Shown here: positions 1-64,000 of the stretch, in pieces
Position numbering within the stretch: position 1 is the stretch's first letter
Layout: every line of letters begins with the position of its first letter
Assembly (NCBI RefSeq): GCF_001570365.1
Contig: NZ_BBYK01000063.1
Coordinates: 62,001-126,000 of the forward strand
From: Microtetraspora fusca
GTDB taxonomy: Bacteria > Actinomycetota > Actinomycetes > Streptosporangiales > Streptosporangiaceae
Length of the DNA stretch: 64,000 nt
Direction of reading: 5' to 3'
Made by a program: the position numbers and the translations under genes
The notes under the pieces: generated by a model
What the model saw: the letters and a program-made list of their open reading frames with translations, nothing else
Database searches by the model: none
What the model was told of the DNA's origin: nothing

Positions 1-3000
1 CGACACGGTCCACGGTGCCTTCGTCGACGTCCTGCAGCGCAGCCAGCCGACCCGACAAGCGCCGGGCTGCCTCGGCGCGATAGAGCGGCAGCCGCTCGGC
101 GACGTGGGCAAGCCGGGCGCGGACAACCGCGAAGTTGCGCGTAACGGTCATGTCGGCGTCCTGCAGCAGGCTGGTCAACTCACCAGCCTGCTCCTCGGAA
201 ACCTCGTTGTTAGTCTGTGCCCGACGCAGTTCGGTCAACAGTTGCTCGTGTAGGTCCTCCAGTTCAGCCTGCACGTCTGTCTGCGCTGCTGCGACCGCCG
301 CTGCGGTATCTTCGCCGATTTCGCGCTCAGACGCGCCGGGCAGCAGGTTCGATGCAGCGGCGGTGAGGAGGAAGTTCGCAGCGTCGAAGTTCTCGGCCCT
401 AACTTGCGTGAAGATTGCGTGGGTCCAGGTGCGCTGGGCAGCAGCCAGTAGCTGCTCGACCGTCGTGTCTGCCGGCACGGTGACGTGGCTGAGAGCGGGG
501 TCGACGACCGCACCGGGCACCTTCAGCAGCTCGGCAGTGAGCACGAATGCCGGTGCGGGCTCACCAATCGGAAGCGCAGTCTCGCCGTCAAGCACGGCGA
601 ACGTAAGCGTCAGCGACGTGGCAGCCGCTCGCGATGCGGCCGCCAACAGCGGGTCGGTGTGCTTGGTCTGCGCCGCCAAGGCGGCGAGCACCGCCTGGCG
701 CCGGTCCAGCACTGCAGCGCGCATGTCAGCAACCTCTCCGGTGCTCCATTGCTGCGCGGCACCGGACCTCTGTAGTGACAGGACCCCCTCAGCCCAGCCG
801 GCGAGAGTCTGAATGGCCTCGTGGACGAGGTTGAGGAGGTTCTGCCGGCCGGCGCCTTCGATGGGCTTGCCAGACGGCCTCCTGAGTTTGCGATCGAGCG
901 TGTCGATCTCGCGGGTGACGTGTGCGGCGTCGCCGAGCCGCTGAATGACGCTGGTGGCCTCGTTCACGGCGGACCGGTCGTCATTGGCAGCGATGGTCAG
1001 CGGCCGACCAAGCAGCCCGTCGGCGGCCATCCAAGCCTTTGCGATGTCGGTCACACGTTTGGAACGTATCGTACGGTGGCGCAGCATCTTGCGGGCCTTG
1101 TCGCTGGCGGCGCGCACCGACCGCTTGACCTCGCTGACATCGGCGAGCACGGTCAGCGGCGGAGCCTCAACGAGGAGGCCTTGCAACGCACGTCGGCCGA
1201 CTTGCTCAGCGACCGCAGCCAAATTCGGCTCGACCCGCGAAGCTAGCTCGCTGAGCACCGCCCCAGTCGTTGGTTCTCCGGTCACAAGGGCGGCGCGCAG
1301 CAGCGAGGCGACGAGGAGCAGTGCGCTGGGCGAGTCGATGGCGCCGGCTGCCATGTCGAGTTCGGTGAGCTCGCCGCGCAATGCGGCGTTGATCGTACCG
1401 GCCTCACTACGCACCGCGTCGGACAATGCGGCGATGCGCAACATGGCCTGCTGGCTGGGTGGCCACTGTCCTACCTGTGCGACGGCCTCGGCCAGCCCGA
1501 AGCGCTGGGAGCCGATGAGATCGGCGACCCCCTCGACAAGGCGAGCATGCGCGATGACCTCGTCACTGACGGTCACGTTCCCTTGGGCAGCAGGATCGTC
1601 GGTGATCAGCCCAGATCCCGGGCTGGACTGGCGCACGGTCAGAGACGTCTCGGGGGGAGAGAAAGCTGACGTCGGCGCCAGATGAGGGAGCGCCGCGGTG
1701 TTCTCACTCGCTGCCTCGGAGGAGGTCTTGTCATCCTGGGTGGTCCTGTCACTGGTCGCCACGCCTGTCTGGTCGTCGACGGTGGTCTCAGCCGTATCCG
1801 CGGCTTCGGCGGTGCGGCGCGTGATCTCAGTCTCCGCCGTGGCAGCGGGAGCACGGGTCAGCTGGGCCGCTGTGATGGCGAGCAGCGCCAAATCTGGATG
1901 GGCTTGAGCAAATTGCTGCTGCAAGGCCATTACCTGCGACGGTGCGATGGCCGGGTCGGAGAGCTCATTGAGCATGGCCAGTGTGACGGCACGAGTCCGT
2001 TCAGCAGCGGTCCACGCCGGGGATGTGGCCAGGACGTCGGCGCGCTGCTGCGCCTCGGCCAGCACGGTGGCGAGCATCGGGTTTTCGGCAGGCGCGACTA
2101 GAGTTCGCAGCTGTGCCAGCCTCGCGCGCTCGGGCGCATCATCGGCAGCCTTGGCAAGATCGTCGAGCGCGGCGCGTACTGCCGCACCGGTGTCAGCGTC
2201 GACGGTGATGCCAGCCGCCCACAGCCTGGCGACGGCGTCGTCGAACGAGGTGTGCGCAGTGATAACCATGTTGAGGTCGTCGACGGCCGGAGGCCGGTCA
2301 GCGGTTACACTTTCCAGAATTCGCCGCGCAGCCGGGACCGCACTCAACAGCGCTTGCCGCAGGTCCTCACTGGCTTGCTTCAACTCGCCGACGGTCAGCT
2401 CGCCGTCGCTGCTGTCCCCGGTGCTCACCGTCATGTGACGGTCCTCCTCGCCATCCATGGCGGATAGCTGCTTGGCAATGGTGGTAGTCGTGGCCGTAGC
2501 GCCGTCTTCATCGATCGGAGTCGGTACTAGGACCGAGACAGCAGGTTCGACGCTTGGCTCGTTCGCCATCGCGCTCTCGGTCACATCGTCCAGATCGTTG
2601 GGGGTGGACGGAATCCCATTGCTGTCGTTGGGGAAACTGAAGTTGGGCGAGGCCTCGATGACCCTTTTGGCAGCTGCGGCGATCGCGACGACGTGTTCCT
2701 CAGCGACAGAGGCCGGTCGGAACCACGGCCGCCGACTCGCCCACAACCATAACCGCGCGTCACGCAGGGACGAGAACCCGTTGGCCCACATGGCGACTCG
2801 TGCAAGCGCCGGTGACCAGTGGACGGCCGGATCACGTACGTCGGACGAGGAGAAGTGTTCAGGAAACTCATCGGCCAGGACGTTTGTCCTCAGGTCGGTG
2901 AGCACCGCGCGGGTCAGGGCCACTGCCGCGTGCCGCGCGGGGTGGTCATCAACGCGCGTCATCCTCATGAGCACGTCGCGGCACAGGTGCGGGCCAATTT

Positions 3001-3271
3001 TGGAGGGTGTGATCATAAGTCCGAGCGGCCGCAGCACCGACGGCCGGCGCGGCTGCGGTGTCGCCGACAGGCCTTTGCTGATGTCTTGCGGTGTCAGCTC
3101 CGCCAGTGCGGATGCCAGAGGCGCCGGGCACGCCATGAGCACCGCGGACAACTCGCTCAGCGCTGCGTCACGTTCGGCGTCCTCGCCGAGAGGCCAGCCT
3201 GGTTCGGGCCAGACCGGATACGGCGTGAACGGCTCGCCGTGCGGACAACTACTACGATGATGACGGGCCAT
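1..3271 (-). CDS. Large helical protein of unknown family (C-terminus outside window)
   Basis: An open minus-strand frame of at least 1090 codons has no stop before the left edge. The start is ATG at 3271, with a GGAGG ribosome-binding site at 3276-3280, five bases upstream. The N-terminal ~230 residues look globular with several Trp/His positions. Acid- and Thr/Ser-rich linkers follow (about residues 235-290 and 500-570). Most of the rest is Ala/Leu/Glu-rich and probably all-helical, with coiled-coil-like stretches near the visible end. I see no Walker, nuclease or protease motif and recognise no family. It lies 86 bases downstream of the 805-aa gene on the same strand, so it is most likely the third gene of the helicase operon. 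A structural, adaptor or DNA-organising subunit is possible, but that is inference. Confidence 0.8.
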   Translation of the reverse strand, partial: MARHHRSSCPHGEPFTPYPVWPEPGWPLGEDAERDAALSELSAVLMACPAPLASALAELTPQDISKGLSATPQPRRPSVLRPLGLMITPSKIGPHLCRDVLMRMTRVDDHPARHAAVALTRAVLTDLRTNVLADEFPEHFSSSDVRDPAVHWSPALARVAMWANGFSSLRDARLWLWASRRPWFRPASVAEEHVVAIAAAAKRVIEASPNFSFPNDSNGIPSTPNDLDDVTESAMANEPSVEPAVSVLVPTPIDEDGATATTTTIAKQLSAMDGEEDRHMTVSTGDSSDGELTVGELKQASEDLRQALLSAVPAARRILESVTADRPPAVDDLNMVITAHTSFDDAVARLWAAGITVDADTGAAVRAALDDLAKAADDAPERARLAQLRTLVAPAENPMLATVLAEAQQRADVLATSPAWTAAERTRAVTLAMLNELSDPAIAPSQVMALQQQFAQAHPDLALLAITAAQLTRAPAATAETEITRRTAEAADTAETTVDDQTGVATSDRTTQDDKTSSEAASENTAALPHLAPTSAFSPPETSLTVRQSSPGSGLITDDPAAQGNVTVSDEVIAHARLVEGVADLIGSQRFGLAEAVAQVGQWPPSQQAMLRIAALSDAVRSEAGTINAALRGELTELDMAAGAIDSPSALLLVASLLRAALVTGEPTTGAVLSELASRVEPNLAAVAEQVGRRALQGLLVEAPPLTVLADVSEVKRSVRAASDKARKMLRHRTIRSKRVTDIAKAWMAADGLLGRPLTIAANDDRSAVNEATSVIQRLGDAAHVTREIDTLDRKLRRPSGKPIEGAGRQNLLNLVHEAIQTLAGWAEGVLSLQRSGAAQQWSTGEVADMRAAVLDRRQAVLAALAAQTKHTDPLLAAASRAAATSLTLTFAVLDGETALPIGEPAPAFVLTAELLKVPGAVVDPALSHVTVPADTTVEQLLAAAQRTWTHAIFTQVRAENFDAANFLLTAAASNLLPGASEREIGEDTAAAVAAAQTDVQAELEDLHEQLLTELRRAQTNNEVSEEQAGELTSLLQDADMTVTRNFAVVRARLAHVAERLPLYRAEAARRLSGRLAALQDVDEGTVDRV

Positions 3272-3357
3272 GAAGCCTCCGGAGGAAGACCGACGGGGAG
3301 GGCCGGGATGTAGGCCTTACGAGTGTCGCGCCGGGTACGGAAAGACGGCGCTGGCAA

Positions 3358-5775
3358 TCAGGAAGTGCCGCGGGAGTGCGGCCGGATGTAGGTGTAGCCT
3401 TCGGGCAGTTCGGCGGGGCCTAAGAGACGAAACCGGGCGCGGTCCTCGCGGTACGCCTGCCGGGCCTCCTCGCTAGCCGTCCAGCCAACGTCGCCTATCC
3501 GACGCAGATGTCCGGCGACCGCGTGGGTCCGCACGAACCGCGCTTCGAGTGTGCTGGATCGGCGCGATGTTGCGGCGCGTGGAGAGCCTTCGATTGGACG
3601 GGGCTCATAGACGACGAGCGGCACGGTCGGCGCACTGGGTACGGGAGGAAGGCACAGCCGCCCGTTCGCCCCGACGCTGCCGACATCACTGCGCAACTCG
3701 CCGGCTGCGAGCAGTTCCTCGACAGCGATGTCGAGTTCGGCGACCGTGTTGGCCGCGGCGATGCCATACACGGCGGCTGGCAGGTGTGCCCGGGCGAGCA
3801 CTGCGCGTCCGGCCGGATCGAGGAGACCGAGACGGCGCACCGCGTGCAGCACGCGCTGCGGCAGCGACAACGATCTGATGCCAGGCCGCCCAGCGGGGCG
3901 TGGCTGCCCGGGGGCAGCGTCGCGAGTGAGGATCCGCGGGTCATAGCGGTGCTCGATTTCTATCCCGTCGACGGTGACCGGGCAGTCGAGCAGTGTCGTC
4001 GTCACATGGACCGCGCTGGCTCCACGCCCCCAAGTGCAGGTGAGCACGATGCTGGCAAAAAACTGCAGCGGCCACTCGACCCCCATAATTTGCGGGTTCG
4101 CGAACAGATCCGTATCGATGGTCTGGGTAGCTTCGGCCGGGTCGAGGTCATACCCGTCGTGGGTTAGCATCAGCCGCAGCCGCACGCCACTCAACCCTGC
4201 GTCGCGCATCTGGGTGCAGATGGCGTCGGGCAGCGGCAATCGGCCTTCGAGCAGGTGGGTCAGCCGCAGCGCCTGCGTCCACGACACTTGGCTGTCGGTG
4301 ACGGTTAGCTCGTCCAGGCCGCCAGCATCGTCCGACTCAGGCTGCGGAATCTCCAGTACCGGATCAGACTCTGGCTGCGGCTGCGTGGTTCTCGGCGTGA
4401 GAACTGGCTCGGAGGCGGAGAGGAGGCCGGTGTCAGCCGCGCCGTCTGCCGGATCAGCGGGCAACTCGTCCGGCACGGTCGGCAGTGTCGACAGCCACCC
4501 AAGGCCCAGTGGCTCAGTCACGTCGATATGGACGTATGTGCTGTCGGGGTACTCGACACGCCACACGCCGCCGCCCTGCCATGGGTCGTCGAGACGCAAA
4601 TGCACCTCTCCGGGGAGCAGCCCGGTTGTCTCGTCCGTCTCGCGACGGGCATAGTCGCTGATGACAGCGTTGGCATGACAGACTGCAAGCGCGTACCCTA
4701 CGTCAAGCAGCTGCGTGGCGCCGTCACGTACGGCATGCAGGCGCGGCCCCACTGCGGTGTACATAACCTTCCGGCTCGGGGTCCACCTGCTTCGGCGCGA
4801 CGGCACGGCGCTTCGTGCCAGCTGGGCGGCGAGGCTGCCGAGGTCTCCGCCGCCAAGTGGTCCGGGATTGTCGAGCCGATCCTTCAGCGACGCACGTGTG
4901 AACGCGTACCCGCGCCACATGCGGAGTTCCGGCAGGCTCGCAAGCGCGTCGCCGACGGCGGCGAGCATCCCGGTCAGCGCGGCGGCGAGCTGCTCCTCGC
5001 TGGCGTCGTCGGATAGCACGGTCGTCAGCGGCAGCGGCGCGGTCGCGCTCCGCAGCTGATCGCGTCCTCGAGTGAGCAGGTACTGCGCGTAGAACGCGAT
5101 GTCGTCCAGGTCGGCGTCGCGTCGCGTCGCGTACCGCGCGTCGAGTAGCACGTGCCCATCCGCGTCCAGCCACCGGCCGCGCTGGCGCAGCCTGTCGAGG
5201 CGGGTCATCGTCGCCGAGAACCCCTGTCCGAACGCATCTACGTCGATCACGAGACGTTCACGCAGCACTGGCCCGTCCTGCGGCGCATCGACAACACCGG
5301 GCCCGATCGCGCCAGCGGGCGCACCGCTGAGCCATCCTGGCAGCGCGCCGTCGGTTTCCAGCGCAGGATGTGCGCCCTCCTTGTAGACCACCTCGGCGAA
5401 CAGCGGCTGGTCTCCGGCGGCGATGTTGACCATCGCGCCCACGGGCAGCGCCTCGGTTGTCTCCCCGAACCGAACCTCCGGAAACGCGAACAGGTCCAGC
5501 GGTCCGCCGACGTATCCGCCAGCGACCACGTCGTAGCCGAAATACACAGCGTTGAAGGCCACGTTGACGTGAACTGGCGCGCGGCGGGCGGCGACGAGTG
5601 CGGACAAGTACTGGGCCAACCGGTCACGGTCTTGGGGCGCTGTAGCGTCCCAGCCCAACGCCATCGTCGGCGTCAGAAGCGGCCCTTCCTCGAACGGGCG
5701 CCACAAAGGCACGGCCCCGGCAGTTTGCGGGGCGGTCGCCGAGGTCTCGACGCGACGATCATTCAGGTCGGTCAT
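3358..5775 (-). CDS. 805-aa protein of unknown family, partner of the giant helicase
   Basis: This is a complete frame whose ATG overlaps the stop of the upstream 2107-aa helicase gene by four bases (ATGA at 5772-5775), so the two are probably translationally coupled. No Walker box, nuclease motif, membrane segment or cysteine cluster is evident. The first half looks mixed alpha/beta, with aromatic-rich strands such as NAVYFGYDVVAGGY. An acidic, Pro/Gln-rich linker lies near residues 450-500 (PQPESD occurs twice). The C-terminal ~130 residues look like two winged-helix-type segments. I do not recognise the family. The strict coupling suggests that the protein works in a complex with the helicase, for example as a substrate-recognition or scaffold subunit; that role is inferred from context only. 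Confidence 0.85.
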   Translation of the reverse strand: MTDLNDRRVETSATAPQTAGAVPLWRPFEEGPLLTPTMALGWDATAPQDRDRLAQYLSALVAARRAPVHVNVAFNAVYFGYDVVAGGYVGGPLDLFAFPEVRFGETTEALPVGAMVNIAAGDQPLFAEVVYKEGAHPALETDGALPGWLSGAPAGAIGPGVVDAPQDGPVLRERLVIDVDAFGQGFSATMTRLDRLRQRGRWLDADGHVLLDARYATRRDADLDDIAFYAQYLLTRGRDQLRSATAPLPLTTVLSDDASEEQLAAALTGMLAAVGDALASLPELRMWRGYAFTRASLKDRLDNPGPLGGGDLGSLAAQLARSAVPSRRSRWTPSRKVMYTAVGPRLHAVRDGATQLLDVGYALAVCHANAVISDYARRETDETTGLLPGEVHLRLDDPWQGGGVWRVEYPDSTYVHIDVTEPLGLGWLSTLPTVPDELPADPADGAADTGLLSASEPVLTPRTTQPQPESDPVLEIPQPESDDAGGLDELTVTDSQVSWTQALRLTHLLEGRLPLPDAICTQMRDAGLSGVRLRLMLTHDGYDLDPAEATQTIDTDLFANPQIMGVEWPLQFFASIVLTCTWGRGASAVHVTTTLLDCPVTVDGIEIEHRYDPRILTRDAAPGQPRPAGRPGIRSLSLPQRVLHAVRRLGLLDPAGRAVLARAHLPAAVYGIAAANTVAELDIAVEELLAAGELRSDVGSVGANGRLCLPPVPSAPTVPLVVYEPRPIEGSPRAATSRRSSTLEARFVRTHAVAGHLRRIGDVGWTASEEARQAYREDRARFRLLGPAELPEGYTYIRPHSRGTS

Positions 5776-8700
5776 GGCGCACCTCCGGTTCTCGCAGCCA
5801 CTGGGCCTGTCACTGTCGTGGCGGCAGCAGTGCGGGCGAGTTGCCGGGTCTCACGGCGCACGTGGCCTGCCTCTCGCCATCGGGAACCGACCGGTACCAC
5901 GCGTCCCGCGGCCTGCAGCCTGGCCAGGGAGTCTTCCACGTCAGCCAGCCGAGCGGCTGGGTTCGCGCCGAAGTATCGGCTGTTGACCAGTCCGGTGCGC
6001 AACCGCACGCGGCGCCGGGTACGCGGCGAGAAATACGTGTCCTCACCGCGCAGCGCCCGCAGCACGTCGCGGGCGTGGACGCCATGGAAGACCTCCCATA
6101 CCAGGCGAAAGACCTGTTCGTCGAGCCGCTGCCGTCGATGCGCAGCATCGATACGCGCACCGGCTGGCCGCGGCCGAGGCGTCTCCAGCGCGACCGCGAC
6201 GGCTGGCTTGCGCTCTCCAAGCGGCCACATCGGCGTGTTCCAGCACGCTGAGCATCGGTTCGCCGCCGTCGAACAGCAGCCAGCGGGCAGGTCAGCGACG
6301 CCGAAGTAATCTGCGAACTTGCGGTTGGCGCATGTCGTCGAGTCAGTGAAGAAGTCGCGCAGTAGCCGGATCTCCTCGGCGGCCCGGGCAACCTTGCCCG
6401 ATATGGCAGGCAAGAACTGCTGAGGCAGCGTGATTGTCCGCACGGCGATACCGGTGACCAGACGTCGGCTCGGCGCGGCCGACACGTCAAGCAGTCCCCG
6501 GTCATGCAAGTCGGCTAGTAACTGCCAGGTGCCAGCCGCGTCATCAACGATGGTGCGGTATTGCGGCACCGTCGCAGTCAGGTGCTCATCCAGTCGCGCG
6601 ATGTCGAGATGGTTCCGACGCAGCGCGCCCGGCGTGCTCGCACGGACCGGCAGCGCAAGCACCGCCGTGACGACACGGTCCTCCACACCGTCGTCAACGT
6701 CGCCCCGGTTGCGGCCGACAGCGGCGGCGTGGGGTACCGCGCCGAGGAGCTCGCCGGGCTTGACGATGCAATACGGCGGGAAGTCGCCGAGGTCGGTGAT
6801 CGCGCCGAGACCGGCGAGCGTGGTGAAAGCGCGCACCACTCCTGCTGTGTAGTTGTCGGCAGTGCGAGGCTTGCGCGCTTCGTCCGGAGTGAGCCACCCG
6901 GCAGCGAGGTCCTCACCGATGAGCGCGTCGGCAACGCTGGTCGGGTCGAGGACCGTCTGGCACCTCAGCACAGCCCGGCCCATCCGCTCGAGCAACGCTG
7001 ACGGCAGATCGCTACCCGTCATGAACGCGACGGTGCGCAGGCCGCGGCCGGTCAGCAGCGCCAGGCCAACGTTTGCCGGCCACGGCGCGGCGCCTCCTGA
7101 TTCGCCGCAGGCGATGTCGCTGATTGGCGTTCCGATCACCGCATCGCCGTTGGCTTCGAGCGTGTTGACGGGGAGCTCGGCGATACCGACCGGAGCGGGA
7201 GTGTCAGCGCCGATGATGGCCTTACCCGCTGCGTCCCGGCCTGTCCGGCCGATCTGCTGGTACAACGCCGCAAGGTCGGTCGGCGCGCTGACGCAGAAAA
7301 CCGTCCGCACGTCGGGACGGTTGACGCCCAGACCGAACGCCGACGTGGCGACGATGACCAGTGGAGCGAACCCCTCCTCACCCTTGCGCGGCGCCTCCCG
7401 GAACTCCATCATGACCGCTGATTTCTCCGCCTCCGTGAGCCGGCCGTGGAACCTTCGTACTCGGACGCCGCCCTCTCCGAGGTAGTCACGAAGGTGTGCG
7501 TGGAGCGCGACGACCTCCTTCACCGTCAGGCAGTAGAAGATCGCGTGGTTATCAACGGCGTCGAGAACCTCCTCCGCAAGACCAGCGCTGATGGAGGGGC
7601 CAGCCGCCTTGATCGTGCGCCGGAAGATCGCCAGCTCGGGCCGGATGGGGTTCTCCCGAACGGTCATCAGCGTCCCAGCGGTGGCCTCGGCTGCTTCACC
7701 GGCCGGGCCACCAGGTGCCTCGGCGGGCAGGCCGAACACGCCTTCGCGCAGCCCGGCGTACACAGTGCGATTCGCCGTCGCCGTCAGAGCGGTCACCGGC
7801 AGGGCGTGGTCGCGTCGTAGCTCGACGAGAAACTGTTCCACTCGACTCATCGATGGCCGGAAGTCGTCCCACTGCACGAACGTGTGCGCCTCGTCAAGCG
7901 CGATGCGCGTGACGATTCCGGCCTCGACCGCGGTGCGGACGACTTCCCGGAACCGGCGTTGGCACAGTCGTTCAGGCGAGATGTACACGATACGGATGCC
8001 ATGGTCAGCGCGACCGAGGAGCTGATCAGCGACCTCGGTCTTGCCTGCTCGGCTGCTCGACTCGCGCAGTGGCGCTACCAGCGCGCGGACCGCGCCACCG
8101 ATGCTGCGGTTGAGCTCAAGTGCTTGATCGTGCATAAGCGCGACCAGTGGCGAGACGACGAGCGTCACGCCGGGCAGCACCAGCGCCGGCAACTGGAAAC
8201 AAAAGCTCTTGCCGAAACCAGTCGGAAGCAGCCCAAGGACGTTCACGCCGTCGGACACAGCCCGGATGACCGCCTGCTGCGACGGCTTGAGCGTGGCCGG
8301 CTCATCGGACAGGCGCAGCAGCCCGCCGATGACGGCGGCCCGGGCGAGCACCTCGTCGCCGAGGGTGCCGTCGGCGCGATGCCGCGCGACCTGCGCGGCG
8401 GTGAGCGCGAGCTCCCGGATGCGTCTGGTCTGCGGCAGCAGCGTATGCTCCTCAAGCGCTGTCGGCGTCAACAGCCGTGCGGCGCGTTCGGCGGTTAGAA
8501 GGCCGTGCTTGGCGAGGAAATTCCAGATGCGCGCCCACCCTTCGTTCATTGGTACGACGTTGCCGCCGCCGCGTTCGCCGGTGACAGGGTCATCACGCAG
8601 CAGCCCCTCCTCGAGCGAGCCAAGGAACGTCTGCCGGTACGCGCGACGCAGTGCGGTGTGCCCAGCGAGTTTGCGATCGCTGATGATGACGACGCCGTGA

Positions 8701-11700
8701 TGCCGCTCCGACCGGATGAGCCGCCCGACGGCCTGCCTGAGCTGCAGCGCCGCCAGTGGCAGGTAGTAGTGCTCGGTCGCGACCGCCTCCGGGTCGTCGG
8801 CGTGCACGGCCTCCGCCCGCACGGTGATCGCGGCGCGCCGGGCTTCGATGACCGGCGCGGCAAACGGCGCGAACGGCAGCTTGTTAATCCATACCAGCCG
8901 CAGCCGTCGCTCGTCGGAGACGTCGACGCCCTGCCACAGACCCTTGGTTCCGACGAGGATGCCACCGCCGTGCTCGGTGTCGGTGAACTGTCGTACGCCG
9001 CGGGGGTTGCCGAGCACGAGTGCAGACAGCACAGGGGTCTCGTCGCCGCAGGTGCGCAGTTCGTTGGCTAGGTAGTCGGCGATACCACCAGCGGTCGAGC
9101 GTGCGGTAGTGAGCACCAGCGCACCCCCGTCATACCCGCCACGGGTGCCGGGCAGCGCTTCGTCGGGCACATCGACTGGCGTGACGATCTCCCGGGCATA
9201 GCCCGCGAGCTGATGCGCGACGGTTCGCATCGCGCCTTCGGCCTGCTCGGCCCAGGAGGGGAAGTCAGAAAAGCACACTAGCTCGGTCTGCCGCTCGTAG
9301 TCGAACGGCGTCGGCAGATGCAATGTCGCGATGCCGGTCGGCAGGCCGAGGCGATCGCGAATGAACTGCCACCGTCCCGACACCCGCAGCGTCGCGGACA
9401 CGTAATAAGTCCGCGCGAATGTGGCGAGGAACTGCTGCCAGACTCCGTCGGCGGACAGCTCGATGGGGCTGGTCGCCACACGGAACCGGTAAGAGCGCAG
9501 ACCAGCGCGTAGCGCCTCGAGCTCCTCGGCATACACAACCCGGTTCGACGTCCCCGGCGGCAGCGACCCGAGCGGCACCTCCGCAGTGCCGGCACCATCA
9601 GCCGCCCCATCATCCCTGTCGTCGGTGGCCGCCAGGTCCTCGGAGTCGTCATCGCTATCCGCGACCTCACCGGCCTCGTCCTCAACCGCGTCATCGGCGG
9701 TCTCCTCGTCGCTCTCGGCCATGGCACCCGCCACCGGAGGTAGGCCGAGAATGCCGTCGACATCGGCGACGATCGTCCGGCTAGCCTCCTTGACCTGCGC
9801 ACATCGGGTCAGCAGAGCTCGAATACGCTCAGCCTCGAAGAAGTCCAGGCTCGGAGCGTGCACCTCCAAGTACGCCGCCAGGGCTCCGACGAGAGCCTCA
9901 CACTGCCCGGCCAGGCGCAGCAGCAGTGCGGTCAGTGTGCGGACCTGCCCTACGCCGGCGCTGCCGGCATACGCGCTGGCCAAGGTGACGCTACGCGATC
10001 CAACAACTACACCAGCGCCCGTACCTCGTGCGTCGAACACCTGCCCGGCCACGCGCGGCAACTGCTCGTGATCGAGCAGTAGGCCGAGGTTGTCGACGGC
10101 CTCCCGCACCGCGTCACGTGCGGCACTTCGGCGAGCGGTGTCCGTCCAGGCGATCACCTCGCTGAACAGGTCCTCGACGGTGCGGTAGTCCACCATGGTC
10201 GTCAGCGCCGACGTCGCCGCGTCTTCGAGCTGGTGCGCCTCATCAACGATGAGCAGCGTATCGGGACCGAGCGTGCTGAGATCATCGAGATGGGCGAGCA
10301 GCAGCGCGTGGTTGGCCAGCAGGAGCCGATGCGCCGCGAGCGCTTCCCGAACCGCGTCAGTGTGTGCGGCCATGGGAGTACCCGCCTCCGCCGGGTACTC
10401 CCCGTTACTGGCCTGGCTCAGTGACTCCAGCCACACCGGCAGCGCCGGACCGGCGTATCGAGCGAAGAACGCGGGCACGTCAACCGAGTCGACCGAGTGC
10501 GCCGACCATGAGTCGAGCACGTCCGTTGACGCTAGGAACCGCAACGTCAAGTAGACGACGAGCTCCCGGAACGCCGGTCGTGTCAGGAACCGGTTGCGTG
10601 TCCCATGCCTTGCCGAGCGGACGGCGTCAACCCTCGTCGCGTCTGACAGCACCACATTGAGCGCCCGCAGTGACAGCCGGTTTCCCTGCCCTTTGACCAC
10701 GTCACTGACCTCAAGCAGGCCAGGCACGACCCCGTCTAGCAGTGCCACGTCCTCAGCCAACTGCGCCTGCAGCTGCTTGGTGAACGTCGTGACGATCGCC
10801 CTCCGCTGCTGCCCGCCGGCCAGCCACTCCAGCACCGTGGCCAGGATGGCGAAGCTCTTACCAGTACCTGTCGGCGCCTCCACCAGCGCAGGCACCCCAG
10901 CGTCAGCCCAGCCGTGCAGCGCTGTTGTCATCTGCTCCTGCGCAGGCCGGCGTTTAGCTGCCGCACCGTGTGATACCGAAGCCAACAGCACCGGATCGAC
11001 GCGCCCGTCGGCACCGCGCAGCGACGCACTGACCGTAAGTCCGTTACGACTATTCGCGACGCTCGGTGGTGCGCCCACCAACGCGCGCCGTGGCCGGTGT
11101 CCGGCCAGCAGCACGCCAAGGACAGCGGCCACATCAGCGACACTGTGCGCCCGGGCTTCGCCGAGCAGTTGCCCGGCTGCGGCACCCCGCGTCGCCGCAG
11201 CGAGATGTCGCACCAGAACCCACGCTGGCGAGTCGGCGCACACAGAAGCAACCACGTCGGCGAGGTCAGTGGGCCACTCAGCAACCTGTTCGCCAGCCCG
11301 AATCAGCAACCGCACTAGCAGCTCGGCGTCGTCTCCTGCATCGTGCCAGCCTAGTTCGGAACGGTCCACGCCAAGGGCGTCGGCGAGTTCGGCAAGGCGG
11401 TGACTGGGTGCAGTCGGCCAGAGGGCGAGCGTCAGGTAGTACGCGTCGACCGGGGTCGGCGCCAGCGTCGGCAGGCCCTCCCGCTCGTAAGCCGCGGCCA
11501 GCAGCGGGAAGTCGGCCTCAGTGCCGTTATAGGTGACGACCATATCGGCGTCGGCGGTGAACGCGTGCAACTCCAACAGTGCTTTTGCCTGCGCGACAGC
11601 TAAGGCCGCATGACGTTCACGCAGAGACGTCGAACGGATCTCCCATGTCTCGTCGGGCAGTTCAACGAACCAGTCGCGCGGCGGTTCCGCAGCAATCCAT

Positions 11701-12095
11701 GTGGCGTCGGTGCCAAACCGTACTGCTCCTATTTGGAAGATTCGCTTGTCGAGGAACGGCTCGCTGGCCATCGTCCGGACGACCGACTCCAGGTCGAGGG
11801 CGACCGCACGCAAAGGCCGGCCGGATGTCACCCCACCCCCCGGGGGCGGTTCGGACTCCTGTTCCCCGGTGCCGGGTACCGTCAGCCGGCCGGCGGCCTC
11901 GAACAAGGCTCCGGCCGCGATGGCACGCGAGATGAGGTCGGCAACGCGTCGTGGATGCAGCCCGGTGAATCGCCCCTGCGCAGCCGCTGTCAGCTCAGTC
12001 AGTGTCATGCCGTCGGGATGCTCGGCAATGAGGTCGACGAGTCGACGTGCCGCTACGGGCAGCCCCTTCTCTGCTTTTCCGTCAGCGCTTGCCAC
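5772..12095 (-). CDS. Giant fusion: winged helix + DEDDh exonuclease + DinG-like helicase + RecQ-like helicase
   Basis: The protein is 2107 aa. Residues 15-75 look like a winged helix. Residues 96-265 form a DEDDh 3'-5' exonuclease with an apparently complete catalytic set (D101, E103, D195, H251, D256). Residues 385-1180 are DinG/XPD-like: Walker A EAPTGTGKS at 407-415, DEAH at 618-621 and motif VI QAVGRLIRSE at 1121-1130, split by a very acidic linker at 790-836. The usual Fe-S cysteines are absent (KGQGNRLSL where the family has K-G-R-x-N-Y-x-C). Residues 1265-1660 are RecQ-like: PTGFGKS near 1291, DEAH 1401-1404 and QIGRTGRD near 1614. A Cys-containing zinc-binding segment follows near 1900 (PAGCCSTAANRCSACW). 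The exonuclease-plus-Fe-S-less-DinG half resembles Firmicutes DinG; a RecQ fused behind it is unusual. The start is GTG at 12095, and the ribosome-binding site is weak. It is the first gene of its operon. Confidence 0.9.
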   Translation of the reverse strand: MASADGKAEKGLPVAARRLVDLIAEHPDGMTLTELTAAAQGRFTGLHPRRVADLISRAIAAGALFEAAGRLTVPGTGEQESEPPPGGGVTSGRPLRAVALDLESVVRTMASEPFLDKRIFQIGAVRFGTDATWIAAEPPRDWFVELPDETWEIRSTSLRERHAALAVAQAKALLELHAFTADADMVVTYNGTEADFPLLAAAYEREGLPTLAPTPVDAYYLTLALWPTAPSHRLAELADALGVDRSELGWHDAGDDAELLVRLLIRAGEQVAEWPTDLADVVASVCADSPAWVLVRHLAAATRGAAAGQLLGEARAHSVADVAAVLGVLLAGHRPRRALVGAPPSVANSRNGLTVSASLRGADGRVDPVLLASVSHGAAAKRRPAQEQMTTALHGWADAGVPALVEAPTGTGKSFAILATVLEWLAGGQQRRAIVTTFTKQLQAQLAEDVALLDGVVPGLLEVSDVVKGQGNRLSLRALNVVLSDATRVDAVRSARHGTRNRFLTRPAFRELVVYLTLRFLASTDVLDSWSAHSVDSVDVPAFFARYAGPALPVWLESLSQASNGEYPAEAGTPMAAHTDAVREALAAHRLLLANHALLLAHLDDLSTLGPDTLLIVDEAHQLEDAATSALTTMVDYRTVEDLFSEVIAWTDTARRSAARDAVREAVDNLGLLLDHEQLPRVAGQVFDARGTGAGVVVGSRSVTLASAYAGSAGVGQVRTLTALLLRLAGQCEALVGALAAYLEVHAPSLDFFEAERIRALLTRCAQVKEASRTIVADVDGILGLPPVAGAMAESDEETADDAVEDEAGEVADSDDDSEDLAATDDRDDGAADGAGTAEVPLGSLPPGTSNRVVYAEELEALRAGLRSYRFRVATSPIELSADGVWQQFLATFARTYYVSATLRVSGRWQFIRDRLGLPTGIATLHLPTPFDYERQTELVCFSDFPSWAEQAEGAMRTVAHQLAGYAREIVTPVDVPDEALPGTRGGYDGGALVLTTARSTAGGIADYLANELRTCGDETPVLSALVLGNPRGVRQFTDTEHGGGILVGTKGLWQGVDVSDERRLRLVWINKLPFAPFAAPVIEARRAAITVRAEAVHADDPEAVATEHYYLPLAALQLRQAVGRLIRSERHHGVVIISDRKLAGHTALRRAYRQTFLGSLEEGLLRDDPVTGERGGGNVVPMNEGWARIWNFLAKHGLLTAERAARLLTPTALEEHTLLPQTRRIRELALTAAQVARHRADGTLGDEVLARAAVIGGLLRLSDEPATLKPSQQAVIRAVSDGVNVLGLLPTGFGKSFCFQLPALVLPGVTLVVSPLVALMHDQALELNRSIGGAVRALVAPLRESSSRAGKTEVADQLLGRADHGIRIVYISPERLCQRRFREVVRTAVEAGIVTRIALDEAHTFVQWDDFRPSMSRVEQFLVELRRDHALPVTALTATANRTVYAGLREGVFGLPAEAPGGPAGEAAEATAGTLMTVRENPIRPELAIFRRTIKAAGPSISAGLAEEVLDAVDNHAIFYCLTVKEVVALHAHLRDYLGEGGVRVRRFHGRLTEAEKSAVMMEFREAPRKGEEGFAPLVIVATSAFGLGVNRPDVRTVFCVSAPTDLAALYQQIGRTGRDAAGKAIIGADTPAPVGIAELPVNTLEANGDAVIGTPISDIACGESGGAAPWPANVGLALLTGRGLRTVAFMTGSDLPSALLERMGRAVLRCQTVLDPTSVADALIGEDLAAGWLTPDEARKPRTADNYTAGVVRAFTTLAGLGAITDLGDFPPYCIVKPGELLGAVPHAAAVGRNRGDVDDGVEDRVVTAVLALPVRASTPGALRRNHLDIARLDEHLTATVPQYRTIVDDAAGTWQLLADLHDRGLLDVSAAPSRRLVTGIAVRTITLPQQFLPAISGKVARAAEEIRLLRDFFTDSTTCANRKFADYFGVADLPAGCCSTAANRCSACWNTPMWPLGERKPAVAVALETPRPRPAGARIDAAHRRQRLDEQVFRLVWEVFHGVHARDVLRALRGEDTYFSPRTRRRVRLRTGLVNSRYFGANPAARLADVEDSLARLQAAGRVVPVGSRWREAGHVRRETRQLARTAAATTVTGPVAARTGGAP

Positions 12096-12715
12096 CCCTG
12101 TTGTCCCTACTCGTTCGAATTTCGCAACTCACAGCAATCTCGAGCTTCCCAACTCGTGGGCGCTTCAGCGCTGATCGCGGTCTGTAGGCGCCACCCATGA
12201 AGCCCGGAACGACCGGCGATCGGAAACATGGACACACGGACACACGGCGGTCAGGACCGCGTCAAGGTCGAGGCCAGTGACAGCGAGCATGCAACATAAG
12301 GGCTTCCAGTACAGCTGGCGACATAAGGTTGCACATTACGCTTGCGCGAGAGTGGAGCGCCATACCTCGAATCAGATAGACCTATGGCTCCGCATCTATA
12401 TAGAGGTGCGGAGCCGCTTCGCGTCCGCTGAACCGGCATCTATCACAATCCGGCATCCTCGATCATCTCGGCCTTTCAGTGCGAAGCACGACCGGCGCGT
12501 AAGACAGAAAAGGACTCGGAGGATAGAAGACCCTAAAAGCTCTTCGCGGTGATCGGTGTGAGGGTCGCCTTGTACGGGCACCATCGGTCAGTCGTCCAGG
12601 TGACGGCGAGGGACAGCCGGGACGTGAGTCGGTGCCGTGATGGCGCAGCGCATTCGGGGTCGGCAGCAACCTGCTTGAGATAGCGGACCAGGAGGGGACC
12701 TCCCGCCCCCGGCGC
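12096..12715. other. Intergenic region between the two large minus-strand operons
   Basis: About 620 bases without a convincing gene. The short frames here have arginine/serine-rich, low-complexity translations. The stretch is visibly AT-richer than its neighbours around 12260-12560. It must contain the promoter of the giant-helicase operon (start at 12095) and the 3' end of the pPIWI-RE transcript (stop at 12716). The only clear structure is the hairpin at 12386-12415. Confidence 0.6.
12386..12415. terminator. Perfect 9-bp hairpin, possible terminator or regulatory stem-loop
   Basis: GGCTCCGCA (12386-12394) is exactly complementary to TGCGGAGCC (12407-12415). The 12-base loop itself contains the palindrome TCTATATAGA. 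It lies about 300 bases beyond the pPIWI-RE stop and about 290 bases before the start of the giant-helicase gene. No T-tract follows on either strand, so a classic intrinsic terminator is not proven. A protein-binding palindrome or a 5'-UTR structure for the downstream operon is equally possible. Confidence 0.4.
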
Positions 12716-15538
12716 CTACTCCGCGGAACCCACAGCGCCCTGGTCTTCGGTGCCAGGTTCCGCGGTCTGTTTCTCTTCTGGAGGAGCCGTGCGGCGATAC
12801 TGCGGGTGGTCAAGGTCCATCTGCCGTGCGGCGTGCAGAGGCACAGGAAATCGGGAGCGGTCGGACCAGAAGAGAGTCTGGTGGCACAGCTTCGCCGTAG
12901 CGATAGCGAGGGCTTCCTCTGAGACACCGTCGGAGCACGAGAGCGGGTAGATCTCGCTGGCTGTCATGGAGTACCAGTTCTGGGACATCTCGCCCTTGCG
13001 ACGCTCTTCCTTCTTCTCTGAGTAGACGGATCGTTTCGCGTCCCACCGCGTGTACTTCGATCCAAGCCTGCCTGCGCCGTCGCCGTCGTAGGCACGGGGC
13101 ACGTTGCAGAGAATCCACACTGGAGCGCCAAAATCCGGGGCGACCCGGTAGAGCGTGGTTGCGGTCTCCCCCTCCGCTGGCTCACTTTCGTCGCCCTTGG
13201 CGATGCGCGTAGTGCTGACGGGAGGTGGCACTTTCTCATCGTCGATGTTGATACGGACGACGGCCCGAGGCCGCTCGTCAGGACTCAGACTGCTTCCGGG
13301 GAGCCAATACCGGCTCTTGCGGCCCTCCGGCGAAGCGCCCTGGTGCATGTTCTGTAGCCCATCCCACATTCGACGGGAGGCGAGCTCATCCACCGTCACG
13401 ACGTACGGGATGCCGCCCAATTCCTCCTCAGCGAGGTCGCTGAGGGCATGCTCGACAATTTCGGCCGCGTCGTCCCACCGCTGCCGGTATCCCTTCTTGT
13501 CCCCGGTCCCCTCTGGGTAGGCAGTGGCGTGGAAGGCAGGTTGGGCGAGACGGTATGGCTGCCACTCAGGCCGGGTGGAGCTCCAGCCGAGCATCGTCCA
13601 GGTGCCGCCGACCACCTCTGGCGGCACGAGAGCTGCTGCAGTAATCACCACCTTGGGCTGGCCCGATTCGCCCTTTCGGCGGTTCTGCTGCCGCACATGG
13701 ATACCAACATGAGCTACGCGGTCGACGGAGTAGCCCGTCTTCTTGGGCCGGAGCGCGTTCGCGATGCGCTCGTCGATGACGCCGAGCGAGCGGTAGAGGT
13801 CGAGGAGGGCCATCTCGGCCGGGTGATCCTTCGCCTTGGGCTTGATCACGCCCTTGTCGTCCTTGCCCTTGAGGTACTGCGTGGGTACGTCGAGACCCGC
13901 GAGGATGTGCCTGGTCTGGGGTTTGGCATCGAGGTTGTCGAGATCCACCTTGCCATCGCCGTGGGCATCCTCGGCTGTGGGGATCTCGGTCTCGCACCAT
14001 GCGCCGACGAGAACCCCGTCTCGAGAGAGGAGCGATTCGCGGGTCGCTGCCAGGGCCTTGTCGCGTCCCTCGGGACGCCCCGGCTTGAGGAAATCGCAGG
14101 CTTCGTGGAACACCGCGGTGATCTGATCGCCATGGAGGCTGATCTCCTGCCCATCGTGCGGATCGAGACCCGCGGGCTCGAGACCGTAGGTCTTGCAGAA
14201 GGTGTCGATCATCCGCAGACGGGTCTCGTCTCGGTACCACAGGCAGGCGATCCGTAGCTTCTTGAAGCCAGCGGTCTCGACGGAAGCGAGGATGGACTCC
14301 GGCGTAGGGAAGAGGCTTCCGCGCGGGCGGAGCGGCTCCTTGCTGTTGTTCTTCTCGCGCTCCTCCTTGCGGCGCTGGAGCTCCTGATTTGAGATGTTCT
14401 CCGGGTCGTTCGGCCTGTGCGGGAGCTGCATACGCACTTCGCGCATCACGAGCGGCTCCGCTGTCGTCCCGAACGCCTCGTTGAAGTGCTGATGAAGCAG
14501 ACGAAGGTGCTGCATGCCAGTACCCGTGCCGATAGGGAACGAGAAATTCTTCGGCAGGATGGGCCAGATCTGACCGGGGTGCTGGCGCGGGAAGCGGGCG
14601 GTTTCCTTGGTTTCCTTGGCTCGCGAGAGCAGCTCCTGCTCCCGCCTGGATCGCTCGGCGATCGCGTGCAGGATGGAGTAGTCCATCTCCAACCGGCCGA
14701 GCGCTTCGAGAGCGAGACGGTTGACGGTACGGGCGCCCCCGCGGCCGTTGAGTGCTACCTCCAATACCGGGTGATCTTCGCCGGGCTGCTCCGCGAGCGC
14801 GGTCGTCGAAAAGATCAGCGAGGAGGAGATTCGGGTCACCCGGGACGTCAGCAGCAGTACGGGACTGGTGATATTCGGAACAGTCTTCAGTTTCAGCGCG
14901 GTTCGCGACAACGCGTATCGGCCGCCTTGGTCGTTCTCCCAGGGGTCGTCCAGGCCGACCAGGCCGCCTGTGCTGGTGGGCCGCAGGGTGATCTTTCTGC
15001 TGTCGGAGATCGCCCAAGGGATGGTCGCCATCCGTTGTGCGAGGTCCCACGCAACCGTCCGGTAGACCCAGCTGGGCGCCGCGGGCTGCTTGTCGTTGGC
15101 AGGCTGGAGGTAGTCGGCGAGCGTGTATTCCTGCTCAGGGGTGGTGGCGATCCGTTTGGCCAATTCCGGCGGTGCGGTGAGGTCGATGAAGGCGACTTTC
15201 TCGCCGAGGGCGAGATGGTACGTCAAGGTAAAGACGCGGCTGAGTAGTTTGCTGTCGATCGGGCGGAGCGAGGCGAGGAACGGAGCGCGGTAGTCCGGGT
15301 CGAAGTAGACGTATCCGCCCGCGAGCATACTGAGCACGGTGGTGGCGATCGAGTAGGGAGCCTGTGCTGACTCGTTCCCGTACTTGCGTTTGCACTGCAG
15401 GTCGAAGTCGTTCCACAGCTTGAAGGTGGCCTCGTCGAGGTGCCGTACGTGCACGGTGGAGTCGCCGACGAGGTCAGGGGTGCACCGAAAGGCGAGCGTG
15501 TTCAGGTACTTGCCGGGCTCGCGGTCGCGCTGGGTCAC
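12716..15538 (-). CDS. pPIWI-RE family protein (Argonaute-related, RNase H fold)
   Basis: The protein is 940 aa, the usual size for pPIWI-RE, with GTG start at 15538 preceded by an AG-rich ribosome-binding site (AAAGAGG). I assign it by overall architecture and neighbours. An N-terminal region of about 370 residues is followed by a MID-like part and a C-terminal RNase H-like part. The latter contains VVITAAALVPPEVVGG and, near residue 755, an Arg-rich strand followed by acidic residues (RAVVRINIDDEKVP), then WYSMTASEIYP near 860. The family is named for a conserved Arg and Glu that replace the catalytic DDE of active PIWI domains; which of these residues correspond needs an alignment. It is last in an operon with a REase-like and a helicase gene, the diagnostic three-gene island. 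The family is predicted to act in nucleic-acid-guided defence against invading DNA or RNA. Confidence 0.85.
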   Translation of the reverse strand: MTQRDREPGKYLNTLAFRCTPDLVGDSTVHVRHLDEATFKLWNDFDLQCKRKYGNESAQAPYSIATTVLSMLAGGYVYFDPDYRAPFLASLRPIDSKLLSRVFTLTYHLALGEKVAFIDLTAPPELAKRIATTPEQEYTLADYLQPANDKQPAAPSWVYRTVAWDLAQRMATIPWAISDSRKITLRPTSTGGLVGLDDPWENDQGGRYALSRTALKLKTVPNITSPVLLLTSRVTRISSSLIFSTTALAEQPGEDHPVLEVALNGRGGARTVNRLALEALGRLEMDYSILHAIAERSRREQELLSRAKETKETARFPRQHPGQIWPILPKNFSFPIGTGTGMQHLRLLHQHFNEAFGTTAEPLVMREVRMQLPHRPNDPENISNQELQRRKEEREKNNSKEPLRPRGSLFPTPESILASVETAGFKKLRIACLWYRDETRLRMIDTFCKTYGLEPAGLDPHDGQEISLHGDQITAVFHEACDFLKPGRPEGRDKALAATRESLLSRDGVLVGAWCETEIPTAEDAHGDGKVDLDNLDAKPQTRHILAGLDVPTQYLKGKDDKGVIKPKAKDHPAEMALLDLYRSLGVIDERIANALRPKKTGYSVDRVAHVGIHVRQQNRRKGESGQPKVVITAAALVPPEVVGGTWTMLGWSSTRPEWQPYRLAQPAFHATAYPEGTGDKKGYRQRWDDAAEIVEHALSDLAEEELGGIPYVVTVDELASRRMWDGLQNMHQGASPEGRKSRYWLPGSSLSPDERPRAVVRINIDDEKVPPPVSTTRIAKGDESEPAEGETATTLYRVAPDFGAPVWILCNVPRAYDGDGAGRLGSKYTRWDAKRSVYSEKKEERRKGEMSQNWYSMTASEIYPLSCSDGVSEEALAIATAKLCHQTLFWSDRSRFPVPLHAARQMDLDHPQYRRTAPPEEKQTAEPGTEDQGAVGSAE

Positions 15539-15552
15539 ACGTCCTCTTTCCT

Positions 15553-18500
15553 TCAGTTGTCAGGCTGCTCGGGCTCATGGGGTTCGATGCCGGCGTAGGA
15601 GAGGAACGCGTTCAGTGCCTCCCCATACAGGTCGTTCATCCGCTGCCGCACCTCAGGCGTCCACTTCGAGTGGATGCGGCGTAGAACGGTCTCCAGGTCG
15701 GCGCTCCAGGTGTCCTCGTGGAAGGCGTAGTCCACCATGTGCAGCACGGCTTCCGTGCCGCCACGGCGGGCACGGCCAGCGAGCTGGATGAGGTCGACGA
15801 TCATGCCCGCCACGACCTCCTCCTGGAGCGACTTGTGCATCGCCGTGAATTGAGGGGCCGTGCGTAGGAGGAGCGCCAGCCGCTCCCAGGCCGCGTCACG
15901 GGCTTCGGCCAAGGCCTGGGATGGATCCGCGCTTCCGCCCGTGGGCAGGGCGCGCAGTCCGGCGGCGTTGATGCTGCCATACATCTCGGCGGGTTCGTTG
16001 AGCAGCGCGAGGGGGCGCACACACAGGTAGACGGATCGGACCGCCGAGCGGATGCCGACAACGATGTTGAGGCCTCTGGCGATGAGTGATAGAGGCACGA
16101 CCAAAACCTTGCCGTGCTGCGGGAAGTCTTCGAACTGTTCCGCAGTCAGGCGTACGGCGACGTTCTCCCTCGGCAGTTCGGGATCGGCGCTGTGCCGGTC
16201 CTCAGACCGGACGGCTACGCATAGTCCGCCGTTGTACCGGCCGGCCTGGGCGATGCCGCGGGCGAGCCAGGCGCACTGTTCATAGGAGTTGGCCACGACG
16301 AGGACGTGGGCGCGGTCGGGATCCTTGACGGCCGTACGTTCGAGTTCGCGGTGGATGTACTGGTCGTACAGGTTGCTGCCCAGCTCGATGAGCGCGTCCT
16401 TCTTCCGGCTGGGGTGCGTGCCGGAGACTTTGATGGGCTCGCCGAAGAGCGGGTGGCCTTCGCCGTAGTTGATGCGGTGTTTCTTGGCTCGGATGGACTT
16501 GGCCTGTGCGTCGGTCATCCACCAGCGCACCGGCGCGTGGAGGTGTTCCCGCACGGCTTGGGGGAAGTAGGCGGTGGCCGACAGGCCCATCACCGGTCGT
16601 TGGGTGCCTGCCAGGATCAGGGAGACGATGCCGCCGAGTTCAGCGGTGAAGGTGTGCGGGTCTCCGGCGATGGTCTGGGCGACCAGTGCGGCGTTCTTCT
16701 CCCTGTCGTCAAGTCCGGTGACGCGGTAGCCGGTGATGGCACGGCCGAGCATGCCGAGCGGGAGCACTGACGAGACGGCTGTCGTCTGGAGGTTCTCCAC
16801 GATCCTCTGGGCCGAGCGCAGGCCGGAGGAGCGGTAGTCGTGTGCCTTCTCCTGTAGCTCCGACAGTGCCTCATCCAGCTCGATCATGGCGGCCCGGGTG
16901 ACAAGGAGGTTGATGGCCTGCGTGCGTCGGTGCGCGTCTTTGATGGTGTCTTCAAGAAGGCGGTGGAGTTCGAGCTTGACCGCATCCAGCAAGTGCTCGC
17001 CGCGTGGCGCCACCAGTGCGCCGAGCGCGTTCCGCACCTCGTGCCAGTCGGGCTCGAGAAGGCTCGCCTGTCCGGTCAACGGGTCGAGGCGCTGGTATCG
17101 GGCAGGCATCAGAGCGTTGAGCTGCTGGAACAGCTCCGCCGGGATGTTCATCTCCTCCGCCTGGTCCGCATCGGGCCAGAGCAAGCGGATCAAGGTGCGG
17201 TCCCGGCCGCGGGCCAGATGCCAGCGGGTGCTGGTCTGGTCGGGGATACGGGCCTGAGCACGGTCGTCCTCTGTGGCGTGCAGGCTGAGGGCGTTCTTGC
17301 AGATGTTCAGCAGCAGGAACTCAGCCATGAGGCGGACGTGGCTGACGGCGGGTAGCAGGTTGTGCTCGTCGTTGATGCGCAGCCGCTTCGCGTCGGTGTC
17401 CATTTCCTGGGGTGCCGCCGACCAGTGGCGCCTGGAGTGCAGGACGATCTCGCCGGCGCACTTATCGACGGCTCGGGACTGGAACTGATCGACCTCGTCG
17501 ACGAGTACTGCATGGCAGGTCCGAAGTGCGAACTCGGCAGCTGTCATGCTGCGCACGGGGCGACCGTCCAGGTTCACGCCGATTCGCAGATTGCCCTGCA
17601 TGAACACGTAGTGGTTCATGATGACGATGTTGGCGGTGGAAGCTTCGTACACCGGGGTGAACTTCCCACAAGTGGGAATCCAAGGGCAGGCCGCTGAACC
17701 GACGCCCTGTCTGTGAAGCGACAGGCACGGCTCGCGCCCCGGCGGGTAGTCCCCTGTGGCTTCGAGGAACGTCTTCTGTGCGCAGCCGTAACCCAGCGGG
17801 TCCACGTCGCGCTCGGCTCGTTCCCCCCACTCACCCGGGGTGCCGGGATCCTCTTTAATCAAAGAGACGAGCTTCAGAGCACGGTCCTGCATTCCGGAGG
17901 AAGACATCAGGTGCGCACACGTGGGTGCATCGTTGATGACTCCCGAGCGGTGCAGATGGGCCAAGTCCTCGCGCACGTTCCGGGTCGCGGCCAGGCAAGC
18001 CTTGATGTCCGGCAGGACGATGGCGACGCGCAGGCCGTTCACGGCGAACCAGGAAGCCATGACTCGAACCAGGACGCTCTTGCCGGTACCGGTAGGCGCG
18101 TTGAAGATCTCCATCCCGCCCGCGGTCAGCGTCAGCGCCTCCTTGGGCGACAGCGTGTCAGTGGTCTGCAGCACCTCGAAGAGCTGTCCGAGGGTGCGGC
18201 GCAGGTAGCGCTTCTCCTCCGGGTAGCGCAGGTCGATCTTTTCTGCGAGGGCAAGTAGTTCGGGTGTGGGGATCCGCAGATCTGCCATGTACGGAGCCGT
18301 CGAGACGTGGGGAAGCCTGTCGTGGCCGAGCGGCTCAGTGAACTGGGGATAGGTGGGGATCACAAGCCTTCCGTGGACCTGGCCCACCTCTTTGACGAAG
18401 ATCTCCCCTGTGGTCCAAGTGCCCGGGCCAGCAAACTCCGGAGGCTTGGGGCGGGCACTGGGGCGCCGAAAGCGCGCAGTCTGCCGGTCAACGTAGTCGA

Positions 18501-18882
18501 GCAGATCGCCCCCAACCCTCGGCAACGCAGCGTCGGCGTTGAAGAGGTTCTCGCCGACGAGTTCGAACGGCGCCATGGGCGCCGTACCATCGGCCGGGTC
18601 CGTACTCAGGCGCGCAAGCAGAGAACGGGCCGCGATGGAGAAGGTCCGGACGTCGGCCAGCTCACCGGGCGCGATTGAGCAGACCATGCCGATCCGCTGC
18701 TTCTCGTCGTGAGGCAGGCCCTTCCAGCGAGCCCACGCCTGGTACTTCCCCGAGACAAGGAAGGCCGCCTGGGCGAAGGGGGCGGCACCGCGAGCGTCCC
18801 CCTCTACTGCTTGAGGGAAGTAGTGGGCGGCCAGGGCCAGCGCTGTGAAGACCGCGGTCTCCCGGATCGTTGTGTCACTCAC
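15553..18882 (-). CDS. DinG-type helicase of the pPIWI-RE island
   Basis: The protein is 1109 aa. Walker A is NAPTGTGKS at residues 261-269, and the Walker B/motif II is DEVD at 462-465. C367, C386, C399 and C405 lie between them in the position of the XPD/DinG iron-sulfur cluster, so an Fe-S cluster is likely. The C-terminal motor half contains MGLSATAYFP near 780 and a motif VI-like LAGRARRGG near 1045. The ~200 N-terminal residues and the ~70 after the motor are island-specific. The GTG start (18880-18882) overlaps the stop of the REase gene by four bases, and pPIWI-RE starts 14 bases downstream, so the three are co-translated. A superfamily 2 helicase that unwinds or loads substrate for the pPIWI-RE/REase pair is the accepted prediction. 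Confidence 0.88.
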   Translation of the reverse strand: MSDTTIRETAVFTALALAAHYFPQAVEGDARGAAPFAQAAFLVSGKYQAWARWKGLPHDEKQRIGMVCSIAPGELADVRTFSIAARSLLARLSTDPADGTAPMAPFELVGENLFNADAALPRVGGDLLDYVDRQTARFRRPSARPKPPEFAGPGTWTTGEIFVKEVGQVHGRLVIPTYPQFTEPLGHDRLPHVSTAPYMADLRIPTPELLALAEKIDLRYPEEKRYLRRTLGQLFEVLQTTDTLSPKEALTLTAGGMEIFNAPTGTGKSVLVRVMASWFAVNGLRVAIVLPDIKACLAATRNVREDLAHLHRSGVINDAPTCAHLMSSSGMQDRALKLVSLIKEDPGTPGEWGERAERDVDPLGYGCAQKTFLEATGDYPPGREPCLSLHRQGVGSAACPWIPTCGKFTPVYEASTANIVIMNHYVFMQGNLRIGVNLDGRPVRSMTAAEFALRTCHAVLVDEVDQFQSRAVDKCAGEIVLHSRRHWSAAPQEMDTDAKRLRINDEHNLLPAVSHVRLMAEFLLLNICKNALSLHATEDDRAQARIPDQTSTRWHLARGRDRTLIRLLWPDADQAEEMNIPAELFQQLNALMPARYQRLDPLTGQASLLEPDWHEVRNALGALVAPRGEHLLDAVKLELHRLLEDTIKDAHRRTQAINLLVTRAAMIELDEALSELQEKAHDYRSSGLRSAQRIVENLQTTAVSSVLPLGMLGRAITGYRVTGLDDREKNAALVAQTIAGDPHTFTAELGGIVSLILAGTQRPVMGLSATAYFPQAVREHLHAPVRWWMTDAQAKSIRAKKHRINYGEGHPLFGEPIKVSGTHPSRKKDALIELGSNLYDQYIHRELERTAVKDPDRAHVLVVANSYEQCAWLARGIAQAGRYNGGLCVAVRSEDRHSADPELPRENVAVRLTAEQFEDFPQHGKVLVVPLSLIARGLNIVVGIRSAVRSVYLCVRPLALLNEPAEMYGSINAAGLRALPTGGSADPSQALAEARDAAWERLALLLRTAPQFTAMHKSLQEEVVAGMIVDLIQLAGRARRGGTEAVLHMVDYAFHEDTWSADLETVLRRIHSKWTPEVRQRMNDLYGEALNAFLSYAGIEPHEPEQPDN

Positions 18883-20126
18883 GTCCAGCTCACCCCTGAC
18901 TCCGCACAGACCATTTCGCCGAACTCAGAGGCGGTGGTCACCCGCATTTCGTACTTCGCGCACACCCCCGACAGCAGCGGCACCTGGCTGGCCCGGTAGT
19001 CGGGGACAACCAACCAGTCGGCGCCGCCCCTGTCCCCTTCCTGGGCGTGGATGAGCTTCGCGAGCGTCGTGGCCGAGGTGTAGTCCTTGATGTCGACCTT
19101 GAACGGCTTCTTCTTGCCCCGCTTGGGGCCGACTTCGACCAGAAGATCGTATGCGTCCAAGCCTGGCCACATCTCCACCTTCAGTCCGCGCTCCGCAAGC
19201 CGGTCATGCAGAGCCAGCTCGGGCAGCCCGGGAACAGTCGTGTATCGCCAGATGCCCCGAGCGAGGGCCTTGTGGCCATCAGCAGGAAGAGCCTGCGGAA
19301 CTTCCTTGATGTCCGGATAGAGCACGGCTTCCCGGCCGCTGGGACTAGGAGGGGACGGCTCGGGCAGCAGCTCCGGGGCGTTGGTGGAATCCGCCGGAAG
19401 CCGGAACAAGTAGGAGGCTCCCATGTCGGCATGTGGGGCATGCCAGCAGCGAGCCGCCCCTACCCGATGGCCGATGTTCTTCCGGATGACGAGACGCATC
19501 GGCCAGGCGCAGGCTGGGCAGGGGAACCACCAGCCTCGATAAACCGAGTCGTAAGGGATCTGCTTGTAGAAGTCGACGACCACGGGCGGCAGCCTCAGCT
19601 CGCACAGTTCGCTGACGGGGCCGGCCGGGTGCCGGATCAGGTTCGACCGACCGGCCACGTACACGGCTTGGTCGCCTTGCTTCTTTAGCAGCGCGTAGGC
19701 CGTTTCCTGGTCAATCTCCGACTGGAGTTCCCGATCGGTCACCACGCCTCCGGTCTTGTCGAGCTTGCGCAGGGTGTGCAGCAGCATCCGCTGTTCAAGA
19801 TCGAGGTCGAAGGCATCCTCGGTGACTTGGCCGTCCTGGTCGACGACCAGCATCCCGTCCAGGTCCAGGGGTTTGACGCCTTCCGGCAGCAGGTGCGCCA
19901 GATCACCCTTAAGAGCTCGCCGGAACTCTCCGAACGGCAGGGGGCTCCCCGGTCCACGCGCCGCCAGCATCGTGCCGTGGCACTCCATCAGGGTCGCAAG
20001 GCGTTGCTGTGGTTCCAGCCCTGGGGTGGTCATCGCCTTCGCCGCCCTCAGAGCGGCACGGGTCACGAGGTAGCGGACCTTTACCTCGTCGAGCGTCTCT
20101 GCGCCGTCATCCGTAGGACTCGTCAC
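18879..20126 (-). CDS. pPIWI-RE island REase-fold nuclease
   Basis: The protein is 415 aa. The N-terminal ~150 residues are helical with acidic loops. The middle has a Trp/Cys-rich segment (YRGWWFPCPACAWPMRLVIR) with a CPAC pair. The last ~110 residues carry a PD-(D/E)xK-type core: an Asp in LDAYDLLVEVG followed by KVDIKDY (D-x-K), then a helix and GADWLVVPDY. That is the restriction-endonuclease fold expected for the third partner of pPIWI-RE islands. The GTG start at 20126 has only a weak ribosome-binding site. It follows the regulator by 61 bases and overlaps the helicase gene by four. It likely supplies the cleavage activity of the system. Confidence 0.85.
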   Translation of the reverse strand: MTSPTDDGAETLDEVKVRYLVTRAALRAAKAMTTPGLEPQQRLATLMECHGTMLAARGPGSPLPFGEFRRALKGDLAHLLPEGVKPLDLDGMLVVDQDGQVTEDAFDLDLEQRMLLHTLRKLDKTGGVVTDRELQSEIDQETAYALLKKQGDQAVYVAGRSNLIRHPAGPVSELCELRLPPVVVDFYKQIPYDSVYRGWWFPCPACAWPMRLVIRKNIGHRVGAARCWHAPHADMGASYLFRLPADSTNAPELLPEPSPPSPSGREAVLYPDIKEVPQALPADGHKALARGIWRYTTVPGLPELALHDRLAERGLKVEMWPGLDAYDLLVEVGPKRGKKKPFKVDIKDYTSATTLAKLIHAQEGDRGGADWLVVPDYRASQVPLLSGVCAKYEMRVTTASEFGEMVCAESGVSWT

Positions 20127-20187
20127 AGGTGCAGAGCGTAAATGGCGCCTACGACAAGATATCCCCCAAAGGAGAAAAGGTATTCAT

Positions 20188-21477
20188 TTATGGTATTTCA
20201 CCCGCAAGAGTATCGAGCCCTGTGGTATTGACGCGTGGATAGAGCCGCCGATAGAGGTCGAGGTACTCCGCTATATGGCGTCTGCCGAGTCGAGTTAGGC
20301 GCCACCTATACTCGGCAACGTGCGTGCCACCCGGTGCCATGAGGGGCACGGAATCCACGAAACCGCGGCTCGGCTGCCCCCCGGCCTTGCCTCTGTAGCC
20401 CACGCCGATGAAGAAGAGAGAGCGACCAGCCAGTTGGTCGTCCTCCAGGCCAATCGGCTCGGCAGTAGCCACACGTGCCAAGACTCCCCATAGCCACTCC
20501 GAGAGCAGATGGGCGACAGGGTCTGGTTCACGAGGTTCACCGAGCCCCGCCCGCGCAGCCGCACGACCGCGCCGGGTGATCTCCACAAGCACTCGGCCGA
20601 CCTCACCGACTGCAGGATGCTCGACCGAGTCCTCTGTGATCACCAGCAGGCCCCGCCGCTCTAGTGCGTGCACTGTCTGTCCGGTACCGGGATCGTGTAC
20701 TCCGCGCTGGCGAAGGCGCTCCTGCAGGCGGGTATAGCCGACTATTGACGGCGCAGCCTTGATCGTCAAAGGCAGCTTGCGCCAGTCGGTTGCGCGCGGC
20801 ACCTGGAGCCGTTGGACCCGGCGCATCCACATCTCTGTCTCCGTCATGCGGTCGTCCCGCATGATCTCACCCAGGTAGATCTGCTGGCGCTCGTTCAGGG
20901 ACTCCCATGTCGCCAGGGCGGCCCGAGAGGGCTCCTGCTTCCGCTTGCCCGCCAACGCTGGCGCAGGCTCGTTCCCGCGCGTGCGCATCCAGGCGTCCAG
21001 CACCATGCGAATGGGCACGCCATACGCCTTCGCCAGTGGGGCAAGCAACCGCCCGGTCACCTCAGGGTCCTGCCAGGACCGTCCTCGGACCGGTCGGCCG
21101 CTCTCCAGTGCGGAGATCTTGGAGGCGGAGACGCACAGCTCTCGTCCCGCTTGAGAAGCACGCAGAAGCTCGGCGACTCGCTCCAGGGTCAGCCCTGCGG
21201 CATACCTCAGGTCGACCAGCGTCTCCTGCCCGCGCTGGGCCCCGGTCAGAGCATCAACCTCACAGCCGAGGGCTGCGGCCAACTGCCCCAACCGCGCTGG
21301 CGTCGGGGTATGCCGTCCCTCCTCATAGAAAAAGATCATCCGGGGCGATACCCCAGCTCGCTGGGCGAGCGTTGCACGCGCCATTCCCAGCTCGACCCGT
21401 CGAGCAGCCAATCGCGCTGGGTTGATGGTCCGCAGGGGAGGCGGCATGACGCCATAGAAGTTGAATGAAGACTTCAT
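20188..21477 (-). CDS. Tandem-HTH (XRE/Cro-C1) regulator of the pPIWI-RE operon
   Basis: The protein is 429 aa. A first Cro/C1 HTH spans about residues 20-78 (RRVELGMARATLAQRAGVSP, then a FYEEGRHTP recognition region). A second, diverged HTH spans about 85-160 (AAGLTLERVAELLRAS followed by SASKISALESGRPV). The remaining ~270 residues contain winged-helix-like segments and could sense a ligand or partner. It is the first gene of the pPIWI-RE transcript, so it is probably the switch for the system. The start is ATG at 21477, within a palindrome. ATG 21447 is an alternative start that would leave the palindrome in the leader. Confidence 0.8.
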   Translation of the reverse strand: MKSSFNFYGVMPPPLRTINPARLAARRVELGMARATLAQRAGVSPRMIFFYEEGRHTPTPARLGQLAAALGCEVDALTGAQRGQETLVDLRYAAGLTLERVAELLRASQAGRELCVSASKISALESGRPVRGRSWQDPEVTGRLLAPLAKAYGVPIRMVLDAWMRTRGNEPAPALAGKRKQEPSRAALATWESLNERQQIYLGEIMRDDRMTETEMWMRRVQRLQVPRATDWRKLPLTIKAAPSIVGYTRLQERLRQRGVHDPGTGQTVHALERRGLLVITEDSVEHPAVGEVGRVLVEITRRGRAAARAGLGEPREPDPVAHLLSEWLWGVLARVATAEPIGLEDDQLAGRSLFFIGVGYRGKAGGQPSRGFVDSVPLMAPGGTHVAEYRWRLTRLGRRHIAEYLDLYRRLYPRVNTTGLDTLAGEIP

Positions 21478-21478
21478 T
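21464..21478. promoter_or_regulatory. Perfect 7-1-7 palindrome, candidate operator of the tandem-HTH regulator
   Basis: AATGAAG, one central base, then CTTCATT: a perfect inverted repeat overlapping the proposed ATG (21475-21477) of the HTH regulator. Dyads of this size are typical Cro/C1-family sites, so autorepression of the pPIWI-RE operon is a natural inference. No biochemical evidence is available from sequence. Confidence 0.5.
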
Positions 21479-21910
21479 GCAAGGGTGCCGCTCTCGAACG
21501 CCCCACCTCAACTTGTGCTGAGTGAAGAGCGAAAAGGTAGCGGTAACGTCGAGGCACGCGAGCAACCGCGGCTCCTTGACCATGGTCTCTGGTCGCCGGG
21601 CCGGCATGCAGCGCTAGCGTGCCGTCACTCTCGGCGTCGCCCCATCACAGTGACATGATCGGGGCGTCACCACAGGTCCAGTTTCGCGACAACATCGGCG
21701 GCCGTGGACAGCGCGGGCTAAGGTTCCCCGCCGACCGGTAGGGCACCGGCATGTCGACACGGGTAGAGGTCATCGCCCCCCAAGCCGGGACCCGCGCGAA
21801 GGGATCGCGGATCCGCTGTCCATTGCCCCGGCCAGGGACCGGACTCCGGCTGTCACTGTAATTACCAAGCTGCCGTATATACCAAAGGTTCACCCAGGCT
21901 CCGCAATAGC
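21479..21910. other. Intergenic region between defence operon and conjugation module
   Basis: No convincing gene; the 82-codon minus frame here is compositionally random. The promoter of the tandem-HTH operon must lie at its left end. The stretch near 21850-21915 is AT-richer. I found no tRNA piece, integrase or clear direct repeat that would mark an element boundary. Confidence 0.5.
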
Positions 21911-22132
21911 TCAGCTCTTATTCGAGGTAGGAGGGTCGAGGCCGAGGAGCTTGAGGAGTTCGGCGGTGGGAACCAGGTAGGCCACGCCGACCCGGATGAC
22001 GCGGCAAGGAAACTCGCCCTTCTTGGCCAGCTCGTACGCCTTGGTCCTGCCCAACCCCAGCGCCCGGGCCGCGGTGAGCACATCGACTGTAGCGGGCAGC
22101 TCGTGCAGCTCCGCCAGGGTGAAACCCTTCAT
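21911..22132 (-). CDS. Excisionase-like HTH_17 DNA-binding protein (73 aa)
   Basis: A short protein with a winged-helix/MerR-like HTH: VDVLTAARALGLGRTKAYEL then AKKGEFPCRVIRVG, the 'x-A-A-x-L-G-x-x-x-x-x-Y' pattern of excisionase/BldC-type proteins. Start ATG 22132 has GGAGGAG just upstream and overlaps the stop of the wall-hydrolase gene (ATGA), so it is translationally coupled. Such proteins regulate excision or transfer in actinomycete ICEs. A longer upstream in-frame extension is possible but would lie entirely inside the hydrolase gene. Confidence 0.8.
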   Translation of the reverse strand: MKGFTLAELHELPATVDVLTAARALGLGRTKAYELAKKGEFPCRVIRVGVAYLVPTAELLKLLGLDPPTSNKS

Positions 22133-23037
22133 CTCTGCTCCTCCGAAAGAAGTGCCGGACGAGTGAACCCGACGACATCGGACCGATCCGCATACGACGC
22201 GTAACGCACCACATCGCCGGTCTGCGGCGCGTGGATCATCTGGCCGGGCGCGACGATTACCCCCACGTGCCCCGGGCCGTCCGACTCCAGACGCATGAAC
22301 ACCAGGTCCCCCGGCTGCTCCTGGCCACGAGGCACCGAAGGCCCTTGCCGCCACTGGTCGGCGGCGACCCGAGGGATCGCGATCCCGGCGTACTGGTACG
22401 CGCGCATCGTCAGCCCCGAGCAGTCGAAGGCGCCCGGCCCCTCCGCACCCCAGCCGTACGGCTTGCCGAGCTGCATCCGCGCGTACTCGATCACCCGGCC
22501 CGCGACCGCACTGGGCGCATAAGGAAGGGAGCAGAACTCCTCCCCCATGTCAGCCGAATATCGGCGGGCGAAGCCGAGCACCCTCCGCACATACCAGTCC
22601 GCATGGTTGTAACGCCAGATCGCCTCATACATGCGCTCGGGTGCGCCGTTCGCCTTGAGGTACCGCGCCGCCGCCGGGATCGCATCGGCCGGGTCGTAGA
22701 CGTCCGCCCGCCCATCGCCGTCCCCATCTACCCGGTACACCGACCAGGTGGAGCCGAGGAACTGCATCGGACCCATCGCTCCTGCCGCGTTCGGGCTGGA
22801 GGCGGCGACGGCGCGGCCGTGGTCGCTCTCGGCCTTGCCGATCGCGGCCAGCACCTGCCACGGAATTCCGTACGACTCACCGGCATGCCGATAGAGCCGC
22901 AGATAGTCAGGTGGAATGTCGCTTGAGGAACCCGCCCCGCACCCTGCGGAGCCGCCCACAGCCGTCACCAACAGGACCAGCCCGAGCGGAAGTCCGATCG
23001 CGAGGCACAGGCCGCCAGCCGCGAGCCGCGCGATCAA
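22129..23037 (-). CDS. Bifunctional lytic transglycosylase / NlpC-P60 peptidoglycan hydrolase of the conjugation module
   Basis: The protein is 302 aa. An N-terminal hydrophobic segment (residues 5-32) acts as signal or anchor. An SLT-like domain follows at about 40-145: catalytic Glu in AIGKAESDHG, then GAMGPMQFLGSTW. An NlpC/P60 (C40) domain spans about 175-295: catalytic Cys in AFDCSGL, His in GPGHVGVIV. This two-domain layout is standard for the enzyme that opens the wall for Gram-positive type IV secretion. The start is uncertain: TTG 23037 is the only in-frame candidate after the preceding stop at 23053-23055, and its ribosome-binding site is weak. Confidence 0.88.
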   Translation of the reverse strand: MIARLAAGGLCLAIGLPLGLVLLVTAVGGSAGCGAGSSSDIPPDYLRLYRHAGESYGIPWQVLAAIGKAESDHGRAVAASSPNAAGAMGPMQFLGSTWSVYRVDGDGDGRADVYDPADAIPAAARYLKANGAPERMYEAIWRYNHADWYVRRVLGFARRYSADMGEEFCSLPYAPSAVAGRVIEYARMQLGKPYGWGAEGPGAFDCSGLTMRAYQYAGIAIPRVAADQWRQGPSVPRGQEQPGDLVFMRLESDGPGHVGVIVAPGQMIHAPQTGDVVRYASYADRSDVVGFTRPALLSEEQR

Positions 23038-23052
23038 CGGGACCGCCCGGCA

Positions 23053-23331
23053 TCACAGCTCCTCGGCGCGCTCCCGTGCCTGTCGAGCAGCCACCCGTCC
23101 GGCTCCCATCCTGCCTTGCTGATCATCTTGCTCGCCCCCCGCAACTGCATGGGGCTGTCGCAGCACGTCGAGGACCGCGCTCCAGGAATACCGGTAGTCC
23201 TTCCCGGTCCGGAGCGCGGGGATCTGACCGGCGTTCGCCATCCGCCGGACCGTCTGAGCCGACAGGCCGAGCTTGGCGGCGAGTTCCTTGGTGGTCAGCA
23301 CATCCGGGTCACGGCCGAGCAGCTCGGTCAT
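23053..23331 (-). CDS. BldC/MerR-like HTH protein (92 aa)
   Basis: HTH motif VLTTKELAAKLGLSAQTVRR then MANAGQIPALRTGKDYRYSW, typical of excisionase-family/BldC winged helices, with a charged, basic C-tail. The start ATG 23331 has GGAGGAG seven bases upstream. It is first of three minus-strand genes that diverge from the transfer operon, and so is well placed to regulate both directions from the shared promoter region. Confidence 0.82.
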   Translation of the reverse strand: MTELLGRDPDVLTTKELAAKLGLSAQTVRRMANAGQIPALRTGKDYRYSWSAVLDVLRQPHAVAGGEQDDQQGRMGAGRVAARQARERAEEL

Positions 23332-23423
23332 GGTCACTCCTCCTGGTCGGCGGTTCCCCGACAAGTCTCCCCCAGCGAAGCTACGACAGCACGCATGTGA
23401 ATATCTGACGCTCGATGAAGCTC

Positions 23424-23489
23424 TTTGACATTGCTTGCGCTCCACATCTTGCCCACGTAACGTGTCGATCACGCTACTCAACGTCAAAG
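23424..23489. promoter_or_regulatory. Divergent promoter region with 11-bp inverted repeat
   Basis: CTTTGACATTG (23424-23434) and CAACGTCAAAG (23479-23489) are inverted copies with one mismatch, 44 bases apart, in the 177-base gap between the divergent HTH gene and the transfer operon. The left arm contains TTGACA, a possible -35 box for the plus-strand operon; a good -10 is not obvious. The arrangement suggests an operator for a regulator of transfer, perhaps the adjacent HTH protein. Confidence 0.4.
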
Positions 23490-23508
23490 ATGTCTCGGGG
23501 GGCGAGTG

Positions 23509-23799
23509 ATGATGATCCACACGGTGCTCGACATGGCCCAGGCCGTGCCCGTCCCGAACCCGGAGCCGATCGCGCCGCCCGGCCTGGAAAAGCCGATCAA
23601 CACCATCCTCGGCTGGGGCAAGTGGGGCGTCATCGTCGCCGGGGTCGCGGGCCTGCTCATCTGCGGCGCGCAGATGGCCATCGGCCGCAAGAACCGCTCC
23701 TCCTTCGCGGCCGATGGGGCCTCGGGCATCCCCTGGGTGCTCGGCGGGCTCAGCCTGGCCGCCACCGCCTCCGGCATCGTCGGAATGTTCCTCGGATGA
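23509..23799 (+). CDS. Small pilin-like/VirB2-type membrane protein of the T4SS operon
   Basis: The protein is 96 aa with two transmembrane segments (about 33-55 and 70-94: WGVIVAGVAGLLICGAQMAI and PWVLGGLSLAATASGIVGMF). A conserved basic loop (IGRKN) lies between them. This is the layout of VirB2/TrbC-like subunits in actinomycete ICEs. A GGGGGG ribosome-binding site precedes three consecutive starts (GTG 23506, ATG 23509, ATG 23512). It is first in the plus-strand operon, and its stop overlaps the lipoprotein start. Confidence 0.75.
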   Translation: MMIHTVLDMAQAVPVPNPEPIAPPGLEKPINTILGWGKWGVIVAGVAGLLICGAQMAIGRKNRSSFAADGASGIPWVLGGLSLAATASGIVGMFLG

Positions 23800-24407
23800 G
23801 GGCCGCGATCCTGGCCGCGGCAGCCGTGCTCCTCGCCGGGTGCTCTCACACCTCCTCGGCTCCTGCGCCAACGGCCCAGCTCACCTGGCAGGACTTCCAC
23901 GGCGTACGGCTGCCACTGTCCACCACGGACGGCCCGCGCACGTTGAAGAACGACCAGGCCGAGGGCTTCGCCCGCACTCAGCAGGGCGCGCTACTGGCCG
24001 CGCTGCACATCGCGGTGCGCGCGAACGCCCAATGGGGGCCGGACGTGTTCGAGCCGACCATTGCCCGCCAGGTTATCGGCTCCGACTCCGCTCAGCTCCT
24101 GGACAAGACGCGCGAGCAGTACGAGCAGAGCCGTCGAGAAGCAGGCCTGCCGGAGCGGAGTCCGCTCGGGAAGGCCTACGTGACCGAGGAGGCGTACCGC
24201 TGGGAGAGTTACAGCCCGGACGCGGCCACGGTGGACATCGTGAGCGCCGGCCCGGCCGCCGCCGGGACGACCGTACGCGCCTCTACTCGCGTCCAGCTCG
24301 TTTGGCGCGACGGCGACTGGCGCGTGATCGCACCGCTCGGCGGTGACTGGGGCAACGCGGCGTCCGAGCTCAAGCAGCTCGACGGTTACACGATGTTCGG
24401 GGAGTGA
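23796..24407 (+). CDS. Transfer-operon lipoprotein
   Basis: The protein is 203 aa. The lipobox is LLAGCSHTSS, with Cys at residue ~17 after a short Ala-rich signal. The mature part has an NTF2-like fold appearance, with VQLVWRDGDWRVIAPLGGDW near the end. That ending matches periplasmic/exocytoplasmic proteins commonly encoded beside SCO6880-family genes. Its start overlaps the pilin-like gene by four bases (ATGA). It probably sits on the outer membrane face as part of the mating channel; the exact role is unknown. Confidence 0.75.
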   Translation: MRAAILAAAAVLLAGCSHTSSAPAPTAQLTWQDFHGVRLPLSTTDGPRTLKNDQAEGFARTQQGALLAALHIAVRANAQWGPDVFEPTIARQVIGSDSAQLLDKTREQYEQSRREAGLPERSPLGKAYVTEEAYRWESYSPDAATVDIVSAGPAAAGTTVRASTRVQLVWRDGDWRVIAPLGGDWGNAASELKQLDGYTMFGE

Positions 24408-24413
24408 GCGGTC

Positions 24414-25640
24414 GTGCCGTGCTCCTCCCTGATCTCTCCCGTCTGCGTCATCGGCGAACAGGTTGCGGGGCGCCTCGCTGCGGGAGCCGCCAACGGCGTG
24501 CTCGGTGAGATCGCCGAATCCATCCAGGACGCGGTCGCGTGGGTGGTCGGCAACACCGTCTCCTGGTGGGTGAAGGTCCCCTCACCTGATCTCGCCACCG
24601 AGTCCGCCGTGGATCGGATCCGTCAGTGGACGCTCCCGATCACCGCGGCGGTAGCCGTACTCGGCCTGATCAGCGCCGGCGCGAAGATGGCGCTGACCCG
24701 TAAGGCGAGCCCGCTCGTCGACGCCGGTTCTGGCCTGGTCGTCCTCACAGCGACCTCGACGATCGGCGTACTAACCGCCTCGATGCTCGTGAATGCCGGC
24801 GACTCGTGGTCGAGTTGGGTGCTCGACTCCGCCGCCCAAGGCGACTTCGGCAAGCGTCTCACCACCGTGCTCGGGCTGAGCGCGGCGGCTCCTGGAGTCG
24901 TGGTCGTACTCGGCATCGTCGCGATCCTGGTCGCCGCGCTGCAGGCCGTGCTGATGCTGTTCCGGGAAGCAGCGCTCATCATCCTCGCCGGACTGCTTCC
25001 CCTCGCCGCATCCGGTTCGATGACCACGCTGACCAAGCCCTGGTTCCGCAAGCTCGCCGGCTGGATGCTGGCTCTGATCTTCTACAAACCCGCCGCCGCG
25101 GCGGTGTACGCGACCACGTTCACGATGATCGGCGACGGCAAGGACCCGCGAACCGTCCTCATGGGATTCTCGATGATGCTCATGTCACTGATCGCGCTGC
25201 CGGTGCTGATGAAGTTCTTCACCTGGACGACCGGCTCTCTGGCCGCGGCGGGTACCGGCGGTGGGATCCTCGGCGCGAGCGTCGCCGGAGCGGTGGCCGT
25301 AGGAGCGTTCCGGACGGCAGCTCCGGCGCAGGCTGCGGACGCGAACGCGCACGCGAGCTTCCTGACGAGCCAGCTCGGCGGCGGGAAAGCGGCGAGCGGC
25401 GCCGCGCCCGGTTCTCCTCCAGGCGACTCCCGGAGTACGGCGGGCAACCGTACATCGGCGGCGGCCGGTGCTGCGGCGAGCCCGAGTGCGACGACCGGAA
25501 CCGCCGCCGCGAGCAGCGGAACCGCGGCGGCGGGCAGTGCGGCAGGACCCGCGGGCGCAGCCGCCGTCACGGTGGTGAACGGCCTGGCCACCGGCGCGCG
25601 CAAGGCCGCGGAGACGATGCGAGAGGACCGGACACCATGA
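24414..25640 (+). CDS. Polytopic VirB6/TrbL-like conjugal transfer membrane protein
   Basis: The protein is 408 aa with GTG start at 24414, six bases after the lipoprotein stop. After ~65 mostly polar residues there are about six transmembrane helices between residues 65 and 300. A low-complexity, Ala/Gly/Ser/Thr-rich cytoplasmic or extracellular tail follows (about 300-395). This is the shape of VirB6/TrbL channel proteins. It ends with ATGA overlapping the SCO6880-family gene. Confidence 0.8.
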   Translation: MPCSSLISPVCVIGEQVAGRLAAGAANGVLGEIAESIQDAVAWVVGNTVSWWVKVPSPDLATESAVDRIRQWTLPITAAVAVLGLISAGAKMALTRKASPLVDAGSGLVVLTATSTIGVLTASMLVNAGDSWSSWVLDSAAQGDFGKRLTTVLGLSAAAPGVVVVLGIVAILVAALQAVLMLFREAALIILAGLLPLAASGSMTTLTKPWFRKLAGWMLALIFYKPAAAAVYATTFTMIGDGKDPRTVLMGFSMMLMSLIALPVLMKFFTWTTGSLAAAGTGGGILGASVAGAVAVGAFRTAAPAQAADANAHASFLTSQLGGGKAASGAAPGSPPGDSRSTAGNRTSAAAGAAASPSATTGTAAASSGTAAAGSAAGPAGAAAVTVVNGLATGARKAAETMREDRTP

Positions 25641-27085
25641 GTGAGGTGCGCACGTACGGCGGCTGGCGCAGACGGCGCGGCCTCGGTCTGCTCGGCCTGG
25701 GCACCACGGGCACCCTCATCCTGCTGGGAGCCATCGCAACCCTGATCCTGTCCGTCTCGATCGATCCCCGGATAGCCCTCTACGCCGGGCCGCCCGCGGT
25801 CCTCGCCGGAGCGCTCGTCCTGCTTCGCGTGGGCGGTACCCCGGTCGGGCACCTCATCCTCCGGCAGATCCGCTGGTCGCACGGCAAAGCACGCGGCCAC
25901 ACGAAATACCAGTCAGGCGTGGTCGTCGCGCATCCGCGCGCGTTCCGGCTTCCCGGAGTGCTGGCCACCACCCAGCTCCTGTCGGCCGACGACGGGTTCG
26001 GGCAGCACTACGGCGTCATCTGGGATCGCCGCACCGGCCTGTTCACCGCGACGCTGAAGGCCGTCCCGGCGTCCACCTGGCTGGCGGAGCGGAGCGACGC
26101 GGACACTTGGGTCGCCAACTGGGGCGGATGGCTCGCCTCGCTCGGGCACCTACCCGCGGTGCGCTGGGTGACCGTCACCATCGACACCGCGCCCGAGTCG
26201 GGTTCCACGCTGTCCGACACCATCGACCGGGCCCTCTCTCCCGGCGCTCCCACAGCCGCGGTACGTCTCATCGAGCAACTCGTCGAGACCGCGCCAAGGA
26301 CGGCCGCCGACGTGAACACCTATGTCAGCGTGACCTTCGACCCGACCCGCTCCCCCACGGCCGTCAACGACCTCACCTCCGCGATCGGCGAGCTGAGCCG
26401 CGCGCTGGACGGCCTGGCCTCCGCGCTCGGCACCTGCGGCGTGACCGTGACCGGACGTGCGACCGCCACCGAGCTGGCCAGGATCGTCCGCTGCGCCTTC
26501 GACCCGGCCGCGCGTGCGGACGCCGTACGAGCAGAGGACCTGACCTGGGCTGACGCGGGCCCGATCGGAGCCGAAGAGCACATGGATCACTACCGGCACG
26601 ACAGCGGCGTCAGCGTGAGCTGGGCCTGGCACGAGGCGCCCCGGCAGAACGTCCCGGCCGACGTCCTCAGCCGTTTGGTCGCGCCGGGTCCGTTCCCCAA
26701 GCGGGTGAGCGTGCAGTACCGGCCGCTGCCCGCGGCCGAGGCCACCCGCGTCCTGGAGGACGAGGTCAACGCCGCCGCGTTCCGCGAGCACTACCGCCGC
26801 AGGACCGGCCGGGACGAGACGGCCCGTGACGCCTTCGACCAGGCACGGGCTCGGCAGGCCGCCGCCGAGGAGGCGACAGGAGCCGGGGTCACGCTGGTCA
26901 CCCTCTACGTCACGACCACCGTCACCGATCCCGAAGACCTGCCGCGTGCGGTGGCCGCGACCGAAGCAGCGGCCGAGGGATCGCGCATCCGCCTGCGCCG
27001 GCTGTGGGCGGGGCAGTCCGCCGGGTTCGCGACCACGCTGCCGTGCGGCGTCTGTCCTGCCGAGTTGGCGAGGAGGTCGTCGTGA
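25637..27085 (+). CDS. SCO6880-family type IV secretion protein
   Basis: The protein is 482 aa. Two N-terminal transmembrane helices lie at about residues 15-62, then a long soluble domain (GQHYGVIWDRRTGLFTATLK; WGGWLASLGHLPAVRWVTVT). This is the characteristic SCO6880 family, found beside VirB4 genes in Streptomyces conjugative elements and likely equivalent to a VirB3/VirB4 N-terminal component. The ATG at 25637 overlaps the upstream stop, and the downstream GTG overlaps its stop (27082-27085), so translation is coupled on both sides. Confidence 0.88.
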   Translation: MSEVRTYGGWRRRRGLGLLGLGTTGTLILLGAIATLILSVSIDPRIALYAGPPAVLAGALVLLRVGGTPVGHLILRQIRWSHGKARGHTKYQSGVVVAHPRAFRLPGVLATTQLLSADDGFGQHYGVIWDRRTGLFTATLKAVPASTWLAERSDADTWVANWGGWLASLGHLPAVRWVTVTIDTAPESGSTLSDTIDRALSPGAPTAAVRLIEQLVETAPRTAADVNTYVSVTFDPTRSPTAVNDLTSAIGELSRALDGLASALGTCGVTVTGRATATELARIVRCAFDPAARADAVRAEDLTWADAGPIGAEEHMDHYRHDSGVSVSWAWHEAPRQNVPADVLSRLVAPGPFPKRVSVQYRPLPAAEATRVLEDEVNAAAFREHYRRRTGRDETARDAFDQARARQAAAEEATGAGVTLVTLYVTTTVTDPEDLPRAVAATEAAAEGSRIRLRRLWAGQSAGFATTLPCGVCPAELARRSS

Positions 27086-28461
27086 CGTCGTCGCGTGGCT
27101 GGCGCGAGCCGTACGGCGGGCGGGCCGTGCACGTCGAAGCCGGAGCCGAGTTCCAGGCGACTACGACACAGGTCTGCGGACTGTTCCCGTTCGTCGCCGG
27201 TTCGGGCTCACCCGCCATCGGCACACCGATCGGCCGCCATCAGCTCTTCGGTGAGGTCGTCTGCCTCGATCCGCTGGCCTGGCTGCGCGCGGGTCTGGTC
27301 ACCAACCCAGGCGTCTTCGTACTCGGCCAGCCCGGGACCGGCAAGTCCACGTTCGTCAAGCGGCTGATCACCGGCTCGATCGCCTTCGGCTCGACCGCGC
27401 TCATCCTGGGCGACACCAAGCCCGACTACACAATGCTCGTCGAGCACGTCGGCGGCCAGGTCATCCGGGTCGGGCGCGGGCTCGATCGGATCAACCCGCT
27501 CGACACCGGCCCACTCAGCGCCGCCGTACGCAACCTGCGCGGAGCCGAAGCCGAACGGACCCGCTGGGAGGTCCGCGGCCGACGGCTCTCCCTGCTCATG
27601 GCGCTCTGCACGCTGGTACGGGAAGCCCCGGTCAGCAACGCCGAGGAGGTCATCCTCGGCCGCGCGATCGACCTGCTCGACGAGCGCCTCGCCGAGCCGA
27701 CCATCCCGGACGTGCTCACCGTGTTGGAAGAAGGACCGGAGGTCCTTCGCTCGGCCGCACGCGCGGAGCAGCCGGAGCGATATCGCGAACGGGTCAGTGA
27801 CCTGGTCTTCACCCTGGAACTGCTGTGCACCGGCTCGCTCGCGGGCGTGTTCGACGGGCCGACCACATGCCCGATCGACCTCGACGCGCCCGCTGTCTCC
27901 GTCGACATCTCCCGTGTCGGCGCGGCGGGTGACAAGCTGCTCACCGCCGCGATGCTGTGCACCTGGGCGTACGGCTTCGCCATGGTCGACGGCGCGGCGG
28001 GTGGCCCACGCCGTTCCTATCTCGGAGTGATGGACGAGCTGTGGCGGGCGCTGCGCGGCGCCCCCGGCCTGGTCGAATACGCCGACAGCCTGACCCGGCT
28101 CAACCGCGCCAAGGGCATGGCGTCCATCATGATCACTCATTCGCTGGCCGACCTCGACGCGCTCCGTACCGAGGAGGATCGGGCCAAGGCGCGCGGCTTC
28201 ATCGACCGCAGCGCGATCACCGTGCTGGCCGGGCTACCGCCGCGCGAACTGGCCCGGGTCAGCGAAATCACCCGATTGACCCGGCCCGAGCAGGAGCTGG
28301 TCGCCTCCTGGTCTGCGCCCGATTCCTGGCAGGCCGGAGCCCGGCATCCGGGACGCGGGAAATACCTCATCAAGACCGGCGACCGGCTCGGCATCCCCGT
28401 TGAGCTCTCCCTCGTCGGCATCGAGCGCGAGCTCTACGACACCGACCAGGCGATCCGGTGA
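27082..28461 (+). CDS. VirB4-like conjugation ATPase
   Basis: The protein is 459 aa. Walker A is GQPGTGKSTFV near residues 95-105, followed by LILGDTKPDYTMLVEHVGG. Walker B is the LGVMDELWRAL region near 310-325. A conserved ITHSLADLDAL segment follows, with an RGFIDRSAITVLAGLPPREL tail. This is the ATPase core without the long N-terminal part, as expected when the partner SCO6880-family protein is separate. It powers substrate transfer and pilus-like assembly at the inner membrane face. Start GTG 27082 (GTGA overlap). Confidence 0.9.
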   Translation: MTSSRGWREPYGGRAVHVEAGAEFQATTTQVCGLFPFVAGSGSPAIGTPIGRHQLFGEVVCLDPLAWLRAGLVTNPGVFVLGQPGTGKSTFVKRLITGSIAFGSTALILGDTKPDYTMLVEHVGGQVIRVGRGLDRINPLDTGPLSAAVRNLRGAEAERTRWEVRGRRLSLLMALCTLVREAPVSNAEEVILGRAIDLLDERLAEPTIPDVLTVLEEGPEVLRSAARAEQPERYRERVSDLVFTLELLCTGSLAGVFDGPTTCPIDLDAPAVSVDISRVGAAGDKLLTAAMLCTWAYGFAMVDGAAGGPRRSYLGVMDELWRALRGAPGLVEYADSLTRLNRAKGMASIMITHSLADLDALRTEEDRAKARGFIDRSAITVLAGLPPRELARVSEITRLTRPEQELVASWSAPDSWQAGARHPGRGKYLIKTGDRLGIPVELSLVGIERELYDTDQAIR

Positions 28462-30197
28462 CCCGCGCGATCGGGCCCCGCGCCGGATTGACTTTTCAGG
28501 GTGCGACCGTCGGCTGGACACTGCTGCTCGCCTGCTGGGGCGTCACCGGTTTCTTCTGGCTGATCTGGGCGGCGGCCTGGATCGGCAGTCATCTGTTCGG
28601 TGGACGGGTGGGCGAGTTCGGTTTCGCGTTCGCCTCCGACGTGGTGGCCGGCCGTACGGCTGCGGCATGGCCCGATACCCCAACCATCGCCGTCGTGGTC
28701 GTCTCTGTCCTGCTGATCTCGCTCGCGATGGCCACGGTCACGGGCGGCTGGTTGGTGATCGTCAGGCGACTCCCCGATCCGGGTGATCCGGTTGCCGCGC
28801 TGGCCGACAATCCGGGTCTGGCGTCGTTGCGACCGGAGGCAGCGGCCCTGAAGGCGCGCGAGCTGCGCCGTACGTTGACGGACACGCCGGCCCCGGGAGA
28901 CATCGGTCTCGCGCTCGGTGACCTCATGCGCGGCGGACCCACACTGTACGCCTCGTGGGAGGACACGATCGTCGCCTTCATGGCGCCGCGATCGGGGAAG
29001 ACGACCTGCCTGAGCATCCCGTATGTGCTGTCGGCGCCCGGCCCCGTCATCGCGACGTCCAACAAGTCCGACCTGTGGGCGGCGACCGCGGTGCTGCGAG
29101 CGGAGCGCGGAAAGACGTGGCTGTTCGACCCGCAGCGCATCACCTACCAGGAGCAGGACTGGTGGTGGAATCCGCTCCGCGATCTTCGCAATGTGGAGGA
29201 CGCCCATCGGCTGGCCGGGCACTTCGTACTGACCGTCGACGACGGCCAGAAGCGCGACCTGTGGGGACCGGCCGCCCAGGACCTGCTCTGCGCGCTGTTC
29301 CTCGCCGCCGCCACCTCCGGGCGTACGCTCCGCGACGTCGCACGATGGCTGGACGCGCCGGCCGTACCGACGCCGGTCGAGTTGCTGGACGCGGCCGGGT
29401 TCGCGCTGCTCGCGTCGTCGCTGCGCGGCGCTCAGAACGGAGCGGTGGAGACGCGGGATGGCATCTACCAGACCGCGCGCACGGCGACCAAGGCGCTGCG
29501 CGACGAAGCGATCATCTCCTGGGTGACGCCGTCGTCGCTCCCCAGCCTCGACCTTTCCGACCTGGCATGCGGAAGCGACACCTTGTATCTGCTGTCGAAG
29601 TCGCGCTCCGCGGCGGCTCCGCTGATCGCCGCACTCACCGACGCCGCGATGCGGGCAGCCGAACGACGGGCTGAACGCATGGGCGGACGGCTCGACCCGC
29701 CGATGGTGGTGTCTCTGGACGAGGCGGCCAACATCTGCCGGATCGCCGACCTGCCCGAGCTGTACAGCCACCTCGGTTCCCGGGGCATCGTCCCGGTGAC
29801 GATCCTCCAGTCGTACGAGCAGGGTGTCACGGTGTGGGGCGAAGCCGGCATGGCCGCCCTGTGGGGAGCCGCGACCCGCAAGGTCATCGGCGCCGGAGTG
29901 GACTCCCCTCGCCTCGCCCGCGACCTCGCCACCCTCGTCGGCCAGCACGACGTCCCGGTGCGTTCGGTGTCGTACGGAGACGGGCGTGCCTCGGAGCAGG
30001 TCTCGCTGCGGCGGCAGGACATTCTCGAACCGGCCGCGATCCGCGCGCTGCCACCTGGTACCGCACTGCTGCTGGCCACCGGCGGCCGTCCGGCACTGAT
30101 CTCGCTGCTGCCCTGGTACCGAAGCCGTGACGCGGAGCGCATCCAGTCCTGCCGGGACTCGCTCGAACAATTGATCACGGAAGGCGCGAGCAGATGA
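28458..30197 (+). CDS. VirD4/TraG-family type IV coupling protein
   Basis: The protein is 579 aa. Two N-terminal transmembrane helices lie at about 15-42 and 72-100. Walker A is APRSGKTTCLS near 175-185, followed by GPVIATSNKSDL. Walker B is VVSLDEAANICR near 415-427, with LYSHLGSRGIVPVTILQSYE after it (TraM-recognition/TraG-D type). The protein couples the relaxosome (DNA) to the secretion channel. The GTG start overlaps the VirB4-like gene, and its stop overlaps the DUF4913 gene. Confidence 0.92.
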   Translation: MTRAIGPRAGLTFQGATVGWTLLLACWGVTGFFWLIWAAAWIGSHLFGGRVGEFGFAFASDVVAGRTAAAWPDTPTIAVVVVSVLLISLAMATVTGGWLVIVRRLPDPGDPVAALADNPGLASLRPEAAALKARELRRTLTDTPAPGDIGLALGDLMRGGPTLYASWEDTIVAFMAPRSGKTTCLSIPYVLSAPGPVIATSNKSDLWAATAVLRAERGKTWLFDPQRITYQEQDWWWNPLRDLRNVEDAHRLAGHFVLTVDDGQKRDLWGPAAQDLLCALFLAAATSGRTLRDVARWLDAPAVPTPVELLDAAGFALLASSLRGAQNGAVETRDGIYQTARTATKALRDEAIISWVTPSSLPSLDLSDLACGSDTLYLLSKSRSAAAPLIAALTDAAMRAAERRAERMGGRLDPPMVVSLDEAANICRIADLPELYSHLGSRGIVPVTILQSYEQGVTVWGEAGMAALWGAATRKVIGAGVDSPRLARDLATLVGQHDVPVRSVSYGDGRASEQVSLRRQDILEPAAIRALPPGTALLLATGGRPALISLLPWYRSRDAERIQSCRDSLEQLITEGASR

Positions 30198-30571
30198 ACG
30201 AACCGATGTACGGCTCGGTGGAGGAATGGGTGACCGAACGGTTCGTGCCGATGTACCGGCGGACGCTCGGCGGCGAGTTCCGATGGTGCGCCCAGTGGTG
30301 GAAGCACGCTGAAGCGATCTCGCGCCTCACGTCGCTCTGGCACGCCTGGGAGACGCTGCGACTGGAGCCGGGCACCGGCATGGGCGTCTGGTATCGCGAT
30401 CACCTCGACCACCAGCTCCCGATCCTGCTCGGCGCACGCGGCCCCTTCTACCAGTGCAGCGAGGACGAGCACCTCGAACCGCACCTGGCCACCGTCGAAC
30501 CCGCCCCTCCGGGATGGTGGTCGGTGCCTGCGGAGGTCTCGTCCAGTGACGGCTTGTCCACAACCGGCTGA
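30194..30571 (+). CDS. DUF4913 family protein
   Basis: The protein is 125 aa with the family signature FRWCAQWWKHAEAISRLTSL followed by LWHAWETLRLE, an M-x-x-W-Y-R-D-H motif and GPFYQC. DUF4913 proteins are almost always encoded next to TraG/VirB4 genes in actinomycete ICEs and plasmids; their molecular role is unknown. ATGA overlap with the coupling-protein gene. Confidence 0.9.
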   Translation: MNEPMYGSVEEWVTERFVPMYRRTLGGEFRWCAQWWKHAEAISRLTSLWHAWETLRLEPGTGMGVWYRDHLDHQLPILLGARGPFYQCSEDEHLEPHLATVEPAPPGWWSVPAEVSSSDGLSTTG

Positions 30572-30649
30572 TCGTCCACAGAACCGCGTTCTGCGACAGG
30601 TACAGGCGGTGAACGCCACCAGCATCGTCAGCAGCGGAAGGAGAGAGAC

Positions 30650-31078
30650 ATGTTCGACCACTACTACGACGGCCTCAACAGCCTGCGTTACGCCGACCGC
30701 TCGTCGGTCACCGCCGCGGCGGCGGACACGTTCGCCATCATCGCCGCGACCCTGAAAGCGAAGGAGGACAGCTGCCCACCCGAGCTGCACGCCTGCTACG
30801 CGTATGCGGGGCAAGAAGCCATCGAGGGACTTGCCGAACTCAGCGCGCAGATCGATGAACGAGACGTATCCAGCCTCATCGCCACCTGGACCGAGCAGTC
30901 GGAGATCGAGGACGACGGCGGCCATCTCGTCGACCTCGATGGGGTCAACAGACTCGCCGCCCTGACGTGCGAGCTGCTGCTTGGCGTCGTCAAGCGGTAC
31001 CCCGAGCCGGCCTCGAAGCTCGCCCTGCTCAACGCCGCGGCGAACGCTGGCCGGATCCGGGACCTGACAGCGGCATGA
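30650..31078 (+). CDS. Conserved-looking helical protein of unknown function (142 aa)
   Basis: Start ATG 30650 follows a strong GGAAGGAGAG ribosome-binding site, 78 bases after the DUF4913 gene. The predicted protein is acidic and mostly helical, with no membrane segment and no recognised motif. Its stop overlaps the start of the 496-aa gene (ATGA), so the pair is probably co-translated and may form a complex. Confidence 0.75.
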   Translation: MFDHYYDGLNSLRYADRSSVTAAAADTFAIIAATLKAKEDSCPPELHACYAYAGQEAIEGLAELSAQIDERDVSSLIATWTEQSEIEDDGGHLVDLDGVNRLAALTCELLLGVVKRYPEPASKLALLNAAANAGRIRDLTAA

Positions 31079-32565
31079 CCGTCACCTTCGGCGACCTCAT
31101 CGACGGCGCTCAGGCACACATGGAGATCGCCGAGCTGCACGCACGTCATGACATCGATGTGACCGTTTCCGCAGGGGTCTTCAACACCGCGCGGTCCCTC
31201 ACCGCGACGCTGGCGCGCTGCGCCCGCGACTTTGCCCGTGCCGACGAGGTGGCTCGTCCGATCCGCGAAGCCTCTCACCTGCTCGCCCGGTGGGAGCCGA
31301 ACCACGCGGCCGCCTCGCATCCGCTCCCGATGCACCTGTCGGCCGCTGCGACGGCCTGGGGAGCCGCGGGAGACATCCTCGCCACACACTTCAGCGCGGA
31401 CCGAACCGCAACGCGCTCCGAGTGGACCACCGTTATCACCAGTCAGCATGTCCGCGACCGGCTCGTGCGGGAAGTGGCCAGTCACGCGCTTGCGTTGTCC
31501 GCCATCCTGGACCGTACGGCGCTCGCCCACGCCGCCGACGCCCGCTTCGCCTCAGGCCTGCTCAGCTCACCCATGCTCATCAGGGCCTCCACGCTGGACG
31601 GTTCAACGGCTCTACGAGAGATTCCCCTCAATCGACCCGGCCCGGTCCAGCCACTCCCCCACCAGCCAGAGACACCCGACGAGCTGCGTGCGGGCATCAC
31701 CGCTGACACCGACGCACTGCGTACCCTCTGCCACCTCGACACCGAGCTCGGCCAGCGGGAGTGGCAGCGTACGGCCCTCGCCGCCTCGATCATCACCCAC
31801 ATCGGGACAAAGCTTCTCACCGGGCTCACCCGCCGCTCGTACGAGCTGAATCCCGACCGGAACCACGCCCTGGGGAAGGCACTCCAACGCGGCACCAATG
31901 GCATCGACGGCATGAATGCCATGTGGAAAGGCGTACGGCAGGCGTGGGAAGGACGCCTTCCTGCAAGGACCGCCACCAGGTCAGCGCGTCAGCAGCACCT
32001 GGACCAGGTAGTCGTTCGCCTCGGCCGTCTGCTCTACACCGACCCGTTGTGGACCCCTGCTCGGCGTAACGCAGTGCCGATAAAGTCCCCCGAAATGATC
32101 GCGCCGACCGCGCGAGACATGGTGCCGGCCCTCCGATCGGTGCTGCGCGTCTTCGAGGCGCTCACCGTCATCGCCGAACATGACCGTCGCGACGTGACGC
32201 GGGCCATGCGAGCCGAGCGACTCCCCGAAGACCTGGTGCAAGCCTACGGATGGCTGACCTCTTCACGAGTCCGCTCTTCCTGGGCCCTCAGCGAAGCTCT
32301 TTTCCACGCGGCTGATCCGGGCCAGCGGCCTGAACTGTGGCATGAGGTCGATCTGCTGGAGATGCGCCGGGATCCGGCCGCCCACTCCTGTCACACCCTG
32401 CGCGAGCGGGAAGGCACACGGCTATGGCTGGAATGGCTCAGCACCCGCGACGCCGTCTCCGAATCCCACCTCGACCTCACTATGGCCTCCAAGGGGGCCG
32501 TCCTCAGCGGCCTATCGCCAACACCACACGTTCGAAGGGCAAGTCATTCCACACAAAACGGATAA
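31075..32565 (+). CDS. 496-aa helical protein, last gene of the transfer operon, function unknown
   Basis: Start ATG 31075 overlaps the preceding stop. The protein is soluble-looking, rich in Ala, Arg, Thr and His, and probably entirely helical, without Walker, nuclease or membrane motifs. The last ~20 codons run into the transposase remnant that starts at 32569 in the same frame directly after the TAA stop. The native C-terminus may therefore have been altered by an old insertion. It may be an accessory transfer or entry-exclusion protein; that is a guess from position. Confidence 0.7.
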   Translation: MTVTFGDLIDGAQAHMEIAELHARHDIDVTVSAGVFNTARSLTATLARCARDFARADEVARPIREASHLLARWEPNHAAASHPLPMHLSAAATAWGAAGDILATHFSADRTATRSEWTTVITSQHVRDRLVREVASHALALSAILDRTALAHAADARFASGLLSSPMLIRASTLDGSTALREIPLNRPGPVQPLPHQPETPDELRAGITADTDALRTLCHLDTELGQREWQRTALAASIITHIGTKLLTGLTRRSYELNPDRNHALGKALQRGTNGIDGMNAMWKGVRQAWEGRLPARTATRSARQQHLDQVVVRLGRLLYTDPLWTPARRNAVPIKSPEMIAPTARDMVPALRSVLRVFEALTVIAEHDRRDVTRAMRAERLPEDLVQAYGWLTSSRVRSSWALSEALFHAADPGQRPELWHEVDLLEMRRDPAAHSCHTLREREGTRLWLEWLSTRDAVSESHLDLTMASKGAVLSGLSPTPHVRRASHSTQNG

Positions 32566-32568
32566 TCG

Positions 32569-32712
32569 GTTGTCGAGCAGGTCTTCGCTCTGCTGCATCA
32601 CTTCTTCCGACGGCTTCCGATCCGCTGGGAGATGCGAGTAGACATCCACCAGGCCTTCCTCGGCCACGGCTGCGCCCTGATCTGCTGGCGCCACCCCAAC
32701 TCATCGCGTTAG
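32569..32712 (+). pseudogene. C-terminal remnant of an IS5/IS4-type transposase
   Basis: The frame reads VVEQVFALLHHFFRRLPIRW, then EMRVDIHQAFLGHGCALICW and a stop at 32710-32712. This matches the C-terminal 'V-E-R-x-F-x-x-L…R-x-D-I-H-x-x-x-L' ending of DDE transposases. The rest of the gene is missing. It lies directly beside an intact IS5-family element, which probably inserted into or next to it. Confidence 0.7.
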
Positions 32713-32719
32713 CACTGCA

Positions 32720-33811
32720 AGAGGGCGTTTTCGTGCGTCTCGTGAGCTGAAGTCGCCTATGTCTGCTGGTTGATTTGTACGACATGCGTGATATCCGCTT
32801 ATCCGGGAACCAAGGCGCGCTCGGGTCTGTGTCCATTTCGTGAGGTGAGGGTGACCGGATTCCGTCTGGCGTAGCTTCGCAGGAGACACGCCGTGTTCGG
32901 CTGATGTTGGGTGTCGCGGCGCACGAGGAGTAGGGGTCGATGCATGACCCCCCGACGCGCGTACCCCGCCGACATCTCCGACGCCCGCTGGGCGCTGATC
33001 GAACCCACCCTGGCCGCTTGGCGCCAAGCCCGGCTCGAGCGGCGCCCGACCGGACAGGCGGCCCGCACCGACCTGCGGGACATCTTCGACGCGATCTTGT
33101 ATGTGAACCGGACGGGGATCGCCTGGAAGTACCTGCCGCACGACTTCCCGCCACACCCCACGGTCTACTCCTACTACGCCGCCTGGCGTGATGAGGGCAT
33201 CTTCACGCAGCTCAACTACGAGTTGACCGGTCTGGCCCGCGTCAAGGCCGGACGCGCCGCCGAGCAGACCGCGGCCGTCATCGACACCCAGAGCGTGAAG
33301 ACCTCCGCCAACCCGCCCACCACCACGCAGGGGACGGATGCCGCTAAGAAGATCGTCGGACGAAAACGCGGCGTCGCCACCGACGCGCTTGGCCTGCTCC
33401 TGGCGGTGACCGTCTGCGCCGCCTCGGTCTCGGAGAACCACGCCGGAACCCGAGTGCTTGACCAGGCCAAAGCCGCCCATCCCACGATTACCAAGACCTG
33501 GGTCGACGCCGGCTTCAAGACCCAGTTCGCCGAGCATGCCGCAGCCCTGGGCATCGACGCCGAGATCGTCCCCCGCAATTCCGACGTCAAGGGCTTCCAC
33601 GTGCTGAAACGCCGCTGGGTCATCGAACGCACCCTTGGATGGCTGATGCTGCACCGCAGGCTCGCCCGCGATTACGAGACGTTGCCCGCAAGCTCCGAAG
33701 CCATGATCCACATTGCGATGATCGACAACGTCAGCAAGCGCGTAACCGGCGAAACCACACCAACCTGGAGACGGACGTACTAGGACGAAAAGTTCAAATC
33801 AAACGCCCTCT
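32720..33811 (+). mobile_element. IS5-family insertion sequence, complete
   Basis: Imperfect terminal inverted repeats beginning AGAGGGCGTTT at 32720-32730 and ending AAACGCCCTCT at 33801-33811 enclose one complete transposase gene. Length is about 1.09 kb. No clear target duplication is seen; the flanking bases are CAA and TAA. Confidence 0.8.
32944..33783 (+). CDS. IS5-family DDE transposase
   Basis: The protein is 279 aa. An N-terminal DUF4096-like region is visible (DISDARWALIEPTLAAW; LRDIFDAILYVNRTGIAWKY). The catalytic residues are Asp in VIDTQSVKTS, Asp in TWVDAGFKTQF and Glu in WVIERTLGWLMLHRR. All are intact, so it may be active. ATG 32944 is chosen; an upstream GTG at 32911 is in frame. 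Confidence 0.88.
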   Translation: MTPRRAYPADISDARWALIEPTLAAWRQARLERRPTGQAARTDLRDIFDAILYVNRTGIAWKYLPHDFPPHPTVYSYYAAWRDEGIFTQLNYELTGLARVKAGRAAEQTAAVIDTQSVKTSANPPTTTQGTDAAKKIVGRKRGVATDALGLLLAVTVCAASVSENHAGTRVLDQAKAAHPTITKTWVDAGFKTQFAEHAAALGIDAEIVPRNSDVKGFHVLKRRWVIERTLGWLMLHRRLARDYETLPASSEAMIHIAMIDNVSKRVTGETTPTWRRTY

Positions 33812-34279
33812 AAGAACGCGCAGGACCTCTGATGTCTACGGAGAAGGGCCTGCCGTCCATGCAGCGTGGTGCGATTGCCCACGAGGGCGGTGGCCCCGCG
33901 TCTTCTCCTCATCCAGGACTGGGCTTGATTCGGCTTGACGGACACCCGAGATCAGGGGTTCACCCCCGGAAGGATGTCCGTCATGGAGAACATGAGGAAG
34001 AAGCCCCGTCCCCGACGGCGAGGCCGCGACCTTGGCTGTGGCCCGACCTGGGCTGGGCGGTCCACCAGTCCGCCGATATCGCCAACGCCCCAAGAACACG
34101 GCCCGACGAGCTCACGAGAGGCGGGCACCGGGTCCTACCAGAGGGCTACATCCGTGGCCCGACCTTCTGGAGCTGGCAGGCTGGCGCCTGGCCCAGCGCG
34201 GGAGCCAGGCGACGCGGCCCCCAAAGGGCAGCAAGCCCCGCCGAACCCCAAGGTGAGCATTCCGCAGGCAGTTGGCACG
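33812..34279. other. Gene-poor stretch with an IS3-type orfA start remnant
   Basis: The only recognisable item is at 33974-34020: ATG after a CCGGAAGG ribosome-binding site, then MENMRKKPRPRRR, the usual beginning of an IS3-family OrfA. It degrades into arginine-rich nonsense. Just before it, GACGGACACCCGAG and GATGTCCGTC resemble the leader of such elements. The other frames here are compositional artefacts. Confidence 0.4.
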
Positions 34280-34780
34280 ATGCACTCCATGGACTTCGAG
34301 AGCCCCAGTGGGGTGGTGACGCGCCGCGCGAACGCTTCGGACTGGGCCGGACTGGCCGGGATCGACTCCATCGCGGCATCGGGCGACCATGCGCGACGCG
34401 AGAGCATCCAACGCTGGTGCGAACAAGGCCTTGTCCTCATGGCCGAGGATGCCTCCGGCCCCTTGGGCTACAGCGTGCTGGAGTACACCTTCTTCGAGCA
34501 GGGCTTCGTCACCATGCTGACGGTCGCGGCCACCGCCCGCCGACAGCGCGTGGCCACATACCTCCTCAAAGCCACCGAAGAAACATGCACCACCCTGAAG
34601 CTATTCACCTCGACCAATGTCTCGAACCATCCCATGCAGCGTCTGCTGCAGCGTGCCGGCTGGACCCCGGTCGGCCTGGTCCATGGCTTGGACGAAGGCG
34701 ATCCCGAACTGTTCTACCTGTGCCCAAGCGCCCGGCTGGGCAGCCGAGACGAGGTCGGGCGTCCACGCGACCCACGGTGA
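34280..34780 (+). CDS. GNAT-family N-acetyltransferase
   Basis: The protein is 166 aa. GNAT core: VVTRRANASDWAGLAGIDSI at the start, a central strand LMAEDASGPLGYSVLEY, an acetyl-CoA loop region TVAATARRQRVATYLLK, and SNHPMQRLLQRAGW near the end. The loop lacks the canonical Q/R-x-x-G-x-G/A spacing, so activity is not certain. The substrate is unknown. It appears intact within a region of broken genes. Confidence 0.75.
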   Translation: MHSMDFESPSGVVTRRANASDWAGLAGIDSIAASGDHARRESIQRWCEQGLVLMAEDASGPLGYSVLEYTFFEQGFVTMLTVAATARRQRVATYLLKATEETCTTLKLFTSTNVSNHPMQRLLQRAGWTPVGLVHGLDEGDPELFYLCPSARLGSRDEVGRPRDPR

Positions 34781-34880
34781 TCAACGGTGTCCGCGCCCAC
34801 GTCCGCACGCCCCCGTGAGGTGCCCCGCATCTTCCGGACAGGTCCCCAACTACGGTTGAGGAAGCACGGAAGGGAAGGCT

Positions 34881-34943
34881 GTGACGGGGCGCAACCGACG
34901 ATTCAGCCAGGAGTTCAAGGACGAAGCCGTCCGGAGAACGTGG
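34881..34943 (+). pseudogene. IS3-type orfA N-terminal fragment
   Basis: GTG 34881 after AGGGAAGG gives MTGRNRRFSQEFKDEAVRR, the standard start of an IS3-family OrfA (HTH_Tnp_1). The frame then joins directly to peptidase sequence at about 34945, so it is an insertion or recombination scar. Confidence 0.6.
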
Positions 34944-35111
34944 GGCCCCTCAGCCGACTCCGCCTTCATTTCTTCACTCGGCATCCCGACAGTTCTCTTC
35001 GGCCCCTCCGGCGAGGGTGCCCACGCGGACGTCGAATGGGTGAGCATCGCCGACACCGTTGCCTGTGCCAAGGTCCTCGTGTCGGCAGCAGCTGCGCTGA
35101 GCCGGACGTGA
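34944..35111 (+). pseudogene. C-terminal fragment of an M20 peptidase (ArgE/DapE type)
   Basis: The translation contains DSAFISSLGIPTVLFGPSGE then GAHADVEWVSIADTVACAKV, ending LSRT-stop. This is the metal-binding C-terminal segment of M20 deacetylases/deacylases (G-x-x-x-x-x-F-G-P-G…G-A-H-x-x-x-E-x-V). About 85-90% of the gene is missing. Confidence 0.65.
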
Positions 35112-35199
35112 CATCCAAACAACAGCTGAGTGGTTTGGTGACCAGGTCGAGGAGTGGAGAAGCGGCTGGGCGACGATGGCTCGGAGCCTTGTTCTGGTT

Positions 35200-36029
35200 T
35201 CAGACAAGCTCGGTCCAGCGATCCAAACCGCGGGCGCGGACTCGATGCCTGGAGTGTTCGGGCGCTTCTTCGACCGCGTGGGCACTTTGAAGAGAATGAC
35301 TGGCTTCGGCATGTTTAGCGAGGAACGCGGCATGGCTCCACGTGCCGCCGAGTTCCGGGGCGAGGGAGGCGCGGGCGATCGGGAGGAACCCTTCCCGATC
35401 GTGTTTTGCGCAGCGTTCCGGTAGGGCTCCAAGGAGAGGGGCGTTCGCGACGCCTGGGAGGTCGGTCAGATTGCAGCGGCTGGCCAGGTCCGGCGCGGCG
35501 GGCCAGCTGCCGATGACAAGGCCGTACAGGGGAAGCCGGCGGGTGCGCAGCGCTTCCACGGTCAGCGCGGTGGTGTTGAGGGTGCCCAGTCCGGCGGTGG
35601 TGACGACCAGGACGGAGACGTCCACGCCGAGGTCGCGCAGCGCGACGGGGAGGTCGGCGATGGTGCCGCCGTCCGGGTCGTAGCGCACGAGGAGGCCGCC
35701 CGCGCCTTCGGCCAGGACGAGGTCGTGGCCTTCCGCGAGCCGGGCCGCCTCTGCCGCGGCTTCTCGGGGCGGACCGGCGGGAGGCCGCTTCTGCGGGCGC
35801 CGGTGGCTGGTGCGAGCGGCTCGGGGTATCGGGCGAGTTCAACACTGCCGGTGACGGGGCCGGCCAAGCGGGCGACCTCCTCCACGTCGCAGAGCTCGCC
35901 TGGGACCAGGCCGGCCTGAGCCGGTTTCAGTACGGCGACGCGGCGGCCCGCCGCGGCTGCCAGGGATGCTATCGCGGCGGTGACCACCGTCTTGCCGATC
36001 TCGGTGCCGGTGATGATCAGCACACACAT
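35200..36029 (-). pseudogene. bioD: Dethiobiotin synthetase, broken by a 1-base frameshift
   Basis: The first part (from ATG 36029) reads [20 protein letters not shown], the BioD P-loop (G-T-x-x-x-G-K-T; Glu and Ile replace the usual Asp/Val pattern), then [13 protein letters not shown]. The frame must shift near 35758-35764 (minus strand CCCGAGAAGCC) to continue as [35 protein letters not shown] and PLLGALPE, all BioD hallmarks. Loss of one G in GAGGAAGCC would explain it. BioD similarity ends near 35340; the rest of the frame is read-through. It follows bioA, as in biotin operons (ATP-dependent ureido ring formation). Confidence 0.75.
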
Positions 36030-36050
36030 GGATACGTCTCTCCCTGGAGG

Positions 36051-36925
36051 TCAGCCGGCCGCGGCCGCCGCGAGCATCGCGGTGGTGATGCGGCCGAGGT
36101 CGGCGTCGTCGACGACGTACGGCGGCATGGTGTAGACGAGGTCCCTGAAGGGGCGTATCCACACGCCGTGTTGTGCGGCGGCGCGGGTGGCGGCGACCCT
36201 GTCGACTTTGTGGTCGAGCTGGACGACACCGATGGCGCCGAGCACGCGAACGTCACTCACCCCGCTCAGCGTGCGTGCGTGGGCCAGCCCTGATCGCAAT
36301 CCCGTCTCGATCCGTTTGACCTGGCCTTCCCATGCCCCCTGCGCCAGGAGATCGAGTGAGGCCCCTGCGACGGCGGCGGCGAGCGGGTTGCCCATGAACG
36401 TGGGGCCGTGGGCGAGCACGGGGAAGTCACCGCGCCCGATGCCGTGTGCCACCTTGGGCGTGCAGATGGTGGCTGCCAAGCTGAGATAGCCGCCGGTGAG
36501 TGCTTTGCCCACGCACATCACGTCCGGTGCGACGTTCGCATAGTCGGCGGCGAACAGCGTGCCGGTCCTGCCGAAGCCGGTGGCGATCTCGTCGAACACG
36601 AGGAGGATCCCGTGCGCGTCGCACAACTCGCGCAGCACTCGAAGGTAACCGCCCGCGTTCTGCACCACCGGCTCGACGATGACGGCCGCCACCTCGTGTG
36701 CGTGCTGTTCGATCAGCTCAGCCAGGTGCGCGGTGTAGGTGGGATCGGGCTCGACGTCGAAGCCCGAGGGCGGGGCATCGGCGAAGACCTGCCGCGGCAG
36801 CACGCCGGTCCACAGCGAGTGCATCCCCCCTCGGGGTCGCACACGGACATCGCCTGGAAGGTGTCACCGTGATACCCGCCGCGCCACGTCAGCAGACGAA
36901 GCGCGCACGACTGTGCCGAGGTGAG
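36051..36925 (-). pseudogene. bioA: DAPA aminotransferase, N-terminally truncated and frameshifted
   Basis: The main frame contains [39 protein letters not shown], the PLP lysine region [20 protein letters not shown] and [20 protein letters not shown], all diagnostic of BioA. The upstream piece [20 protein letters not shown] is in another frame; the switch is at a G6 run (36825-36830). The first ~120 residues are absent, and sequence at 36925 and beyond belongs to an unrelated plus-strand fragment. The enzyme cannot be functional as read. Confidence 0.8.
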
Positions 36926-37534
36926 CATCGGCAGCGAGGTCGTGGCCTACCGAGCCGAGGACAACGGCGCGGTCGTGACCGTGCGCCGTCCCGACGGGAG
37001 GTGCTGCGGCTATTCGACCTGCCCGAGGGCGAGGAGCTGCGTCACCGCTTCGCCACCGGGATCCAGCTGCTCAAGCAGGAATTCCACACACAGGGGCAGC
37101 AGTTCGGCTACGTCTACGAGCGCGGCGCGGTCATCGACGACGGGACGCCCGTGGAAGGGTCGACCGTCACCGAATACCACCGCACAGCCCACCCCGGCGC
37201 CCGCGCGCCCCACGTACGCCTGCGCCGGGCCCTTGACGGCGCGCAACTGTCGACCATCGACCTCTTCGACCGCCGCTGGACCCTCCTCGCCGGTCGTCGC
37301 GGCACCCTCTGGACGGGCGCCGGCGTCACTGTGCCAGAAGTCGCCGCGTACACCATCGGCGCCGACGGCGACTTCGACACGGACACCGACTGGCAAGCCC
37401 TGTACGGAATATCCGACACTGGAGCCGTCCTCGTCCGCCCCGACGGCCACGTGGCGGCCCGCTGGCGCGAGGCCCCCGCCACCCCCGAACTCGCCCTCCG
37501 CACCGCCCTGCGAACCCTCCTGACGACGAGCTGA
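36921..37534 (+). pseudogene. FAD-dependent aromatic monooxygenase, C-terminal part with internal deletion
   Basis: It begins [20 protein letters not shown] (inside an FAD_binding_3 domain), then jumps frame near 37000 to LRLFDLPEGEELRHRFATGI. It continues to the thioredoxin-like C-terminal domain (STIDLFDRRWTLLAGRRGTL; GAVLVRPDGHVAARW) that is typical of TfdB/MhpA-type and polyketide hydroxylases. The N-terminal FAD-binding GxGxxG is missing. The 5' junction abuts the truncated end of bioA, implying one deletion joined both. Confidence 0.7.
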
Positions 37535-37614
37535 CCCCGGCGGCAGCGAACCCCATGGCGCCCCGCCGACGATCTCCCTGGCTGCTTTGGCGGCCAGGGA
37601 GATCGGGATCACGT

Positions 37615-37950
37615 TCAGCCGATCTCGCAGATCCGGCCCGTTTGGTGGCCCTCGATGGAACGGACGTATCCGCCCGCCGCCCGACGCACAGGGACGGGTT
37701 CGAAGCCGGCGAACAGGTCGCCGTAGTGGTCGGCGGACTCAGTGAAGACGGTTGGGCTCACCGCGTTGATCCGCTGGGTCAGCTCGACGGCGGCAGCCCG
37801 CACGAAGGCCTCGACGGCCCCGTTGGCCAGCGCGGCCACGGGCCCAGTACGCAGCTGATCCCTGGCCAGCACCCCGGTGATCAACCTGATGCTGCGCAGC
37901 CCACGACCGGGCGTCGCGCTCCTCCTGCTACCTGGAAAGGGCCGCACCAT
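37615..37950 (-). pseudogene. C-terminal fragment of a short-chain dehydrogenase
   Basis: GPVAALANGAVEAFVRAAAV, then RINAVSPTVFTESADHYGDL and YVRSIEGHQTGRICEIG form the C-terminal third of an SDR. The N-terminal Rossmann part and the YxxxK motif are missing. Residues before TGVLARD are out-of-family read-through. Confidence 0.65.
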
Positions 37951-37972
37951 CGAGGCTCTGATCCACGCCTTC

Positions 37973-39058
37973 TCACCCGCCGGCCGCCACTCGACGAGCC
38001 CAGCCGATCATGACGCGATCGACGAGGGGTGCGGTTGTGGATAGCGCCAGGTCGTGTCCTGTGGCAGGAATGATCAGGACCTTCATGTGAGCACGGGGGT
38101 CGTAGTACCGAGACTCGTACCGCGCCACCGATACCGGATCGGAGCAGTCGTACTGGACGACATCAGCGCAGTAGACGGCATCCTCGGCACCGTTGACAAG
38201 CAGGACCGGCACGGTGACGCGACGTGATGGCGCGTCCTCCGGCGGCAGACCGTACAACTTGTCCAGGTCGCCCAATTGCCCGGCCGTCACCGTGTCCTTG
38301 GTGGCTTCGTCCACCGCGACAACGTGCGGATCCGCGGTGGACTTGGCATAGAACAGCTGCTGACGGGTGCCTGGTCTGGTCGTGAAATATCCGGAATCCA
38401 GGCCGGAGCCCGCGAATTTCGGATCAGCGACCGCGGGATAGCTCGCGGCCCGCAACGCGGCCAGTCCCGAGGGGCTCAACGCGTGCAGCGCACCGGTGAA
38501 GATCGCCGCATCCACATCGTGGTAGCGGGCGATTTCCTCCCAGCCGTGCAGCGATCCGTAAGAGTGGCCAACCCAGATCACCCGCTCGAACCGGCGTCCG
38601 TCCACTCCGCCCGATCGCAGCGCAGTGATCGCGTCGTGCAGAGCGACCGCACCGAATGCGATCGTCAACTCCTCACCCGCCGGGTGTGCGCTGTTGCTGG
38701 TGCCGATCCGGTCCACGTTGAACGTCGCAAAACCCGCCCGGGTGGCGGCGTCCACGTACGAATATCGGCTCTGCTCCGAGGGCATGTCCCAGTAAACGTG
38801 GTTGTAGGTCGCGCCGGGCACCAACAGTTGGACCGTAGCCGGCTCAGTAGAGCCTCGGAAGCACAACTGCCCCCACAAGCGGCCGGTGGCCGGACCAGGG
38901 TCGCGGAGCCGGACCGCAAGCACTCGATTCGAACAATGCAGGGCTGACTTGTGTTCCGGCACGGCTGCTTCCGCAGTTGCCGTGGCCGGCACAGTCAACA
39001 GGGCCACTCCCAGTGCGGCTGCCAACGCTCGCCACCGCCGCAGGGATTTCTGACGCAT
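37973..39058 (-). CDS. Secreted alpha/beta hydrolase
   Basis: The protein is 361 aa. A signal peptide is clear (RRWRALAAALGVALLTVPAT…AEA, cleavage near 31). The nucleophile elbow is GHSYGSLHG, the acid loop is in LLVNGAEDAVYCADVV, and the catalytic His is in IPATGHDLAL. The fold is intact, with several Cys pairs suiting an exported enzyme. Start ATG 39058 with GGAGG upstream. It likely acts as an extracellular esterase or lipase; the substrate is unknown. It is one of few undamaged genes in this region. Confidence 0.85.
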   Translation of the reverse strand: MRQKSLRRWRALAAALGVALLTVPATATAEAAVPEHKSALHCSNRVLAVRLRDPGPATGRLWGQLCFRGSTEPATVQLLVPGATYNHVYWDMPSEQSRYSYVDAATRAGFATFNVDRIGTSNSAHPAGEELTIAFGAVALHDAITALRSGGVDGRRFERVIWVGHSYGSLHGWEEIARYHDVDAAIFTGALHALSPSGLAALRAASYPAVADPKFAGSGLDSGYFTTRPGTRQQLFYAKSTADPHVVAVDEATKDTVTAGQLGDLDKLYGLPPEDAPSRRVTVPVLLVNGAEDAVYCADVVQYDCSDPVSVARYESRYYDPRAHMKVLIIPATGHDLALSTTAPLVDRVMIGWARRVAAGG

Positions 39059-39552
39059 GATGCCTCCTATCCTTGATCACGTTTCGACGCAGTGTCACCA
39101 GATTGGATCCGGCCGCCACGGGCCAAGGCTGCGTTGACGGTACGCCGCAGCCCAGGATCACGACTGGGTCGGTCGAATCCGCCCCCCTCGACACGCGTCG
39201 ACCGATACAGCGGCGCAATGCAGCCGGCCGAGACGATGCGTGACCATGTCGCCAACCTGTAGGCCGCTGCCTCTCCGAGCCGCCGGCACATCCCCCACTG
39301 CCGCGCCACGCAGCGCCCCGCCCGGTAACTCCGTGGGGAACCGTACGCCGGGTACCGTGACCGTCGCGCCGCCCTACCAGACGGCGGCCCACCTGGGCGT
39401 GCGCACCTATCGAGGCGGCCCCCATCACATGGCGCGGCCTCGCCTCCGCGCTCAGCGAGCGCCAAGCCATGCAGCTCACGGTCGTGGTCGCCTCGCCGAC
39501 GACCAGCCGGTCGAGCCCACCGATCGTGCTCGCCTGTCGCTGTGGCTTTCTC
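39059..39552. other. Intergenic region with a possible oxidoreductase remnant
   Basis: About 490 bases without an intact gene. On the minus strand near 39230-39340 a frame reads GSGLQVGDMVTHRLGW, which resembles GSALRVGDMVSHFLGW of the neighbouring MDR oxidoreductase. A decayed relative may therefore lie here. The rest is unassigned. Confidence 0.35.
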
Positions 39553-40587
39553 CTACAGTTCGACGACCACGGTGCCCAGATGGCGCCCCTTGATGACCTG
39601 CATCAATGCGTCTGGTGCCTGGTCGATGCCGCGGATGCGTACGTGGGGGAAGACGATGTCGCCAGAGCGCAGCCAGTCGCCGAACCGCTGGATCCACTCG
39701 GCATGCGCGTCGGGGTCGTCGTCGGCGCTGTAGCCCCGCATGGTGATCCTCTTGGTCAGGATCTGGAAAGAGTCCAGTTCCACGGGTGCGGTCCTGCCGG
39801 TGCCGTGAGGCGACAGTTGTCCGGACAGTGCGCCGGTCAGGACGAACCGCGCCCGTTCGCGCGCGGCCGCCACGGCCGCGCGCAGTTGGTCGCCGCCGAC
39901 ATTGTCCTGGAAGACGTCGATGCCGTCAGGGGCCGCCTTGGCCAGTTGCTCCTCCAGGGGCTCCTCGGCGTCGCGGATCACCGCCGCGTCGTACCCCAGT
40001 TCACGCACCAGCCGTTCGCCCTGGCCCGGTGAGACAGCGCTGCCGATCACGTAGCCGGCGCCCAGCAGGCGGGCGATCTGTCCGGCCATCGAACCGATGG
40101 CGCTACCGCCTGCGGAGATGAACACGGTGTCACCGGGGATGATGCTCACTCCCCGCGTCAGCGCCGCATACGCGGTCTCTCCACGCCCAAGGTGGGCGAC
40201 CGGCTCTGGCAGCGTCGGTTCCAGCCGCGTGCACGCGGTCTCGTCCACCAGGGCGTACTCGCGCCATCCCAGAAAATGGGAGACCATGTCGCCGACACGT
40301 AGCGCGCTGCCGGTCGGTGCGCAGACGATCTCGCCGATCGCTTCCCCCGCCAGGGTGTCGCCGACCTGCAGCGCGGGGAACGGTACGCCCTGCACTTTCT
40401 CGGCCCCCTGGCTGATCATCATGCGCAGCGAAGCGGTGACACGGAAGTAGCGGTTGCGGACCAGCACCTGGCCGGCCACCGGGCCGGGCAGCGGGACCTC
40501 CGCGATCGTGAAGTGCTCGGGTGCGGGCAGTCCGTTCGGGCGGGCGGCCAGCCGTACCTCCCGGTAGGTCGACGGAAGATCAGACAT
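39553..40587 (-). CDS. NADP-dependent MDR-family oxidoreductase (CurA/leukotriene-B4-dehydrogenase-like)
   Basis: The protein is 344 aa. An N-terminal GroES-like domain (REVRLAARPNGLPAPEHFTI) is followed by a Rossmann fold with AGGSAIGSMAGQIARLLGA and a segment matching the family (GIDVFQDNVGGDQLRAAVAA). No zinc-binding cysteines, as in double-bond reductases. Start ATG 40587 with GGAGG upstream. It is divergent from an Lrp-type regulator that may control it. Confidence 0.88.
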   Translation of the reverse strand: MSDLPSTYREVRLAARPNGLPAPEHFTIAEVPLPGPVAGQVLVRNRYFRVTASLRMMISQGAEKVQGVPFPALQVGDTLAGEAIGEIVCAPTGSALRVGDMVSHFLGWREYALVDETACTRLEPTLPEPVAHLGRGETAYAALTRGVSIIPGDTVFISAGGSAIGSMAGQIARLLGAGYVIGSAVSPGQGERLVRELGYDAAVIRDAEEPLEEQLAKAAPDGIDVFQDNVGGDQLRAAVAAARERARFVLTGALSGQLSPHGTGRTAPVELDSFQILTKRITMRGYSADDDPDAHAEWIQRFGDWLRSGDIVFPHVRIRGIDQAPDALMQVIKGRHLGTVVVEL

Positions 40588-40717
40588 CAGGTTCCTCCTG
40601 GTTGAGGCGTTGTGGTCACCGGGCAGAGAGCCCGCCTCCACGGTGGCCCCACTCCCGGACCGTGGTCCACCGAGCTGATCATCTGCGCCGGATTTCGACA
40701 TCACTAGAGTCGAATAC

Positions 40718-41692
40718 GTGGATTCCCTCGACCGTCAGCTCATTCATGCCCTCCATCTCGACGGCCGCGCGCCGTTCAGCCGGATCGCCGCCGTCCTGGG
40801 CGTGTCAGACCAGACCGTCGCCCGCCGCTACCGGCGTCTGCGTCAGACCGGCGTGCTGCACGTCCGCGGCCGGCTGGACGCCCGCCGTCTCGGGCAGGTG
40901 GAATGGGTGATCCGCCTGCAGTGCGCACCTGGTTCGTCGGCCGCCATCGCCGCCGCGCTCGCCAAGCGCGACGACACCCACTGGGTCCGCCTCGCCTCGG
41001 GCGGAACCGACGTGGTGTGCAACGTCCGGACCGAAAGCGAGCAGGAGCGCGACGCGCTGCTGCTGGACCGGCTGGCCGCCACCCGCCCGGTCACCGCCAT
41101 CAGCGCGCACTGTGTCCTGCACACCTTCTTCGGCGGCCCGACCGGCTGGCGGCCAATGGCCTCAGCCCTCACCGATGACCAGGCCGCCCAGCTGGCCCCG
41201 CCTGCTCCGGCACCCGGCACGCCGCACTCCGCCCCGGTCACCCTGGACGACGGCGACCGCGTTCTCGCGGCGGAGCTGGCGCACGACGGCCGCGCCAGCC
41301 ACGCGCAGTTGGCCAGGGCCACCGGTTGGAACGAGACCACGGTCCGCCGTAGGATCACGGCCCTGCGCTCAGCCGGGACCCTGTACTTCGATCTCGATGT
41401 CGACACGCGGCTGCTCGGCTACACCGGAACCGCCCTGCTGTGGATCTCCATTGAACCGTCCCAGCTGGCCGCGGCCGGACACGCGCTCGCCCAGCACCCC
41501 GAGATCTCCTTCGCGGCCGCCACCACCGGCCCCACCAACCTCCTGGGCTCTGTGGTGGTCTCGGATGTGTGCGCCCTCTACGACTACGTCGCCGGTCAGG
41601 TCGGCGGCCTTCCCGGTGTCCGAGCGATGGAAACCGCGCCGATCCTCCGGACAGTCAAACGCGTCGGCGCGATCACCCCGGCAGCGCCCTGA
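40718..41692 (+). CDS. Double-domain Lrp/AsnC-family transcriptional regulator
   Basis: The protein is 324 aa with two AsnC-type HTH domains: residues 1-55 (LIHALHLDGRAPFSRIAAVL) and about 175-235 (ELAHDGRASHAQLARATGWN). Each is followed by an effector-like segment. It is transcribed divergently from the MDR oxidoreductase with a 130-base shared promoter region, so it probably controls that gene. Its stop coincides with the beginning of a resolvase fragment, so the extreme C-terminus may be altered. Confidence 0.85.
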   Translation: MDSLDRQLIHALHLDGRAPFSRIAAVLGVSDQTVARRYRRLRQTGVLHVRGRLDARRLGQVEWVIRLQCAPGSSAAIAAALAKRDDTHWVRLASGGTDVVCNVRTESEQERDALLLDRLAATRPVTAISAHCVLHTFFGGPTGWRPMASALTDDQAAQLAPPAPAPGTPHSAPVTLDDGDRVLAAELAHDGRASHAQLARATGWNETTVRRRITALRSAGTLYFDLDVDTRLLGYTGTALLWISIEPSQLAAAGHALAQHPEISFAAATTGPTNLLGSVVVSDVCALYDYVAGQVGGLPGVRAMETAPILRTVKRVGAITPAAP

Positions 41693-41790
41693 TCGGCTAC
41701 GCCCGGGTGTCCACCCGGGACCAGAGACCCGATCGGCGACTCGACTCCCTGACCACGGCGGGCTGCATCCAGATCTTCGAACCAGACACC
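41689..41790 (+). pseudogene. N-terminal fragment of a serine recombinase
   Basis: LIGYARVSTRDQRPDRRLDS then LTTAGCIQIFEPDTP: the start of a resolvase/invertase (catalytic Ser in A-R-V-S-T-x-D-Q). It stops after ~30 codons. The fragment begins exactly at the stop of the Lrp gene. Confidence 0.65.
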
Positions 41791-41820
41791 CCGGCCTTGT
41801 TCGACTGCGGTGCGGTCCCG

Positions 41821-41960
41821 GGCGCGCGCCTGGTCGTCGGCGATTATTACGCGGATCGTCATGAACGGCCCTCCTTGTCGGTGGTGGAAGCCGGATCGAG
41901 GGTAAGGGGCGCGGCCGGGTGCACGGGCAGCACCGCGGCGACCTCGTAGCCGCCGCCGTG
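41821..41960 (-). pseudogene. Histidine-kinase end and response-regulator start (two-component remnant)
   Basis: On the minus strand a frame GGYEVAAVLPVHPAAPLTL ends in a stop that overlaps an ATG (41862) preceded by AAGGAGG. That ATG begins MTIRVIIADDQ, the start of a NarL-type response regulator with its acidic pair, and is cut after ~14 codons. Gene order and overlap match a kinase-regulator operon; both genes are otherwise gone. Confidence 0.5.
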
Positions 41961-41962
41961 CG

Positions 41963-42073
41963 GCCATCAGCTTCACCCTCCTCGTCCCGATCGCCGCCAT
42001 CGCGCGCCTGTCCACCCACATCGAACGCGAACCGGCGCCGGACACGCGACCGGCCGGGCACACGGCCGGTTGA
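41963..42073 (+). pseudogene. Possible C-terminal remnant of a small membrane protein
   Basis: The plus frame reads AISFTLLVPIAAIARLSTHI and then EREPAPDTRPAGHTAG-stop, a hydrophobic segment with a polar tail. It could be the end of a DoxX- or transporter-like protein. Too short to assign. Confidence 0.25.
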
Positions 42074-42205
42074 GCCGGCCTGCGTCCGGTCGGCAGAACC
42101 GAACCCCGGACCTGGGCATTGCGAGGCCCGGTTCCCGGGGTTCGCCGAGATCGTTGTGTCTTCACAGGCTCTGAGTCACTGCGGGACGTCCTTGGCGCAG
42201 GTCCG

Positions 42206-42492
42206 ATGGCCAGCGCTGTTTCCCGCGTGAAGGCGCCGAAACTGCTGGCTCGCGACTTCACCGTCCAGGCGGCCGCCGCGGATGTCCTGAAAAACAACCG
42301 GCTGATCGCGGAGGCCGCCCGCAAGGCCGACCTGGCTTCTCCGCTCCTCGACGTGTGTCACACCCTCTACAGCGAGACCGTCGAGCGGGGCACGGCGGGG
42401 AGGACATGGTGGCCGTTCTACGTGCCCTTGAGGCCCGGACCGACGGAACTGGCTCCGCAGCCTGCCGCATCACCGACGGACGCGAAGAGTGA
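42206..42492 (+). pseudogene. C-terminal fragment of a 3-hydroxyisobutyrate-type dehydrogenase
   Basis: RDFTVQAAAADVLKNNRLIA then ARKADLASPLLDVCHTLYSE correspond to the helical C-terminal domain (NAD_binding_11) of beta-hydroxyacid dehydrogenases. The expected GEDMVAVLRALEA ending continues in another frame, so there is a frameshift near 42395 as well as N-terminal loss. Confidence 0.55.
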
Positions 42493-42582
42493 CCATATTG
42501 ATCGCGGCGAGCACTTCACCCTCTCCGCGGGCACCCCAGCGCGGCCATCGAGTCCTGGTCTCAGCAGTAGCAGGCCGAGAAC

Positions 42583-42760
42583 ATGCGGCTGCTCACCTAT
42601 CCACCACCGATAGTGGCCGTGGTCAACGGACACGCCTTCGCAGGCGTGTCAGCCGGCGTGTGCGACTACCGGTGGCCGTCGCCGACGGGGGCGGTCCGTC
42701 TCGGGCTCAACGAGGTGCCAACCGGCATCCCGATGCCTGCCGGATACGTCGCCGGCGGGC
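42583..42760 (+). pseudogene. Enoyl-CoA hydratase/isomerase fragment
   Basis: RLLTYPPPIVAVVNGHAFAG, then AVRLGLNEVPTGIPMPAGY: the oxyanion-hole region of crotonases (P-x-x-A-x-x-x-G-x-A-x-G-x-G…). A base seems lost after HAFAG, and the order of the following segments is scrambled by frameshift. Only the central third of the gene is present. Confidence 0.6.
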
Positions 42761-42996
42761 AAATTCGGTATCGAGCGAGTCGGCCAGCTCGGCGATGTCG
42801 CAGGGCAGCGGCCTGGCAGGCCCGCTTTGTGTACGCGTGCTCGACGTAGTCGACGGGTGTCTGTTCTGCGACGGCGACGGCTCGGTCCAGCGGGTTCCTC
42901 GGCCGGCCACCAACTCATCTCACACAGCCAGGTAACCACCGGCAGCAGCTGCCAAGGGTGATGCCGGCAACTACCATACGGACAAAGAGGTCGTTC

Positions 42997-44019
42997 ATGG
43001 ATGGCGGTGCCAAGCAGCTCCCGGCCTCGGTGACCTGGCGACGCAGACCCTTTCCCGACGCCAACCTACTCCTGCTGCACGGGCGTCAACCGGCCCTGGT
43101 AGACAGCGGGTTCGTCGGCCACGCACAAGAAACAGCCGCCTGGGCACGCGCGCACACAGGGAGCGTGGCCCTCGTCGTGAACACCCACTGGCACTCCGAC
43201 CACGTCGGGGGCAACACGCTACTGCAGGCCATGGGCGCCGGCATCGCGGCAAGCACACGGGACGCCGAGGCCATCACCCGGCGACATCCAGGTTGCTGCC
43301 TGGCCGAGTACCTCGACCAGCCGGTCAGCCCCTATACCGTCGATGAACCACTCCACGACCGGCAGACAGTCCAGCTCGGCGACGCCGACTGGGAAGTCAT
43401 GCACACACCCGGACACACCCCCGGTCACCTGGCACTGTGGCAGCCCGAGGAACGACTGCTGGTGGTCGGAGACGCCCTGTCGGACTACGACGTCGGCTGG
43501 GTCAACCTCGCGCTCGACGGACCCGACGCCGCCTTGGCCGCACTTGCCTCTCTGCACCGCATGGCCGACCTCAAGGCCCGAGTGCTGCTGCCTGCACACG
43601 GACCAGTTCCCGCCGACCCGAGCGCCGCGTTCGCAGCCGCGACGCGCCGCGCACAGCGCCTCGTCGACGACCCGGCCGGCGCGGTCTGGTACGGCGCACG
43701 CCGAATCTTCGCCTTCGCCCTCATGATCCGCGGCGGGATTTCCATCACCGAGGTCGAACCCTGCCTGCATGCCCGGGCCTGGCTGACGGACGCAGCACAG
43801 CTGCTGGGCAGCACACCCGAAACGCTCGCCGCCGAACTGGTCGACACGATGCTCCGCAGCGGCGCCATCGTCCTGCGCGACGGACAGCTGAATGCGACCG
43901 CCGAGCACAGGCCAGTCACCGCCGAATCCCTGCGAGTGCCGCTTCCCCGCGCGTGGCCTGCCGCAGTGCCCAGAAGTGGAGCCCGACGTTGGACTTGCCC
44001 TACGCGGCCAGCGCCATGA
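42997..44019 (+). CDS. MBL-fold metallo-hydrolase
   Basis: The protein is 340 aa. Metal-binding motif HWHSDHVGG (H-x-H-x-D-H), then TPGHTPGH, VVGDALSDYD and LPAHGPVP, in the order of the metallo-beta-lactamase fold. The C-terminal helical part resembles the DNA/RNA-independent hydrolase subgroup with a winged-helix end. Start ATG 42997 has AGAGG nearby; ATG 42961 is in frame. Likely a thioesterase or lactonase-type hydrolase; substrate unknown. The last ~25 codons are Arg/Pro-rich and may be read-through into IS-flanking DNA. Confidence 0.82.
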   Translation: MDGGAKQLPASVTWRRRPFPDANLLLLHGRQPALVDSGFVGHAQETAAWARAHTGSVALVVNTHWHSDHVGGNTLLQAMGAGIAASTRDAEAITRRHPGCCLAEYLDQPVSPYTVDEPLHDRQTVQLGDADWEVMHTPGHTPGHLALWQPEERLLVVGDALSDYDVGWVNLALDGPDAALAALASLHRMADLKARVLLPAHGPVPADPSAAFAAATRRAQRLVDDPAGAVWYGARRIFAFALMIRGGISITEVEPCLHARAWLTDAAQLLGSTPETLAAELVDTMLRSGAIVLRDGQLNATAEHRPVTAESLRVPLPRAWPAAVPRSGARRWTCPTRPAP

Positions 44020-44217
44020 CTTCACGTTTGCCGTCATCAGCAGGAGACTGAAGACGACCCGGACAGGGCCTGGCCGCCGGCCGCAGGCGGCCTCGAAGCC
44101 GCCTGCGGCCGTGACCTGCGTGAAAGCCGACGACCAGCGGCAGTCACGACGTTCCCTCTGCGGCGGACGCCTCCTCCTCGGCCAGCCTCACGGAGGCGGG
44201 GGAAGACCACGCTGGGG
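44020..44217. other. Junction between the MBL gene and the IS3 transposase
   Basis: No gene. It includes a GC hairpin (GGCCGCCGGCCGCAGGCGGC region and GCCGCCTGCGGCC, near 44070-44112) and degraded sequence ahead of the transposase. No OrfA is recognisable, so the left part of the IS3 element appears lost. Confidence 0.4.
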
Positions 44218-45063
44218 GTGTCGCAGTCGTGGTTCTACAAGTGGAAGAACCGCATCGGTCAAATCGCCCCGACGGCGCGTGAGCAGCGGCGGGCGCGCCT
44301 GGATGAGGAGATCAAGCGCCTGTTTGCGGCATCGGGCGGCACCTACGGCCCGCCCCGGATCACGCAGGACCTGCATGCCGAGGGCTGGAAGGTGTCGGAG
44401 AACACGGTCGCGGCCCGGATGGTCGTGCTCGGGCTGGCCGGCCGCCCGCCCAAGAAGCGCCGGTCGCTGACCCGGCAGGGCAAACGGCGAGCGGCGCCGG
44501 ACCTGGTCGGCCGCACGTTCACCGCGGTCGCGCCGGGCGTGCTGTGGGTCGGCGACGGAACAATGATCGATACCGATGAAGGGCCGCTGTACCTGGCCAC
44601 GGTTGAGGACCTGTTCTCTCGCCGGCTGCTCGGCTACGCCATGTCCGAGCACCACGACGCGGCGCTGACCGTCGCTTCACTGCAGATGGCGGTGGCCACC
44701 AGGGGCGGGAATGTGGACGGGGTGATTTTTCACTCCGACCGAGGGTCGGAGTACACCGCTGCCCGCTACCAGGCCGAATGCCGCAAGCACGGCATCGTGC
44801 AGTCGATGGGCCGGGTGGGATGCGCTCTCGACAACGCCGCGGCCGAGGCGTTCAACAGCACGCTCAAGGTCGAGTACGTGCACCGGCAGCGCTTCCGGAC
44901 TCGGGCCGAGGCCCGCGTGAAGATCGCAACCTGGATCACCGACTTCTACAACACAAGGAGGAGGCACAGCGCCAACGACGGGCTGTCGCCCATCACATTC
45001 GAGCGTCAGATGACCGAGAAGAGGCACACCTCAACGGCCCTGCTGAGGGCCGCTGTGGCATAG
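44218..45063 (+). CDS. IS3-family OrfB transposase
   Basis: The protein is 281 aa. It starts VSQSWFYKWKNR. An HTH_21-like part follows (YGPPRITQDLHAEGWKVSEN), then the integrase core with catalytic Asp in VLWVGDGTMID, Asp in IFHSDRGSEYTA and Glu in NAAAEAFNSTLKVEY, so the DDE triad is intact. It ends with the typical FYNTRRRHSANDGLSPITFE. The usual OrfA and frameshift window are missing upstream and the N-terminus is probably a few residues short, so mobility is doubtful. Confidence 0.85.
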   Translation: MSQSWFYKWKNRIGQIAPTAREQRRARLDEEIKRLFAASGGTYGPPRITQDLHAEGWKVSENTVAARMVVLGLAGRPPKKRRSLTRQGKRRAAPDLVGRTFTAVAPGVLWVGDGTMIDTDEGPLYLATVEDLFSRRLLGYAMSEHHDAALTVASLQMAVATRGGNVDGVIFHSDRGSEYTAARYQAECRKHGIVQSMGRVGCALDNAAAEAFNSTLKVEYVHRQRFRTRAEARVKIATWITDFYNTRRRHSANDGLSPITFERQMTEKRHTSTALLRAAVA

Positions 45064-45065
45064 GA

Positions 45066-45608
45066 CCGTCTCCACGTTTTCAGGGGATTGACAGCACCTT
45101 GATCCCCGTCGATCGCTGCGCCGAGCAGACCGTCAGCGTCAAGGGAGGATCCATCGACGCCTGGTACTCCGGTAAGGCCCATCAGCACGCTGGAAACCTC
45201 CAGGCACTGTCGGCGCCCGGCGGGCTTCCGCTGTGGATCGCCGAGGTCGAGCCCGGCTCCGTACACGACCTCACCGCCGCCCGCGCACACGTGCTGGGCG
45301 CGCTGTACGCCGCAGCCGCAACCGGCCTGCCCACCCTCGCCGACAGCGGATACGAAGGTGCCGGGATCGGCATTCATACGCCGATCAAGCAGCCCAAAGA
45401 CAACCAGATCCTCAGCCCGGACAACCGCACCTACAACCGGCTCCTACGCGCCCTGCGCTGTCTCGGCGAACGCGGATTTGCCCTGCTCAAAGGGCGCTGG
45501 CGGACGCTCCAGCACATCACCGTGAGTCCCAGCAGAATCGGCGACATAGCCCGCGCGGCACTCGTCCTTACCCATTTCGAACACGACTACATACCGGAAA
45601 TTCGCTGA
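45066..45608 (+). pseudogene. DDE_Tnp_4-type transposase, N-terminally truncated
   Basis: GIDSTLIPVDRCAEQTVSVK, WYSGKAHQHAGNLQALSAPG, GSVHDLTAARAHVLGAL, ADSGYEGAGIGIHTPIKQP and LRCLGERGFALLKGRWRTLQ: the catalytic half of a HARBI1/IS5-like transposase. The IS3 transposase stops at 45063, immediately upstream in the same frame, so the IS3 copy interrupts or deletes the N-terminal half of this element. Confidence 0.75.
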
Positions 45609-45769
45609 GATTACGTCAGTGTCGTTCAGTTCAAGCACAATAAGACGATCTTCGAGCTGCAGATTATCCGTGAGTTCCGACAGCGCCGTAGCCCTCTTCG
45701 CAGGTCAAGTACGGTCGTCGCCCACTGCCTGCTCGGCCCAGAGCGCCAAGCGACGCCTGGACTATCGTC

Positions 45770-46514
45770 GTGGCCATGTGGATCAACGAGGCCACCGGGA
45801 TACTGCTCGAGGCCGCGGAGGTTGTGATCCTGCCCCGGTTTCTGACGCTGGCCAAAGGAGAGATCGCGGAGAAGTCGCCTGGCGAGGTGGCCACCGTGGC
45901 AGACCATGAGGCCGAGGAGCTGATCAGCCGTCGGCTGCGTGAGGAGGCCACCGCCAGCGATCCTGGGCTCCTCATGGCACTGCTGGAGGCGCCGGCGGTT
46001 TGGCTGGTAGATCCGCTGGACGGAACGAACTTCGTTGCAGGCCGTCCCGAGTACGCAGTGATGGCCGCGCTGGTGCGGAGCGGAGAGACCGTCGCAGCGT
46101 GGATCGTGCGCCCGGCCGAGGGTGACGTCTACGTCGCCGAGCGTAACGGGTCCGGGTACGCCGGGGGCCGGTTCCCTCCGATCCTGCGCGGCTACGTGGG
46201 GCGGCACTGACCAGGTTCCTCGATCCTCCGACGAGGGAACGGGTCGAGGCAGCAGCACCCCAATTCGCGGCCCTGGGACCGGGCACGGGCTGCGCAGGCG
46301 TGGACTATCCGCGACTGCTTGGACGGCGGCCGCCTTGGGACCACGCCCCCGCGTCCTGCTGCTGATCGAGGCGGGCGGTGTCGCATGCCGTCCGGACGGT
46401 AGTCCCTATCGACCTGACGACCAGCGCCCTGGCCTGCTCAACGCCACGGATCATGCGTGCTGGAACACGGTTCGTCGCCTCGCGTGGACTGTTTTCAATA
46501 AGTCCAAATACTAG
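45770..46514 (+). pseudogene. Inositol-monophosphatase-family gene with several frameshifts
   Basis: Frame one (45770-46210) contains VVILPRFLTLAKGEIAEKSP, ADHEAEELISRRLREEA, the metal motif WLVDPLDGTNFVAGRPEYAV and YVAERNGSG. It ends prematurely at 46208 where one C is missing. The sequence goes on as LTRFLDPPTRERVEAAAP, then GTGCAGVDYPRLL, and in a third frame as LLLIEAGGVACRPDGSPYRP (PWDHAP and E-A-G-G are IMPase hallmarks). At least two indels. Not functional. Confidence 0.75.
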
Positions 46515-46783
46515 ACAGTGACGAAGCCACTCTTCCACTGGTCTTCATCTAGCTCATATTCGGCAATCGAAAAACAGTTTGGCTCTTCCCGAAATCCCGG
46601 CAACCCTCGGGCAGTAGACATACGTCGCTCGGCGCGCTCTTCGGTAGAGTAAACACCCAGAAGCTTGATGTCATCACCCTCTTCTTCGAACGCGGAGAAT
46701 GAGCCATCCTCTTCAAAATGGCGTACGTTTCCGTTCTCATCTTCTGCAACATGATGCACATGATACAGAATATAGACCTTCAT
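46511..46783 (-). CDS. DUF7336-like small protein, probable immunity to the Rhs toxin
   Basis: The protein is 90 aa, very acidic: MKVYILYHVHHVAEDENGN, GDDIKLLGVYSTEERAERR, GLPGFREEPNCFSIAEYELD and DEDQWKSGFV. This matches the K-V-Y-x-L-x-H…K-x-x-G-x-Y-S…G-F…Y-x-L-D-x-x-x-W-x-x-G-F pattern of DUF7336. Such proteins are frequent next to polymorphic toxin tips. It is 220 bases downstream of the Rhs gene on the same strand, and both are AT-richer than their surroundings. ATG 46783 is chosen, with AAGGAG about 12 bases upstream; ATG 46828 is an alternative. Confidence 0.7.
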   Translation of the reverse strand: MKVYILYHVHHVAEDENGNVRHFEEDGSFSAFEEEGDDIKLLGVYSTEERAERRMSTARGLPGFREEPNCFSIAEYELDEDQWKSGFVTV

Positions 46784-47002
46784 GTATTCAGGGTACTCCT
46801 TCGTGCTAGACCCGCTACATGGACCCACCGTCCGCCAATATCCCTCCTAAGAGATATCTCTTTGGCGATTTCGATATTAGGGCTGACTTGGAGCGCTAGA
46901 GCGAAGCGGCGCAGCGCCACGAACATCGAGACCTCGCATGACCGCATCCGATTATCACGCTAATTCTCCCTACGCCTAAGGCCCATCTCAGAGATACTGT
47001 GT

Positions 47003-50000
47003 TCAACGATGACGCTGGATCCCTTTCTTAATCTTACTCCATTCGGTTCCTGGACCCTTCTCCTTCTTTGTAGGATATCGACCATAATGCTCTTTCCAAA
47101 TACGGTCAGCAGCCTTGTCGGCCGATTCGCCGGGTTTTGCGAACTTCCCCCTAGCCCATGACGGGACGTCCGTAGCGGCTTCCTTACCAGACTTCTTCGA
47201 CTTGGCAAAGCTGATACTTGGAACACTTATAGGATGCGTCTTGATCCACTGAGCGTATGCGTAGGTACCGGCCGCAAGAATTGCAGCTCCCGCTATTACA
47301 ATAAGCGTACCCTCGCCAATACAAAGGTCCCAGAAACACTTCCCGCTCAGGTCAAGGCCGTTGATGGGATCAGCATTGGCGTAGTCGTATGCATTAGCGC
47401 TGCCGCCAATCACGGGGTCGACTTGGAGAAACCTTCCGGTTCCTGGATTGTAGAGGCGGACGCCCATGAGGGCGAGGCCGGCCAGTGCGTCGAAGGAGCG
47501 TTGGGCGGTTCCGAGCCAGGCATAGCGGGTGGGGTTCGTGGTGTTGTCGGGGCGAGGTGAGCCGTACTCGGTCTGCTCAAAGTAGGCCTGGATACCGGTC
47601 GCGCCGGTGCCGGCGTCGCAGGTAGCCACGATGTCCCCATGCAGGTTGGCCAACTGCAACGTGGTGGTGCCGCCGCTTGTCTGGATCGCGCCCAGAGCGT
47701 CGAGTCCGGCGATGTTGCGGGTCCAGGTGCCGTTGGCCTCGGTGATCCAGGACGGGCTGTCGCCGCCATCGGCGTAGTGGTTGGTGACCGTGCCGGGGCG
47801 CGGGCCGCCGGTGGTGGTCATCGACCGGATCCGTCCAGTTGGGTCGAGGGTGAACGCGCTGGACTGACTGCCCTGTGTGAGCGAGGCCACCATGTCGTTG
47901 GCGAAGTAGCCCACCGTCACGTTGCCGCTGCCGGAGACGTGCGCGGAGGACACTTGGGTGGTGCGGCCGAACGCATCGTAGGTGTAGCCGCTGGTGGTGA
48001 TCCGGTCGGCCTGGTCGTAGCTGTAGCTCTGGCTGACCGGGGTGGTGCCGGTCGAGCACAGCCCGTCGGAGTCGGCCGGGTAGGCGGTCAGGCTGGTGCG
48101 GTTGGTGTTCGCGTCGAATCCATACACCCGGGTGGTGCACTGGGTGCCCCAGGTGTCGGCAACCTTGGTCAACCGCCCAGCGGCGTCGTAGGTGTAGTTC
48201 TCCAGGCTGCCCTGCGCACTGACCATCTGGACGATGCGGCCGTCGGCGTCGGGAACGGCGGAGAAGTCCAGCCACTTGGTCCCGCTCTTGGCGTAGGTCA
48301 GTGCGACGTTCTTGCCGCTGTTGTCATAGCGGCTGGTGGCCGTCAGCCCACCCGGCAGGTTCTGCTGACCCAAGGCACCGTCGGCGGTGTACGCCCCGGC
48401 GAACGTACCCGCGCCGCCCGTGTTGACCGCGGTCACCAGGCCGCGGCGCTCGACCCTCCCGGCGGCGTCGGTGCCGTCGTAGGTATAGGTGTAGGTGCCC
48501 TTGCCGTCGTTTAGAGTGGCGACCCGTCCGGCCGTGTCATAGCCGGTGGTGGAGATGTTGCCGTCGGCGTCGGTGGTGGAGGTGACTCGGCCGAGTGCGT
48601 CGTATGTAGTGCTGACGCTGACGCCACCGGCGGTGGCCATCGTCTGCAAGCCGGTCGCGGGGTCGTAGGTGTAGGTGACATCAGGCACCGTGGTCCCACC
48701 CGCTGAGGTGGGGGTCACGTTCAGCGAGGCGGTGGCGACACGACCCGCCCCGTCATAGGTGGCGGTGCTAGTCCGCACCACGCTCCCGGCGGTCTCGGTG
48801 ACGATCGTGGTGTTGCCGAGGTAACCGTAGGCGGTCGTGATGACCGGTAGCGGCTGCCCGGACGGCTGGCCCGCGGGTCCGGTACGGCATACCTGCCCTG
48901 CCCATTCGGGTTTGTTGCCGCACGCGGCCACGCTGTTGGCCCCGGCCGTGTAATACGTGGTGACCGTCGTCCCAGCGTCGGAGCCGCCCGAGGACGGCAT
49001 GCGCCGCTCGATCTGGCGTCCGCCATCGTCGTAGCGTAGTCGCTGGACAATGTCGGCCCCGCCCGGCATGACGGTGGTCTGGCTGGTCGGTTGGGCCAGG
49101 TCCCAGCCGGACGGATCTCCAGAGATGATCGGGGCGTAGCCGGTCTTGACGGACCGGGTGTCGGCAGCGGTCAGACTGGCCGCGTTGTCTACCACCAGCG
49201 GCGAGGTCTTGGTCGTGGTGACCAGGCCGGAGGCGATGCTGTCGCCCGGTTTTCCCTCGTCGTAGGTATACGCAGTGTGTTGGCGGGCCGACACCGTCGC
49301 GCCCGACGCCAGCGCGACCCGGTGAGCGGGGCTGTCGGAGGTAAGCACATTGCCGTCATCGTTATAGGTGGTGACGGTGGCCAGCAGGTCAGCACGCTCT
49401 GCCGAACTAGTCCGGCCAGCCACATGCGGGTCAGTGTCGGCGGTGGGTGTGAGCGCCTGGGCGCGGTTGCCGGGGCCGATCTCCCAGACGGTGTTGCCGT
49501 GATCGTCGTATCGGGTCGCGGAGACCTGCCAGGCCCCTGCTCCAAAGGCGGCGGTGTTGACGGCGCGGCCGTTCACGTCGAGGTAGGTGAGCTGACCGTA
49601 AGGGAAGTCCGCGGCGGAAGGCGCGTAGGAGCCGTCGCCGGCCTTGGTTGGCACGCGTGCTGGCGGGAACACCTCGGCACCTATGCGGGGCAGGTCAGTG
49701 GACTGCCCCCATTGGGCGGACTGGGCGAGGCTCAGGTCGACAGGTGCGCCGGTGCCTCCGATCGGGACGGAGTAGGCGACGGCCTGGGTGAGCTCACCTT
49801 GAGGGCTGGTCCGGGTGACGTCCGCGAGACGGCCAGATGCGTCGTAGTTGATTCGCCATGCGGCCAGTCCGGGCGGGGTGAGCTGGGTCAGGCGCCCGCT
49901 GCTGTCGTAGGAGTAGGTGACGGCGAGGTTGGTGCGAGGGTCGGTGAACGTGCGCAGACGGCCGGTGGAGTCGTAGGCGTAGGCGGCCATGACGGTGGTC

Positions 50001-53000
50001 TTCATCCCTGCGGTGGCGGGATCGTAGGCGGTGTAGGAGACCTGCTTGAGCTGCCCAGCGTAATCGCCCCAGCCCGAGCCCACTCCGGTCGCAGTGGTGG
50101 TAGCCGCGTAAGTGAGGTCGAGAGTCTTGCACCCGGCGACCAGTGCCCCTGAGCAGTTCACCCCATTTGGGACGGGGGCGAGAATCCGCGTGATGCGCCG
50201 CTGCGCGTCGTAGGTGTAGGTGGTTGTGTTCTCGTTGCCTGGCTCGTCGATCAGGGTGACGCCCCACTGGCCACCGGTGTTGGTGAAAACGGTCTTGGTG
50301 CCGTCGGCGCCGGTGTGGGTGAACTGGGATCCGGAGTCTTTGGTGACCTGGGATCCGTCGGTGGCGTCCGAGATGCCGGTGAACGTGCCGTTGGCCTGGA
50401 TGGTGTAGTTGAGTTCGGCGCCGTCCGGCCCGGTGAACAGCACATATCCCTTGTCTGAGTGGTCCTCGAAGGTCATGCCCGACACCTGCGAGCTGCCTGC
50501 GGGCAGGCTGGCGGTCCAGCTTGGGCCGAATATTCCCGCCGCACCGCTGGCTGCGGCCGGGGCGAGGGTGGTGAGCGCCCGGCCGACCGACAGCCCGAAG
50601 GCCGACACGTCGGTGGAGGAGACTGAGTAGTCGCCGGTCAGAAGCGCCACCGTACCCGGACCGACGTTTTGGGTGGCGTAGGAGGCGCCGAATGCTGTCC
50701 GTTCCAGAGTGATGGTGATGGGGTCGGAGCAGTTGTCGGTGGTGCCGGCGGTGAAGCAGGCACGGAGTTGGAGCGGCCCGTCGCCACGCCCGGCCGCGGC
50801 CATGGTCGCGGTCACGTCCCAGTACAGGTCCGTGAATGGCTGGCTGGTGTTGGTGCGGGTCTGTGGCCAGGAGGTGATCGGGGTCGGTGAACCGGGCACC
50901 GTCACGTGAGCGGGAGGGATGGCCGCCCAAGTCCCGGACTCGGACACGTCGGCCTTGTACTCATACCGCACCCCGGTACGGTCCGGGGCGGCGCGGGAGG
51001 TCAGCGTGACAGCAGCCTGCGTTCGGTCACTGTCTAGCGGCTTTGTCACCTCGCCCACTCCGGCGCCGAAGCTGTAGCTGGTCACCGTCGAGGTGCGCAG
51101 CGCCATGTCGCGGGTCTTCACATACAGCGTGTGCCAGCCCTGCTTGGGGTCCAGGGAGATCTGCAATGCGTGCCCGCCGCCGCCGTTGTCGGCAGCCAGG
51201 TTCGGGGTGGAGGGGTCGTCCAGCCCCCAGTAGTAGCCTGCCCCGTCGGTGGACGTGGTGGACAGGGTCGCGGTCACAGGGGCGTTCTGCTTGGCCGACC
51301 ACACGTTCGCCGGGTAGGAAGCGACCGTGACGCTCGGCGCCGCCGGGTCGGTGACATCGACGGCGAAGGACTGCCAGGCCGACCACGAACGGGAGTAGTC
51401 TGTGCCGTCGAAGCCGCGGGCACGCCACTGGTAGTGCTTGCCATCGGTGAGCTTCCCGCTCGGGACTGTGATCTTACCGAGCTGACCTTGTTGCAGGCCG
51501 GACACCGATCCTGACCACACAAGCCCGGATCCCTCGGCGGGGTAGGCGGGGTCACGATGGATCTCGAAATCGATCCGCTCGCTGTCCCACTCTCCGTCCC
51601 CGACCAGCCCCTGCAAGGTGGGGGTGAGCGAGGTGGCGAACAACCCGCCGTTGGTGCCTCCCGCTGACGGGGTCAGCGCTAGCGATGTCGGCACCGTGGG
51701 GTAGGAGTTCCACTGCACCGTGATCTTCGGAGGGGCCGCGCCGACCGTATTCTCAGAAGAACGGAACATCCGCCAGTCCGTGTTCTCACTCTCATCCGAA
51801 GCACGAACCTGGATGCCATAGTTGGTGGTCGGGTCGTCGGACCAGGCTTGGACGATCTTCTCGATCGACCACAGCATTGACCCCTCACCACACGTCGCTC
51901 CCCCGTACGCTTGGGTCGAGTTCACTGCGGTGGTCAGATTCATTCCAGGCATATTCGTCAAGGTCAACGTCGATGGCGTCCAGGGAGACCCGTTCGCGCC
52001 GACCTTGATACCTGTTCCCGCCGCGGTGCCACAGTCGTTCGACTTGTAGTTCCACAGCCGGAAATCGGCGTTCAGGATGTGCTTGCGCACCATCCCGCCC
52101 ATGTTGAACTGCAGATAGGAACGGGCTTTCTTGGCTCCGGACCCGAACTTGCCCGCGTGCAGCCAGGTCGCGCTCGTCTGCGAGTTTGGATAGTCAGTGG
52201 ACACGAAAGTGTCAGTTTGCAGCGCCAGGTCCATCCACGGGTCCACTGTCACCGGGTACTGCACGGCCGGGTCCGACAAAAATGCCATATCCGGCTTGAG
52301 CACCAACTCCGGACCGTTCTTGCCCTTGAGGATTTCCGCGGTTACCTCGGCGCGCTTGCCCGAATCGGGTGACTCCTCCGCAGCTGCGTCCCACATCTGC
52401 GGAGGCGGACCGGATACGAGTACCTTGCCTGAGGAATCGTCGGCGAGTTCCAGTCGGCGATCGGCACGCCGTGTGAACGTCAATCCCGCCAGTTCCACCG
52501 GCAGGTGGATCTCCACAGGCGAGGTCGGCTTCTGGTGGAAGACCACGAAGTGGACGAACCCGCGCGCCTGAGCCTTGACGATCAGATCCGCGCCTGGCGC
52601 GACATTGCGCCAGGTCGCGGTATCCCCTGTCACTTCAGGCTTGCCAAGCTTCCCAGCCCACCGGACTCCGAACCGGCGATCCTTCTTTTTACCGTTATCG
52701 GCGATCTCCGCCAGTGCCCCGGAACCGTCGCCGGAGATGCTCACGTCGGCCTCTGCCGCCTTTGGGACAAGCCGGCTACCGTCAGCGACCAAGGTGGTAT
52801 CGATCGGCACCCACTGCTCGCCACGCTTGATCTGGATCGGCCCCGCATAGAGATCGGTGGACATGGTCCCATCCGGGTTGATCCAGGTCTTGGAGTCCTT
52901 GGTCGACTCGCTGCTCACCAGGATCGGCCGGTTCTCCAAACGCGCGGCCAGGCCGGCCGACACCATGTCTGGCCGCTCGGTCACGTACTCCGTCTTGGGA

Positions 53001-53131
53001 GGCGCCTGTTCCGGCGTGGACGCCTGAGCCGGTACCGCTCCGGCGAGTGAGGAGATCACCAGGACTGGTGCCATCGCCATAGCGACTGTTCGAGTTCGAG
53101 CGGCCTTCCGCCGGATGGGCAAGAACGTCAT
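47003..53131 (-). CDS. Secreted Rhs/YD-repeat polymorphic toxin with DNRLRE domain
   Basis: The protein is 2042 aa. Signal peptide: MTFLPIRRKAARTRTVAMAM…VPAQAS. A DNRLRE-type carbohydrate-binding region spans about residues 275-500 (QTDTFVSTDYPNSQTSATWL; RSYLQFNMGG). Fibronectin-like modules follow, then a long array of YD/Rhs repeats (YTYDAFGRTTQVSS; TYDSTGRLRTF). The Rhs core ends in RYAWLGTAQRSFDALAGLAL, MGVRLYNPGTGRFLQVDPV and DPINGLDLSG. The last ~100 residues are the variable tip: a transmembrane segment (GTLIVIAGAAILAAGTYAYA) and a basic end with GPGTEWSKIKK. Start ATG 53131 has GGAG just upstream. A contact-dependent toxin is likely; the enzymatic activity of the tip is not identified. 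Confidence 0.9.
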   Translation of the reverse strand: MTFLPIRRKAARTRTVAMAMAPVLVISSLAGAVPAQASTPEQAPPKTEYVTERPDMVSAGLAARLENRPILVSSESTKDSKTWINPDGTMSTDLYAGPIQIKRGEQWVPIDTTLVADGSRLVPKAAEADVSISGDGSGALAEIADNGKKKDRRFGVRWAGKLGKPEVTGDTATWRNVAPGADLIVKAQARGFVHFVVFHQKPTSPVEIHLPVELAGLTFTRRADRRLELADDSSGKVLVSGPPPQMWDAAAEESPDSGKRAEVTAEILKGKNGPELVLKPDMAFLSDPAVQYPVTVDPWMDLALQTDTFVSTDYPNSQTSATWLHAGKFGSGAKKARSYLQFNMGGMVRKHILNADFRLWNYKSNDCGTAAGTGIKVGANGSPWTPSTLTLTNMPGMNLTTAVNSTQAYGGATCGEGSMLWSIEKIVQAWSDDPTTNYGIQVRASDESENTDWRMFRSSENTVGAAPPKITVQWNSYPTVPTSLALTPSAGGTNGGLFATSLTPTLQGLVGDGEWDSERIDFEIHRDPAYPAEGSGLVWSGSVSGLQQGQLGKITVPSGKLTDGKHYQWRARGFDGTDYSRSWSAWQSFAVDVTDPAAPSVTVASYPANVWSAKQNAPVTATLSTTSTDGAGYYWGLDDPSTPNLAADNGGGGHALQISLDPKQGWHTLYVKTRDMALRTSTVTSYSFGAGVGEVTKPLDSDRTQAAVTLTSRAAPDRTGVRYEYKADVSESGTWAAIPPAHVTVPGSPTPITSWPQTRTNTSQPFTDLYWDVTATMAAAGRGDGPLQLRACFTAGTTDNCSDPITITLERTAFGASYATQNVGPGTVALLTGDYSVSSTDVSAFGLSVGRALTTLAPAAASGAAGIFGPSWTASLPAGSSQVSGMTFEDHSDKGYVLFTGPDGAELNYTIQANGTFTGISDATDGSQVTKDSGSQFTHTGADGTKTVFTNTGGQWGVTLIDEPGNENTTTYTYDAQRRITRILAPVPNGVNCSGALVAGCKTLDLTYAATTTATGVGSGWGDYAGQLKQVSYTAYDPATAGMKTTVMAAYAYDSTGRLRTFTDPRTNLAVTYSYDSSGRLTQLTPPGLAAWRINYDASGRLADVTRTSPQGELTQAVAYSVPIGGTGAPVDLSLAQSAQWGQSTDLPRIGAEVFPPARVPTKAGDGSYAPSAADFPYGQLTYLDVNGRAVNTAAFGAGAWQVSATRYDDHGNTVWEIGPGNRAQALTPTADTDPHVAGRTSSAERADLLATVTTYNDDGNVLTSDSPAHRVALASGATVSARQHTAYTYDEGKPGDSIASGLVTTTKTSPLVVDNAASLTAADTRSVKTGYAPIISGDPSGWDLAQPTSQTTVMPGGADIVQRLRYDDGGRQIERRMPSSGGSDAGTTVTTYYTAGANSVAACGNKPEWAGQVCRTGPAGQPSGQPLPVITTAYGYLGNTTIVTETAGSVVRTSTATYDGAGRVATASLNVTPTSAGGTTVPDVTYTYDPATGLQTMATAGGVSVSTTYDALGRVTSTTDADGNISTTGYDTAGRVATLNDGKGTYTYTYDGTDAAGRVERRGLVTAVNTGGAGTFAGAYTADGALGQQNLPGGLTATSRYDNSGKNVALTYAKSGTKWLDFSAVPDADGRIVQMVSAQGSLENYTYDAAGRLTKVADTWGTQCTTRVYGFDANTNRTSLTAYPADSDGLCSTGTTPVSQSYSYDQADRITTSGYTYDAFGRTTQVSSAHVSGSGNVTVGYFANDMVASLTQGSQSSAFTLDPTGRIRSMTTTGGPRPGTVTNHYADGGDSPSWITEANGTWTRNIAGLDALGAIQTSGGTTTLQLANLHGDIVATCDAGTGATGIQAYFEQTEYGSPRPDNTTNPTRYAWLGTAQRSFDALAGLALMGVRLYNPGTGRFLQVDPVIGGSANAYDYANADPINGLDLSGKCFWDLCIGEGTLIVIAGAAILAAGTYAYAQWIKTHPISVPSISFAKSKKSGKEAATDVPSWARGKFAKPGESADKAADRIWKEHYGRYPTKKEKGPGTEWSKIKKGIQRHR

Positions 53132-53344
53132 CTCAGCTCCACGCGTTGATCCACAGGGGACACCAGATGGCAGCGTAAGGATCATGTGCATATTGAGCGC
53201 ACATTCCGGACATAACGCCGTTATGCGCGCAAGCGCCAGAAGTTGACGGACCACCCTCACCCTTGTCGCGACTCTCAGCAACCTCTAAGGTTTCCCGTGA
53301 AGCTGGGCAAATGTAGGGGTTTGTCCGCCTCATCGGAGGTGAAA

Positions 53345-54139
53345 GTGCTGTTCCAGGTGCTTGGACCGTTCCTGGCAGCAGACGCCACGGGTGAAATCCT
53401 GGAGATCGTCAGAGGAAAACACCGCCACCTTCTCGCGCTCCTGCTGTTCAATGCCAACCTGGCCGTCTCCACCGACTACCTCATAGAGCACCTATGGCAA
53501 GGGCGTGCCCCACGGTCCGCGTTGAACAATCTGCGGACCTACATCGCCCAGCTCAGACGCCTGTTAATGCCAGCCGTACCAGGCACATCCCCGATAAGCA
53601 CCAGGTCGGACGGTTACTGCCTTTCCATCAGCCCCCAGCGTGTGGACGCCTACCTTTTCGAGAAGCTTGCAGCACAAGCCAGGACCGCGGCCGAGCGAAG
53701 CGATCTGACCGGTGCAGCCGACGCCTTCGACCGAGCACTTGCCCTGTGGCGCGGAGAGGCGTTCCATGGCGTTGACACAGGCGACGAACTGCGCGCCTGG
53801 CAACAGCGGTTACACGAGGAACGCCTCACTGCCACCGAAGATCTTTTCGATGTGCGACTGGCACTCGGCAGGCACGCCGAACTGATTGGACGCCTGACAG
53901 ACTTTGCCTACAGAAACCCCTTGCGCGAGCGCCCGCACGCCCAGCTCATGCTCGCCCTCTATCGATGCGGCCGCCAGGCAGAGGCTCTAACGACCTACCG
54001 GCACCTCCATGACACCCTGATGACCCACATAGGATGCCAACCGACGGCCCTGGCTACCGAGTTGCACCAGCGCATTCTCCGAGCGGATCCGAGCCTCACC
54101 CTCCAATCCACTAGCGTGGGTCTGATTACGAAGGGTTAG
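53345..54139 (+). CDS. SARP-family transcriptional regulator (AfsR/DnrI type)
   Basis: The protein is 264 aa. An OmpR-type winged helix (VLFQVLGPFLA; HLLALLLFNANLAVSTDYLI; LNNLRTYIAQLRRLL; SDGYCLSISP) is followed by a bacterial transcriptional activator domain (VDAYLFEKLAAQARTAAERS; RPHAQLMLALYRCGRQAEAL). GTG 53345 follows GGAGG by six bases; GTG 53339 and 53297 are alternatives. It is divergent from the Rhs gene across 213 bases and may control it, although SARPs usually activate secondary-metabolite clusters. Confidence 0.85.
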   Translation: MLFQVLGPFLAADATGEILEIVRGKHRHLLALLLFNANLAVSTDYLIEHLWQGRAPRSALNNLRTYIAQLRRLLMPAVPGTSPISTRSDGYCLSISPQRVDAYLFEKLAAQARTAAERSDLTGAADAFDRALALWRGEAFHGVDTGDELRAWQQRLHEERLTATEDLFDVRLALGRHAELIGRLTDFAYRNPLRERPHAQLMLALYRCGRQAEALTTYRHLHDTLMTHIGCQPTALATELHQRILRADPSLTLQSTSVGLITKG

Positions 54140-54579
54140 CCTCTCGTCCGAGCCGGCGAGATCGTCGCTCTCGGGCTCCATGCCGCCATCGAGTTGTTGC
54201 GCGGGGCTATGAGGCTGCGGCAGCCGCGCCGGCTTGCGTACCTGGAATCTCCGAGTCCGGACAAGCACGCTTGTGAGCAGATCAGCAAGCCTTCGGACTA
54301 TCTATCCGCAGGTGCTCGATGCGGTCACCCGACAGAGTGCGCGGAGATCGATCCTTGATCAGCGGCATACCACCGCTCGACCTCGGCCCCCGAGGGGACT
54401 TCGGGTTTGGTCTTCCGTTGATCGTCTGTGGGGTCTGCCCTGACGAGGCAGGTCTAAACGATCTATCGCGTGTCCGGTCCGTACACACGAGCAAACAACG
54501 AGCAACCATCCGGGACCTGCTGCTCACACCGGAGCCCCTCGCAATCGAGAAACCGCAGGTCAGGGCCATGATGATGAGC
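54140..54579. other. Intergenic region between SARP gene and att-like site
   Basis: About 440 bases. Its short frames show no family resemblance. No integrase is present, although this is where one might be expected beside an attachment site. Confidence 0.5.
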
Positions 54580-54624
54580 GCGCCCTGAGGGATTCGAACC
54601 CCCGACCGTCGGATTAGAAGTCCC
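54580..54624 (-). other. 3' half of tRNA-Arg(TCT): probable attachment (att) site
   Basis: The minus strand reads CTTCTAA (anticodon loop, TCT), TCCGA (3' anticodon stem), a variable loop, GGGGGTTCGAATCCCTC (T-arm) and AGGGCGC (3' acceptor strand). Upstream of the loop the sequence (GGGGA) pairs at only three of five positions, and neither a D-arm nor a GCGCCCT 5' acceptor is present. It is therefore a truncated copy, not a working tRNA. Duplicated tRNA 3' ends are the standard scar of tyrosine-recombinase integration. Confidence 0.75.
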
Positions 54625-54655
54625 CTGGGCGTAACGTCAACGCAGATGCCTTGCC

Positions 54656-55093
54656 CTACCGGCCCTCGCGTCGGCCGCGTTCTAGGCGGGCGGCGCTGAT
54701 GATGAAGTCGGCGACCAGCTGGCGGCCTCCGTCTGACATCTCGACCAGGGCACGCAACGCTTCCCGATTCAGCCCTGACTTGCCGACCAGCGATGACGCC
54801 GCAATCTGGTCGGCGGCCGGGTCAGCCTCGTCGTCGTCACCGAAGTAGCCGATCGGCACGCCGAAGAATGTCGACAGCGCCTTGAGGGTCTTGAGCTGCG
54901 GGTTGTCGGACCGTCCGGTGCGCAGCTTCCAGATCGTGGTCGACGAGAGTTCCTCCCCCGTCGCATCGGAGATCGCCGCAGCCACGTCCACGTTGTTCTT
55001 CGGCGGCCGACTCCCCGCAGGCCAGCGGTTCTGGATCAGCCACTCAATCTTGCTGGCGAGAGACCTGGTCGCACCCACCTGCTCGTCAGCCAT
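54656..55093 (-). CDS. XRE-type repressor-like regulator
   Basis: The protein is 145 aa. Cro/C1-like HTH in residues ~15-80 (DVAAAISDATGEELSSTTIW then KLRTGRSDNPQLKTLKALST FFGVP), followed by a helical tail. ATG 55093 with GAGG six bases upstream is chosen over ATG 55138. Divergent from the plus-strand ICE genes, next to the att-like tRNA piece; probably the maintenance repressor of that element. Confidence 0.8.
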   Translation of the reverse strand: MADEQVGATRSLASKIEWLIQNRWPAGSRPPKNNVDVAAAISDATGEELSSTTIWKLRTGRSDNPQLKTLKALSTFFGVPIGYFGDDDEADPAADQIAASSLVGKSGLNREALRALVEMSDGGRQLVADFIISAARLERGRREGR

Positions 55094-55234
55094 GACTTGC
55101 CTCATCAACTTTAAGCAATATAGCTCGACCCGCATCAATCATTGTTGACAGACGGTGACGCTCCGTGTCTATCCTGCTCGCATCCCATCAACTTCGGTTG
55201 ATGGCTGTCACGCTTCCTTGCTCGAAGGGTACCG

Positions 55235-55510
55235 ATGCCAGCCATGCAGACGCGAGCACCTGACGAGATCAGGGCACGCCACAGCCTTCTCCAGCGCCTG
55301 GGCGACGAGCTCGACCGCAGGCGCTGTACCACCCGGCTTGTCCGCTACCGCGACCACCGTTGGGCGCTCAAGGTCGGCCACGAGACGGTCTTCTGTGCAG
55401 GTGCCGAAGGCATCTACGCCTACGTCACGCGTCAGGGCATCATCCTCTCCCCCGCTGACGACACCGGCATCACGACGGCGGCGGCCCAGCTCAGCGGCCA
55501 AGCGCCATGA
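55235..55510 (+). CDS. Small hypothetical protein of the ICE core (91 aa)
   Basis: ATG 55235 after AAGGG. The translation (LLQRLGDELDRRRCTTRLVR then WALKVGHETVFCAGAEGIYA) looks like a compact alpha/beta fold. Such small proteins commonly precede DUF2637 genes in actinomycete elements. Its stop overlaps the DUF2637 start. Function unknown. Confidence 0.65.
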   Translation: MPAMQTRAPDEIRARHSLLQRLGDELDRRRCTTRLVRYRDHRWALKVGHETVFCAGAEGIYAYVTRQGIILSPADDTGITTAAAQLSGQAP

Positions 55511-56358
55511 CAACGCGCAATCTCACCTTCGCCACTACCGTGGCGAGCTGTGCCGTCGCACCGCTCGTACTGGCACTGGCCATACTCGGGGGGATCGGCT
55601 CCTTCACCACTCTCCGTAATCTCGCAGAGCCCTGGTTCGGCGGCCACGCGTGGATCATCCCCATCGGCATCGACGTCGGCATCCTGGCGCTCCTGGCCTG
55701 GGACCTGCTCATGGAGTTCGCCGATCTCTCCTGGCCCGTCCTCCGCTGGGTGGCCTGGGGCTTCATCGCCGCGACAGTCGTCCTCAACATCGCCGCAGCC
55801 GACGGCGATCTGGTAGCCAGCCTGATGCATGCGGCGATGCCCATCCTCTTCGTCACCGTCGTCGAAGGTGTCCGCCACCTCATCCGCCGCTGGATCGGCC
55901 TTACCTCGGACACTCGCCGCGAACGCGTGCCCGTCTCCCGGTGGCTGCTGTCCCCGGTGTCGAGCTGCGTGATGTGGCGGCGCATGGTGCTGTGGAACAT
56001 CGTCAGCTATCCGCGCAGCCTCCAGCTCGAATACGCCCACCTCCAAGCGGTCTCCGCCCTCCAGAACATGTACGGCCGCTGGCTGTGGCGTTGGAAGGCC
56101 CCGCTGTCCGAGCGCATCGCCATTCGACTCCAGCTCGCGGGCGCGGCGATGCCAGGAGCCGTGCCGCTCCCCCAGCAGGACGCGGACGACCAGCTCATCC
56201 AGGCCGCGCAGGCCATCGTCGGTGAGGCCGAGCAGCGCGGCGTACGGCTCAGCCAGATGGACCTGGCCGCCCAGCTCCGCGCCCAGGGCCACCGGATCGC
56301 CAACGAACGGCTCCGCTGGCTCGCCACCACGATCGGCCTCCGCCGCGATCCCGCGTGA
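55507..56358 (+). CDS. DUF2637 membrane protein
   Basis: The protein is 283 aa with four transmembrane helices in residues ~8-125 (ASCAVAPLVLALAILGGIGS; AWIIPIGIDVGILALLAWDL; WVAWGFIAATVVLNI; LMHAAMPILFVTVVEGV). A basic cytoplasmic domain ends in a helix-turn-helix-like segment (VRLSQMDLAAQLRAQGHRIA then NERLRWLATTIGL). This is the standard DUF2637 layout in Streptomyces plasmids and ICEs, where it is associated with transfer or intramycelial spread. ATGA overlap with the preceding gene. Confidence 0.85.
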   Translation: MTTRNLTFATTVASCAVAPLVLALAILGGIGSFTTLRNLAEPWFGGHAWIIPIGIDVGILALLAWDLLMEFADLSWPVLRWVAWGFIAATVVLNIAAADGDLVASLMHAAMPILFVTVVEGVRHLIRRWIGLTSDTRRERVPVSRWLLSPVSSCVMWRRMVLWNIVSYPRSLQLEYAHLQAVSALQNMYGRWLWRWKAPLSERIAIRLQLAGAAMPGAVPLPQQDADDQLIQAAQAIVGEAEQRGVRLSQMDLAAQLRAQGHRIANERLRWLATTIGLRRDPA

Positions 56359-56393
56359 ACCGCCGGCAGCACACGCAGAGAAGGGAGCCGAGC

Positions 56394-57449
56394 GTGCTCA
56401 TCCCGATCCACCAGCAGGCTGAGCGCTTCTTCCTCTCGCGCCACGGCTCCAGCTGGGTCCCCGGCTATCTGGCGGAACGCGGCTTCGACAGGTCAACCCA
56501 GAGCAGGTGGCATATCGGCTACGCACCCGCTGATTGGCGAGCCCTCACCAATCACCTTCGCCGCCTCGGCTTCAGTGACACCGCGATCGAAAGCTCAGGT
56601 CTGGCCCGCAGGACCAGCCGCGGAACGCTCATCGACTTCTTCCGCGACCGGGCCATGTTCCCTATCAAGGACCACGACGGCACCACGATCGCCTTCATCG
56701 GACGCAGCCTCGACGCCGAACCGCGCTACCTAAACAGCCCGCAGACGCCGATCTACCGCAAGCGACAGACCCTCTTCGGCCTGCACGCGCTGACCCCCAG
56801 CAGACCCCTCGTCATCACTGAGGGCCCCCTCGACGCGATCGCGGTCACCTTGGCCGGCAGGGAACCTCTGAACGGCCTCGCCCTCTGCGGCACCGCTCTC
56901 ACCGCCGACCACGTCCCCGTGCTTACCCGATCGCACGATCTCAGCCACATCGTCCTCGCCTTCGACGGCGACCGGGCGGGCCGAGCAGCCGCCACCCGCT
57001 CCTATCCCCTGTTCAAAGGCATCTGTACGGCTGAGGCCGTCACGCTTCCGACCGGTCGCGACCCGGCAGGCATCCTGGGCGAAGATGGGGCGGAAGCCCT
57101 GGCGGCGATCCTCACCGAACGAGCGGTTCCCCTCGCGGACCTCGTCGTCGATGCCGCGATCCACCCGTGGCAACGCTCCCTTGACTACGCCGAAGGTCGC
57201 ATCGGCGCCCTCCGCTCGGCCGGCGCGGCAATCGCCGCGATGGCGCCCCATGACGTCGCCCGGCAGATAGCTCGGGTGGCGCAGCGGCTCGGGTTCGACC
57301 ACCCGATCGTCACCGAAGCCGTCACAGAATGCCTGGCCTCGCACCTGGCCGACGCCGACTTCCCGGCACCACTCACCTTCGGCGGCCCCGCCACACGTCT
57401 CAAAGGAAGGAATCCCAATGAACGATCACCACGCGGACCCACTCCGTGA
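56394..57449 (+). CDS. Toprim-domain primase-like protein
   Basis: The protein is 351 aa. Residues ~1-115 resemble the DnaG catalytic N-terminal domain (YLAERGFDRSTQSRWHIGYA; LIDFFRDRAMFPIKDHDGTT; IAFIGRSLDAEPRYLNSPQT). The Toprim core follows: catalytic Glu in VITEGPLDAIAV and D-x-D-like IVLAFDGDRAGRAAATRSY. No zinc-binding CHC2 domain precedes it, which is usual for plasmid-borne versions. It probably primes replication of the transferred strand. GTG 56394 with AAGGGAG is preferred over GTG 56355, which overlaps the DUF2637 stop. Confidence 0.82.
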   Translation: MLIPIHQQAERFFLSRHGSSWVPGYLAERGFDRSTQSRWHIGYAPADWRALTNHLRRLGFSDTAIESSGLARRTSRGTLIDFFRDRAMFPIKDHDGTTIAFIGRSLDAEPRYLNSPQTPIYRKRQTLFGLHALTPSRPLVITEGPLDAIAVTLAGREPLNGLALCGTALTADHVPVLTRSHDLSHIVLAFDGDRAGRAAATRSYPLFKGICTAEAVTLPTGRDPAGILGEDGAEALAAILTERAVPLADLVVDAAIHPWQRSLDYAEGRIGALRSAGAAIAAMAPHDVARQIARVAQRLGFDHPIVTEAVTECLASHLADADFPAPLTFGGPATRLKGRNPNERSPRGPTP

Positions 57450-58047
57450 AGCCGCCGCGCAGGGTGTCGAGCGGACGGTGCAGCTGACCTCGGTGGCAGC
57501 GGCCGCCGGCCAGGTGCTCACGCAGATCAAAGCCCAGCGTCTCCGCGAGCAGTCGGAGCATGACCACCAGGCCACGGCCGCGCTTCGCGCCCGGCAGCAG
57601 GTCACCTATCAAGCGGCCCGCCTTCAATGGGCGCCCGCCAGCGATCCCCGATGGCTGCGGACCGCTGACTTCGCGGGTACGGCTCGGGCCTGGGGAGCGG
57701 CGGTACCGTACGCGCGGGACGATCCGGCCGCCGAGCGGGCACGGCTGAGGTGTGAGCAGCGGATGCGCGAACTTCACCCCTACGGGATGAACCGATATGA
57801 CCGGCTACGCGCCGAAGGCCTTGGGCCGGCGGAGGCGATGCGGAAGGCCGCGCCGTTCTTCGCCCGCGTGCCGAATCCCAGGACCGGCCACGCCGCGCCC
57901 GTACGCAAGGGACTGTCCGCCGCCGTCACGCTCGGCACGCAAGACTTCCCGGTTTCGATCACAGACGTGGTCCGCACGACGGATGCCATCCAGGCCGCAC
58001 AGACGACCAAGTCGACGCAGCGACCTGCACGGAACATCAGACCGTAA
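57418..58047 (+). CDS. Conserved ICE-associated hypothetical protein (209 aa)
   Basis: ATG 57418 after GGAAGGAATCCC, overlapping the primase gene by 32 bases in another frame. The N-terminal 70 residues form an amphipathic Ala/Gln-rich helix (RTVQLTSVAAAAGQVLTQIK AQRLREQ). The middle has conserved-looking WLRTADFAGTARAWGAAVPY and HPYGMNRYDRLRAEGLGP. Proteins like this sit next to primase and DUF2637 genes in actinomycete elements; function unknown. Confidence 0.7.
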   Translation: MNDHHADPLREAAAQGVERTVQLTSVAAAAGQVLTQIKAQRLREQSEHDHQATAALRARQQVTYQAARLQWAPASDPRWLRTADFAGTARAWGAAVPYARDDPAAERARLRCEQRMRELHPYGMNRYDRLRAEGLGPAEAMRKAAPFFARVPNPRTGHAAPVRKGLSAAVTLGTQDFPVSITDVVRTTDAIQAAQTTKSTQRPARNIRP

Positions 58048-58073
58048 TCGAGCGACTACGACAGCATGTTGTC

Positions 58074-58280
58074 GTGGTGGAAAGCTACGCCTTCTGGATC
58101 CTGTTGATCCTCGTTCTCGTGGCGGTGTACATCATGCCGAGCGTGATCGGCGTTCTTCGCGGGGTCGACTCCCTCGGACTGTTGATCGCGCTCAACCTCC
58201 TCGGCGGGCTGACCTGTATCGGTTGGCCTGCCGCTCTCATAGCCGCGTTCATGCTGCCCAAGCGGGTGCGGCGATGGTGA
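58074..58280 (+). CDS. Superinfection-immunity-like small membrane protein
   Basis: The protein is 68 aa with two transmembrane helices: FWILLILVLVAVYIMPSVIG and LNLLGGLTCIGWPAALIAAF. The Y-x-x-P-x-x-I-x-x-x-R-G … N-L-x-x-G-x-T-x-I-G-W pattern matches the T4 Imm-like superinfection immunity family, whose founder blocks entry of phage DNA. Here it could exclude a second copy of the element or a phage. GTG 58074 is the likely start, without a strong ribosome-binding site. Confidence 0.65.
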   Translation: MVESYAFWILLILVLVAVYIMPSVIGVLRGVDSLGLLIALNLLGGLTCIGWPAALIAAFMLPKRVRRW

Positions 58281-58562
58281 TCAGCGTGCCTCGCCCAGCA
58301 AGATCCGCTGCCAGAGCCGTTCCATCAGGGCGGCCCGCAACCATTCGGTCTCCCGCACGACGGGGCCGTCGGCACGGCGCACGGTCCAGCGCACGAACAT
58401 CAGGCCACCGCCCTGGCAGAGCTCGTACAGCGTCGCCTTGCACTCGCAGGTGTGGAGCCGTACCCGAACACGGGTGGCTCGGGCGGTGGGCGCACGCCAG
58501 GCGAGTTTCTCATGCGTGGCCTGCAGTGGAGCCACGTGGATGCCGTGATAGTCGCTCAGCAC
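58281..58562 (-). CDS. Hypothetical protein (93 aa)
   Basis: The frame reads VRVRLHTCECKATLYELCQG and GGLMFVRWTVRRADGPVVRE, a possible small beta-rich fold with three cysteines. It abuts the preceding minus-strand gene and the plus-strand membrane gene tail to tail. Not recognised. Confidence 0.55.
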   Translation of the reverse strand: MLSDYHGIHVAPLQATHEKLAWRAPTARATRVRVRLHTCECKATLYELCQGGGLMFVRWTVRRADGPVVRETEWLRAALMERLWQRILLGEAR

Positions 58563-59056
58563 TACTGCCTCGCCTCGATCGCGCGGAGCCGTACGGCCAG
58601 GTCATCGACGGAGTACGTCTCGACAACAGGGAGGGCGGTAGCCCCCACGGGCACCGCACAGATCTGTGCCTCCGATATCCGGAGGATCGACCATGTGGGG
58701 AACTCCACGCGCAGCCGCAGAAACGGGTCATCGGCAAGGTGAACGGCGAGCAGCCGGGCCGCCCCGCGAGGATGTCGCGCCGGGTGGACCTGCCACCGCC
58801 ATGCCCCCTTCATCCACCGGATCCATTGATCGCCAACCTCGACGAGCACGCCCTGAGCAATGCTGAGGACGGCCTTGCCCGAAGCGGTGGTCGTCACGTC
58901 GGCGTCGTACGTCACGACGCCAAGTTCTGTCAGGGCGTCACGGAACAGCCCCATCGTTTCCGGGATCACGCGCACAGCGTCGAGCAGTCTGCTGCGCCGT
59001 CGAAACGCCGATATGTCATCGACAGCCAATGCCACATCGGCATAGCGCGCAGGCAC
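58562..59056 (-). CDS. Hypothetical protein (164 aa)
   Basis: An alpha/beta-looking protein (VVTYDADVTTTASGKAVLSI; DQWIRWMKGAWRWQVHPARH; TWSILRISEAQICAVPVG). GTG start at 59056, adjoining the 93-aa gene, and divergent from the zinc-ribbon regulator 50 bases away. No family recognised. Confidence 0.6.
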   Translation of the reverse strand: MPARYADVALAVDDISAFRRRSRLLDAVRVIPETMGLFRDALTELGVVTYDADVTTTASGKAVLSIAQGVLVEVGDQWIRWMKGAWRWQVHPARHPRGAARLLAVHLADDPFLRLRVEFPTWSILRISEAQICAVPVGATALPVVETYSVDDLAVRLRAIEARQ

Positions 59057-59106
59057 CGCCGAACTTACGGTGAGTAACCCGGCCTGTGGGAAGGAACGCG
59101 AGGCGA

Positions 59107-60450
59107 ATGAGCCAGAGCCGGTTGTGCCCGGTCTGTCGGAAGACGTTGCTCAGCCAGTACAGCCAGGAGGCGGTGTGCAGCGCTTGCCTGCGCAGCTCCG
59201 CAACTCTGGCCTGGGACTTCGACGCCCTCACTCGGGCGCTGGCCGCTCACGACCTCGCGGCCTTCGCGACCCTGGTCCGCAAGTCGACGAAGCTGAGCCA
59301 GCTGGAGTTCGCCAACCTGGTCGGCTGGGCTCAAAGCACCGTGGCCCGCGTCGAGCGAGGCGAGCGCGACACGCTCTACGACGTGCGTGAGCTGGTGCGC
59401 TTCGCGGACGCCGTCGGCCTGCCACGAACGGCTCTGCTGCCCCTGTTCACTGAGGAGACGGACAACATGGATCTGACCAGGCGCGAGCTCGCCGGGCTCG
59501 TCGCCAGCGGAGTGCTGGCCGGCCTGTTGTGGAACGTCCCGGCTCGCGTCGACGCCGAGCAGATCAGCCTGCTACGCGAGTCGATCGACCGGCTCTATCG
59601 CCAGGACCAGCGGGTCGGCGGATCGGTCCTCATCAGAACAGCCCTCCTCCAGATCTCGCGCGTCCGCGCGTTGCTCGACAACGCCGAGTTCTCCGAGCCG
59701 ATCGGCCGCCAGCTGCTGTCCGTGGCGGGCGAGCTGTGCGTGTGCGCTGGTTGGCTGGCCTACGACTCCGACGATCAGCAGCTCGCCCGCCAGCTGTACG
59801 GCGAGGCCCATCTCTACGCCACCCATGCCGACGATCCCGTCCTCATGGTCCATGTGGCGTCGAACTCTGCGCTGCAAGCCGTACGGATCGCTCGTGAGGA
59901 ACCCGGCCGAGCCCGAGAGGCGCTTCGGTTCGTCGCCGCGGCCGAGGGCGCCGCCCGGCGGTGGGCGACTCCACGCGTACACGCCCTGCTCGCGCTCCGG
60001 GAGGCGTACGCGCAATCCATGCTCAAGGACGAGCTCGCCTACCGCTCGGCGATCACCAGGGCGTGGCGCGAGCTGGAGCATGGCCCGCACGCGGACGACC
60101 CTCCGTGGGTGCGGTTCGTCGACGCTGCCGAACTCACCGGCCACGAGGGGATGGCCGCCGTCCACCTCGGCCAGGCAGGACGGGCCGTCCAGCGCTTCGC
60201 CGATGTGGTCGCCGAACCACGGCTCGGCCAGCGCAACCGCACCTACTATCGGGCTCGGCTGGCCGTGGCGCATCTATCTGGCGGCGACAAGACGGAGGCG
60301 TTCGCACAAGGGACGGAGGCGCTGTCCACGGGGGTCCGCTCGCATCGCATTCTTCGTGAACTGACACCGCTGCGCCAGCTGGCGGAGCGGTCACGCGATC
60401 AGCAGGCCGAGCAGTTCCGGATCTCGTACGACACGGTGGGTGCGGCGTAG
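59107..60450 (+). CDS. Zinc-ribbon + XRE HTH + helical-repeat regulator
   Basis: The protein is 447 aa. Residues 5-28 carry two Cys pairs (RLCPVCRK … AVCSACLRSS), a likely zinc ribbon. A Cro/C1 HTH spans about 45-110 (STKLSQLEFANLVGWAQSTV then ARVERGERDTL). The remaining ~300 residues are TPR-like helical hairpins (RQLLSVAGELCVCAGWLAYD SDDQQLARQLYGEA is the standard Streptomyces segment). This architecture is common in streptomycete regulators. ATG 59107 is preferred over GTG 59086. Confidence 0.82.
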   Translation: MSQSRLCPVCRKTLLSQYSQEAVCSACLRSSATLAWDFDALTRALAAHDLAAFATLVRKSTKLSQLEFANLVGWAQSTVARVERGERDTLYDVRELVRFADAVGLPRTALLPLFTEETDNMDLTRRELAGLVASGVLAGLLWNVPARVDAEQISLLRESIDRLYRQDQRVGGSVLIRTALLQISRVRALLDNAEFSEPIGRQLLSVAGELCVCAGWLAYDSDDQQLARQLYGEAHLYATHADDPVLMVHVASNSALQAVRIAREEPGRAREALRFVAAAEGAARRWATPRVHALLALREAYAQSMLKDELAYRSAITRAWRELEHGPHADDPPWVRFVDAAELTGHEGMAAVHLGQAGRAVQRFADVVAEPRLGQRNRTYYRARLAVAHLSGGDKTEAFAQGTEALSTGVRSHRILRELTPLRQLAERSRDQQAEQFRISYDTVGAA

Positions 60451-60459
60451 CTTCGTCTC

Positions 60460-61005
60460 ATGCCGCTCACCTTCACGCATCTGAACCGAGACGCCGCACG
60501 CGAGGCGGTCGAGACCGTTGCCGACATCTATCAGCGGTCCTACGTCGAGCGGATCGCCGCAGGCGCCCCCTTCTACACCGTCGAACGGTTCATGCACCGC
60601 TTCGACCTCTACACAAAGAGAGACGGCTTCGAGCTGGTCATCGCTGAAGCCGACGGCGCTCCCATCGGTCAATCCTTCGGCTGGCCCCTACCGGCCGACA
60701 CCGCCTGGTGGAAGGGCCTGCGTACTGAAGTGCCGCACGGCTTCACGGACGAGGACGGCCATCGGACGTTCGCGCTGTCCGAGATCATGGTGACCGAGCC
60801 GTACCAAGGCCAGGGAGTCGCGCACGCGCTGCATGACGAACTGCTGAAGGGACGCCCCGAAGAGCGGGCCACCCTGCTGGTACGGCCGGACAACGTCGCG
60901 GCCTATGCCGCGTACCGGCGCTGGGGCTGGCATAAGGCGGCCGAGCTCCGGCCGGCTATGACGGACGCGCCGGTGTACGACGCCCTGATCAAGTCGTTGC
61001 GGTGA
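60460..61005 (+). CDS. GNAT-family N-acetyltransferase
   Basis: The protein is 181 aa. Acetyl-CoA binding region: IMVTEPYQGQGVAHALHDEL (Q-x-x-G-x-A), then VRPDNVAAYAAYRRWGWHKA near the end. It lies nine bases after the regulator, so it is probably co-transcribed. The 3' end overlaps the convergent 635-aa gene by 17 bases. Substrate unknown. Confidence 0.85.
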   Translation: MPLTFTHLNRDAAREAVETVADIYQRSYVERIAAGAPFYTVERFMHRFDLYTKRDGFELVIAEADGAPIGQSFGWPLPADTAWWKGLRTEVPHGFTDEDGHRTFALSEIMVTEPYQGQGVAHALHDELLKGRPEERATLLVRPDNVAAYAAYRRWGWHKAAELRPAMTDAPVYDALIKSLR

Positions 61006-62896
61006 ATCCCGCCAGCCTCCTGACGGCTTCGTCCTTGTCGCAGAGCGCGAGTCGGCGTCCTACCCACGGCGGTGCCGAGCTGCCTTCCAGCTGCGTGAGC
61101 CGGCCGTTCTGGTCGATCGTGCAGGTGACTCCCGACGGCCATGGGTCGAGGAACACGCCGAGGATGAGGTCCTCCATGCCGCCCTCGACGATCCGATGCA
61201 GCCGCTCTCGCGCCGCTCCGACCGAGGCCACGACGAACAGCCACGACAGTCCCTCGGGGACGCCGGAGTCGGTCCGCTGCCCCGACCGCCGGACGATCTC
61301 CACTTCCAGCTCGGTCATCACGTCTTCCGGTGAGTCGAGAACCACCAGGCCGGGGACCTCGACCTCCGCCGCGTACACACCGAACAGCCGGATGGCATCG
61401 TCGCGCGCCATGAGCACACGCGTCGTGAGATCACGTACGGCCAGCAGCTCCAGGACCATCGCACGGCCGACATCATCGGTGCCCGGGCCGGTCAGGCCCA
61501 TGCCATAGAGAGCGGACAGGGCGATCGCGTAGCTGAGGTTCGAGGGCTCCTGGTCCCGATCGACGATATCTTCCTCGGAGGCGCTTCCTTCTCCAGGAAG
61601 GGCGTTCAGCTGGGGCGTTTCCTCATAGTGAGGGGCTTGGTCGTCCTCTTCCACATGCAGGACCTGCTCCGGCTTCGGACGTTCGCTCGACTCCCGGGAT
61701 ACGACGTGCTCTCGCACGGCCTCTTGAACCAGTGTCATCTCGCACTCCTGGCTTCCGCCGAACCCCGGGGCGGGCTGTTCCAGGAGAATCTGGCCGGGAG
61801 TACCACCCTGCCCGGAAGTCGGTTCTGTCGCGGTCTCCGCCCACGGGACGACGCCGTGCTCTTCGGAGCGGACATGCACGGTGATGATGGCCTCGTGGTC
61901 CGCTTCTCCATCGTGAAGAACCGTGCCATCAAAGGAAGCGATTCGCCGCTCGGTTCCAAGTGCCTTTTCATGCTTGGCCTGTCCTCGTTCCCGTACGACC
62001 ACCGACGGCTCGTATGCGGCAGCGCTGAGGCGGATCAGCCGGTCGGCGTCCCGAGTCAGGCGAGTGCGCCGCCACCATTTCGTCGCGTTCCCCGCGAGCT
62101 GCCGTCGTCTGCGATACGTCATGCCGAGGAGGAACAGCGCGACCACGCCCGCGGGAACCGTGAGGGGCAGCATCGACGACGTCTCCTGCTCCCCTGCCTC
62201 AGGCCGTGGCCTCTCTGGTGGTGGCTCCGTGTTCGAGAAGGCACCACGAGAGGGCGGCGTCTGGGCGACGGCAGCCCGCGATTGTGTGACACCGCGCGTC
62301 CTTCCCGTAGGGGCCTTCCGCGCGGGGCTCGCAGTGCGGCGTAGCCGTTCTGACTCATCCGCGACCGGGATCACGGTGAGGTCAGGTGAGGTCACTTCGC
62401 GATCGGGGGCACTCGGCTTCCGCGCACGCCGGGTCTGCCGCTGCTTTGGCGACGGCTTGCTCGCCTCCGTGGGCTTGACCGGCTGCGGCGTGCTCGTTTC
62501 GGCCGGGAGGACCTGGGGTGCGACCGGTTGAGGTGTGACGGTCACGAGAACCGGAGGCGGAGCCACCGTGGGCAGGGCGGGCACCACCTGCTGCTGCGGC
62601 GTGATCACAAGCGGAGCCCGTCCTTTGACGGAGTTCCGCAGCGCCTGGCCGAAGTCAAGCTGCTTGCCCGTCTGCATCCATTTCCGCAGCTCCTGCTGCA
62701 TGTTCGCGCACAACTTCTCGGCATCGATGTACTGCGCCGCCGTCCCTTTCACTTGTGCACATCCGGTGTCGGCGCGTACCGGCAACGTCCCCACACCGAC
62801 GGCGGCCGTGACCGCGAGCACGCCGACCGTCGTCCAGCGGCCTGCCGACGTAGCCAAACAGCGCAGACGGATCGGAAAGAGGACCGTGGCCAGCAC
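60989..62896 (-). CDS. Membrane-anchored plasmid-type protein related to BTAD/LysM regulators (635 aa)
   Basis: The start (GTG 62896) is followed by a transmembrane segment (TTVGVLAVTAAVGVGTLPV). Then come a Pro-rich extracytoplasmic linker (about 85-240), a second transmembrane segment (MLPLTVPAGVVALFLLGMTY, near 240-262) and a cytoplasmic part of ~370 residues. The latter contains SYAIALSALYGMGLTGPGTD, AMVLELLAVRDLTTRVLMAR and LVVLDSPEDVMTELEVEIVR, which resemble the central region of large plasmid-borne LysM/BTAD proteins. The BTAD domain itself is absent. Role unknown; common in actinomycete conjugative elements. Confidence 0.75.
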   Translation of the reverse strand: MLATVLFPIRLRCLATSAGRWTTVGVLAVTAAVGVGTLPVRADTGCAQVKGTAAQYIDAEKLCANMQQELRKWMQTGKQLDFGQALRNSVKGRAPLVITPQQQVVPALPTVAPPPVLVTVTPQPVAPQVLPAETSTPQPVKPTEASKPSPKQRQTRRARKPSAPDREVTSPDLTVIPVADESERLRRTASPARKAPTGRTRGVTQSRAAVAQTPPSRGAFSNTEPPPERPRPEAGEQETSSMLPLTVPAGVVALFLLGMTYRRRRQLAGNATKWWRRTRLTRDADRLIRLSAAAYEPSVVVRERGQAKHEKALGTERRIASFDGTVLHDGEADHEAIITVHVRSEEHGVVPWAETATEPTSGQGGTPGQILLEQPAPGFGGSQECEMTLVQEAVREHVVSRESSERPKPEQVLHVEEDDQAPHYEETPQLNALPGEGSASEEDIVDRDQEPSNLSYAIALSALYGMGLTGPGTDDVGRAMVLELLAVRDLTTRVLMARDDAIRLFGVYAAEVEVPGLVVLDSPEDVMTELEVEIVRRSGQRTDSGVPEGLSWLFVVASVGAARERLHRIVEGGMEDLILGVFLDPWPSGVTCTIDQNGRLTQLEGSSAPPWVGRRLALCDKDEAVRRLAGFTATT

Positions 62897-63012
62897 GACA
62901 GGTCACCCCCAGTTTGATCACCAAGAGAAAGTGATCAACCACATTACGCAACCGACATAGCCGATCCCCATAAGATCGATTGCGAGTCGAGCGGGTAATT
63001 AAGGATCTTCCG

Positions 63013-64000
63013 CTATCGGCGGCGCCGCTGAGATGGAGAAGGTGCCGAAGTGGCGGCGGAACGGCCGGAATGCCGCGGAAGGGGCCCGGAAGGCGGTGTG
63101 AAACGCCCGGGAAAATCGACGGCGGCCAACTGTGCTGTGGGCTGCACCGCAATCGATGCCCCGCTCAGGCACCGGGCCGCCGCTCGCGCTGCCGCGGCCT
63201 GCGCTGCCCGGCCCTGCAGCAGGCGCAGTTCTGCCACAGCGCTCACCAGGGAAGCGACATTCACGATGAGCACACCTCCGCGGGGTGTCGCCCCCGATTT
63301 GGCGAGTCTCCGCACGGTTCTTCGAAGTCCAAGCCCCGCCGGGGTAGCGGGCGGGGTACGGGCGTACGGCTCGCGGGCCGCGCGGTCGAAGGCTTCAGCG
63401 GCCTCCCTGAGGCGGCGATCCTTGAGCAGCTCCGCCGCGACATGCAGCAGATCGGAGGTGGCCCCGGCCAGGTCGGCCGACGCACTCGGATCAGCGGATG
63501 CCTTGATGTGTTCAGCGGCCCGGTCTGCCGCCGCAGCGGCCTGATCCCAGATCTCGCGGCGCTCTTCCGCACTGATCCGGTTCGCGCTGTGATTCTGCTC
63601 GCCGCTCTCGTTTCCGCTCCCCCACCGCGCGCGGAGCTTCGGAAGAGTGAGATCGGCGGCGAGCTTGCCACCGCCGAACCAGACCGGCTCCCCTTGCCGG
63701 TTGAGATGGCCCGGCAGAGCGATCGCATAGCCGGTCACCTCGCCCGGGTTCCGCTGGCTGATCCGCTGACGTACCAGCACTCCGGCCGCTTCCAGCCTGC
63801 GGAAGAACTCCTCTTCCGAACCCGCGCCGGCGGCGGCAGTGACCGCATGCCGCCGCAGCGCCGCGCGAGGAGTCTCCGCCCATCGCCGCCTGCGGGCCTG
63901 CTCGGTTTCGCTCCGGGTGGGCCGGCGAGCCGCCGTACGGTCGCCGGGCGCCGTCACCCGCAGCCCGAAGCGCCGTTCAACCGCCTGGCACGCCTCCCGT
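63013..64000 (-). CDS. Relaxase/mobilization protein, C-terminal part (N-terminus outside window)
   Basis: The frame is open to the right edge: upstream of GTG 63957 it continues as CQAVERRFGLRVTAPGDRTA. RRRRWAETPRAALRRHAVTA, then EEEFFRRLEAAGVLVRQRIS QRNPG and GEPVWFGGGKLAADLTLPKL match the C-terminal portion of the relaxases encoded by actinomycete ICEs. The nuclease domain with its catalytic Tyr/His is off-window, so relaxase activity is inferred. A helical tail of ~170 residues follows. The nic site or oriT would be expected to the right. Confidence 0.75.
   Translation of the reverse strand, partial: REACQAVERRFGLRVTAPGDRTAARRPTRSETEQARRRRWAETPRAALRRHAVTAAAGAGSEEEFFRRLEAAGVLVRQRISQRNPGEVTGYAIALPGHLNRQGEPVWFGGGKLAADLTLPKLRARWGSGNESGEQNHSANRISAEERREIWDQAAAAADRAAEHIKASADPSASADLAGATSDLLHVAAELLKDRRLREAAEAFDRAAREPYARTPPATPAGLGLRRTVRRLAKSGATPRGGVLIVNVASLVSAVAELRLLQGRAAQAAAARAAARCLSGASIAVQPTAQLAAVDFPGRFTPPSGPLPRHSGRSAATSAPSPSQRRRR

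Follow-up and report, generated by a model that had tools for sequence, protein, structure and literature searches.

An apparently undescribed, modular three-gene operon of soil actinomycetes combining a two-motor exonuclease with a giant AAA+ protein

Three adjacent genes, P1, P2 and P4, apparently encode an undescribed three-gene machine of soil actinomycetes. Judged by comparison of related loci, they form a real, co-evolving operon, but a modular one. It is an even call whether their products constitute an ATP-driven DNA-degrading system that targets incoming phage, plasmid or conjugative-element DNA. A defence role is probable given the domains, the patchy distribution and the neighbours; complex formation, recognition by P2 and DNA as the target are likewise inferred.

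Organization of the locus

The following features were located in the window, that is, the whole 64,000-nt stretch of DNA that was analysed:

5772..12095, minus strand: P1, 2107 aa, GTG start; DEDDh exonuclease, DinG helicase, RecQ helicase and RecQ-type zinc cysteines
11286..11813, minus strand: P1 DEDDh exonuclease domain, about aa 95-270 (D101, E103, D195, H251, D256)
8607..10955, minus strand: P1 DinG-type helicase, aa 381-1163, from profile matches and motifs
7176..8294, minus strand: P1 RecQ-type helicase, aa 1268-1640, from profile and PDB matches and motifs
6243..6332, minus strand: P1 RecQ-Ct-like zinc cysteines (C1922, C1941, C1948, C1951)
5772..5775, minus strand: ATGA stop/start overlap of P1 and P2, 4 bases
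3358..5775, minus strand: P2, 805 aa, without a sequence family
3898..4326, minus strand: P2 strand-rich region, aa 484-626, putative B3-like part placed by predicted secondary structure only
2..3271, minus strand: P4, aa 1-1090 of 2046, continuing beyond the window edge
L003:4131-10271 (= G000:C62:59131-65271): whole P4 gene, 2046 aa
12096..12715: 620-bp spacer separating P1 from the pPIWI-RE triad
12716..15538, minus strand: pPIWI-RE (PprPIWI), PF13032 8.2e-67, PADLOC PprPIWI 1.6e-88
15553..18882, minus strand: PprDinG helicase of the triad, PADLOC 2.5e-98
18879..20126, minus strand: pPIWI_RE REase (PprRE), PF18154 1.6e-28
20188..21477, minus strand: HTH_3 gene, PF01381 1.7e-14

The open reading frames that an earlier, sequence-only reading had assigned to P1, P2 and a third protein (here P4) were all borne out on the minus strand, as was its proposed coupling of P1 and P2 through ATGA. 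The same overlap of exactly -4 was present in 16 of 23 related loci, with start codons chosen by script. A homologue of the HTH_3 gene also precedes the triad in a second locus (44% identity, L033:16512-17735).

The three proteins

P1 joins a DEDDh exonuclease, a DinG and a RecQ helicase in one polypeptide with both Walker A and DEAH boxes intact, as had been read from the sequence. The DEDDh residues, the Walker A lysines K413 and K1296 and the DEAH boxes at 618-621 and 1401-1404 are invariant in 22/22 aligned P1 proteins, as are zinc cysteines C1922, C1941 and C1948; C1951 is present in 21/22 (the alignment comprised the window and 21 others, L030 and L048 of the 23 loci being left out for broken ORFs). 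The exonuclease assignment is based on the catalytic motifs and weak profile matches (RNase_H_2, E 0.011; PolC-type, 3.6e-7 at aa 156-273), and that of the helicases on strong ones: PADLOC typeIV_DinG at 1.2e-59, the best PADLOC match of P1, and NCBIfam DinG at 3.2e-54 for the first motor, NCBIfam recQ at 1.9e-53 and PDB RecQ at 8.8e-32 for the second. The DinG part contains no cysteine between Walker A and DEAH, the site of the FeS cysteines in other DinG proteins. P1 did not reach the equivalog cut-offs of housekeeping RecQ (181.8 vs 640.2) or DinG (184.3 vs 789). By family precedent, RecQ motors move 3'-5' and DinG motors 5'-3'.

P2 gave no Pfam, NCBIfam or PADLOC match at E 0.1, in agreement with the earlier statement that it belongs to no recognised family. 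Its predicted structure (pLDDT 84) weakly matched the B3-like N-terminal domain of LlaJI.R1 (6c5d_A; Foldseek E 0.021, prob 1.00, TMt 0.51), and we would guess, from predicted secondary structure only, that the LlaJI.R1-like part corresponds to aa 484-626. Searches of PDB sequences returned nothing meaningful for the P2 profile (best E 0.36) or the strand-rich part (best E 0.089, SNAP25), and the fold had no match among viral structures at E 0.001.

P4 had likewise been assigned to no recognised family. At the level of sequence this largely stands, as Pfam gave only a marginal AAA_22 match (aa 1374-1518; 3.3e-6, 27.9 bits vs a cut-off of 27) and PADLOC none at E 1, but the claim fails for the C-terminal half, whose AAA domain lies beyond the window edge. 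This half, the only part modelled (pLDDT 86), adopts a predicted AAA+ fold with 40 PDB matches at E <= 0.001; Orc1/Cdc6 (5.2e-7) and PABY2304 (8.8e-7, TMt 0.63) stood on top, TnsC (1.9e-5) and Avs3 (2.2e-5) also matched, and other AAA+ proteins stood lower (NSF, ClpC, ATAD2 and p97, 2e-5 to 5e-4). On the predicted model, the C-terminal half is an AAA+ protein closest to the ORC/Cdc6-TnsC-STAND ATPases, the clade being assigned by fold rank and not by a tree. Its Walker A and B motifs (GGRGLGKSALL, LLILLDE) are largely conserved across 70 rows. Judged by sequence and secondary-structure prediction, a second ATPase-like module, degenerate, appears to follow. A search of PDB sequences with the P4 profile gave ribosome recycling factor as its best match (0.0013, over the helical part), which we do not trust.

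Conservation, modularity and distribution

A genome scan with the P4 family confirmed 82 places, of which 80 (79 loci) were kept and are counted here. P1-P2-P4 occurs in the same order and strand in 23/79 loci from many actinomycete families (class A). In 19 complete loci and the window, the distance matrices of the three proteins correlated at 0.958-0.971, and 0/999 permutations gave a correlation as high. P2-P4 without P1 was found at 37/79 loci (class B), P1 being judged absent within the fetched DNA, which extends less than 200 bp before P2 at L044 and L074; these rows belong mostly to one Streptomyces clade (33/38). Among the 19 class C loci, 11 have a P4 relative followed downstream by a different family, which is a beta-CASP nuclease in each of the 3 tested; the remaining 8 are truncated, lie at contig ends or have no partner that could be seen. 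The proposal that the three genes co-occur thus holds for class A, but strict co-occurrence is ruled out by the class B and class C loci. Because 37/79 loci have P2-P4 without P1, P1 appears not to be essential to the activity of P2-P4.

The P4 family is patchy, being found in 19/388 genomes of the class, some of them by weak matches or fragments. The DinG-RecQ junction of P1 is present in 2/388, the window's own genome and G131, each of which also carries P2 and P4. A P4 tree built by a quick method clusters the window with Streptosporangiaceae, Geodermatophilaceae and Pseudonocardiaceae. Copies of P2-P4 are present on large plasmids. P2 and P4 had no match in phage records, and a pattern-based scan of viral contigs for P4 yielded 46 stretches and 0 relatives.

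Association with pPIWI-RE and defence genes

The window operon is flanked on one side by the pPIWI-RE triad and on the other by a type I-B CRISPR-Cas system with two arrays. The neighbouring genes at 12716-20126 form a pPIWI-RE system by the three-gene test, with pPIWI-RE, REase and PprDinG in fixed order. Wadjet and PD-Lambda-1 were among the matches listed for class A flanks; control stretches also gave PADLOC matches, and the comparison of neighbours is a small one drawn from the matches listed (138 of 152 control genes, called with our own gene caller on 10 stretches taken from four genomes, of which one is class B).

The earlier reading had drawn attention to the position of the operon beside a pPIWI-RE island. 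The tie exceeds adjacency: in Bradyrhizobium, Microvirga and Azospirillum, relatives of P4 are fused to pPIWI-RE inside the REase-DinG-pPIWI order, the PIWI identity coming from Pfam in Bradyrhizobium and from likeness to the Bradyrhizobium protein in the others. Given these fusions within the triad, the presence of pPIWI-RE beside the operon is probably not a coincidence, but it is not obligate. A pPIWI-RE match was absent from 26 of the 40 P4 genomes searched out of 79 (23 class A, 13 class B, 4 class C); matches were found in 9/23, 5/13 and 0/4, respectively. With the window's own pPIWI protein as query, phmmer and tblastn (E 1e-3) did not retrieve the fusion proteins. Neither a PIWI module nor a pPIWI_RE REase was found in P1, P2 or P4 with Pfam and PADLOC.

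These observations bear on whether P4, with P1 and P2, might be the ATPase or processing arm of one guided system, a functional extension of pPIWI-RE. The fusions favour such an arrangement, as do the nearby triads in the window (620 bp upstream), on plasmid L012 (without P1; about 3.5 kb upstream of P2) and in L033 (downstream, same strand). So do two loci with a pPIWI-RE RNaseH match on the strand of P4, about 18 kb (L035) and 13 kb (L037) downstream of it. P4 and pPIWI-RE also co-occur in 7 class genomes vs 0.8 expected (Fisher 3e-6, or 2.7e-4 without the window's own genome and one sub-cut-off match), but genome size confounds this figure. The many P4 genomes without a pPIWI-RE match argue against a single system, as does Nonomuraea deserti, whose 36-kb contig contains the operon and no triad. 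So does the 620-bp gap in the window, which disfavours a single transcript spanning triad and P1 and makes separate transcription likely. We consider this explanation unlikely.

Comparison with known systems

No name for this gene set was found among the open-licence PMC papers listed (titles and abstract starts) or in PADLOC-DB 2.0.0 (2023), and the earlier claim of no named system of this composition agrees with this. The pPIWI-RE system, described as REase, DinG and pPIWI (Burroughs et al. 2013, PMC3702460), resembles P1-P2-P4 in using a DinG-type helicase and a nuclease, but the best 25 of the 34 PADLOC families matching P1 do not include PprDinG. Since 'AAA' and 'ATPase' are absent from the main text of that article, the link between P4 and pPIWI-RE is not described there.

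BREX and its relatives contain BrxC/DUF499 ATPases of the ORC/Cdc6-STAND type, with inactive STAND domains, according to PMC12839542. They likewise combine a large ATPase of this clade, as a proposed platform, with DNA-binding partners, and the likeness of P4 to BrxC is at the level of the clade. However, P1 fuses a nuclease and a double motor in one chain, and P1, P2 and P4 matched no PglZ, BrxX methyltransferase or BrxC-type ATPase, the one BREX match being a weak one of P1 to the BrxH helicase (1.4e-7, PADLOC). The RecQ part of P1 matches DpdF models (7.3e-56) but scores 148.8 bits against a curated 550, and P2 and P4 gave no other Dpd match. Type IV-A CRISPR (CasDinG) fits no better, with Csf4 at 50.5 vs 400 bits, no match for P2 or P4, and a type I-B system next door. 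P1 shares the exonuclease-then-DinG order of DnaQ-DinG proteins (TIGR01407, PRK08074) and resembles them in having no FeS cysteines, but falls far under their cut-offs (167 vs 547.7; 184.3 vs 789) and adds RecQ, the zinc cysteines and the partners P2 and P4.

RecBCD and AddAB apply two motors of opposite polarity and a nuclease to one duplex. The resemblance is by analogy only, as P1 has SF2 rather than SF1 motors, a DEDDh rather than a RecB nuclease, and a single chain.

Proposed role

An optional DNA-repair or recombination machine, MrfAB-like or a second DinG/RecQ pathway, would account for P1 without defence. DEDDh-DinG and RecQ are repair families, MrfAB, a helicase with a 3'-5' exonuclease, acts in nucleotide excision repair as given in PMC12458937, and a search for P1 in 72,556 plasmid records (E 1e-30) gave a single match, to RecQ only. 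Against repair, the P1 junction and the P4 family are rare, patchy and scattered over families, P2-P4 is carried on plasmids, several defence systems adjoin, and other bacteria have pPIWI-RE fused to relatives of P4; we regard it as improbable. A mobile-element maintenance or transposition module, with a TnsC/ORC-like ATPase and a DNA-binding protein, is very improbable: the fold matches of P4 and the plasmid copies of P2-P4 are consistent with it, but no transposase, integrase or replication protein was recognised, by eye, among neighbour families common to at least 4 loci, no relative was found in phage records and none was confirmed in the viral-contig scan. The ORC/TnsC likeness itself does not separate defence from replication or transposition.

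For the DNA-degrading system, we propose a model whereby P4, a giant protein with an active AAA+ module in its C-terminal half followed by the apparently degenerate one, would serve as the platform. P2, whose translation is coupled to that of P1, would act as recognition subunit, and a B3-like and a winged-helix region in it may bind DNA. P1 would be the effector; with two SF2 motors that, by family precedent, run with opposite polarity, a single chain could walk both strands of the duplex in the same direction in a RecBCD-like manner, while the DEDDh domain would digest one strand.

More tentatively, and at somewhat short of an even chance, P4 may represent a family of giant ORC/Cdc6-STAND ATPases, so far undescribed, that serves various nucleic-acid-targeting conflict systems as a shared platform, with recognition and effector parts swapped. 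These parts would be PIWI, DinG and REase, fused, in Alphaproteobacteria; the B3-like P2 and DEDDh-DinG-RecQ in actinomycetes; a beta-CASP nuclease in Actinomadura and relatives; and an SNF2-PLD helicase-nuclease in Brasilonema.

Opposite-polarity motors combined with an exonuclease in a single polypeptide would make a compact machine for degrading DNA. If the common-platform proposal is true, P2 would correspond, in protein-based form, to the PIWI module, and P1 would be a one-chain, two-motor exonuclease; pPIWI-RE systems would gain an ATPase partner, and DNA targeting by PIWI modules and by protein recognition would be linked through one giant ATPase family, much as BREX-like systems are unified by BrxC-type ATPases.

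Organization of the locus

The sequence-only reading had described three ORFs, the first two joined by an ATGA overlap, beside a pPIWI-RE island. Re-reading of the ORFs confirmed all three on the minus strand, the overlap is present in the window sequence, and a complete pPIWI-RE triad (pPIWI, the helicase PprDinG and the REase PprRE) with an HTH_3 gene lies upstream of P1 on the same strand, past a 620-bp gap.

Features of the locus
5772-12095, minus strand: P1, DEDDh-DinG-RecQ protein, 2107 aa
3358-5775, minus strand: P2, partner protein, 805 aa
L002:698-2236 and L002:10595-11870: repeat arrays, and L002:2529-10483: cas genes (G000:C62, the window's own contig, about 42.7-53.9 kb, outside the window)

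The window corresponds to G000:C62:62001-126000; the third protein, the giant ATPase P4, runs off it and is 2046 aa long in the whole contig. Past P4, outside the window, are genes for Cas6b, Cas8b, Cas7b, Cas5b and Cas3b and an ORF matching only part of the Cas1 profile, with a repeat array at either end (24 and 20 copies); this CRISPR-Cas locus on the far side of P4 is type I-B. Two proteins are encoded between P4 and this locus (L003:1569-3838), one with a methyltransferase domain (mad2, 8.4e-19) and one whose HAD_SAK_2 match falls close to the cut-off. A large ORF of 2092 aa occupies window positions 47003-53281 (minus strand).

The three proteins

Pfam, NCBIfam, PADLOC and PDB searches concur in placing DinG at about aa 381-1163 of P1 and RecQ at about 1268-1640. 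Profile matches to the exonuclease are weak, but all 22 aligned proteins (the window's and 21 relatives) have its residues D101, E103, D195, H251 and D256 unchanged. The two Walker A lysines and the two DEAH boxes, described from the sequence as intact, are likewise invariant in all 22, and the zinc cysteines are kept in 21-22. P1 lacks cysteines in the stretch from the DinG Walker A motif to its DEAH box. Scores against curated cut-offs reject P1 as a housekeeping RecQ or DinG, and as DpdF. The domain content points to unwinding and digestion of DNA.

P2, as had been supposed, lies outside recognized families (none at E 0.1 in Pfam, NCBIfam or PADLOC). A structure model built from 51 sequences (pLDDT 84) gave no fold match at E 0.001; the top match was 6c5d, the N-terminal, B3-like DNA-binding domain of LlaJI.R1 (E 0.021, probability 1.00, TM by target 0.51), and the remainder include winged-helix proteins (probability up to 0.44). 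The search returned no aligned range, and secondary structure would place the 6c5d-like part at aa 484-626; the N-terminal half showed no evident match. P2 is a putative DNA reader, on weak evidence. Its C-terminal half (about aa 453-804) recurs in the actinobacterial loci L007, L008 and L013, where the N-terminal half was not detected.

P4 was likewise said to be unfamiliar, and PADLOC and NCBIfam indeed gave nothing meaningful, but its C-terminal half (aa 960-2046, modelled from 46 sequences, pLDDT 86) has a recognizable fold. At E <= 0.001 Foldseek returned 40 PDB matches, headed by Cdc6/Orc1 (5.2e-7), PABY2304 (8.8e-7, TM by target 0.63), ORC2 and TnsC; Avs3 ranks sixth. Since other AAA+ proteins also match (NSF, ClpC, ATAD2 and p97, at 2e-5 to 5e-4), it is the ranking of matches that places P4 in the ORC/Cdc6-STAND clade. 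Across 70 alignment rows the Walker motifs are for the most part conserved (A, GGRGLGKSALL; B, LLILLDE); a later stretch keeps the strand-helix order and lacks a Walker motif, and may be a degenerate second module. The fold is similar to that of the ORC/Cdc6-STAND ATPases described as platforms in BREX and related systems (PMC12839542).

Distribution and coevolution

Scanning the P4 alignment against an 84,980-species collection confirmed 82 places, of which 80 were kept; these make up 79 loci, each titled as an actinomycete. By tblastn, the three-gene operon expected from the sequence-only reading holds in 23 (class A), but P2-P4 stand without P1 in 37 (class B; in two of these fewer than 200 bp precede P2, leaving P1 absence undecidable) and P4 has neither partner in 19 (class C). 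P1 and P2 overlap by 4 bp in 16 of the 23 class-A loci, and the P1, P2 and P4 distance matrices correlate at 0.958-0.971, a level reached in 0 of 999 permutations (19 complete loci plus the window).

In the P4 tree, made by a quick method with long branches flagged, 33 of 38 class-B rows fall together in one clade of Streptomyces and Kitasatospora; the high count of P1-less loci therefore owes more to sampling than to origin. The window groups with Nonomuraea, Geodermatophilaceae and Amycolatopsis, indicating that the operon crosses family lines. Among 388 genomes of the class, the P1 junction occurs in two (its own and G131), and P2 and P4 accompany it in each; near full-length P2 is confined to the same two, four others having just fragments of it, its C-terminal half or a weak match to its tail, and P4 relatives, some weak or fragmentary, occur in 19. 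P1 was not found in plasmid records.

Other partners of P4

A downstream family is common to 11 of the 19 class-C loci, and the three members tested are MBL/beta-CASP/RMMBL proteins; the other eight loci are cut short, lie at a contig end or show no partner. Plasmid searches found P4 relatives in 28 records, with several phyla among the matches listed.

P4 relatives with other partners
L088:8360-16461, L096, L097 and others: P4 relative, then MBL/beta-CASP/RMMBL protein
L135:6629-16888: P4 relative, then SNF2 + PLD helicase-nuclease, on a cyanobacterial (Brasilonema) plasmid
L133:3134-12436, L141:5710-15894, L142:6280-16050: Alphaproteobacteria, pPIWI-RE::P4-type ATPase after REase and DinG genes

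In Bradyrhizobium elkanii, examined in one of four records, a 3100-aa protein combines three pPIWI_RE domains identified by Pfam (X, MID and RNaseH, aa 40-940) with a P4-type region further along the chain (aa 2003-3052, profile E 8.6e-119). Likeness to this protein and the P4 profile identify the same architecture in Microvirga (3394 aa) and Azospirillum oryzae (3256 aa). Upstream of all three lie, in the classic order, genes matching PprRE (9.5e-10 to 5.9e-6) and PprDinG (1.3e-19 to 1.1e-12). Against this link, neither phmmer nor tblastn at E 1e-3 matches the window's pPIWI to the fusions, from which it is too distant. The triad was described by Burroughs et al. 2013 (PMC3702460), whose main text contains neither "AAA" nor "ATPase".

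In Azospirillum ramasamyi (L134) the pPIWI-RE and P4-type ATPase are split over two ORFs. P4 relatives on Salinibacter and Thiodictyon plasmids are followed by 377- and 384-aa proteins without a Pfam match (L136:13048-14181, L137:12841-13995).

Association with pPIWI-RE

PF13032 occurs in 17 of the 388 genomes (16 above cut-off), together with P4 in 7 versus 0.8 expected (Fisher 3e-6, or 2.7e-4 once the own genome and the sub-cut-off match are removed, with genome size a confounder). It was found in 14 of 40 P4 genomes searched (class A 9/23, class B 5/13, class C 0/4), the other 26 giving no match. On L012, a Streptomyces xanthophaeus plasmid without P1, the triad lies about 3.5 kb upstream of P2; in Acrocarpospora L033 it lies downstream on the same strand, HTH gene included. 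In searches with the RNaseH domain alone, pPIWI-RE matches lie downstream of P4 by about 18 kb in L035 (contig assigned by number) and 13 kb in L037. The Nonomuraea deserti contig carrying the operon has no triad. Near L033, a second RNaseH match (G403:C13:43760-44566) lies about 13 kb past the first on the same contig.

A proposed role in defence

Genes flanking the operon were called with our own gene caller. At PADLOC E <= 1e-10, the 121 class-A flank genes match JetA, JetC (types 1-3), JetB1 and JetD3 models, probably representing three Wadjet loci, judging by the separate Jet types, as well as PD-Lambda-1 (2 genes), PDC-S57 (2 genes) and the L033 triad; the 138 control genes match mad3 (4), mad8 (3), PD-T4-6 (2, presumably kinases), mad6 (2), MkoA (2) and others. 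The comparison is only suggestive, because it covers the best 25 of 81 families against the best 25 of 43.

The main doubts about the reading proposed below are the P1-less P2-P4 loci and the weak case for P2 as a DNA reader. Rarity, spread across families, P2-P4 on plasmids, the island setting and partner swapping around P4 indicate intergenomic conflict. Together with the domains, these features have therefore led us to propose that P1-P2-P4 is a DNA-degrading defence system built on an ATPase platform, a specific mechanism to which we give an even chance; that the operon is defensive in a broad sense is rather likely.
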